From positions 1 to 33,835 of the forward strand of contig VFZW01000023.1 of the NCBI GenBank assembly GCA_016871055.1: a DNA stretch of 33,835 nt, written 5' to 3'. A model generated the notes under the pieces. The model was not told the DNA's origin, did no database searches, and was given only the letters and a program-made list of their open reading frames with translations. Every line of letters begins with the position of its first letter. Position 1 is the stretch's first letter. The stretch is from Acidobacteriota bacterium. Its GTDB lineage: Bacteria > Acidobacteriota > Terriglobia > Bryobacterales > Bryobacteraceae. Both the position numbers and the translations under genes were made by a program. Of this stretch, positions 1-33,835 are shown one piece after another.

Positions 1-225
1 TTCCTTGCGGTCGCGGCTCTGTAGGGTTGTCGGCGTAATTGGGGCGTTTGGGGGTGGGGAGGTGGTGGCGACTTTCATCGTTTTGTGCGGCCCTCGGCGG
101 GTCATTCGGGCTCCCTTGCGGTCGCGCCTCTGTAGGGTTGTCGGGGTAGATGGGGTGTTTGGGGTTGGGGAGGAGGGGGTAGCTTTCATCGTTTTGCGCG
201 GTCCGCTCCGTTGTGGTCGGGGGCG
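1..225 (+). repeat. Tandem copies of dispersed G-rich intergenic repeat
   Basis: Two units of about 110 bp lie head to tail (about 1-110 and 111-198), with the start of a degenerate third unit at about 199-225. Each begins with a CTCCCTTGCGGTCGCGGCTC-like core, then TGTAGGGTTGTCGG, a G-rich stretch, and TTTCATCGTTTTG. Related copies lie at about 5771-5894 and 13573-13627 in the same orientation. The second unit has five runs of at least four G at 143-179, which is a G-quadruplex-type motif on the + strand. Together with its flanks this fills the 243 bp before the stop of the dioxygenase gene; no convincing gene was seen here. The left edge is cut by the window. Confidence 0.85.
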
Positions 226-243
226 GTGTGGACGGCAATTCGC

Positions 244-1017
244 TCATTTCAAGAATCCGCTTTTGCCGCTGCCGGTGGCCGAGAGTTCGTCGTTGCGCGG
301 ATCGTCGAGGGCGAGGACCTTTCGCAACAGCGGGCTGAGCGCGGTTTGGGTTTCCGGGCGGAGCAACCGTTTCTGATACTGCTGTTGCGGCAGATCGGCT
401 CGGACGTAGAAGCCGTGCAGGGAGCGGCGCGGCGTGGCGGTGTGGTTTTGCGTACCGCCGTGCCAAAGGTGCGAGTTCATCAGCACGACGTCGCCGGCTT
501 GGCCGAGCGTCACCTGCTCATCGGGGTGAGGGGCGTTGGGATCATTCAAGACCTGTTGGGGCGTTTTGCCGGACCGGTGGGTGTTGGGGACGAAGCGGGT
601 GGGGCCATTCAACGGCGTGAAATCGTCGAGCATCCAGATCGAATTAAAGACGGCGAAGCCGCGTTCATCCTCGACCAGGCCCATGTCACAGTGCAACGGC
701 TGGTGGCTTTTTTCGCCGGGAAGGGCAGCGCGGTAGTTGAGGCTCGAAAGTTTGAAGTCGGGGCCGAGTACGGCCTCGGCGGATTCGAGCAGCATGGGAT
801 GGGAGACGAGCCGCCGGAACGTCTCGCCCTTATCGACGAGATTGGCCAGGCGGTCCGATCCTTCTTCTTTCCGAAATTCGCCGCCGGCGTTATCGCCTTC
901 GACTTTCAATATCGCTTCCGTCTCGCGCCGCAACTCGGCGAGCCACTCCGGGTCGATCACGCCACGCATGATCAGGTACCCTTGTTCCTGGAGCAAACGC
1001 TTCTCTTCCAAAGTCAT
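244..1017 (-). CDS. Phytanoyl-CoA dioxygenase (PhyH) family protein
   Basis: This is a 257-residue Fe(II)/2-oxoglutarate-dependent oxygenase of the PhyH family. The metal triad is visible as H109-x-D111 (in PLHCDMG) and a distal His in NSHLWHGG (H186 most likely). R198 in TPRRSLHG fits the 2-oxoglutarate-binding arginine. The NGPTRFVPNTHRSG segment (138-149) is typical of the family. The ATG at 1017 starts at MTLEEKRLLQ; upstream in-frame ATGs would run into the divergent heptosyltransferase gene (start 1046) and add an uncharged, non-homologous leader. The family hydroxylates lipids, natural products or small metabolites, and the substrate cannot be told here. A TACAAT hexamer on the minus strand (1036-1041) could be its -10 box. 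The gene stands alone and ends in the repeat region. Confidence 0.88.
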   Translation of the reverse strand: MTLEEKRLLQEQGYLIMRGVIDPEWLAELRRETEAILKVEGDNAGGEFRKEEGSDRLANLVDKGETFRRLVSHPMLLESAEAVLGPDFKLSSLNYRAALPGEKSHQPLHCDMGLVEDERGFAVFNSIWMLDDFTPLNGPTRFVPNTHRSGKTPQQVLNDPNAPHPDEQVTLGQAGDVVLMNSHLWHGGTQNHTATPRRSLHGFYVRADLPQQQYQKRLLRPETQTALSPLLRKVLALDDPRNDELSATGSGKSGFLK

Positions 1018-1035
1018 GATTGCCGTAACGGTCCG

Positions 1036-1041
1036 ATTGTA
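1036..1041 (-). promoter_or_regulatory. Putative -10 box for the PhyH gene
   Basis: Reads TACAAT on the minus strand, 18 nt before the ATG at 1017. It lies in the 28-bp divergent gap with waaF. No good -35 was found at 17 bp, so this is a weak call. Confidence 0.35.
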
Positions 1042-1045
1042 GCGC

Positions 1046-2092
1046 ATGGAATTTCGCAGAATCCTCATTCGCGCGACGAACTGGGTGGGCGACGCCGTGA
1101 TGTGTTTGCCCGCGATGGCGGCGGTGCGCGCGCGGTTTCCAGAAGCGCACATCACGCTGCTGGCGCGGCCGTGGGTGGCGGGGATCTACGACAACTCTCT
1201 GGTCGACGATGTGATCGCTTACGATCTGGCGCGCGGTCCTCGCGATCTTCGCGCCAAGCGGAAGCTCGCGCGGGAGTTGCAAAGCATGCAGTTCGATTGC
1301 GCGATCCTATTTCAGAACGCGTTCGAAGCGGCGGCGCTGGTGTGGATGGCGCAGATTCCGGCGCGGATCGGGTACGCGCGAGACGGGCGCGAGTTGTTGC
1401 TCACCGACCCGATCGCGGCGCCGGGCAAGGACGAAATTCCGGAGCACCAGCGCTTCTACTATTTGGAAATGCTGCGTCGCGCGGGTTTGATCGAACGCAT
1501 CCCCGAGTGTGAGGCGATTCGCGTGCCCGGCGTCGAGTACTTGCGCGTGCACGGGCGGAAGATGTTGCGGGATCGCGGCGGAAACGGCGACTGGATCGGC
1601 GTAAGTCCAGGCGCGGCGTATGGGACAGCGAAGCGATGGCTGCCAGAACGTTTCGCCGAAGCGGCGATCGATCTGGCGCGGCAGTGCGATGCGGGGGTGG
1701 CGCTGTTCGGCTCGCCGGATGAAAAAGAGTTGTGCGAGAAGGTGCGCGGGATCGTGAGCGGCGCCGATGTGAAGACGATCAATTTCGCGGGCACGGCGAA
1801 GCTGGATGAGTTTGTGGCGATGGCATCGGCGTGCACCGCTTTTCTGACGAACGATTCGGGTGCGATGCATGTGGCGTCGGCGGTGGGCGTGCCGACGGTT
1901 GCGGTGTTCGGCGCGACCGATCATATCGCCACGGGGCCGACGGGGCCGCTGGCGTCGATCGTCCGCGAGCCTGTGGATTGCAGCCCGTGCCTGTTGCGCG
2001 AGTGCCCGACCGATCATCGCTGCATGAAAGCCGTCGAGTCCTCGCGAGTGGCTGAGGAAGCATGGAGACTCGTGCAGATCAGCCAGTCGTAA
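1046..2092 (+). CDS. waaF: ADP-heptose:LPS heptosyltransferase II
   Basis: This 348-residue GT-B enzyme of family GT9 transfers L-glycero-D-manno-heptose from ADP-heptose to the inner core of lipopolysaccharide on the cytoplasmic face of the inner membrane. The N-terminal domain opens with RILIRATNWVGDAVM (5-19), the acceptor-side signature. The nucleotide-sugar domain carries GVSPGAAYGTAKRW (185-198) and NDSGAMHVASAVGVPTVAVF (269-288). The Cys/His cluster DCSPCLLRECPTDHRCM (311-327) is typical of WaaF. It is the first gene of a same-strand run of six and its end overlaps the next gene by 31 bp, suggesting translational coupling. Assignment as heptosyltransferase II rather than I rests on the Cys cluster and on a second GT9 gene at 3900 that looks like WaaC. 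Length is normal. Confidence 0.9.
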   Translation: MEFRRILIRATNWVGDAVMCLPAMAAVRARFPEAHITLLARPWVAGIYDNSLVDDVIAYDLARGPRDLRAKRKLARELQSMQFDCAILFQNAFEAAALVWMAQIPARIGYARDGRELLLTDPIAAPGKDEIPEHQRFYYLEMLRRAGLIERIPECEAIRVPGVEYLRVHGRKMLRDRGGNGDWIGVSPGAAYGTAKRWLPERFAEAAIDLARQCDAGVALFGSPDEKELCEKVRGIVSGADVKTINFAGTAKLDEFVAMASACTAFLTNDSGAMHVASAVGVPTVAVFGATDHIATGPTGPLASIVREPVDCSPCLLRECPTDHRCMKAVESSRVAEEAWRLVQISQS

Positions 2093-3576
2093 AGCAGCGA
2101 TTGATTGCGCTGGCGTTTGCGGCGGTGATTCCGCTGCTGGCCGGATGGCGGTTGGATCAGCCGGGGATTCAAGCCGACGAGGTGTTATTTTCATCGGTGT
2201 TGTGGGAACCGGTCGTACCGTCGCCGATGGTCCGCGTGCTGGGTTTTCGAATTCCGGCGATGTGTTTTCCGTATATGGGCACGGTGAAGTCGGCCATCTA
2301 CGCGGTGCTGTTTCGTTTTGTGGAGCCGTCGAATGAGTCGGCGCGGTGGCCGCCGATATTGCTCTGCGCGCTGACGGTCTACTTGTTCTGCCGGTTGTTG
2401 CAGCGGCTGGGCGAGGATCGCCTGGCGGTGCTGGCGAGTGCGGTGCTTGTTTGCGATGCGACGTTCGTGTTTAAGGCGCGCTGCGATTCCGGGCCGGTGG
2501 TGTTGCAGTGGTTGTTGTGTGTGGCCGGATTTTACTGCTGGGTGCGATTGCGGAGTTGGCCGTGGGCGCTGGCGGCGGGATTCTGTTGGGGGTTGGGGCT
2601 TTGGGACAAGGTTACGTTTCTGTGGATTTTGTTCGGAATCGGCGCGGGGGCGTTGGCGGGGTTGCGCATTCCATGGCGCGCGGTTCCCGTTGCGGCGTTT
2701 GGGTTCTTTCTGGGCGCGTATCCGTTTTTGGCGCACAACGTGAAGACGAATTGGTCGTCGTTTCGCGTGGAGGGCACCCGCGGATTGACCGCCTCCGAGT
2801 TTCGCCCGAAGGCTGAGGCGTTGTGGTACACGATGAACGGGCGGCAACTGTTCGGATCGATGGCGATGATCGATGGGCCGCCGTCGCAGGTTGACAACAC
2901 CGTTGTGCGCATTGGGAAGTTTGCGGGTGAGCCGACGAGTTCGTTGTTTGCGTGGCTGTTCGCTATCGGCGTGCTACTAGGCTGGCGCCACCGATTCTAT
3001 CGTTTTGCGCTGGTTGCGTTTCTGGCTGGTTTTGCGGCGATGGCGCTGGCTGCGGGCGGCGGGAACGCGCCGCATCACCTTGGGCTGCTGTGGCCGTTGC
3101 CGCAATTGATCGTGGCGATGGGGCTGTTGGCGATGCCGTCTTTATTGGCGCGCGGGGCCCTGGCCGTTGTTTTGATCAGCCAGTTGCTGGTTGTCAATCA
3201 ACACTACTCGTTTCTGATTCGGTTTGGCGGCGACGTGGCGTGGACGGATGCGATCGGTCCGCTGTCCGAGCGCATTCGCAAAGATCCTTCGGCGTCTTAT
3301 CGCTTTCTCGACTGGGGCGTCTACGATGCGGCGTACCTGTTGACGCGCGGTAATCGCGCGATGCGGGTGGGGATTCCCGACGACACAGGAGATTGGACGG
3401 CGTCTGTCTACGTACAGCGCGCCGAGGGTTCGATCTTTCTTTCGGACGATTGGAAACGGTTCCGCGAGAAGGCAGCGGCTAAGCGCTTGCTGATTGGCGA
3501 GCAGGAGCGCATCGCCGATTCGTTTGGCCGGCCGACGTTTGTGGTTTTTCGGCTCGCTCCGAATTCGGCACAATAG
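2062..3576 (+). CDS. GT-C fold membrane glycosyltransferase (PMT/ArnT-like)
   Basis: A 504-residue multi-pass membrane protein. It has a first hydrophobic helix at about 13-29, then a loop with GIQADEVLF (35-43) holding the acidic pair usual for the first periplasmic loop of GT-C enzymes, which use polyprenyl-phosphate-linked sugars. About ten further hydrophobic segments follow, to about residue 375, then a soluble C-terminal part of about 130 residues. It overlaps waaF by 31 bp and precedes a nucleotidyltransferase-like gene and waaC, so a role in modifying lipid A, core or another envelope glycan is likely. Donor and acceptor are unknown. The ATG at 2062 is preferred because later in-frame starts would lose the first membrane helix and the acidic motif. 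Overall family is fairly sure, the specific activity is not. Confidence 0.75.
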   Translation: METRADQPVVKQRLIALAFAAVIPLLAGWRLDQPGIQADEVLFSSVLWEPVVPSPMVRVLGFRIPAMCFPYMGTVKSAIYAVLFRFVEPSNESARWPPILLCALTVYLFCRLLQRLGEDRLAVLASAVLVCDATFVFKARCDSGPVVLQWLLCVAGFYCWVRLRSWPWALAAGFCWGLGLWDKVTFLWILFGIGAGALAGLRIPWRAVPVAAFGFFLGAYPFLAHNVKTNWSSFRVEGTRGLTASEFRPKAEALWYTMNGRQLFGSMAMIDGPPSQVDNTVVRIGKFAGEPTSSLFAWLFAIGVLLGWRHRFYRFALVAFLAGFAAMALAAGGGNAPHHLGLLWPLPQLIVAMGLLAMPSLLARGALAVVLISQLLVVNQHYSFLIRFGGDVAWTDAIGPLSERIRKDPSASYRFLDWGVYDAAYLLTRGNRAMRVGIPDDTGDWTASVYVQRAEGSIFLSDDWKRFREKAAAKRLLIGEQERIADSFGRPTFVVFRLAPNSAQ

Positions 3577-3580
3577 AACG

Positions 3581-3907
3581 GTGGACACGAGAACGAAAAT
3601 TGTCGATGCCGCGAGAGGGCCGCTGGCCGTTGCCGCCTATTTCGACCCCATGGTGGCGGCGCATACGGACCGCTTGCGCGAGTTGGCTTTGGAACACGGG
3701 CCGTTGACGGTGTGCGTCTGCGATCCTTCCGATGCATTGCTGCCACCGCGTGCGCGGGCGGAGTTGGCGGCGGCATGCCGCGACGTCGAACGCGTGGTCA
3801 TTGGCGAAGCGGCGCTGGCTGGGTTTGAACGTGTCATCGACGAACGACCCGGCGACACGGAGCGACGCGCGGCGTTGATGCGCCATGTGCAGGCGCGGAA
3901 TGGCTGA
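3581..3907 (+). CDS. Degenerate HldE/RfaE2-like nucleotidyltransferase-fold protein
   Basis: A 108-residue protein starting at GTG 3581, 4 bp after the GT-C gene, and overlapping waaC by 8 bp. It resembles the cytidylyltransferase-type domain of ADP-heptose synthase: AVAAYFDPMVAAHTDRLREL (18-37) lines up with the family FD-xxH-xGH-xxxL stretch, LTVCVCDP with the second strand and its LIVGV-type sequence, and LPPRARAELAAACRDVERVVI with the usual PxxxRAxLLxALxxVDxVVx segment. The HxGH nucleotide-binding motif is not intact: only the second His (AAH) is kept. The domain also ends early, lacking the ISxTxxR end. Catalysis is therefore doubtful. Its place between LPS genes suggests a scaffold, regulatory or relic role linked to heptose supply. 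The homology is recognised by eye only and needs a structure or profile check. Confidence 0.6.
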   Translation: MDTRTKIVDAARGPLAVAAYFDPMVAAHTDRLRELALEHGPLTVCVCDPSDALLPPRARAELAAACRDVERVVIGEAALAGFERVIDERPGDTERRAALMRHVQARNG

Positions 3908-4859
3908 GGTTTTGTTCGTCCGGTTGGGCGCGTTTGGCGATGTGCTGCACGCGTTGCCGGCGGCCGCGTCGCTAAAACGCGGACTGCGCGGCGTGCGGCT
4001 GACGTGGGTCATCGAACCGCGTTGGAAGTGGCTGCTGGCGGGGAATCCGGATGTCGACGAAATTATCGAATTGAACCGGCGATCGGCGGAGAGTGTGCGA
4101 GCGGCGTGGGGCGCGTTGCGGTCGAAGCGATTCGATATCGCCGTCGATGCACAAGGTCTGATCAAGTCCGCGCTTGTGGCGCGGGCGAGCGGCGCGCCGG
4201 TGCGCATCGGTTACGCACGGGGTGTTGCGCGTGAAGGGTTGTCGACATTGTTCTACACGTCGCGCGTTACGCCGGCCGGCGCGCATGTTGTCGAGCATGG
4301 CCTGGCGCTGGCGGCGGCGGCGGGGCCGGAACAGTTGACGATCGATTTTCCGTTGCCGTCCGGCGCTTCAGAAGGCGTGTTGCCCGATGGCCCGTTTGTG
4401 CTGGCCGCGCCGTTTGCGGGATGGAAAGGCAAGCAATGGCCGATCGAATATTATGGCGAACTCGGCGCGTTGCTAAAACAGAAAGGGTACAGTTTGGTTT
4501 TGAACGTTGCGCCGGGCGCGGCTGTGCCCGAGGGTGTTGTTGTGCACACGAGTTCGATTAACGGCTTGCTGGATGCGACGCGCCGCGCGGCGGCTGTTGT
4601 TGGACTTGATAGCGGTCCGATGCATTTGGCCGCGGGGCTTGGAAAGAAGGGCGTGGCGCTATTCGGCCCGACCGATCCGGCGCGCAACGGACCGTATGGA
4701 GGGACGATTGAAGTCCTGCGCGATCCAACCGCGCCCACGACATATCGGAGAATAGATGAGATCCTTCCCTGTATGCGCGCGCTGTCGCCGCGGCGGGTGT
4801 TTGAACGATTGCTTCCATGCCTGGCTACCTCTTCCCCAAACCCTACGCCGACGCGGTAG
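3900..4859 (+). CDS. waaC: LPS heptosyltransferase I-like glycosyltransferase (GT9)
   Basis: A 319-residue GT9 family protein starting at AEVLFVRLGAFGDVLHALPA (2-21), the usual N-terminal signature of heptosyltransferase I, which adds the first heptose to Kdo. The C-terminal nucleotide-sugar domain has AAPFAGWKGKQWP and GLDSGPMHLAAGLGKKGVAL followed by FGPTDPARNGPYG. ATG 3900 is chosen over an upstream ATG at 3885 because the motif begins immediately after it and it gives an 8-bp overlap with the preceding gene. Its 3' end overlaps the methyltransferase gene by 43 bp. With waaF in the same operon the two successive core heptose additions are covered. WaaC versus another GT9 acceptor specificity is inferred from sequence flavour and context. 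Confidence 0.85.
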   Translation: MAEVLFVRLGAFGDVLHALPAAASLKRGLRGVRLTWVIEPRWKWLLAGNPDVDEIIELNRRSAESVRAAWGALRSKRFDIAVDAQGLIKSALVARASGAPVRIGYARGVAREGLSTLFYTSRVTPAGAHVVEHGLALAAAAGPEQLTIDFPLPSGASEGVLPDGPFVLAAPFAGWKGKQWPIEYYGELGALLKQKGYSLVLNVAPGAAVPEGVVVHTSSINGLLDATRRAAAVVGLDSGPMHLAAGLGKKGVALFGPTDPARNGPYGGTIEVLRDPTAPTTYRRIDEILPCMRALSPRRVFERLLPCLATSSPNPTPTR

Positions 4860-5374
4860 CGCGGTGGCGCGTGCCCAGCGGGTTCATACTGTTGGCCGCG
4901 TTTCTGTGGCTAAGCGCGCCGTCTTTGTCGAGCCTGCCGGCCGGGATTGGCGTGTCGCTGTGCGGGTTGGCGCTGCGCGCGTGGGCGGCGGGGCATCTGG
5001 AAAAGAACGAACGGTTGATCGATAGCGGGCCGTATCGATACACGCGCAATCCGCTGTATCTGGGCACGTTTATCGCGGCGGTGGGGCTGGCTATCGCTGG
5101 GCGGTCGTGGGTTGTCGGCGGCATTTCCGTGGCTGTTTTCGCGCTGGTGTATTTGCCTGTGATGGAGGCCGAGGAGCAGCACTTGCGGAAGCTGTTTGCG
5201 TCGTACGCCGCGTACGCGGATGCGGTGCCGTTGCTCGCGCCGGGGTTCTCGTATGCGGGATCGCCGACACGGTTCCGTTCGGCGTTGTATCTTCGAAATG
5301 AAGAGTACAAGGCGTTTGGAGGATTTCTGGCCGCGGTTGCATTCTTGTGGTGGAGGGCTAACGGTGCACATTGA
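4817..5374 (+). CDS. Isoprenylcysteine carboxyl methyltransferase-family membrane protein
   Basis: A 185-residue integral membrane protein of the ICMT/PEMT-like superfamily. Hydrophobic helices occur at about 22-38, 43-58, 82-98 and 100-115. The SAM-binding signature GPYRYTRNPLYLG (71-83) is intact, followed by the characteristic EAEEQHLRKLFASYAAYADAV (117-137). Bacterial members methylate lipids or other small acceptors; true isoprenylcysteine substrates are not expected. The gene overlaps waaC by 43 bp and the next gene by 11 bp, so it is part of the envelope operon and may methylate an envelope lipid or glycan. Fold assignment is firm, substrate unknown. Confidence 0.85.
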   Translation: MPGYLFPKPYADAVARWRVPSGFILLAAFLWLSAPSLSSLPAGIGVSLCGLALRAWAAGHLEKNERLIDSGPYRYTRNPLYLGTFIAAVGLAIAGRSWVVGGISVAVFALVYLPVMEAEEQHLRKLFASYAAYADAVPLLAPGFSYAGSPTRFRSALYLRNEEYKAFGGFLAAVAFLWWRANGAH

Positions 5375-5735
5375 ACTCGACGCGCGCGGCGCGAAGTACC
5401 TCGAAAAGATCCGGAAGATCGCGTTCGCGCTGCCGGATGTTGCCGAGACGGAGTCGTTTGGTCATCCGTGGTTTCGCGCGGGCGGTGCGAAGGGCAAGGT
5501 GATCAGCGTGTTCGGCGCTGAAGGCGGCGCGTGGAGTTTGTGCTTCAAAGTGGGCAAGAGTAACATGAGTTTGTTCTTGAAAGACCCGCGCTTTGTGCAG
5601 ACGCCATACATCGGAAAACACGGATGGGTGTCGTTGAAGCTCGATCCGAAGAAGCCGGATTGGGAGGAAGTGGCGGAACTTCTGCGCACGAGTTATCGCA
5701 ATAATGCCGCGCCGAAGTTCGTCAAGAAACTCTAA
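5364..5735 (+). CDS. MmcQ/YjbR family protein
   Basis: A 123-residue protein of the MmcQ/YjbR family, a small DNA-binding-like fold of unknown function. It shows the family path: a helix LEKIRKIAFALPDVAETESF near the start, GHPWFRAGGKxKV-like strands, WSLCFKVG, and a C-terminal GWVSLKL ... WEEVAELLRTSYR. The start is taken as GTG 5364 (VHIELDARG), overlapping the methyltransferase gene by 11 bp; the frame is open further upstream but the extension is Arg-rich and not family-like. It is the last gene of the operon, followed by a repeat-bearing convergent gap. No link to LPS is evident from the protein itself. Confidence 0.85.
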   Translation: MHIELDARGAKYLEKIRKIAFALPDVAETESFGHPWFRAGGAKGKVISVFGAEGGAWSLCFKVGKSNMSLFLKDPRFVQTPYIGKHGWVSLKLDPKKPDWEEVAELLRTSYRNNAAPKFVKKL

Positions 5736-5770
5736 GGGGGGCGTGGGGTGGTGCAACGGTTGAAAGGCAG

Positions 5771-5894
5771 AGGTATTGGTTGGGGAGGGTCCGCTCCCTT
5801 GCGGTCGAGGCTCTGCAGGGTTGTCGGCGTAAATGGGGTGGTTGGGGGTGGGGAGGTGGTGGCGATTTTCGTCTTTTTGGGTGGCCGGTCGCGG
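5771..5894 (+). repeat. Dispersed G-rich intergenic repeat, single copy
   Basis: This copy occupies most of the 179-bp gap between the convergent YjbR and GNAT genes. It has TTGGTTGGGGAGGGTCCGCT, the CTCCCTTGCGGTCGAGGCTC core, GTTGTCGGCGTAAATGGGG and G-tracts at 5835-5838, 5844-5848 and 5850-5853. CCGC-TCCCTT-GCGG can form a short stem-loop. It matches the unit at 1-110 closely. No gene was seen in this gap. Confidence 0.85.
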
Positions 5895-5914
5895 CGCCGA
5901 AATTCGTTCGCAAA

Positions 5915-6697
5915 TTAGAAGCAGGGCTTGATTAGCGTCACCTTGGTGTAGGCGATTTGGAAGCCGCACTTTTCGTAATTGCGGTGCGAGAGGCTGCCGG
6001 GTTGGACGTCGGCGGTGGCGATATCGCAGCCGTTATTGAAGGCGATGTGGAGCCTTGCGCGAACGAGTTTTTTCTGGAGGCCGGCTTCGCGGTAGCGGCG
6101 GATCGTGCCATCGCATTGCAATGTCGCGAGGCCATCGCGGATGTCGATTTGGGCGGCGGCGGCGGGAACGTCGCCGGCTCGGACGATCACGTTTTTGCAC
6201 GTAGGGACGGCTGAGATCGTTTGCGCGAGAACGACGCCGCTGGGTGTGACGACGTCGAAGAAGGCCTCGGCCATGGCGCGGGACCACTCTTGGTCGCCGG
6301 TGGCTTCGACGACATCGGGATCGGCGTCGTGCGGCGTCACTTCGCGCGCTAGCGTGTGCTCGAACGCGCCGAGTTCGTAGCCTCGGCGGGACAGATAGGT
6401 GAAGAGAGCGGCGTCGGCGAAGGGCGAGAGCACAAACGATACGGGCGCCATGCGCTCTTCGTAGAACGCTTCGACGGCGTCGAGGCTGGATTCGGCTGTC
6501 GGCGTGATCATGCCGGCGCCTCTGATTTGCGTGAGCGGCGAGGCTTCGTCGAGAAAGGACGCGACTCCGCCGGCGCAGTCGATCCACGCCGCGTTCGACG
6601 CGGGGAATAGGCAGCGGTGGGCGTCGACAACGTCGCGGCCCATCGCCGCAGCGGCTTTTTCGAGGCGAACGGCGAGAGCGAGATCGCAGTGCAACAT
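5915..6697 (-). CDS. GNAT-family N-acetyltransferase-like protein
   Basis: A 260-residue protein with an acetyltransferase-like C-terminal half. The AAQIDIRDGLATLQCDGTI strands (181-199) are followed by RRYREAGLQKKLVRARLHIA (200-219), in the place of the acetyl-CoA-binding RxxGxA loop and helix, and then by NYEKCGFQIAYTKV (240-253), the typical end of a GNAT domain. The N-terminal half resembles a second, degenerate GNAT unit (SFVLSPFADAALFTYLSRRG, then YELGAFEHTLAREV). The acceptor is unknown. It ends opposite the YjbR gene with a repeat between, and lies 10 bp downstream of the FKBP gene on the same strand, so the two are probably cotranscribed. Confidence 0.72.
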   Translation of the reverse strand: MLHCDLALAVRLEKAAAAMGRDVVDAHRCLFPASNAAWIDCAGGVASFLDEASPLTQIRGAGMITPTAESSLDAVEAFYEERMAPVSFVLSPFADAALFTYLSRRGYELGAFEHTLAREVTPHDADPDVVEATGDQEWSRAMAEAFFDVVTPSGVVLAQTISAVPTCKNVIVRAGDVPAAAAQIDIRDGLATLQCDGTIRRYREAGLQKKLVRARLHIAFNNGCDIATADVQPGSLSHRNYEKCGFQIAYTKVTLIKPCF

Positions 6698-6707
6698 ACA
6701 ACGACTA

Positions 6708-7148
6708 CTAGGCGAGAATGATGCCGCCCTTGATCGAATCGAGAGTGATGGCGAACGTCAGGTCTTCGCCGGCGAGCGGGTGATTGGCGTCGAGCAACAC
6801 AGACTCTTCATCGAACTCGGCGATGACGGCGGGCAGGTAGCCGCCGGTGCCTTGCAGTTGTAACTCAAGGCCGACTTCCAACGGCATGTCGGGAGGAAAA
6901 TCGGACTTCGGTACGCGGAGCAACATCTCTTCGCGCATGGGCCCGTAGGCCTCGTTGGCGGGGATGGTCTTGACGACGCTTTCGCCCACCTGGAGTCCGG
7001 TGACAGCGGCGTCGAACCCGGGAATCACCATTGCTTCTCCCAGTTTGAACTCAAGCGGCTCGCGGCCTTCCGAGGAGTCGAACACAGTCCCGTCGGAGAG
7101 CGTTCCTTTATAGTGCACGCGGACGGTGTCGCCGCTTCTTGCTGTCAT
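6708..7148 (-). CDS. SlyD-like FKBP-type peptidyl-prolyl cis-trans isomerase
   Basis: A 146-residue FKBP of the SlyD/FkpB type, which catalyses proline isomerisation and acts as a chaperone through an inserted IF domain. VRVHYKGTLSDGTVFDSS (10-27), PLEFKLG and VIPGFDAAVTGLQVGE are the FKBP half-sites. NEAYGP opens the inserted flap domain, which carries LPAVIAEFDEESVLLDANHP, and LAGEDLTFAITL closes the FKBP barrel. The SlyD metal-binding His-rich tail is absent. ATG 7148 is chosen because FKBP homology begins at once; an upstream in-frame extension would cross the divergent phosphofructokinase start. A TATGCT hexamer lies 9 nt upstream. Confidence 0.9.
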   Translation of the reverse strand: MTARSGDTVRVHYKGTLSDGTVFDSSEGREPLEFKLGEAMVIPGFDAAVTGLQVGESVVKTIPANEAYGPMREEMLLRVPKSDFPPDMPLEVGLELQLQGTGGYLPAVIAEFDEESVLLDANHPLAGEDLTFAITLDSIKGGIILA

Positions 7149-7157
7149 AACTTGGCA

Positions 7158-7163
7158 AGCATA
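7158..7163 (-). promoter_or_regulatory. Putative -10 box for the FKBP gene (leaderless type)
   Basis: TATGCT on the minus strand ends 9 nt before ATG 7148. This spacing would put transcription start at or next to the start codon. No -35 is evident. Confidence 0.35.
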
Positions 7164-7177
7164 ACACGGCCGGTTGG

Positions 7178-7183
7178 TACACT
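7178..7183 (+). promoter_or_regulatory. Putative -10 box for the phosphofructokinase gene (leaderless type)
   Basis: TACACT ends 8 nt before ATG 7192, and no Shine-Dalgarno sequence lies between. The arrangement suggests a leaderless transcript. A TTGGCA at 7152-7157 is 20 bp upstream, too far for an ideal -35. Confidence 0.35.
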
Positions 7184-7191
7184 CGATTCGA

Positions 7192-8376
7192 ATGGCTTTA
7201 AAACGAATTGGAATCCTCACAGGCGGCGGTGACGTGCCTGGGTTGAACTCGGTAATCAAAGGCGTCACCTACCGTGCGGTGGAAGCGAATATGGAAGTGC
7301 TCGGCTTCCGGCGCGGATGGGAAGGGCTGACGCATCTGAACCTGGAAGATCAGGCTTCGAAAGACAAATACCTGATGCCGCTGAACCGCGAGAACACGCG
7401 GCGCATCGACCGCGACGGTGGAACGGCTCTGCACTCCAGCCGAACGAATCCGGCGAAGATGCGCAATGTGCCGGCGTTCCTGGACGCGTCGAGTTTCCCG
7501 AGTCAGGAAGTGACGAAGAAGGGCGAGACGTACACGGCGTGGGATGTGTCGAAGCACGTCATCAAGAATCTGGAAACGCTGGGCGTCGATACGCTGGTGG
7601 CGATCGGCGGCGACGATACGTTGAGCTATGCGCAGAAGCTGCACGCGCAGGGATTCAAGGTCGTCTGCGTGCCGAAAACGATGGACAACGACGTGCGTAA
7701 CACGGAGTACTGTATCGGCTTTTCGACGGCGATCACACGGGCGCACGACGCGATTCAGCGGCAGCGCACGACGGTTGGCTCGCACGAGCGCATTGGCGTG
7801 TTTCGCATCTTCGGGCGCGACGCGGGTTATACGGCGCTCTACACCGCGTACGTGACGTCGATTCGTTGCGGCATTCCCGAACACAAGTTCGATTGCGAAC
7901 GCATGGTGCAGCTGCTGGCCGATGACAAGAAGCGCAATCCTTCGCAGTATGCCCTGGTCGTGCTGTCGGAAGGCGCGGCGTGGGAAGGGTACAAGGTCGT
8001 CGAATACGGCGAGGCCGACGACTACGGTCACAAGAAGAAGATGAACGTCGGCGAGGTGTTCGCCGAGGAGTTGAAGAAGCGCGCGAAGCTCGAGGCGATC
8101 TTCAGCGATTTGACCTACGACTTGCGCGGCGGTTCGCCGGACTTCACCGATAAGCTTGTTGCGACGACGTTTGGCAACATGGCGTTCGACGCGATTCTGG
8201 AAGGCAAGAGCGGCTTGATGGCGGCGATCAACGATGGACGTTACGCGATGGTCGAGATTCCCGATCCGGCGCTTGGGCCTCGCCACGTCGACGTTGGGTC
8301 GATGTACAACCTGGAACGCTACCGGCCGAGCTATCAGGGCAAGGCGGGCATGACGATTTTTCTTACCAATCCGTGA
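7192..8376 (+). CDS. Pyrophosphate-type 6-phosphofructokinase
   Basis: A 394-residue phosphofructokinase that interconverts fructose 6-phosphate and fructose 1,6-bisphosphate in glycolysis. The N-terminal loop is GILTGGGDVPGLNSVI (7-22). Two diagnostic sites point to pyrophosphate rather than ATP as phosphoryl donor: GGDD at 139-142, where ATP enzymes have GGDG, and PKTMDND at 161-167, where ATP enzymes have PGTIDND. D164 or a neighbouring Asp in TMDND supplies the catalytic base. Other family segments are GRDAGYTALYTAYVT and YDLRGGSPDFTDKLVATTFG. ATG 7192 begins immediately at the family N terminus. Its stop overlaps the next gene by 4 bp (GTGA). The PPi enzyme is reversible, so it could serve both glycolysis and gluconeogenesis. 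Confidence 0.9.
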   Translation: MALKRIGILTGGGDVPGLNSVIKGVTYRAVEANMEVLGFRRGWEGLTHLNLEDQASKDKYLMPLNRENTRRIDRDGGTALHSSRTNPAKMRNVPAFLDASSFPSQEVTKKGETYTAWDVSKHVIKNLETLGVDTLVAIGGDDTLSYAQKLHAQGFKVVCVPKTMDNDVRNTEYCIGFSTAITRAHDAIQRQRTTVGSHERIGVFRIFGRDAGYTALYTAYVTSIRCGIPEHKFDCERMVQLLADDKKRNPSQYALVVLSEGAAWEGYKVVEYGEADDYGHKKKMNVGEVFAEELKKRAKLEAIFSDLTYDLRGGSPDFTDKLVATTFGNMAFDAILEGKSGLMAAINDGRYAMVEIPDPALGPRHVDVGSMYNLERYRPSYQGKAGMTIFLTNP

Positions 8377-9014
8377 TCGATTGGTTCAAGCGATTTTCTA
8401 AACGTCCGGTTTTGACGGCGGATCTGCAAGCGCGGATCCGCCGTTCGTTTGAAGAGGCGGCTTCGGACGAGGAACATTTTCCGTCGACGATCGATCCGCG
8501 GATTTTGCATGTGCGGGTGTTGTTGGAGACGTTTGGTTCGCTGGATGGCAAGCGAGTGCTTGACGCGGGGTGTGGCAAGGGGCGCTTTGGGCGCGTGCTG
8601 GTGGGCGAGCATCCGGGGGCGCGGGTGCATGGGATGGACATTGCGCTGGCGATGCTGCGGCATGTGGCGGCGCCGTTGCATGCGTGCGCGAGTTCGTTGA
8701 CGGCGCTGCCGTATCGCGATGGGGCTTTCGATTTTGCGTATGCGACGGAGTCGTTGGAGCATGCGGTGGAGATTGAGAAAGCGGTCGCGGAGTTGTGCCG
8801 TGTGGTGAAGCCTGGCGGGCGGATCGTCATCATCGACAAGAACAAGGAGCATTGGGGCAAACTGGAAACGCCGGAGTGGGAGCGGTGGTTTGGGCGCGCT
8901 GAGATGGAGGGCTGGCTGCGGCGGCATTGCGCGCGGGTGGAGAGTAGGCCGATTAGCTACTGGGAGGACGTTGATCCGGATGGGATGTTTCTTGTGTGGA
9001 TTGCGGAAAAGTAG
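8373..9014 (+). CDS. Class I SAM-dependent methyltransferase
   Basis: A 213-residue methyltransferase of the UbiE/Methyltransf_11 type. Motif I is VLDAGCGKGRFGRVL (62-76), followed by the acidic strand end VHGMDIALAMLR (85-96), LPYRDGAFDFAYATESLEHA (112-131) and LCRVVKPGGRIVIID (141-155). A GTG start overlaps the phosphofructokinase stop (GTGA), so the two are translationally coupled. The acceptor is unknown; the N-terminal 55 residues are helical and charged and may help substrate choice. It ends 19 bp before the next gene, which has its own -10-like hexamer. Confidence 0.87.
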   Translation: MIDWFKRFSKRPVLTADLQARIRRSFEEAASDEEHFPSTIDPRILHVRVLLETFGSLDGKRVLDAGCGKGRFGRVLVGEHPGARVHGMDIALAMLRHVAAPLHACASSLTALPYRDGAFDFAYATESLEHAVEIEKAVAELCRVVKPGGRIVIIDKNKEHWGKLETPEWERWFGRAEMEGWLRRHCARVESRPISYWEDVDPDGMFLVWIAEK

Positions 9015-9018
9015 AGGG

Positions 9019-9024
9019 TAAGAT
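9019..9024 (+). promoter_or_regulatory. Putative -10 box for the DUF1549/DUF1553 gene
   Basis: TAAGAT ends 9 nt before GTG 9034 with no ribosome-binding site in between. It has the same geometry as three other genes in the window. Confidence 0.35.
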
Positions 9025-9033
9025 AGATGCATC

Positions 9034-11553
9034 GTGCGAATTGCGGTGTTGCTATTGGGTGTATCGATCGCGCAGGGCAATGACCTGTTTGAAACGCGGG
9101 TGCGCCCGGTTTTGATGGAGCGGTGCGCGGGGTGTCATGGCGCGTCGGAAACTTCGGGGCTGCGGGTGGATTCGCGCGAGCGGTTGCTGCGCGGCGGGAA
9201 GCGCGGGCCGGCTGTGATTGCCGGTAAGCCGGATGCGAGTTTGCTGCTGGCGGCGGTGCGGGGGCAGTCGTTGCAAATGCCGCCCGCGGGGCGGTTGAGC
9301 GATGCGGAGATTGGTGCTCTTGAGACCTGGGTTCGTGATGGGGCTGTGTGGCCTGTTGCGGTTTCGGCGGTTCAGTCGAGCGGCGTGTTCTGGTCGTTTG
9401 AGCCGCTGCGACCGGTTACTGGATCGATCGACACACACGTTCGCGCCGGACTGAACGGGATTGCGCCGAATCCCCGGGCGGATCGGCGTACTTTGATTCG
9501 GAGGCTATATGCCGATTTGACCGGTCTGCCGCCGTCGCCGTTTGAAGGGACGATTGAACAGCTTGTCGATAGGCTGCTGGCTTCGCCGCAGTTCGGCGAG
9601 CGCTGGGGCCGACACTGGCTCGATGTGGCGCGTTTCGGCGAGGACGATTTTTCCGGCACGGCGCCGAAGCCGTATCCGAATGCGTGGCGGTATCGCGACT
9701 GGGTGATCGATGCGTTCAACAACGATATGCCTTACGACATGTTTGTGCGCGCGCAGCTTGCCGCGGACTTAATGCCTGGCGATAACAAGAAGTACATCGG
9801 CGGGCTTGGGCTTTTCGGATTTGGTCCCTGGTATTACGGCATCACGCAGCCGCCGCAGGCGCGCGCCGATGAGCGGCACGATCGCGTCGATGTTGTCACA
9901 CGCGGTTTTCTTGGGCTCACGGCGGCGTGCGCGCGCTGCCACGATCACAAGTACGATCCGATTCCGCAGAAGGACTACTATGCGCTGTCGGGTGTGTTTG
10001 CGTCGAGCGAGTACAAGGAGTATCCGCTGGTCGACGATAAGACGCGCGAGGCGTACGAAGCCGCGCAGAAACGCATCAAGAACGTGCAGAAGGAGATTGA
10101 TGCGTTTATCGCGGCGCAGCGCGATTCGTTGGCGGAGATCTATTCGCGGCAGACGGCTGCGTTTCTCATGGGCCGCGCTGGGCTTGATGCCGATGTCGCG
10201 GCGCGGTGGAAAGAGTACCTGAAGAAGCCGGAAGAAGACTTTCCGTTTTTGAAGCCGTGGTTGGCGTCGAAGAGTGAAGCCGATGCGCAACAGTTTCAGG
10301 ATCTGCTGCTGGCCGTTGTTGAAGAGAAGCGGGCGATGGACGACGAAAATAAGCGCGCCGTCATTCGCGGAACGGCGCCCGATGAAAAACGCCGTAAGAT
10401 CATTTTGCCCGGCAATTACGACTCCGAGGCAGACTTCAATCCGGGCAGCGAGGTGGTGACGAAGTCGCTCGACCGCGAGCGTTATCAGCTTTGGCAGAAG
10501 ATGATTGGCCGGACTGAAGCTCTTTATCGCCTCGACGAGAAGGGTGTGGAGAAGCGGCTGACTGGTGAGTGGAAGCGGCATCTCGATGGGCTACGGGCCG
10601 AGCTTGTTCGATTGAAGAAGGCGTCGCCGCCGCCGTATCCGTATCATCAGGGCCTGACCGAGCACACGCAGCCGATCGATCTGCCGCTCGATCTGCGCGG
10701 CGATCCAACCAGACCGGGCGAAATTGTTCCACGACATTTCCTGACGAGTTTGTCGAACGGGCGCGAAATTTCTTTGCGCGAGGGCAGCGGGCGGGCGCAG
10801 TTGGCGGAGGCGATCGTCGCGCATCCGCTGGCCGCGCGCGTGATGGCCAATCGTATTTGGGCGTGGTTGTTCGGCGCGGGTGTGGTGCGGACGCCGTCGA
10901 ATTTCGGACTGATGGGTGAGCGGCCGGCCAATCGCGCGCTACTTGAGTATTTGGCCGCGCGGTTCGCCGCGTTGCAATTTTCTCCGAAGGCGTTGATTCG
11001 CGAGATCGTGCTGTCGGAGACGTATCAGGCATCGAGCGCCGCCGCACAGAATGCCGATCCGGATAATCGTCTTTTCTGGCGAGCGAATCGCAAACGGTTG
11101 GACGCCGAATCGATCCGCGATGCGATATTGGCTGTGAGCGGTGAACTGGATTCGAAGGTCGGCGGCGAGTCGTCCGAACTTTCCGACTCCAACGTGCGGC
11201 GTACCGTCTACGTGCGGGTCGGGCGGTATCAGCAGAACGAAACGCTGGCGCTGTTCGATTTTCCCAGCACGTCCGTGCACGTTGAAAAACGCGCCGTGAC
11301 GAACGTGCCGCTGCAGAAACTGTTCTTCCTGAATAGCCGGTTCTTTCGCTTCCGATCCGAGGCGCTCGCGCAGCGCGCCGAGTGCGCGGCGACTTCTATC
11401 GACGAGCGCGTGGCGCTGCTGCATCAGTGGCTTTTTCAACGCGCGCCTTCGTCCGAAGAGGCCGCAACCGCTCGCGAGTTCCTACGCGATTCCACTTTGC
11501 CGCAGTACGCCCAGGTGCTGCTTTCCACCAACGAGTTTCTTTATGTCGATTGA
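9034..11553 (+). CDS. Exported PSCyt1/DUF1549/DUF1553 cytochrome-type protein
   Basis: An 839-residue protein with a short signal peptide (MRIAVLLLGVSIAQG) and the layout known from planctomycetes and acidobacteria. First comes a cytochrome-c-like PSCyt1 domain with haem motif CAGCH (31-35). DUF1549 follows (about 148-305: RRLYADLTGLPPSPFE, RWGRHWLDVARFGEDD, YRDWVIDAFNNDMPYDMFV) and contains a second CxxCH, CARCHDHKYDP, near 299-309. A charged, probably coiled-coil middle (about 340-540) leads to DUF1553 (about 570-835: HPLAARVMANRIWAWLFG, IREIVLSETYQ). The function is not established; linkage to DUF1501 genes and haem motifs suggest periplasmic redox or polymer processing. The GTG start gives the signal peptide directly. 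It overlaps the DUF1501 gene by 11 bp. Confidence 0.9.
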   Translation: MRIAVLLLGVSIAQGNDLFETRVRPVLMERCAGCHGASETSGLRVDSRERLLRGGKRGPAVIAGKPDASLLLAAVRGQSLQMPPAGRLSDAEIGALETWVRDGAVWPVAVSAVQSSGVFWSFEPLRPVTGSIDTHVRAGLNGIAPNPRADRRTLIRRLYADLTGLPPSPFEGTIEQLVDRLLASPQFGERWGRHWLDVARFGEDDFSGTAPKPYPNAWRYRDWVIDAFNNDMPYDMFVRAQLAADLMPGDNKKYIGGLGLFGFGPWYYGITQPPQARADERHDRVDVVTRGFLGLTAACARCHDHKYDPIPQKDYYALSGVFASSEYKEYPLVDDKTREAYEAAQKRIKNVQKEIDAFIAAQRDSLAEIYSRQTAAFLMGRAGLDADVAARWKEYLKKPEEDFPFLKPWLASKSEADAQQFQDLLLAVVEEKRAMDDENKRAVIRGTAPDEKRRKIILPGNYDSEADFNPGSEVVTKSLDRERYQLWQKMIGRTEALYRLDEKGVEKRLTGEWKRHLDGLRAELVRLKKASPPPYPYHQGLTEHTQPIDLPLDLRGDPTRPGEIVPRHFLTSLSNGREISLREGSGRAQLAEAIVAHPLAARVMANRIWAWLFGAGVVRTPSNFGLMGERPANRALLEYLAARFAALQFSPKALIREIVLSETYQASSAAAQNADPDNRLFWRANRKRLDAESIRDAILAVSGELDSKVGGESSELSDSNVRRTVYVRVGRYQQNETLALFDFPSTSVHVEKRAVTNVPLQKLFFLNSRFFRFRSEALAQRAECAATSIDERVALLHQWLFQRAPSSEEAATAREFLRDSTLPQYAQVLLSTNEFLYVD

Positions 11554-12913
11554 TCGCAGAGCCCTTCTTGCCCGCGCCGGCAGCGGTTTCGGCGCGATTG
11601 CGCTGGCCGATTTGATGCACGCCGAAGATCCGTTCGCGCCGAAGCCGCCGCACTTCGCGCCGAAGGCCAAGCGCATTATCTACATGATCATGAACGGCGG
11701 GATGTCGCAGGTCGATACGTTCGATCCGAAGCCCTCGCTGACGAAGTATCACGGACAGAAGATGCCCAGCGAGCAGCCGAAGACCGAACGCATTACGGGG
11801 TCCCTGATGCGTTCGCCGTTCGAGTTCAAGAAGTCGGGGCAGAGCGGCATCGAGGTCAGCGAGATCTTTCCGAACATCGCGCGCAACATCGACAAATTCA
11901 GCGTGATCCGGTCGATGCATACCGATGTGCCGAATCATGAGCCGTCGTTGTTCATGATGAACTGCGGGGCGATTCAACCGGGGCGGCCGTCGCTTGGCTC
12001 GTGGCTGACTTATGGCCTTGGTACGGCGAATCGGAATCTGCCGGGCTACATCGTGTTGTGCCCCGGTACGCCTGTTGTGGGGCCGCCGCTGTGGGAGTCG
12101 GCATTTTTGCCGGCGGTGTATCAGGGGACGTTCGTGAAGGCGCAGGAGAAAGATCCGCGCAAGTCGGTGCAGTTTCTCGATCGCGATGGAAGGCCCGAGA
12201 CCGCGCAACGGAAACAGTTGGATCTGCTGCGCGCGTTGAATGAGAAGCATCGGGAAGCGCGGCAGGGCGATTCGGATTTGGACGCCGCGATCCAATCGAT
12301 GGAGAGGGCGTTCCGTATGCAGACCGAGGTACCCGAGGTTTTCGACATTGCGAAGGAATCGGAAAAGACACGAGAGCGGTATGGTGATTCCGATTTTGGG
12401 CGGAGTTGTTTGATGGCGCTGCGGCTGGTGGAAAAGGGCGTGCGGATGGTGCAACTTTATTACGGCAACAGCCAGCCTTGGGACTCGCACGAGGACATTC
12501 AGGCGCATCGCGCCAACGCGCGGCGGGCCGATCCGGCGGTTGGCGCGTTGGTGGAAGATCTCGACGCGCGTGGGTTGTTGAACGAAACGCTTGTCGTCTT
12601 CGGCACGGAGTTCGGCCGCACGCCGGCGGTGGAGAATTCGTCGCTTGTGAAGTTGCAGAACGGGCGCGATCATAACTCGGCGGGCTATTCGATTCTTGTC
12701 GCGGGCGGCGGTGTCCGCGGCGGATACGTTCATGGCGCGACCGATGAGTTTGGTTATCGCGCGGTGGACAAGCGCGTGCATAATCACGATCTCAATGCGA
12801 CGCTGCTGCACTTGATGGGACTCGATCACACCAAGCTCACGTACTTTTATAGCGGCCGGAATTTTCGCTTAACCGATGTTCACGGCGAGGTCGTGCGCGA
12901 AGTGCTTGCATAA
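11543..12913 (+). CDS. DUF1501 (sulfatase-like) Tat-exported protein
   Basis: A 456-residue DUF1501 protein, a family related to the alkaline phosphatase/sulfatase fold. The N terminus MSIDRRALLARAGSGFGAIA has the twin Arg of a Tat signal. Family segments are [76 protein letters not shown] and the end LMGLDHTKLTYFYSGRNFRL. The GMSQVDTFD, H-x-D and final H-rich stretches are candidate metal ligands. It overlaps the upstream DUF1549/DUF1553 gene by 11 bp, the usual partnership, so the two products are probably made together and may act as a complex. The substrate is unknown. Confidence 0.9.
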   Translation: MSIDRRALLARAGSGFGAIALADLMHAEDPFAPKPPHFAPKAKRIIYMIMNGGMSQVDTFDPKPSLTKYHGQKMPSEQPKTERITGSLMRSPFEFKKSGQSGIEVSEIFPNIARNIDKFSVIRSMHTDVPNHEPSLFMMNCGAIQPGRPSLGSWLTYGLGTANRNLPGYIVLCPGTPVVGPPLWESAFLPAVYQGTFVKAQEKDPRKSVQFLDRDGRPETAQRKQLDLLRALNEKHREARQGDSDLDAAIQSMERAFRMQTEVPEVFDIAKESEKTRERYGDSDFGRSCLMALRLVEKGVRMVQLYYGNSQPWDSHEDIQAHRANARRADPAVGALVEDLDARGLLNETLVVFGTEFGRTPAVENSSLVKLQNGRDHNSAGYSILVAGGGVRGGYVHGATDEFGYRAVDKRVHNHDLNATLLHLMGLDHTKLTYFYSGRNFRLTDVHGEVVREVLA

Positions 12914-12917
12914 GTGC

Positions 12918-12923
12918 TACGAT
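12918..12923 (+). promoter_or_regulatory. Putative -10 box for the DUF1326 gene
   Basis: TACGAT ends 7 nt before ATG 12931, in a 17-bp gap. The spacing suggests a leaderless transcript. Read-through from the upstream operon is also possible. Confidence 0.3.
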
Positions 12924-12930
12924 TCGCGGT

Positions 12931-13551
12931 ATGGAAACCGTGAACTGGAAGATCAAAGCCGACAACTTGTCGACGTGTAACTGCGACTGGGGCTGCCCGT
13001 GCCAGTTCAACGCCCGGCCGACGCACGGATTTTGCGAGGCGATGGTCGGTATCCACATCACCGAGGGGTTTTTCGGCGATGTCGATCTCGGCGGCGTGAC
13101 GTTTTCCGCCGCCGCGAAATGGCCGGGCGCGCTGCATGAAGGCAACGGAACGATTCAGCTTGCGATCGATGCCGCGGCGTCGCAGGCGCAGCGCGAAGCG
13201 CTTCTTGCGATGGCGAGCGGCAAGAACGGCGGCACGTTTTTCGAGATCATGTCCGCGGTTTGTCCGAACGTGCTGCCGCCTCTGATCGCGCCGATTTACT
13301 TTGCATCCGACCGTTCAAAACGTACGGGAGAAGTTCGTGTCGAGGGCTTGGGGGCGGCGCGGGTGGAGCCGATTCGTAATCCGATTACGGGAGAGGAGCA
13401 TCACGCGCAGATTCATCTTCCTAATGGCTTTGAGTTTAAGTCGGCTGAAGTCGCTAACGCCGTTTCCATCGACGTGACCGGATCACCGGCGGTCAACATG
13501 AATCACAGTAATTGCCACGCGCACTTGTCGACGATTGAGTGGGGCAATTGA
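12931..13551 (+). CDS. DUF1326 domain protein (Cys-rich)
   Basis: A 206-residue DUF1326 protein with no export signal. The N terminus carries a Cys cluster, C16-x-C18 and C22-x-C24 in STCNCDWGCPCQFN, plus C35 in GFCEAM. A C-terminal NHSNCHAHLSTIEW (about 191-204) adds Cys and His. This suggests metal binding or thiol chemistry, but no activity is established. DUF1326 genes often neighbour DUF2182 membrane proteins, and one lies just downstream here in convergent orientation (13643-14392). A joint metal-related role is inferred from that pairing. Confidence 0.85.
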   Translation: METVNWKIKADNLSTCNCDWGCPCQFNARPTHGFCEAMVGIHITEGFFGDVDLGGVTFSAAAKWPGALHEGNGTIQLAIDAAASQAQREALLAMASGKNGGTFFEIMSAVCPNVLPPLIAPIYFASDRSKRTGEVRVEGLGAARVEPIRNPITGEEHHAQIHLPNGFEFKSAEVANAVSIDVTGSPAVNMNHSNCHAHLSTIEWGN

Positions 13552-13572
13552 CGACTGCTCCGTTACGTAAGC

Positions 13573-13627
13573 GCGGGGGTGTTGGTTGGGGAAGGTCCGC
13601 TCCCTCGCGGTCGCGGCTCTGTAGGCG
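13573..13627 (+). repeat. Dispersed G-rich intergenic repeat, truncated copy
   Basis: A short copy in the 91-bp gap between convergent genes. GTGTTGGTTGGGGAAGGTCC is followed by GCTCCCTCGCGGTCGCGGCT and CTGTAGG, then the match ends before the G-rich part. It has the same orientation as the copies at 1-225 and 5771-5894. Confidence 0.8.
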
Positions 13628-13642
13628 GTTGCGTGCATGCAG

Positions 13643-14392
13643 CTAGCGGACGAACATCCAGAGGCCGGCGGCGATCAGGACGGCGCCGGCGATGCGCGCG
13701 ATTAACTCCGCGCGCGGCGCCAGCTTTTCGATCAGCACGAAGATCGAAATCAGCGCGACCCACATGATGTTCATCACTCCGGCGGCGAACAGCAGTAGCA
13801 TCAGCGCCCAGCAACATCCTGTGCAGTAGGCGCCGTGCCACACTCCGGTCGACAGCGCCCCGGGGACGCCCGGTTTCCAGCCATGCATGATGACATCGAG
13901 CGGGCCGCGGCAGTGCTTAAGGCAGGCGTGTTTCAGCGGCGTGAACTGAAACACGCCCGCGACGATGAGGATCACTCCGGCTATTTTCGCGCTCGACGGT
14001 TCCATCATCATGGTCAGGAATCCGTACTTCTCCAGCAGCCAGTGCGCCGCGGTCGCAACCACGCTGAAGGCTGTCCACACCAGCAAATAGCCGGCGAGAA
14101 ACGCGCTCGCCGGGACGTAGGGGCGGCCGGCCGCTTGTTGTGTTCGACTGTGCTTAGCAAACAGCAAGACAGCGGGCGCGATCGACGGCGTCATCATCGC
14201 GATCATCATCACGACCCACATCGTCAGGTTGTAAATTGCCGCTTCGGTCGACCACGAAATATCGACGTGCCCCGACATGTCCATGCCGGCGTGCATGGCG
14301 TAAATGGCGTTGGCTTCGCGGATGGTGTAGACCCAAGCCAGCGCGGCGATGAGGACTATTCCGGTGATTAGGACTGCGCGGTCACGATACAT
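13643..14392 (-). CDS. DUF2182 integral membrane protein
   Basis: A 249-residue predicted metal-binding membrane protein of the DUF2182 family. About six hydrophobic helices are visible, near 7-24, 52-78, 94-114, 133-150, 189-207 and 210-247. Conserved motifs are MWVVMMIAMMTPSIAP (about 58-73), QFTPLKHACLKHC (about 148-160) and HGAYCTGCCWALM (about 186-198). The Met-rich and Cys/His sites suggest a transition metal. It converges with the DUF1326 gene, its usual partner. Just upstream on the same strand, its start lies 4 bp from the end of a GH27 pseudogene. Confidence 0.87.
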   Translation of the reverse strand: MYRDRAVLITGIVLIAALAWVYTIREANAIYAMHAGMDMSGHVDISWSTEAAIYNLTMWVVMMIAMMTPSIAPAVLLFAKHSRTQQAAGRPYVPASAFLAGYLLVWTAFSVVATAAHWLLEKYGFLTMMMEPSSAKIAGVILIVAGVFQFTPLKHACLKHCRGPLDVIMHGWKPGVPGALSTGVWHGAYCTGCCWALMLLLFAAGVMNIMWVALISIFVLIEKLAPRAELIARIAGAVLIAAGLWMFVR

Positions 14393-14395
14393 GGC

Positions 14396-15043
14396 TTAGT
14401 CGATTAAGAGCAATACTACGCCGCGCGGCGGGAGATTGCCCGCGTACGATTCGGCGAGCGCGCCGAGATTCCTTCGCGCCCAAACGTCTTGTACGCTGCG
14501 CTAACCTTTGAGTCCAAGATCGGGCCAGCGCACGCGCACATCGGCCGGTTCGATGCCTCGATTGGACAACGCCAGCGCGGTGCGGCCGCCGTTCAACGTC
14601 CGCGTCCAAATTTCGATTTCGCCTTGTTTGGCGAGAAGCGAGCCCGGTTGGTTGAGCGAATCTTGATTGACGGAGATCGCTTCGCGGTTCAGTACGATTG
14701 ACAGTAGCGTCGCGCTCATCTTGCGCGGATCACCATCGATAATCAATGGCGCGGCATGCATTGCCCACAGTGTAAATAGCGACCTTTGTTCTTCTGTCGG
14801 TAGGCCGTCTATAGCCGGCGCGGTTTCGATGGGCGCGAGGCGAAGTTCCTTGGATTACAGAAAGTGCTTCAACGCGGCGCCGCCGGGCGCGTAGATATTG
14901 ACGTAGCCCGCGGCCCTCATGCCATTGGCGACGATTGCATTCGCGGCATCGTGTATCAATTGTTCGTCCGCGTCGCGGCACACCCACGCCATGGGCGGAG
15001 CGGCGCTGAGTACCGAGGCCGCCAGCAACGTGAAAAATTTCAT
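14396..15043 (-). pseudogene. Decayed GH27 alpha-galactosidase with internal deletion and two stops
   Basis: A single frame can be read from ATG 15043 to TAA 14396 (216 codons). The N terminus is a signal peptide followed by the GH27 opening, SAAPPMAWVCRDADEQLIHD and AANAIVANGMRAAGYVNI. About codon 55 it jumps to the family C-terminal region: LPTEEQRSLFTLWAMHAAPL, IIDGDPRKMS, NREAISVNQDSLNQPG, EIEIWTRTLNGGRTALALSN and finally SVQDVWARRNLG with a last strand. Family members are usually about 400-500 residues, so roughly half, including most of the TIM barrel with the catalytic Asp residues, is missing. TAA interrupts codon 63 (14855-14857) and TAG codon 181 (14501-14503). The enzyme once cleaved terminal alpha-galactosides in the periplasm; the present copy cannot. 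Confidence 0.85.
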
Positions 15044-15058
15044 CGCTGTACTAAATGG

Positions 15059-15064
15059 TAGAAT
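15059..15064 (+). promoter_or_regulatory. Putative -10 box of the SRP RNA gene
   Basis: TAGAAT (5 of 6 to TATAAT) ends 8 nt before the inferred 5' end of the SRP RNA at 15073, the right distance for a start site. A good -35 was not found. Confidence 0.5.
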
Positions 15065-15072
15065 GATTTCTT

Positions 15073-15179
15073 GCTGGGTCTCGAGCTTCGTGCAACGGGC
15101 GGCTGCAAACCCCGCCAGGTCCGGAAGGAAGCAACGGTAGTGGTTTAGCTTGTGTGCCGCGGATCACCCGGGGCCTAGC
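15073..15179 (+). ncRNA. ffs: Signal recognition particle RNA, small bacterial (4.5S) type
   Basis: The conserved core CCAGGTCCGGAAGGAAGCAA (15115-15134), the SRP54/Ffh-binding hairpin with its GGAA loop, is exact. A GCAACGGG stretch lies on the 5' arm, and GTGTGCCGCGGAT on the 3' arm. The ends are set by possible pairing of GCT near 15073 with AGC near 15177 and of GGGT with ACCC, so boundaries are good to a few bases. It directs nascent membrane proteins to the translocon with Ffh and FtsY. It sits directly upstream of dnaX, a common bacterial neighbourhood. Confidence 0.93.
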
Positions 15180-15198
15180 ATTTTCTATTTCGGCTCCC

Positions 15199-16830
15199 AT
15201 GTATCAAGTCATCGCGCGGAAGTACCGGCCGCAGTCGTTCGCTGAACTGGTCAGCCAGGAACACGTTAAGACGACGCTCGACAACGCCATCAATCAGCGG
15301 CGTATCGCGCACGGCTATATTTTCAGCGGGCAGCGCGGCACGGGCAAAACGACGGTAGCGCGCATCATGGCGCGGTGTTTGAATTGTGTCGAAGGACCGA
15401 CGGCGACGCCCTGTGGCACGTGTTCCAGCTGCAAGGAAATCACGACCGGCGGCGCTGTGGACGTGATCGAAATCGACGCGGCGTCCAATCGCGGCATTAA
15501 TGAAATGCGCGAACTGCGCGAGAGCGTTCGCTTCCGGCCGGCGCGCGACCGCTTCAAAGTTTTCATCATCGACGAAGCGCATCAGATTACCAACGAGGCG
15601 TTTAACGCGCTGCTGAAAACGCTGGAAGAGCCGCCCGAGTGGGTAGTCTTTATTTTGTGCACGACGGAGTCGCACAAGATTCCGACGACGATCGCTTCGC
15701 GCTGTCAGCAGTTCACGTTCCGCAGCGTTGAGTTCGCCGAACTTGTCGCGCGGATGGAGTGGATCTGCAAGGAAGAGGGCATCACCGCCGAGCCCGATGC
15801 GCTGGCCGTCCTGGCGCAAGCCGGCGAGGGCAGCGTACGCGATTCGCTCTCGGCGCTGGATCAGGCGATCGCTTGTTGCGGCACTACGCTGAAGGCCAAT
15901 GAAGTCCGCGCGCTGCTGGGCTTGTTCGCGCTCGACGGGCTCGACCAGGTGATGGACTCGATCGATCGCGGCGACTCGACGCGCATGCTTGAAATCGTCG
16001 CCGAACTCGAACGGACCGGTGCGAATCTGCAACACTTTTGCCGGGAGTTGGCGCGGCATATTCGCAACCTGCTTGTCGCGCGTATCGCGGGAGCGGGCAC
16101 GCGGTTGATCGCCGCGTCGCCGAACGAGCAGACGAAGATAGCGGAGGTCGGCGCGCGGTTTAGCGAGGAGGATCTGACGCGGTACTTGCAGATCACGCTC
16201 GATGTTTACCGCGACCTGCAATATTCGCTGCAACCGCGGCTGCATTTGGAATTGGGCCTGTTGAAGCTGGTGCATGCGGGCAAGCTGCTTTCGATTGAAG
16301 AAGCGCTGGCGGGGGTAGGGAGCGCGCCGTCGGCGCCGAAGGCGGCACCACCCGCACCACCGAAAGCCGCGGCTCCGGCGGCGTCCACCGCGCCACCGTG
16401 GAATTCCGCTCCGGCTCCGGCGAAGGCCGTACCGCCACCCGCGCCGCCCAAGCCACAGGTTGCGCCGGGAACGATCAAAGAGCGCATCCACACGGCGCTT
16501 GCCGAAGCCGGGTTGACGTTTACCGCCGATGGCATTGAATCGTCGATCGTGAACGAACACGTCGCGGAAATCGAAGTCGTCGCACCCGAAGAGTTGCAGC
16601 TATCGCTCAGCGAGAAAGAGCTGCAGCAGTTCCTGATCAAGATTGGCATTCAGAAGCGGCTGCGCATTCGCTTTGAGGCGAATGTCGCCGTCAGCGCGTC
16701 GAAGCCCTCGGCGCAATCGGCCGAGGACGATGAGGTTACCGCGCGCGCGATGTCGCACCCGATGGTGCAGCGGTTTCAGGAAACGTTTAAGGACAGCCAG
16801 GTCCGCCAAGTTCGAAATTTGAAGGAGTAG
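15199..16830 (+). CDS. dnaX: DNA polymerase III subunit gamma/tau
   Basis: A 543-residue clamp-loader ATPase. It has Walker A GQRGTGKT (44-51), a zinc site with C60, C63, C72, C75 and C78, Walker B IIDEAH (123-128) and sensor 1 around ILCTTESHKIPTT. Domain III follows to about residue 370. A Pro/Ala-rich linker (about 373-430) separates a C-terminal domain of about 110 residues. The ATG at 15199 (MYQVIARKYRP) is the family N terminus; an in-frame ATG at 15154 would lie inside the SRP RNA. No clear slippery A-run for a shorter gamma form was noticed. It is followed 4 bp later by ybaB, then recR. Confidence 0.95.
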   Translation: MYQVIARKYRPQSFAELVSQEHVKTTLDNAINQRRIAHGYIFSGQRGTGKTTVARIMARCLNCVEGPTATPCGTCSSCKEITTGGAVDVIEIDAASNRGINEMRELRESVRFRPARDRFKVFIIDEAHQITNEAFNALLKTLEEPPEWVVFILCTTESHKIPTTIASRCQQFTFRSVEFAELVARMEWICKEEGITAEPDALAVLAQAGEGSVRDSLSALDQAIACCGTTLKANEVRALLGLFALDGLDQVMDSIDRGDSTRMLEIVAELERTGANLQHFCRELARHIRNLLVARIAGAGTRLIAASPNEQTKIAEVGARFSEEDLTRYLQITLDVYRDLQYSLQPRLHLELGLLKLVHAGKLLSIEEALAGVGSAPSAPKAAPPAPPKAAAPAASTAPPWNSAPAPAKAVPPPAPPKPQVAPGTIKERIHTALAEAGLTFTADGIESSIVNEHVAEIEVVAPEELQLSLSEKELQQFLIKIGIQKRLRIRFEANVAVSASKPSAQSAEDDEVTARAMSHPMVQRFQETFKDSQVRQVRNLKE

Positions 16831-16834
16831 CTTT

Positions 16835-17143
16835 ATGAAGATGCCCGGAAACATGAACGCAATGATGCAGCAGGCGCAACGCATGCAGCAAAAGATGAAG
16901 GAGGACATCGACGCGATCCGAGTGGAGGCGAGTGCGGGCGGCGGAATGGTCACCGTCAACATGGACGGCAATAAGAAGTGCCTGGGCGTGAAGATCGACG
17001 CCGAAGCCGCCGGCGACGCCGAGATGTTGCAGGACATGATCATGGCCGCGTTGAACGAGGCCTATGCGAAGGTCGAGAAGGAATCGCAGGCCAAGATGAA
17101 TGCGATGCTCGGCGGCCTTGGTCTTCCGCCAGGAATGTTCTAA
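16835..17143 (+). CDS. YbaB/EbfC family nucleoid-associated protein
   Basis: A 102-residue protein of the YbaB/EbfC family, which binds DNA as a tweezer-like dimer. It opens with a Met/Gln-rich helix (NMNAMMQQAQRMQQKMKED), then the strand pair VEASAGGGMVTVNMDG and KKCLGVKIDAEAAG, a helix MLQDMIMAALNEAYAKVEKE and the family tail MLGGLGLPPGMF. It lies 4 bp after dnaX and 6 bp before recR, the standard order. Confidence 0.95.
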   Translation: MKMPGNMNAMMQQAQRMQQKMKEDIDAIRVEASAGGGMVTVNMDGNKKCLGVKIDAEAAGDAEMLQDMIMAALNEAYAKVEKESQAKMNAMLGGLGLPPGMF

Positions 17144-17149
17144 ACGCGC

Positions 17150-17749
17150 ATGCCCGAATTTGCCGAACCTCTCGCACGGTTAGTGGATGAGTTCCGGCGC
17201 CTGCCCGGCATCGGGCAGAAGTCGGCGCAGCGGATCGCCTTTCACATCCTGCGAGCGGCGAAGCAAGATGCGTTCCGGTTGGCGCAGGCAGTGATCGATG
17301 CGAAGGAGAAGCTCGGTCTTTGCGCGATTTGCAACAACGTCAGCGCGGGCGAGATGTGTCCGTACTGTGTGAGCGAAACGCGCGATCGGAGCGTCATTTG
17401 TGTTGTTGAGGAGGCGCCGAATATTCTGCCGATCGAAACGACGCGCACCTTCGAAGGGCTGTATCATGTGCTGCACGGCGCGATCAGTCCGCTGCGCGGG
17501 ATCGGCCCGGAGCAGTTGAAGATTACGAATTTGCTGGAACGCCTGTCGAGCGGCGAGGTGAAAGAGATTATTATCGCCACTAATCCAACGGTGGAAGGCG
17601 AAGCGACCGCGGCGTATCTTTCGCGGCTTCTTAAGCCGTTGGGCCTCCGCGTGACGCGGATTGCGATGGGAATACCCGTAGGGAGCGACCTGGAATATGC
17701 CGACGAAGTCTCGATGTCGAAGTCTTTGGAGAATCGCCGCGAGCTTTAG
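17150..17749 (+). CDS. recR: Recombination protein RecR
   Basis: A 199-residue RecR of normal length, which forms a ring clamp and acts with RecF/RecO to load RecA on gapped DNA. A helix-hairpin-helix is near 8-32 ([17 protein letters not shown]). A zinc finger has C58, C61, C70 and C73. The TOPRIM domain begins at [11 protein letters not shown] (81-91) and includes [30 protein letters not shown] and [13 protein letters not shown]. The 3' end overlaps the peptidase gene by 53 bp. Confidence 0.95.
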
Positions 17750-19157
17750 CTTTGCGGCTTGTTTGTTGGCGCAGCCGCCGGGCGAGGCCGCGCGCGCGTG
17801 GCGTGTCAAGAACGAGAAAGCCATCGTCGCGGAGTTTCTCGATTTCCTCGCGATTCCGAACGTTGCGCGCGACATCGAGCGACCTTTTATCGCCAGGAAC
17901 GCCGATTGGATCGTCGCCGCATTCGCCAAGCGCGGTATTCAGGCGCGCAAGTTGACGGTCGACAAAGCGCCGCCCGTTATATTCGCCGAGTGGAAAACTC
18001 CAGGAGCGACGGAGACGATTATGTTCTACGTGCACTACGACGGCCAGCCGGTCGATCCGTCGAAGTGGACCGTTACCGAGCCGTTCACGCCGAAAGTTGT
18101 TGGCGACCGCATTTACGCGCGCTCGGCTTCCGACGATAAGGCGCCGATCATTGCGCTGCTGGCGGCGATTGACGCGGGCGTGAAGCCGAAAGCCAACATC
18201 AAGTTCTTTTTCGAAGGCGAGGAAGAGGCGGGATCGGCGCGAGTCGGCGAGATCATTCGGAAGTGCAAGCCGTTGCTCGACGCCGATGTGTGGCTGTTCT
18301 GCGATGGCCCGGTGCACCAGAGCCGCCGCCAGTTGATCGCGTTCGGCGCGCGCGGGTCGATCGGCTTCGATCTTACGATTTACGGCCCGAATCGCGAGCT
18401 ACATAGCGGGCACTACGGCAACTGGGCGCCGAATCCCGCGCAGATGCTGATGACGCTGGTGGCGTCGATGCGCAACGACGACGGGCTTACGCTGATCGAT
18501 GGTTTTGGCGATGGCGCGATGCCGCTCTCGGCTCTCGAAAAGCAGGCGGTGGCCGATGCACCCGATATCGGCGCGGAACTGATGCGTGAGTTGTCGCTTG
18601 GCCGTACGCTGGGCGATGGCGAGAAGATCGAGATGCTGGTCAACCGGCCTCTGCTCAATTTGCGCGGGGTTTCGAGCAGGGCCGTCGGGCGGGCGGCTCG
18701 CAACATCGTGCCGTCGACGGCGACCGCTTCTTTCGACATCCGGCTCGTGAAGGGCCTCGACGGGCGCGTTGCGCTGGAGCGGGTTATCAAGCATGTTCGC
18801 GGCCGCGGCTATCACGTGGTCGACAAGGACCCCGATGCGGCGACGCTGCGCGCGCATCCGAAAGTGGCGAAGATTTCGTCGGCCGAAGGCGGCTACAACG
18901 CCGTGCGCGCGTCGATGGATTTGCCGATCTCGAAGAAGGTGATCGACGCGGTTGAAAGTGTACGCGGGCCGGCGGTGAAGGTTCCGACGATGGGCGGGAG
19001 CCTGCCGATGGCTGTGTTTGAAGAACTGTTGCAGCGGCCGCTTATCATCGTACCGATCGCGAATCACGACAACAATCAGCATTCGCACGACGAGAATATT
19101 CGCATCCAGAACTTGTGGGACGGGATTGAGACGATGGCGGCGCTGTTGGCGATGTAG
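17697..19157 (+). CDS. Secreted M20-family metallopeptidase (dipeptidase-like)
   Basis: A 486-residue zinc peptidase of clan MH, M20 family. [20 protein letters not shown] and the following ACLLAQPPG form a signal peptide. The dizinc site is visible: H113 and D115 in [11 protein letters not shown]146 in [16 protein letters not shown] (174-180) with the catalytic Glu, and a late His in [15 protein letters not shown] dimerisation lid domain lies between about 225 and 360. It should hydrolyse dipeptides or N-acyl amino acids in the periplasm. The start overlaps recR by 53 bp; no later in-frame start would keep the signal peptide. The gene converges with the TonB-domain genes, 5 bp apart. Confidence 0.87.
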
Positions 19158-19162
19158 TCCGT

Positions 19163-19474
19163 TTACCAGCTCTTGAAGTTGACCTCCACGGTTGCCGTTG
19201 TAGCAACGGGCTCACCGTCTTTCATCGCCGGAATGAATTCCCATTTCTTTAAGGCCTCGACCGTCATCCCGTCGATCCCCATTCCAGGGTGTTCCAATAC
19301 ATCGACCGCCCGAACCAAGCCTTTTGCGTCGATGTGGATCTTTACCTTTACCGTACCGCCAGGCCACTTCGCCTTGCGCGCCTCTTCGCTATATTGCGGT
19401 TCGATGCGACGCACGAGTTGCGGATTTGAAGTTTGCGCCCAGAGGGCGATCGAGAAAACGAGTAAGAGTTTCAT
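19163..19474 (-). CDS. Exported TonB C-terminal domain protein
   Basis: A 103-residue protein made of a signal peptide (MKLLLVFSIALWAQ) and one TonB C-terminal domain: RRIEPQYSEEARKAKWPGGT, VKVKIHIDAKGLVRAVDVLE and ALKKWEFIPAMKDGEPVATT. It lacks the membrane anchor and the linker of a real TonB energy transducer. Its ATG overlaps the stop of the larger TonB-like gene (ATGA at 19471-19474), so the two are coupled. It may act as a freestanding periplasmic binding domain; its partner is not known. Confidence 0.85.
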   Translation of the reverse strand: MKLLLVFSIALWAQTSNPQLVRRIEPQYSEEARKAKWPGGTVKVKIHIDAKGLVRAVDVLEHPGMGIDGMTVEALKKWEFIPAMKDGEPVATTATVEVNFKSW

Positions 19475-20205
19475 AAGAGGCGGAAATTAACCTCCACGGT
19501 TGCCCACACTGGTACAGCGGCGCCGTCGCGTTTGCCGGGACGGAACCGCCATTGTTTGACTGCGTTGATCGCCCGTTCGTCCAGACCGAGGCCTGGGCTT
19601 TGGACGACTTCGATATCGCGCGTGTTGCCCTTTTCATCGATGACGATTCGCAGCAGTACACTTCCGTTGAAGCGCACTTTGCGCGCTTCGTCGGAGTACT
19701 CCGGATCGATTTGGTAGAGCAGCTTCGGCGCGGTGCTGACGGCGCTGAGCGAGAATACTCCGGCTTTTGCGCCGCCTTTTTGTCCCACACCGTTCCTGCC
19801 GCGATCGCCGATGCCGCCCGGTCCACCCGGCCCATCCGAGGGTGGCCCGGGCATACCCGTCGGGCTGCCGAACATCGCCGATTGTATCTGAATGTTGGGT
19901 GCGGAGAATACGGCTGGTTCGATCGGTAGAGCGGGTTCGATTTCGACGATGCGCGTTGTCGGCGGCACGATTACGATCTCGGCGACGCGCGGGAGTTTTC
20001 CTTTTGAAGCGGGCCGTGTCTCGGCACCGCCGCCGCCGCCTTCCTCGGAGCGCTTTTGCACGGGCGGCGCGGTGAGCCGCTGATCGATGTGATGGGCGAT
20101 CAATTTCGGCACAGAGACGATCGCCGGGGACTCGCGCAGGGCGAACACAAGGGCGATCGCCGCGGCGTGAATCGCAATGCTCGATAGTCCGGATGGAGCG
20201 CGCAT
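19471..20205 (-). CDS. TonB-family protein with N-terminal membrane anchor
   Basis: A 244-residue TonB-like protein. One hydrophobic helix lies near residues 5-23. A long low-complexity linker follows, rich in Pro, Gly and Glu, with a GGGGG run near 55 and PGPPSDGPGGPGG near 120. The C-terminal TonB domain spans about 165-242 (YQIDPEYSDEARKVRFNGSV, LRIVIDEKGNTRDIEVVQSP, AINAVKQWRFRPGKRDG). Such proteins can couple inner-membrane energy to outer-membrane receptors through ExbB/ExbD, but no exbBD or receptor gene is in this window. The domain is closely similar to the smaller coupled gene downstream, suggesting local duplication. Confidence 0.83.
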   Translation of the reverse strand: MRAPSGLSSIAIHAAAIALVFALRESPAIVSVPKLIAHHIDQRLTAPPVQKRSEEGGGGGAETRPASKGKLPRVAEIVIVPPTTRIVEIEPALPIEPAVFSAPNIQIQSAMFGSPTGMPGPPSDGPGGPGGIGDRGRNGVGQKGGAKAGVFSLSAVSTAPKLLYQIDPEYSDEARKVRFNGSVLLRIVIDEKGNTRDIEVVQSPGLGLDERAINAVKQWRFRPGKRDGAAVPVWATVEVNFRLL

Positions 20206-20295
20206 GCCGAATTCAGAGCAGTTCGCCTGCCATTCGAAAATGCCAACAAAAACGGTGGTTGCGGCGCACGCGTGTGTGCACCGCAGCCACAGGTG
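20206..20295. other. Short intergenic gap
   Basis: Ninety bases between the TonB-like gene and the propeller gene, same strand. No gene, promoter or terminator could be picked out. Confidence 0.5.
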
Positions 20296-21588
20296 TTACT
20301 TCTTTTCCGCGATCGCGAACAGGTGCGACATGCCGCGCACATACAGAACGCCGTCCACTATCGCGGGCGACGTCATCAGCACTTCGCCCATCGGATTGGT
20401 GGCCAGCAGCTCGTATTGCACGCCGGCTTTGATCACGTTGATCTCGCCGTCTTCGTTCGATACGTAGATGCGTCCGGCCGCGGCGATCGGCGAGCCGGAA
20501 TACGCGCCGCCCGTGCCGATCCGCTGCTGATAGATCTGCTTGCCAGATGCCGTGTCGTAGACATTCATGATGCCTTGGTTCTGCACGATGTAGAGATGTT
20601 TATCGTAGGCCACCGGCGTTGGCATGTAGACGCCGCGCGGCTGTGTCCACGCAACGAACTCGGTCGCTTTCGATAGATCGCCCTTCGCGCCGGGCTTGAT
20701 GGCGTAGGTCTTTTGAATCGGCGGGTACGAGTTTGAGACGAAGTAGAGGCCATCGGCGAAGATCGGCGTCGTGACGGTGATCTCCGAGTTCGGCCCGACG
20801 TTCCACAACTCCTTGCCGGTCTTGACGTCGTAGCCGCGAACCGACTTCGTTCCGTTGGTCACCAACTCGCCGTTGGGCATGACCGTAGGCGTGCCCCAGG
20901 TGGGGATCTCTTCGCGGGCGGTGCGCCAGCGCTCCTTGCCTGTCGCGATTTCGTACGCCGCGATGAAGCTATCCTTGTGGCGGTCGACTTGAACGATGAC
21001 CGCGCCATCGTGGACGATCGGCGAACTGGCCGCGCCCCATTCGTAATCAGGCTCGAAGAACCATCCGGCGTTGACGATGCCGTGGTCTTTCTTCCAGGCG
21101 AGCTTGCCGTCCCATGTGTAGACGTACAGGCCTTCGCTGCCAAAGTACGACACGACGAATTTTCCATCGGTCGCGCAGGTTGAGTTCGCCTGCGTCGCTT
21201 TTGGATGGCGCTTGGTTTTGGGCAGGCCTTCGTGAGCGAGTTGCTCCCAGACGATCTTGCCGGACTTGCGGTCGACGGCGTAGGTCTTCCATTGCTGCTT
21301 CGATGTGTCGGCGTGCGACTCGGTCGTGCCGTACAACCCGTGCTTCACCTTCGATGTCGCGTCGGCTGAGATTGCCGATGTTACGAAGACGCGGTCGCCG
21401 AACACGACTGGGGACGACAGTCCGAGTCCCGGAATCGCTGTCTTCCAAAGCACGTTCTCGCCTTTTTCACCGTTCCACCGCAGGGGCGCCGTTGCCGACG
21501 CGCTAACGCCTGAGGCGCCGACGCCGCGAAACTGCGGCCACGATTCGGCGGCGAACGCCGCGGCTGAGAGCAGAATCAGGGACTTCAT
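20296..21588 (-). CDS. Secreted PQQ-binding-like beta-propeller protein
   Basis: A 430-residue beta-propeller of the PQQ-like repeat type, with signal peptide MKSLILLSAAAFAAES. Repeated blades show the typical AxDxxTGKxxW pattern, for example YAVDRKSGKIVWEQLAHEG, YEIATGKERWRT, YDVKTGKELWN and YDTASGKQIYQQ, each with a V/I-x-D-G-x-V/I strand pair. The first part has WPQFRGVGASGVS, the family opening. Binding of PQQ as a cofactor is not shown; many members are scaffolds. Its start overlaps the upstream ankyrin gene by 4 bp (ATGA at 21585-21588). Two more propellers lie on the other strand nearby. Confidence 0.88.
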   Translation of the reverse strand: MKSLILLSAAAFAAESWPQFRGVGASGVSASATAPLRWNGEKGENVLWKTAIPGLGLSSPVVFGDRVFVTSAISADATSKVKHGLYGTTESHADTSKQQWKTYAVDRKSGKIVWEQLAHEGLPKTKRHPKATQANSTCATDGKFVVSYFGSEGLYVYTWDGKLAWKKDHGIVNAGWFFEPDYEWGAASSPIVHDGAVIVQVDRHKDSFIAAYEIATGKERWRTAREEIPTWGTPTVMPNGELVTNGTKSVRGYDVKTGKELWNVGPNSEITVTTPIFADGLYFVSNSYPPIQKTYAIKPGAKGDLSKATEFVAWTQPRGVYMPTPVAYDKHLYIVQNQGIMNVYDTASGKQIYQQRIGTGGAYSGSPIAAAGRIYVSNEDGEINVIKAGVQYELLATNPMGEVLMTSPAIVDGVLYVRGMSHLFAIAEKK

Positions 21589-22622
21589 TTCGCCACCTTC
21601 GTGAACGTCATGGTCCGGCCGTTCTGTTCGAGTTTGATCGACCCCGCGCCGTCGAACGTCAATTTGCCGTTCACGGCCGCGAGTGTGAAGACCGTGTCAC
21701 TCTCCGCGGCCATCGCAAACTTCGGCTGACCCGTGCCCTGCACGTACATGATTCCGTCGGCCGCCGTGACGTCGAGCTTCAGCGGTACATCGGTCGAACC
21801 GTATTCGCCGACGTACTTGTTCAACACCGCCATGTCGGTTTTCTTTGCCGGAGGCAGCATGCCTTTGCGAACGAACTCAATGTTCTGCCCATTTTGATTC
21901 AGCGTGAAACCGTCCTTCTTGAAGGTGGCTTTCAGATTCGCGGGCGCGAAGCTGAATTCGGTCGCGCTATCGGCGCTTAGCGGCGCGGCCTGCTGGCCCT
22001 CGGCCTATATCTTTAACTGACCCGCTTCGTTCAAGATCTTTATCGGTACCGGAATCGCTTGCGAAGCGTACTCACCCGCGTACGAGGCGAGCGTTTCCGC
22101 CGCGACCTTTTCGATCTTCGGTTCCGGCGCGCCAGCCTTGCGGAGCACCGCGGCCATGTCGTCTTTCTTCACCGTGATTGCGGCCTTCAGCGCGCCTTCC
22201 AATTCGGCCGGTGTGAACTTGTGTTGCAGCGCCGCTTGTAACAGCGCGGCGTTGCCCATGCCAACCGTCATGTTCAGTTGCCGGCCCGTAAGTGTGACGC
22301 CCTTGGCGAGCACCGCCTTCACCACGTCGGTCAACTGTTTCTGTAACGCGCCGTCGATCAGCGACGACTTATAGAATGTGTCTGTCACGTTCGGGTTTGC
22401 GCCCTTTTCCAGCAGAAGCAACGCCACTTCGGCATGCCGGTTAAAAACGGCCATGAAGAGCGGCGTGGAGCCGTACTGGTTTTTCCATTCGAGCGGGGCG
22501 CCCGCTTCGAGCAACTTCTTCACCTCCGCCAACTGGCCGCGGCGCGCGGCGGTATGCAAGTCCTCGCCCGGGTCGGCAAACAGCGCCATGCCCGCGAGAA
22601 TTATAATCAGGAATAGTTTCAT
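21585..22622 (-). pseudogene. Ankyrin-repeat protein with tandem C-terminal domains, split by an amber codon
   Basis: One frame runs 346 codons from ATG 22622 to TGA 21585 and is broken only by TAG at codon 206 (22005-22007). The N terminus is a signal peptide (MKLFLIIILAGMALFAD), then ankyrin repeats (DLHTAARRGQLAEVKKLLEA, GSTPLFMAVFNRHAEVALLL). Two related C-terminal units follow, beginning YAGEYASQAIPVPIKI and YVGEYGSTDVPLKLDV, in the style of DUF3471. In the second unit a Gln (V-Q-G-T-G-Q) stands where the first has the stop (I-stop-A-E-G-Q), so one CAG to TAG change explains the break. GGAG and AGAGG lie just upstream of the ATG. A sequencing error or read-through cannot be excluded. The upstream half (205 aa) and the 91-aa downstream half could each be made. 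Confidence 0.8.
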
Positions 22623-24822
22623 GCAGCCTCTCTTCTCTCCAACGTCCATGGTACCAATTTGTTCCCTTTTTGTTCTAGCGCTGCCGCTGATGGCCGACTG
22701 GGTCGATTGGCGCGGCCCGAATCGCGACGGGCGTTCGCCGGAAAAAAACCTGCCGGCTTTGTGGTCGCCCGCGGGTGAGAACCTCGCGTGGAAAGCGCCC
22801 GTCGGCGGCCGTTCGGCACCCGTTGTGCACGGCGATCATGTTTACATTCTCACTGTGCTCGGCACCGGCAAGAACCTGCAAGAGCGTCTGGTGTGCCTGG
22901 ACACCGATACAGGGAAACAGCTCTGGGAGCAGCGGATTAATCTCTGGTTGAGCGACGTGCCGCCGCATCGCGCGGCGTGGTCTTCGCCGTCGGTGGATCC
23001 GGAGAGTGGCAATGTCTTTGTCTTCAGCGTTCATGGTGTGCTCACTGCCTTTACACGCGACGGCAAGAAGCTATGGGAGCGCTCGTTGGCCGAAGATTTT
23101 GCCTTTGTAACGACGCACGGCGGCCGGACCGGATCGCCAATCGTCGATGGCGAACTGGTCATCGTCAACGGCATCTCGACCGGTTGGGGCGCGCTGTCGC
23201 GAGCGGGTCACCGTTTCTGGGCGTTCCATAAGAAGAACGGCGAACTCGTATACTTGAGCGCGCCTGGCGGACGGCCGTACGACACGACGTATTCACCGCC
23301 CATCATCGCCGAGATCGACGGTGTCCGGCAGTTGATCGCCGGTGGCGGCGACGGGAACGCCCACGCCGTGAAGGCACAGACCGGAGAAGCGCTGTGGCGC
23401 TACGAGGTTTCGAAGCGCGGCCTGAACACGGGTGTGGTCGTCAACGGCAAGACCGCCTACATCACGCACAGCGAAGAGAATTTGGACACGAGTGAAATGG
23501 GCCTGTTCAGCGCGATCGATGCGACCATGCGCGGGCCGATCAAGAAGGATCAGGCGAAGTTTTACTACCCGGGCTATCAGCTCGGTTTGAGTTCGCCGAT
23601 TATCGACGGCGACCGGTTCCTGCAGGTCGACAACGGCGCCAACATCTTCGCCTTCGACGTGCAGACCGGCAAGCAGATCTGGAAGCAAAACCTCGGTACG
23701 ATTCAGAAATCGTCGATGGTGCTTGGGGACGGGAAACTGTACGTCGGTACGGAGAACGGCAAGTTCTATATCGTCAAACCGCACAACGACCGCGCCGAGA
23801 AGTTGAGCGAAGTGTCGTTCATCAAGCCCGGCGAAAGCGAGGAGGAAGGCGAGAAGGTGATCGCGTCGGTGGCGATCAGCCAGGGGCGGGTGTTCCTTGT
23901 TACGACGAAGAACACCTACGCGATCGGAAAGAAACAGGCCGCACCGAAGGTCGATTTGCCGAAGCCGGTCAGCGCCGCTGCTGGCGCAGCCGCGAAGTTC
24001 TTGCAAGTCGTTCCCGCCGAGATTCTGATTAAGCCGGGCGAGTCCGCGAATTTCCGCGCGCGTCTTTTCGATGAGAAGGGCAACTTCATTCGCGAGGAGA
24101 AGGCCACGTGGGCGATCGAAGGCTTGAAGGGCGTGATCAACCAGGATGGCAGGTACATTGCGTCGTCGGATAAAGTCGCCCAGGCCGGCATATTAAAAGC
24201 CACGGCCGCGGGTGTGACGGGGCAGGCTCGCGTGCGCGTGGTTCCGCCGCTCGATTGGAACTGGGACTTCGAGTCGATGAACGTCGACACGGTTCCGATG
24301 GAATGGGTTAATTGCAATACCAAGTACGCCGTGCGACAGGAAGAGGGCAACAAGGTGCTAGTGAAGTTTGCCGACAATCCCGCCACCAAACGCGCGCGTG
24401 TGTTCATGGGGCCGACCGATCTGTACGATTACACGGTGCAAGCCGATGTGCGCGCTTCGCAGAAGCGACGGCAGATGGGCGATGTCGGCGTCGTGGCGCA
24501 ACGGTTCAATTTGATGTTGTTCGGCAATGCGGAGAAAGTGGAACTGCAGACGTGGCAGCCCGAGACGGAACGCACCACGTCCGCGAAGTATCAATGGAAG
24601 TGGGATACGTGGTACACGATGAAACTGCGCGTCGAGAATTTGCCGGATGGCCGCGTGAAGGCGCAGGGCAAGGTCTGGCCGAAGAGCGAGGCGGAGCCCG
24701 CCGCTTGGACCGTGGAACGCATCGACCCCGCCAATCTCGCCGAACGCCAAGGCGCGCCTGGCATCTACGCCGACGCCCCGTATGAAGTCTTTTTCGATAA
24801 CGTGAAGGTAACCAAAAACTGA
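22621..24822 (+). CDS. Secreted PQQ-like beta-propeller with C-terminal jelly-roll domain
   Basis: A 733-residue exported protein. Residues 1-25 form a signal-like hydrophobic start. About 30-440 are PQQ-like blades (WRGPNRDGRSPEKNLPALW, CLDTDTGKQLWEQRI, FDVQTGKQIWKQNLGT). About 465-540 resembles an Ig-like domain (VVPAEILIKPGESANFRARL, DGRYIASSDKVAQAG, VRVVPP). The last 190 residues look like a concanavalin-type jelly roll (WDFESMNVDTVP, YDYTVQADVRASQKRRQMGD, WYTMKLRVENLPDGRVKAQG, VFFDNVKVTKN). ATG 22621 is preferred over ATG 22648 because AGGAA at 22609-22613 is spaced 7 nt from it; the choice is uncertain. Its ATG shares the CATG 22620-22623 with the divergent ankyrin gene. It joins the next propeller gene by a 1-bp overlap. 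Confidence 0.83.
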   Translation: MQPLFSPTSMVPICSLFVLALPLMADWVDWRGPNRDGRSPEKNLPALWSPAGENLAWKAPVGGRSAPVVHGDHVYILTVLGTGKNLQERLVCLDTDTGKQLWEQRINLWLSDVPPHRAAWSSPSVDPESGNVFVFSVHGVLTAFTRDGKKLWERSLAEDFAFVTTHGGRTGSPIVDGELVIVNGISTGWGALSRAGHRFWAFHKKNGELVYLSAPGGRPYDTTYSPPIIAEIDGVRQLIAGGGDGNAHAVKAQTGEALWRYEVSKRGLNTGVVVNGKTAYITHSEENLDTSEMGLFSAIDATMRGPIKKDQAKFYYPGYQLGLSSPIIDGDRFLQVDNGANIFAFDVQTGKQIWKQNLGTIQKSSMVLGDGKLYVGTENGKFYIVKPHNDRAEKLSEVSFIKPGESEEEGEKVIASVAISQGRVFLVTTKNTYAIGKKQAAPKVDLPKPVSAAAGAAAKFLQVVPAEILIKPGESANFRARLFDEKGNFIREEKATWAIEGLKGVINQDGRYIASSDKVAQAGILKATAAGVTGQARVRVVPPLDWNWDFESMNVDTVPMEWVNCNTKYAVRQEEGNKVLVKFADNPATKRARVFMGPTDLYDYTVQADVRASQKRRQMGDVGVVAQRFNLMLFGNAEKVELQTWQPETERTTSAKYQWKWDTWYTMKLRVENLPDGRVKAQGKVWPKSEAEPAAWTVERIDPANLAERQGAPGIYADAPYEVFFDNVKVTKN

Positions 24823-26243
24823 TGACACGCAAGAATGTGCAAACCGCGCTGCTCGGCGGCGCTCTGCTCGCCGGCTATTTGACCGCGAGCGACGCCGCAA
24901 AAGACTGGCCGATGTGGGGCGGAACCATGGATCGCAACATGGTCTCCAACATGAAGGGCGTTCCCGACAAGTGGGATTACGCGAAGAAGGAGAACGTCAA
25001 GTGGGTCTCCAAGCTTGGTTCGCAGAGTTACGGGAATCCGGTCGTCGCCAACGGCGTCGTGCTTGTCGGCACGAATAACGAAGGCCTGCGCGATCCGAAA
25101 CAAGGCGGCGATCGCGGCGTGCTGATCGCCTTCCGCGAGTCCGACGGCGAGTTCCTTTGGCAGATCACGCACGAAAAACTGGCCGCGGGCCGCGTCAACG
25201 ATTGGCCGTATCAGGGCGTCTGCTCCTCGCCGCTGGTTGAGGGCGATATCGTTTACTACGTGTCCAGCCGCGGCGAAGTGATCGCCGCCGATTTGAAGGG
25301 GATGGCGAACGGTAACGACGGCCCGTTCAAGGGCGAGAAGCATACCGGTCCAAAAGACGGCGACATCTTGTGGTCGTTCGACATGATGGAAGAGGTTGGC
25401 GCGTTCCAACACAACATGGCCAATAGCTCGCCTGTGATTCTCGGCGATTTGATCTACGTCTCGACTTCAAATGGCCAGGATGAAAGCCACGTCAACGTGC
25501 CGTCGCCGAAGGCGCCGTCGATCATTGCGCTGAACAAGAAGACGGGCAAACTGGTGTGGGAAGATAACTCGGTCGGCGAGCGGATTCTGCACGGCCAGTG
25601 GTCGTCGGCGGCGGTCGGCAAGATTGGCGATGTCGTTCAGACCGTCATCGGTCAGGGCGATGGATGGGTGCGCGGCTACGAAGCGATGTCGGGCAAGAAG
25701 CTGTGGGAGTTCGATATGAATCCCAAGGATTCGGTGTGGCCGAAGACGCGCAACGAAGTGATCTCGACGCCGATCATCGTCGACGGGATCGTCTATATCG
25801 GCAACGGTCAGGATCCGGAGCATGGCGAAGGCCCAGGGCACTTGTATGCCATCGACGGCACCAAGCGTGGCGACATCACCAAGAGCGGTTTGATTTGGCA
25901 CTTCGATAAGATTCGCCGATCGATTTCGACCGGCGCGTTTAAGGATGGCTTGCTTTACTACGCCGACTTCTCCGGCTTCCTGCATTGCGTGGACGCCAAG
26001 ACCGGTACCGAGCTTTGGAATCACGACATGCTCGCGGCCGTGTGGGGCTCGCCGATTATCATCGATGGGAAGGTCTATCTTGGCGATGAAGATGGCGACG
26101 TTTCCGTGCTTGCGCATGGGCGGACGAAGAAGCTGCTGTTTGAGACGAACATGGGCAGTTCGATTTACTCGACGCCCGTGCCGGCGAATGGGACGCTGTT
26201 TATTGTCAATCGGAATGAGTTGATTGCGATAGGGAAGAAGTAG
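24822..26243 (+). CDS. Secreted PQQ-like beta-propeller protein
   Basis: A 473-residue PQQ-like propeller. The signal peptide is MTRKNVQTALLGGALLAGYL with a cleavage near SDAAKDW. Blades show WPMWGGTMDRNMVSN, LIAFRESDGEFLWQITHE, ALNKKTGKLVWEDNS, YEAMSGKKLWEFDMN, DAKTGTELWNHDML and VLAHGRTKKLLFETN. Stop-start overlap with the upstream propeller is TGATG, so both are made together. The stop (26241-26243) abuts the stop of the convergent nucleotidyltransferase gene. Cofactor and partner are unknown. Confidence 0.87.
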   Translation: MTRKNVQTALLGGALLAGYLTASDAAKDWPMWGGTMDRNMVSNMKGVPDKWDYAKKENVKWVSKLGSQSYGNPVVANGVVLVGTNNEGLRDPKQGGDRGVLIAFRESDGEFLWQITHEKLAAGRVNDWPYQGVCSSPLVEGDIVYYVSSRGEVIAADLKGMANGNDGPFKGEKHTGPKDGDILWSFDMMEEVGAFQHNMANSSPVILGDLIYVSTSNGQDESHVNVPSPKAPSIIALNKKTGKLVWEDNSVGERILHGQWSSAAVGKIGDVVQTVIGQGDGWVRGYEAMSGKKLWEFDMNPKDSVWPKTRNEVISTPIIVDGIVYIGNGQDPEHGEGPGHLYAIDGTKRGDITKSGLIWHFDKIRRSISTGAFKDGLLYYADFSGFLHCVDAKTGTELWNHDMLAAVWGSPIIIDGKVYLGDEDGDVSVLAHGRTKKLLFETNMGSSIYSTPVPANGTLFIVNRNELIAIGKK

Positions 26244-26684
26244 TTAAGTCTTTAGTTTCAACTGTTCGACATCCGCCAAATCCACGGGTCGGCCCGCCGC
26301 GGTCTTCGACTTGATAAGGTCGTCCACCGAAACTAAGTGGAACGGCACGCTTTCGAAGACGAGAGTATTTCGCTGACGCCACGCCTCCTCGAATGCCAAG
26401 CCGGGTGTTGCAGTCTGAATGTCTACGCGGGCGCGGTCTTTGAATATCGTGATTTCGTTGGCGAGAAGCTCTTTTGCCGTAATCAAGTGTGCCGTACCAA
26501 ATCCAGCTTCGCGCAAGGCCGTGAGCAGTTTTTCGGCATTGGCCTCATTCGCCTCGATCAGAATGTCGATGTCGAACGTCATCCTCGGTACGCCGTAGAG
26601 CACCGCGGCGACACCGCCCAACACCACGTACCGGCAGTTATTCGAGTGTAAGGACGCGAATACGTCCCGGTACCGGTTGAGCAT
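26244..26684 (-). CDS. Nucleotidyltransferase-fold protein (AbiEii/DUF6036-like)
   Basis: A 146-residue protein with a polymerase-beta-type nucleotidyltransferase core: VVLGGVAAVLYGVPRMTFDI (20-39) gives the GG and D-x-D motifs with D38 and D40, followed by a helix EANAEKLLTALREAGFG, the strand RVDIQT (third Asp), and the end VSVDDLIKSKTAAGRPVDLA, where the family carries its conserved Lys and Asp. Proteins of this kind occur in AbiE-type toxin-antitoxin systems and stand-alone. A small 65-residue gene overlaps its start by 47 bp, as in many two-gene modules. Whether it is a toxin or a housekeeping enzyme is not settled. Confidence 0.75.
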   Translation of the reverse strand: MLNRYRDVFASLHSNNCRYVVLGGVAAVLYGVPRMTFDIDILIEANEANAEKLLTALREAGFGTAHLITAKELLANEITIFKDRARVDIQTATPGLAFEEAWRQRNTLVFESVPFHLVSVDDLIKSKTAAGRPVDLADVEQLKLKT

Positions 26685-26835
26685 CTTTTTTCTGAACCAG
26701 TTCTGGATTTAGCGCAAGCAGCATGTCCGACATCTCGACAAAGTGCTGCATGCGTTCTTCAATCGTCAGCGATTGGAACCAACGCGCTTTTGCCGCTGGA
26801 GTCTCTTCGGCGCGGTCGTGCGAAATCGAGTGCAT
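26638..26835 (-). CDS. Small protein overlapping the nucleotidyltransferase gene
   Basis: A 65-residue acidic protein, unrecognised. It has a helical middle (AAKARWFQSLTIEERMQHFV, EMSDMLLALNPELVQ) and no membrane segment, and ends inside the nucleotidyltransferase start region (47 bp overlap). The size, order and overlap resemble an antitoxin or partner subunit, but nothing in the sequence shows DNA binding. The ATG at 26835 is 51 bp from the divergent DUF1549 gene. Confidence 0.6.
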   Translation of the reverse strand: MHSISHDRAEETPAAKARWFQSLTIEERMQHFVEMSDMLLALNPELVQKKDAQPVPGRIRVLTLE

Positions 26836-26867
26836 CCACTTTCATTCTACGCCGCCCCGCAACCCGA

Positions 26868-26873
26868 TATAAT
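26868..26873 (+). promoter_or_regulatory. Putative -10 box (TATAAT) for the second DUF1549 gene
   Basis: A perfect TATAAT ends 13 nt before ATG 26887. Predicted transcription start would leave a 5' leader of about 7 nt containing AAAGGA directly against the ATG. No good -35 is seen. Confidence 0.5.
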
Positions 26874-26886
26874 TATCGGCAAAGGA

Positions 26887-29847
26887 ATGCTGAGACTACT
26901 TCTCTTCACAAGCGCGGTCTTCGCGCAGCCGCTGCAGTTCAATCGCGACATCCGGCCGATCCTTTCCGACCGCTGTCTGACCTGTCATGGGCAGGACGCC
27001 GCCAACAAGGGCACGCGGCTTCGGCTTGATCGTGAAGAATCCGCCAAAGGCGAGACGCGTGCGATCGTGCCCGGCAAACCGGAAGAAAGCGGGTTGATGA
27101 AGCGAATTACCAGCGAAAACAAAGCGCTTCGCATGCCGCCCGCGCACACCGGTGCTACAGTCTCTTCCAAAGAACGCGCCACGCTGGAACAGTGGATTGG
27201 CGAGGGCGCTCCGTGGCAGAAACACTGGTCTTTTATCAGCCCGGTCAAAGCCCAGGGAAAAACGAAAATCGACGATTTTGTTCGAGAGCGGTTGACGCGC
27301 GAAGGCCTTGCGATGTCGCCCGAAGCCGATCGCGCCACGTTGATCCGCCGCGTTTCGCTCGACCTCACCGGTCTGCCGCCGACGCCGGCCGAAGTCGACT
27401 CTTTCGTCCGCGACGGCAACTACGAGCGTGTCGTCGATCGCCTCCTTGCGAGCCCTCGCTACGCCGAGCGAATGGCGATCCGCTGGCTCGATGCAGCGCG
27501 CTACGCCGACACCAATGGCTACCAGACCGACGCCGAACGGATGATGTGGCGCTGGCGAGATTGGGTCATCGACGCCTTCGCGCAGAACATGCCGTTCAAT
27601 CGGTTCGTCACCGAGCAGATCGCCGGCGATCTGCTGCCGAACGCGACGGTCTCGCAGCAGGTAGCGACGGGTTTCAGCCGCAATCATCGGGGAAATTCCG
27701 AAGGCGGAATTGTGCCCGAGGAATATTTGGTGGAATACGGCATCGACCGCGTCGAAACGATGTCGACGGTGCTGCTGGGTCTCACTGTCGGGTGCGCGCG
27801 TTGCCACAACCACAAGTACGATCCAATCACGCAGAAAGAGTTCTACCAGTTCTTCGCCTACTTCAATCACATTGGCGAACCGGGCCGCTATCTGAAGTAC
27901 GGCAACTCGCCGCCCTTCGTCCAGGCGCCGACCGATTCCGATCGCGCCGAACTCGGACGCTTGCGCCGCGTTGCCGAAACGGCGGCCGCGGCTTTGCGCG
28001 CGAAGGAATCGGAGATCAAGACCGCGCAATCGGCGTGGGAGAAATCGCTGGCCGCCGACTCACGCTGGCAGTTGAACGACGCCCTGCGCGACGACGTTTC
28101 GCTCGACGGCATCACGTTCACTGGCGCCAATCAGTACGAGAGCGGCGATCACGCCCGCTTCGGTTTTCTCGACCGTTTCACCGTCGCGCTGCGTATCAAC
28201 CCGCAATCGCCCGATGGAGTTTTGTTCCAACGAATGAACGGAACGGAGTTGTACTCGGAGGGCTATGGCGTCAATCTCGACAAGGGCTATCTCGAAGCCC
28301 ACTTCGCGGTCCGCCGTTTGGACGATGCCATCATTGTGCGTTCGAAACAGCCGCTGCCAACCGGCGCCGCCACGCACATCGCCATCAGCTACGACGGCAC
28401 GCGGCTGGCCAATGGCGTGAAGCTTTACGTTAACGGGAAGCCGGCTCAGTTAGAAATTCTGCTCGATGCGTTGAATCAGGATTTCCGCAAGCCTGGCAAA
28501 CTGACGTTCGGCGCGGGCGGAGGTTGGCCGCATAGGTTCAAAGGTACGATGCGCGAGTTCCGCTCCTTCAACGATGTGCTCGATCCGAACGAAGTCGAAA
28601 TGCTTGCGCTTGGCGACTCGCTTGGCGCCGTGGCGCGGAAGACGCAGCGAACAGCCGTCGAGTCCGGATTTGTTCGGCGCGCGTTCACCGCGCTTGCCGC
28701 CGCGCCGGAGATTCAGAAGCTGGCTAGTGACGAACGCGCCGCGCGCAAGGCCGCCGAAGTGTTCGATCGTTCGCTACCAACTGTGATGGTCATGCGCGAA
28801 AATCCTTCGCGCCCGGACACGCACGTTTTGCTGCGCGGCGCCTACGACAAGCCCGGCGCGAAAGTCGATCGCGGAACGCCCGCCGTTCTTCACGCGACGC
28901 CTGCCGGCGCGCCCGCCAATCGCCTTGGTCTCGCGCAGTGGTTGACCGATCGCGCCAATCCTCTGACGGCGCGTGTGACGGTGAATCGCATCTGGCAGAT
29001 GGCCTTCGGCATGGGCATCGTCAAAACCGTCGAAGACTTCGGTGCGCAAGGCGATTGGCCTTCGAATCCGGAGCTGCTTGATTGGCTCGCGGTCGAGTTC
29101 ATGGACTCCGGTTGGGACATGAAGAAATTGTGGAAGACGATCGTGATGAGCGAAACGTACCGGCAGTCGTCGAATGTCTCCGGCGCGTTGCGCGAACGCG
29201 ATCCCGACAACCGGCTGCTGGCTCGCGGTCCGCGTTTTCGCATGCCCGCCGAAATGGTCCGCGATCAAGCGTTGCTTGTATCGGGGCTATTGATTGAAAA
29301 GACGGGCGGGCCCTCGGTTCGGCCGTATCAACCCGCTGGATTGTGGAGCGAAAACGGCGGCGCGGACTACGTGGCTGATCACGGCGAAAATCTTTATCGG
29401 CGCAGCTTGTACACATTCTGGCGAAGGACTTCGCCGCCTCCTTTCATGGCGACGTTCGATTCGGCGCTGCGTGAGAGTTGCACGGTGCGCGAGGGCCGCA
29501 CCAATACTCCGCTGCAGGCGCTGCACCTGATGAACGACGAGCAGTTCCTCGAAGCCGCGCGGGTGCTGGCGCAGCGCGCGATTCAGGAATCGCCGGCCGA
29601 TCAACGCATCGCGCACACGTTCCGCCTGGTCACCGGCCGCGCTCCGCGCGCGAAGGAGTCCGAGGCGCTGGCGCAGATGCTCGCGTACGCAAAAGACAGG
29701 TTCTTGTCCAAGAGAGAATCGGCGGTGCAGATGTTGAAGCAGGGCGAGTCGAAACGCGACGAATCGATCGATCCTGTCGAACACGCCGCATGGATGACCG
29801 TGGCCAGCCAGATCCTCAACCTCGACGCCGCGGTGACGAAGGAGTAG
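26887..29847 (+). CDS. Exported PSCyt1/DUF1549/LamG/DUF1553 cytochrome-type protein
   Basis: A 986-residue paralogue of the protein at 9034-11553, about 150 residues longer. The signal peptide is MLRLLLFTSAVFA. PSCyt1 has haem motif CLTCH (30-34). DUF1549 follows (RRVSLDLTGLPPTPAEVDSF, RMAIRWLDAARYADTNGYQ, WRDWVIDAFAQNMPFNRFV) with CARCHNHKYDP near 302-312. A LamG/concanavalin domain of about 170 residues is inserted at about 405-575 (GITFTGANQYESGDHARFGF, DRFTVALRINPQ, THIAISYDGTRL, VKLYVNGKPAQLEI, TMREFRSFNDVLDPNEVEM). DUF1553 closes (ANPLTARVTVNRIWQMAFGM, WKTIVMSETYRQSSNVSG, REGRTNTPLQALHLMNDEQF). The carbohydrate-type LamG suggests polysaccharide or matrix binding. It leads an operon with DUF1501 3 bp downstream. 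Confidence 0.9.
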   Translation: MLRLLLFTSAVFAQPLQFNRDIRPILSDRCLTCHGQDAANKGTRLRLDREESAKGETRAIVPGKPEESGLMKRITSENKALRMPPAHTGATVSSKERATLEQWIGEGAPWQKHWSFISPVKAQGKTKIDDFVRERLTREGLAMSPEADRATLIRRVSLDLTGLPPTPAEVDSFVRDGNYERVVDRLLASPRYAERMAIRWLDAARYADTNGYQTDAERMMWRWRDWVIDAFAQNMPFNRFVTEQIAGDLLPNATVSQQVATGFSRNHRGNSEGGIVPEEYLVEYGIDRVETMSTVLLGLTVGCARCHNHKYDPITQKEFYQFFAYFNHIGEPGRYLKYGNSPPFVQAPTDSDRAELGRLRRVAETAAAALRAKESEIKTAQSAWEKSLAADSRWQLNDALRDDVSLDGITFTGANQYESGDHARFGFLDRFTVALRINPQSPDGVLFQRMNGTELYSEGYGVNLDKGYLEAHFAVRRLDDAIIVRSKQPLPTGAATHIAISYDGTRLANGVKLYVNGKPAQLEILLDALNQDFRKPGKLTFGAGGGWPHRFKGTMREFRSFNDVLDPNEVEMLALGDSLGAVARKTQRTAVESGFVRRAFTALAAAPEIQKLASDERAARKAAEVFDRSLPTVMVMRENPSRPDTHVLLRGAYDKPGAKVDRGTPAVLHATPAGAPANRLGLAQWLTDRANPLTARVTVNRIWQMAFGMGIVKTVEDFGAQGDWPSNPELLDWLAVEFMDSGWDMKKLWKTIVMSETYRQSSNVSGALRERDPDNRLLARGPRFRMPAEMVRDQALLVSGLLIEKTGGPSVRPYQPAGLWSENGGADYVADHGENLYRRSLYTFWRRTSPPPFMATFDSALRESCTVREGRTNTPLQALHLMNDEQFLEAARVLAQRAIQESPADQRIAHTFRLVTGRAPRAKESEALAQMLAYAKDRFLSKRESAVQMLKQGESKRDESIDPVEHAAWMTVASQILNLDAAVTKE

Positions 29848-29850
29848 CGC

Positions 29851-31233
29851 ATGGACCGCCGCCAATTTCTAACCAAATCACCCGCGGGCCTGGCCGCGCT
29901 GCAACAACTCCTCGCCGCCGAGGAAGGCGCGCTGCCGCATTTCGCGCCCAAAGCGAAACGCATCATCTATTTGTTCATGTACGGTGGGCCGTCGCAGATT
30001 GAGACGTTCGATTACAAGCCGCGGTTGAAGCAGATGCACGGCGAGGAGTTGCCCGGTTCGATCCGCATGGGCCAGCGACTTACGGCGATGACGGCGACGC
30101 AGACGAAGTTCCCCGTCGCGCAGTCGATCTACAACTTCGCACAGCACGGCAAGTCCGGCGCATGGGTCAGCGAATTGTTGCCGCACACGGCCAAGGTTGC
30201 CGACAGGTTGTGCTTCATCAAAACGATGCACACCGAGCAGATCAACCACGATCCGGGCATCACGTTTTTCCAAACCGGTTTTCAGCTCGCGGGCCGGCCG
30301 TCGCTTGGCGCGTGGCTGTACTACGGGCTCGGCAGCGAGAGCAAGGATCTGCCGTCGTATGTGGTGATGACGACCGCAGGATCGAAGAACGGCGATCAAC
30401 CGCTGGCCGATCGCGTGTGGGGCAGTGGCTTTTTGCCGAGTAGTTTTCAGGGCGTGCGGTTCCGCTCCGGGGCCGACCCGGTGCTGCATCTTTCGAACCC
30501 CGCGGGAATGGATAGCGAGATGCGGCGGCGTTTTCTCGATGGCCTTGCTGAGATGAATCGCGATCAGCAGGCGCAGACCGGCGACGTCGAAATTGCCACG
30601 CGCATCGCGCAGTACGAGATGGCGTTCAAGATGCAATCGTCGGTGCCGGACTTGACCGATCTGTCGAAGGAGCCCGCGCATGTGGTCGATAATTATGGCC
30701 CGGACGCGCGTAAGCCGGGCTCATTCGCGGCGAACTGTTTGCTCGCGCGGCGATTGTCCGAGCGCGGCGTGCGCACGGTGCAGCTGTTCCATCGCGGATG
30801 GGATCATCACCGCAATTTGCAGGAGTCGTTGCCCTTGCAATGCAAGGCGGTGGATCAGGCGTCGGCGGCGCTGGTGGCCGATTTGGCGCAGCGCGGATTG
30901 TTGGACGAAACGCTCCTCGTGTGGGGCGGGGAGTTTGGGCGGACCGTCTACTGCCAAGGCCCGCTCACCCCGACCGAGTACGGCCGCGATCATCACCCGC
31001 GCTGCTTCACGATTTGGATGGCCGGCGGTGGCATCAAGCCGGGCATGACCCTCGGTGCGACCGACGATTTTTCTTACAACGTGACCGAAGATCCCGTGCA
31101 CGTGCACGACCTGCACGCGACGATTCTTCATTGCATGGGGGTCGATCATACGCGGCTGACGTTTAAGTTTCAGGGCCGGCATTATCGGCTGACCGATGTG
31201 CATGGCAACGTCGTGAAAAAAGTCCTGGCATGA
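29851..31233 (+). CDS. DUF1501 (sulfatase-like) Tat-exported protein
   Basis: A 460-residue DUF1501 protein, paralogous to the one at 11543. The Tat-type start is [20 protein letters not shown]. Family segments are [77 protein letters not shown] and the tail [20 protein letters not shown]. GxSQxETFD, HxxxxNHDP and VDHTRL are candidate metal ligands. It lies 3 bp after the LamG-bearing partner and overlaps the next gene by 4 bp (ATGA at 31230-31233). Confidence 0.9.
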
Positions 31234-32723
31234 ACCGCCGGACGTTTCTTGGAAGCAGCGCAGCGGCGCTTGCGGCCGCGCCCGCGGGCGGCGGCATCGC
31301 GCTCAACGAAGACTCTAATCACTACTTCGCCTCCAGGGCGGGGAAGCGGCTCACCGCGGCTGAGGTGTCGTCGTTCGTCGATCAATACGCCGGCACGCAG
31401 GTGCGCGAACTCTTGTTCAACGTTAACGCCATGCGCGCTGGATTTCTTTCGAAGACGCGCACGTCGTTCACAACCGGCTACGACCCGAACGGTCCCGATC
31501 AACAGCCGATGTTCGCGAGTGTCCCCGCCGCCGAGGCGAAGTTCGCGCGGGCCTGGGTGCATCAGGCGTGGCAGTTGGAGCAAGATGGTATCGACGTCTA
31601 CAAACTCTGGCTTGCGCGCGCTCGCAAGCACCGCATCGGCGCATGGGTGTCGATGCGGATGAACGATCTTCACAACGTCGACGACGAACGGCACTATTTG
31701 CACAGCGAGTTCTGGAAAATCAATCCGCAGTTCCGCCGCGTGCCGTATCGCGGCGAGCAGCGCGACCGTGCGCTCGACTATTTGCACGCCGAGGTCCGCG
31801 AGCATAATTTTTCGTTCGTCGACGAGATCGCTTCGCGATACGAGTTCGACGGCCTTGAATTAGACTGGATGCGTTTCGGCTTTCACTTCGCCCAGGGCGG
31901 AGAAGCGCGCGGCGCTGAGTTGTTGACAGAGTTCCACCGCCGCGTTCGAAAGCGTTTGGGGACGGGCAGGCGAATCGCGGTGCGTGTCCCCTCGCGGCCT
32001 GAAACCGCCGCGCGGCTCGGTTTGGACGCCGTTCGCTGGGCGCGCGAGGGCCTCGTCGACGCCGTCACCGTTACCAACTTCTGGCGCACCGTCGATAACG
32101 ACATGCCGATCGCGCTTTGGCGGCAACTCTTGCCGCGCAGCGTGCAGCTGCGCGCTGGTCTGGAACTTGGCTTGAATGCGTTTCAAGGCTCGGTGGCGGC
32201 GGGCGGCCGGCCGTTTCAGACGAACTCGATTGAGACAGTTCGCGGCTCCGCGCATGCCTACTTGTCGCAAGGCGCCGATGCGATCTACCTGTTCAACTAC
32301 ATGGACAGCCAGACCGCGATGGACGACAACGCGCGCTACAGCGAACTGCTTCGCGATGTGCGCGGGAAACTGCGCCGCCACGTTGTTACCTATCAGGACA
32401 CTTGGGCACCCGGCGAAAAACCCGCCTACAAGTTGCCCGTGGAAACCGAAGCCGGACGGTGGTTTGCCATACGTGTCGCGACCGGTGAGGGGGCGATTTC
32501 GAAAGTGCGCATCGGCGTGCGTGGGGCCGATGCGTCGTCGTGGGCGATGCGTGTCAATGGCGCGGTGGCGGCCTTCACACGCGTCGAGACCGATTTGAAA
32601 CCGGGGCCCGATACGCCCGTGTATCTCTTTACGGTACAGGCGCAAGGCCCGGAGATCGTCGTCGATACGCAGGCGAATGCGAAGGCGCGCGTGGAGTGGA
32701 TGGAGGCGGTATCGGACGGCTGA
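31230..32723 (+). CDS. Tat-exported GHL10-like (TIM-barrel) putative hydrolase
   Basis: A 497-residue exported protein with twin Arg [20 protein letters not shown]. The central part looks like a TIM barrel of the glycoside hydrolase-like GHL10 type: [18 protein letters not shown] at about 135-150, then [20 protein letters not shown] (about 204-223), where LELDWMRF supplies likely catalytic acids, and [13 protein letters not shown] about 273-285. The last 100 residues form a beta-rich domain. A substrate is not known; a carbohydrate or lipid glycoside is plausible. It overlaps the DUF1501 gene by 4 bp and the rhodanese gene by 28 bp. Confidence 0.68.
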
Positions 32724-33601
32724 TCCTACTTGCGGCTTCACTGGGGTGCTTGGCCGAGTCGCCGGTGGTGACTCCCGCGTGGGTCAAGGCTCAGCGCAAC
32801 GCGATCGTCGCCGAAGTGAGTTGGAACTCATCGAAAGACTATGACGCGGGGCACATCCCGGGTGCGATTCATATCAACACGGATGCATTCGAAAACGGTT
32901 CGCCGCGCTGGCATCTGCGGCCGGTTTCGGAGTTGCACGCGGCGATCGGCAAGCTGGGGATCCGGCCCGATTCGACGGTGGTGATTTACAGCGCGAAGAC
33001 TATTGCCGCCGCGCGTGTGTGGTGGGTGCTTTCCTATGCCGGCGTACGCGACGTTCGGTATCTGGATGGCGGCCTCGCCGCTTGGAAGCGCGCGGGGTAT
33101 GCGGTGTCGACAACACCGGCGAGGCGGCCGCCCGCGCAGTTCTTCGCGCCCACACGCGACGAATTACTGGCGACCACCGATTACGTCAAAACCGCGAAGG
33201 ACGCGGTCCTCGCCGACGTTCGCAGCCCGCGCGAGTTTCGAGGCGATGTCAGCGGCTATTCCTATCTCGACGCCAAGGGCCGAATTCCCGGCGCGGTCGC
33301 CGTCAACGACGCCGACGATTCCGCTCGTTTGTATCAAAACGCCGACGGCACTCTCCGCGATCTTGCATCTATCCGCGCACGCTGGCGCGCCGCCGGCATC
33401 CTCGACGGCCGCGAAATCGTCTTCTACTGTGGCGGCGGCTGGCGATCGAGTCTTGCGTTCTTATACGCCCGCGCGATGGGCCTTGCCAACGTTCGCAACT
33501 ACTCCGACGGCTGGAGCGCATGGAGCACGCTCTACGATCAGCCCGATGGCAAGACCTGGCGCCAGCGGCCGTCGGGAAATCCGATTGCGCGGGGCCGCTA
33601 G
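32696..33601 (+). CDS. Exported tandem rhodanese-like sulfurtransferase
   Basis: A 301-residue thiosulfate/3-mercaptopyruvate sulfurtransferase-like protein from GTG 32696 with leader [15 protein letters not shown]. Domain 1 (VAEVSWNSSKDYDAGHIPGA, about 38-57) has Ser (S99 in VIYSAK) where the active-site Cys would be and is presumably inactive. Domain 2 has C245 in FYCGGGWRSS, the CxxxxR persulfide loop, with Arg 250, and ends in ANVRNYSDGWSAW. One active domain behind one inactive one is the usual design. It moves sulfane sulfur to cyanide or other thiols. The GTG gives an export signal and AAGG lies 9 nt upstream; no ATG start fits. Its stop shares CTAG with the convergent amidohydrolase remnant. 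Confidence 0.85.
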   Translation: MDGGGIGRLILLAASLGCLAESPVVTPAWVKAQRNAIVAEVSWNSSKDYDAGHIPGAIHINTDAFENGSPRWHLRPVSELHAAIGKLGIRPDSTVVIYSAKTIAAARVWWVLSYAGVRDVRYLDGGLAAWKRAGYAVSTTPARRPPAQFFAPTRDELLATTDYVKTAKDAVLADVRSPREFRGDVSGYSYLDAKGRIPGAVAVNDADDSARLYQNADGTLRDLASIRARWRAAGILDGREIVFYCGGGWRSSLAFLYARAMGLANVRNYSDGWSAWSTLYDQPDGKTWRQRPSGNPIARGR

Positions 33602-33760
33602 GCCTTGATGCCGTAGATGCGGAGTGTGTTCCGCCACGTCACCTTGCGGAACACTTTGGCATCCGTGTAGTTCTTGATCAGCGCCAGCGATTCGCGCGCC
33701 ACGCAGCGTCCTTCCATGCGATTGGCTTCGGGCGGATCTTAGTCTCGGCTCCAAACAGAA
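33598..33760 (-). pseudogene. Amidohydrolase-like gene remnant, 3' end only
   Basis: The C-terminal end DPPEANRMEGRCVARESLAL and IKNYTDAKVFRKVTWRNTLR then IYGIKA ends at 33598 and fits the tail of amidohydrolase-type TIM-barrel proteins (xTWxNxLRIYGI). A stop codon (TAA at 33739-33741) precedes DPP in frame. In another frame, just upstream, RFLFGAET is read, which resembles the penultimate strand of such proteins, so a frameshift is likely near 33739-33745. Beyond 33765 no coding sequence remains, so the gene is probably truncated. Its stop overlaps the rhodanese stop in CTAG. Assignment is by eye and weak. Confidence 0.5.
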
Positions 33761-33765
33761 ATCGG

Positions 33766-33798
33766 CCTCTAAGTTGTTGTTAAAGAGGGGGTTAGAGG
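33766..33798. repeat. Short inverted repeat (CCTCTAA / TTAGAGG)
   Basis: CCTCTAA at 33766-33772 and TTAGAGG at 33792-33798 are perfect 7-bp inverted repeats 19 bp apart. They might form a hairpin or terminator, or be part of an insertion-sequence junction. Confidence 0.4.
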
Positions 33799-33801
33799 TT
33801 T

Positions 33802-33835
33802 TGTAAGCGGAATTTTGCCTGACTACGATTCAGCG
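33802..33835 (+). mobile_element. Possible insertion-sequence end, partial at the window edge
   Basis: TGTAAGCGGAATTTTGCC at 33802-33819 looks like a terminal repeat of IS21-type elements, which carry multiple copies of such GCGGAA-type motifs near their ends. The last bases CAGCG could be the start of a second copy. The element would explain why the amidohydrolase gene is broken. Only 34 bp is visible, so this is tentative. Confidence 0.35.

Follow-up and report, generated by a model that had tools for sequence, protein, structure and literature searches.

Trypanosomatid prozymes are non-catalytic partner subunits, and their activation of the live enzyme has been shown by experiment. The protein of interest here, X, resembles them as a dead paralogue retained beside a live one, and is known here from sequences alone. 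The closest described enzymes are the RfaE2/HldC proteins, such as HldC of B. pseudomallei (BpHldC; 5x9q/5xf2), for which the available part of PMC7993394 names TNG, NSD, KG, and KGG as substrate motifs. For the cytidylyltransferases more widely, the available part of PMC8262930 gives RYVDEVI as part of the dimer interface, has HxGH and RTXGISTT binding CTP, and describes both HxGH histidines and Arg113 of TagD as essential. A limited literature search found no paper on heptose in Bryobacter and, judged by titles, none on a protein such as X.

The window, by which we mean the whole 33,835-nucleotide stretch of DNA that was analysed (contig VFZW01000023.1 of the Acidobacteriota assembly GCA_016871055.1), carries X in a lipopolysaccharide heptose operon with the features listed in the table. 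X is like RfaE2/HldC in its fold, its N-terminal two thirds, an FD..H pattern, and a RAELVAALxxVDYV block, but it differs in being without the TNG Asn, the first HxGH His, the NSD Asn, two lysines, and the HST end. A still nearer relative is an intact enzyme, HldC-a, found in operons of other families of the class (loci L096, L105, L165-L193, and L218-L235), which is encoded in the same place before waaC or PEMT, gives the nearest profile, and in some members has the same MDTR/MNTRxKI start. It differs from X in keeping all five of the residues discussed below in 49 of 49 sequences.

Table. Features of X and of its operon, with positions counted from the first letter of the window.
Feature	Position	Strand	Remarks
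X	3581..3907	+	truncated, catalytically eroded RfaE2/HldC relative, as indicated by profiles and fold; 108 aa; GTG start
VDTRxKI N-terminus of X	3581..3601	+	D2, R4, and K6 invariant in 69/69 aligned rows
FDPMVAAH, eroded HxGH region	3641..3664	+	Asp22 and, in 77% of X, the last His are retained; first His and Gly are missing
LPPRARAELAAACRDVERV	3740..3796	+	best-conserved block of X; alignment by eye places its end at the cytidylyltransferase RYVDEVI motif
C-terminal segment of X	3833..3904	+	mostly helix 89-107; D..RR..L..HV..R
waaF, heptosyltransferase II	1046..2092	+	TIGR02195, 205.7 bits, above cut-off
GT-C/PMT-like protein	2062..3576	+	Pfam PMT_2 and PMT matches slightly below cut-offs; membrane protein
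waaC-like heptosyltransferase I	3900..4859	+	TIGR02193, 142 bits, below cut-off 185; 8-bp overlap with X
PEMT, phospholipid/isoprenylcysteine methyltransferase-like (PEMT/ICMT-type)	4817..5374	+	usual downstream neighbour

A single-sequence search with the window protein gives hits in 38 of 61 genomes, its own included, so X is not a chance ORF, and the preliminary description was right to treat 3581-3907 as a gene. Its account of the junctions is also confirmed, with 4 bp between the GT-C stop, which ends at 3576, and X, and 8 bp shared between X and waaC, whose ATG lies at 3900. The gene order that it gave, GT-C followed by X and waaC, stands for the window, but the upstream GT-C is only local: a match to it occurs in 6 of 71 related loci, and the gene has been inserted locally, after waaF and before X. 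Directly upstream, within 300 bp, is waaF in 51 of the 71 loci; it is more distant in 10 and was not found in 10. Downstream, waaC adjoins X in 65 of the 69 X loci on the named genome contigs. The others are L072 and L099, where waaC lies 1.9 and 2.6 kb from X, L101, where the contig ends, and L090, where the last 1.0 kb of contig after X holds no waaC match. On the far side of waaF, a PhyH-type dioxygenase gene (window 244-1155, minus strand) is divergent from waaF and overlaps its start as called, and a match to it is seen in 47 of the 71 related loci. Further along, positions 9034-12913 encode a PSCyt1-DUF1549-DUF1553 protein and then a DUF1501 protein in tandem, and more large ORFs lie at 22378-26243 and 26743-31233.

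Searching with the window ORF by itself gave nothing useful from Pfam, NCBIfam, or PDB in single-sequence mode. It has no match to TIGR02199 (curated cut-off 181.5 bits) at E = 0.01, and at E = 1 its sole NCBIfam match is vanJ with 13 bits, so the relation of X to RfaE2 is visible only with family profiles. A 69-member X profile matches B. pseudomallei HldC (5x9q) with E = 2e-4. Individually, 34 of the 69 members match TIGR02199 at E = 0.01 or better, and 14 match PF01467 at E = 0.01, with HAD matched instead or also in 3 of the 69; the window ORF is in neither the TIGR02199 nor the PF01467 group. Aligned by hhalign against 8 chosen HldC-a sequences, the 69 X sequences score a probability of 99.4% and E = 1.3e-21, with 35% identity over 85 columns beginning at the MDTRxKI start. 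The AlphaFold model of X has a pLDDT of 95.2 and a pTM of 0.87. VIA-align finds its best fold match in HldC 5xf2 of B. pseudomallei, with Z = 9.3 and 2.1 A over 88 residues, followed by 3hl4 at Z = 8.4 and 1coz at Z = 7.9. Foldseek also puts 5xf2 at the top, with a probability of 1.00 and E = 1.7e-3, and finds nothing at E = 0.001 or better. X is therefore assigned, by its model and its profile together, a predicted cytidylyltransferase-like nucleotidyltransferase fold homologous to that of RfaE2. Judged by its residues, X is a descendant of HldC with the same fold and is not HldC as an enzyme, the defining residues being absent.

To see what was lost, 49 HldC-a and 74 X sequences were aligned and numbered as in L096, leaving out the X of L053, L101, and G032. 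N31, H38, N60, K69, and K116 are present in 49/49 HldC-a versus 0/74 X, and by eye N31, N60, K69, and K116 fall in the TNG, NSD, KG, and KGG motifs that the available part of PMC7993394 names for BpHldC. Within HxGH, the first His is found in 0/74 X, the Gly in 3%, and the second His in 77%. At the C-terminal HST segment, K145 is at 100% in HldC-a versus 0% in X, H147 at 100% versus 1%, and S148 at 96% versus 1%. Nothing in the 74 aligned X corresponds to the lysine loop or the KGTDY block, and the HST end is absent in about 99% of them. The window protein follows this pattern: its HxGH position reads V-A-A-H (residues 25-28), with only the second His surviving, and neither the KGTDY block nor the HSTxxL/ISTT end (HSTREL of the intact enzyme) has a counterpart, which agrees with the earlier observation that HxGH is eroded and the ISxTxxR end missing. 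Kept in X are D35 (99%), H41 (77%), L76 (99%), R81 (100%), A82 (99%), L84 (97%), A86 (100%), and V94 (100%), and the RARAELVAALxxVDYV block as a whole is retained. The RYVDEVI-type columns, placed by eye, are partly kept, with V91 at 84%, D92 at 57%, and V94 at 100%. Less eroded members also exist, reading FDILRAGH in L090 and FDILRAEH in L205, and these suggest that X has decayed gradually.

Where X came from can be approached through the rest of the class. A search of 299 genomes, the window's order included, found an RfaE2 match at E = 1e-15 in 284, and many genomes outside the order carry two. In the best-hit loci from outside the order (n = 30), an intact HldC-a lies directly before waaC in 27 and directly before PEMT in 3. 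In an 85-row tree, which was made by a quick method and is unrooted with long branches, the 33 X rows of both families of the order form one group (SH-aLRT 98), with 'b' (the canonical RfaE2 of the window's order, encoded by hldC-b) and other types lying beyond the 'a' rows; four second RfaE2 copies from outside the order formed no single group. By its place and its sequence, X is the eroded counterpart of intact HldC-a. X descends from an operonic paralogue, HldC-a, still intact in other families of the class. In the order's ancestor this paralogue shed its C-terminal part, its lysine loop, and most of its catalytic residues, and through the erosion it retained its Rossmann core along with the RARAELVAALxxVDYV block.

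X is widely retained in the order and under purifying selection. Scanning named contigs gave 71 loci, with the short form X in 69 and an intact enzyme, followed by waaC, in two (L096 and L105); the relatives with names come from Acidobacteria MAGs, often with the label Bryobacterales, and the closest is 95% identical. In the second family of the order (f3), X precedes waaC in all 6 loci read. An order-wide scan matched 242 of 257 genomes, a figure that includes cross-hits to canonical RfaE2 and is not an X count. X is 104-139 aa long versus about 160 aa for intact RfaE2/HldC, and 12 columns are invariant across 69 X sequences. Its dN/dS, by the Nei-Gojobori method, which is crude at high dS, is 0.05-0.42 with a median of 0.13 in 17 chosen pairs, and waaC has a median of 0.145 in 16 pairs, the value of L040/L051 being dropped because of a contig end. 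The preliminary wording of HldE-like, degenerate, conserved, and part of the operon is thus backed by profile, fold, synteny, and selection.

The window's own genome also encodes 'b', a canonical RfaE2 whose sequence has HPGH and HSTTNI, on a different contig from X (G000:C131), which rules out X as the genome's only adenylyltransferase. TIGR02199 matches at E = 1e-10 occur in 231 of the 257 genomes of the order, other RfaE2 types included. In 11 of the 71 named loci, not every one of which spans 8 kb, hldC-b is found less than 8 kb upstream of X, and in 8 of these it is divergent and at most 2.6 kb away.

To follow the distribution of the two genes, a waaC tree was made for 69 genomes, chosen for a readable waaC locus and with a non-random set of X-bearing rows made up of best hits and close relatives of losers. 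X and hldC-b occur together in 50, neither in 18, X without hldC-b in one (G032), and hldC-b without X in none. Independent pairs taken on supported branches agree in 5 of 5, for a sign test p of 0.0625, the minimum attainable with five pairs; taking all branches of the best waaC tree gives 7 pairs. The best E value of the 'b' query is 1e-16 to 3e-40 in the 18 X-less genomes versus 8e-55 or better in the 50 with both. These 18 have waaC with no X before it, and waaF is beside waaC in 15 and unseen in 3. The type of RfaE2 that took over was read for 13 of these genomes (the remaining five, G066, G067, G076, G080, and G081, are all of genus g33). It is a third RfaE2 type in G065 (in part), G074, G075, and G079, also of g33, with G074 having a kinase-fused one as well; a fusion to a HAD/GmhB-like phosphatase in G084, G090, G102, G147, G204, G205, G210, and G211, confirmed by NCBIfam in G147 and called by eye in the other seven; and a kinase-fused HldE in G097.

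Two sister rows show the loss in progress. G019 has both X and hldC-b, and G147 has decaying remnants of both: between waaF and waaC there is only a short X remnant with VDTRSKILT and RARVELVAALRMVDYVV, and elsewhere are the RfaE2-GmhB fusion and an hldC-b that has large gaps in frame. In the exception, G032, hldC-b has been replaced and X is open with an eroded core, having ARAAVVAGL for ARAELVAAL. X is present in divergent form in G107. A further eleven genomes have hldC-b with X weak or not found; in eight of them (G119, G198, G137, G146, G157, G191, G246, and G252) there is no waaC at E = 1e-25, and in G099, G200, and G245 the contig ends beside waaC. These eleven are no proven loss and give no support to a partnership either. 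At least 12 X-bearing genomes without any RfaE2 match, left out of the tree (G008, G011, G061, G110, G148, G162, G165, G176, G185, G199, G201, and G214), are incomplete assemblies or real exceptions and count against a partnership. Also left out were G001, G006, G002, G005, G013, and G018, for a partial RfaE2, cut loci, or brevity. An HldC does not in general depend on X: outside the order, genomes of family f11, e.g., G357, G366, G384, and G474, show one RfaE2 match each, and their waaC is preceded by neither 'a' nor X.

From the co-occurrence and co-loss with hldC-b we infer, tentatively and at somewhat less than an even chance, that X, the eroded HldC-a descendant, most likely serves as a non-catalytic partner subunit of HldC-b. 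As such it would stabilise or regulate HldC-b, or hold it near WaaF/WaaC. Against this stand the dimer-motif columns, which are only partly kept, the placement of the window genome's hldC-b on a separate contig, and G032, which keeps X without hldC-b. Moreover, co-loss fits any role of X within the same pathway, beyond physical partnership. A stricter version, in which the order has a hetero-oligomeric HldC whose live subunit needs the dead, truncated X encoded with the heptosyltransferases, would make X a bacterial prozyme in lipopolysaccharide synthesis, and as judged from the sequences it is rather doubtful. Overall, X appears to be an RfaE2-family pseudoenzyme that has been conserved, with the partner hypothesis moderately supported. 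The roles floated in the preliminary description fare accordingly: partnership with a canonical HldC is the one that the distribution favours, and altered chemistry and a strict dependence of WaaC on X are disfavoured, the latter by the 18 genomes with waaC and no X, which rule out that waaC always requires it.

A looser tie to the neighbouring enzymes is an adaptor that binds WaaF/WaaC and hands over activated heptose, forming no dimer with HldC-b. The near-constant adjacency of waaC and the 8-bp overlap speak for such an adaptor, but waaF stands beside waaC with no intact X in 15 of the 18 X-lacking genomes (waaC being alone in 3) and the loss of X tracks the type of HldC, making it unlikely. 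It is quite improbable that the old nucleotide/sugar cleft now binds a pathway metabolite and regulates heptose flow as a small-molecule sensor; the retention of Asp22 (99% of X) and His28 (77%), together with the Rossmann core, would suit a sensor, but the Asn and Lys positions matching the BpHldC substrate motifs, as far as the available part of PMC7993394 gives them, are gone in 74/74. That X is a relic, a mere spacer for translational coupling of the flanking genes, would account for the tight junctions on both sides and for the existence of X-less genomes. A mere spacer would not preserve protein sequence, however, and given a dN/dS of about 0.13, and 12 columns that never vary among 69 sequences, we regard this as highly improbable. 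Continued nucleotidyl transfer with altered chemistry is hardly credible: conserved Asp, His, and Arg residues (the FD Asp and second His mostly kept) and purifying selection could be cited for it, but the five substrate/catalytic residues are absent in 74/74, the first HxGH His, lysine loop, KG(T)D lysine, and HST end are missing from every or nearly every aligned X, and the HxGH histidines and Arg113 are among the residues described as essential for TagD in the available part of PMC8262930. X may also have a role in another sugar route.

X is an order-wide example of a bacterial core-pathway enzyme that has become a pseudoenzyme, and it can be compared with less eroded forms and with intact relatives that occupy the same locus in other families. 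That the losses of X track a swap of the live paralogue makes the function of the dead one testable. There is also a caution for annotation, which is that an HldE-like gene in such an operon may be inactive and the canonical copy may lie elsewhere.

Other steps of the heptose pathway were looked for in 23 genomes. At E = 1e-40, no TIGR02198 kinase was found in the X-bearing G024, G129, G040, and G047, and the window's own genome and G003 have only kinases distant from TIGR02198 (147-148 bits). The distant heptose kinase relative of the window's own genome (L297, G000:C100) scores 146.7 bits, below cut-off, and no heptose gene was recognised by eye among the genes around it. GmhA matches occur in 21 of the 23 genomes, none above cut-off. 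In G084 (L252/L258, contig C122) and G147 (L254/L259, contig C437), a heptose kinase with an eroded RfaE2 domain adjoins the intact RfaE2-GmhB-like phosphatase fusion, so that, by sequence, a putatively dead RfaE2 domain is again paired with a live one; neither genome has an intact X.
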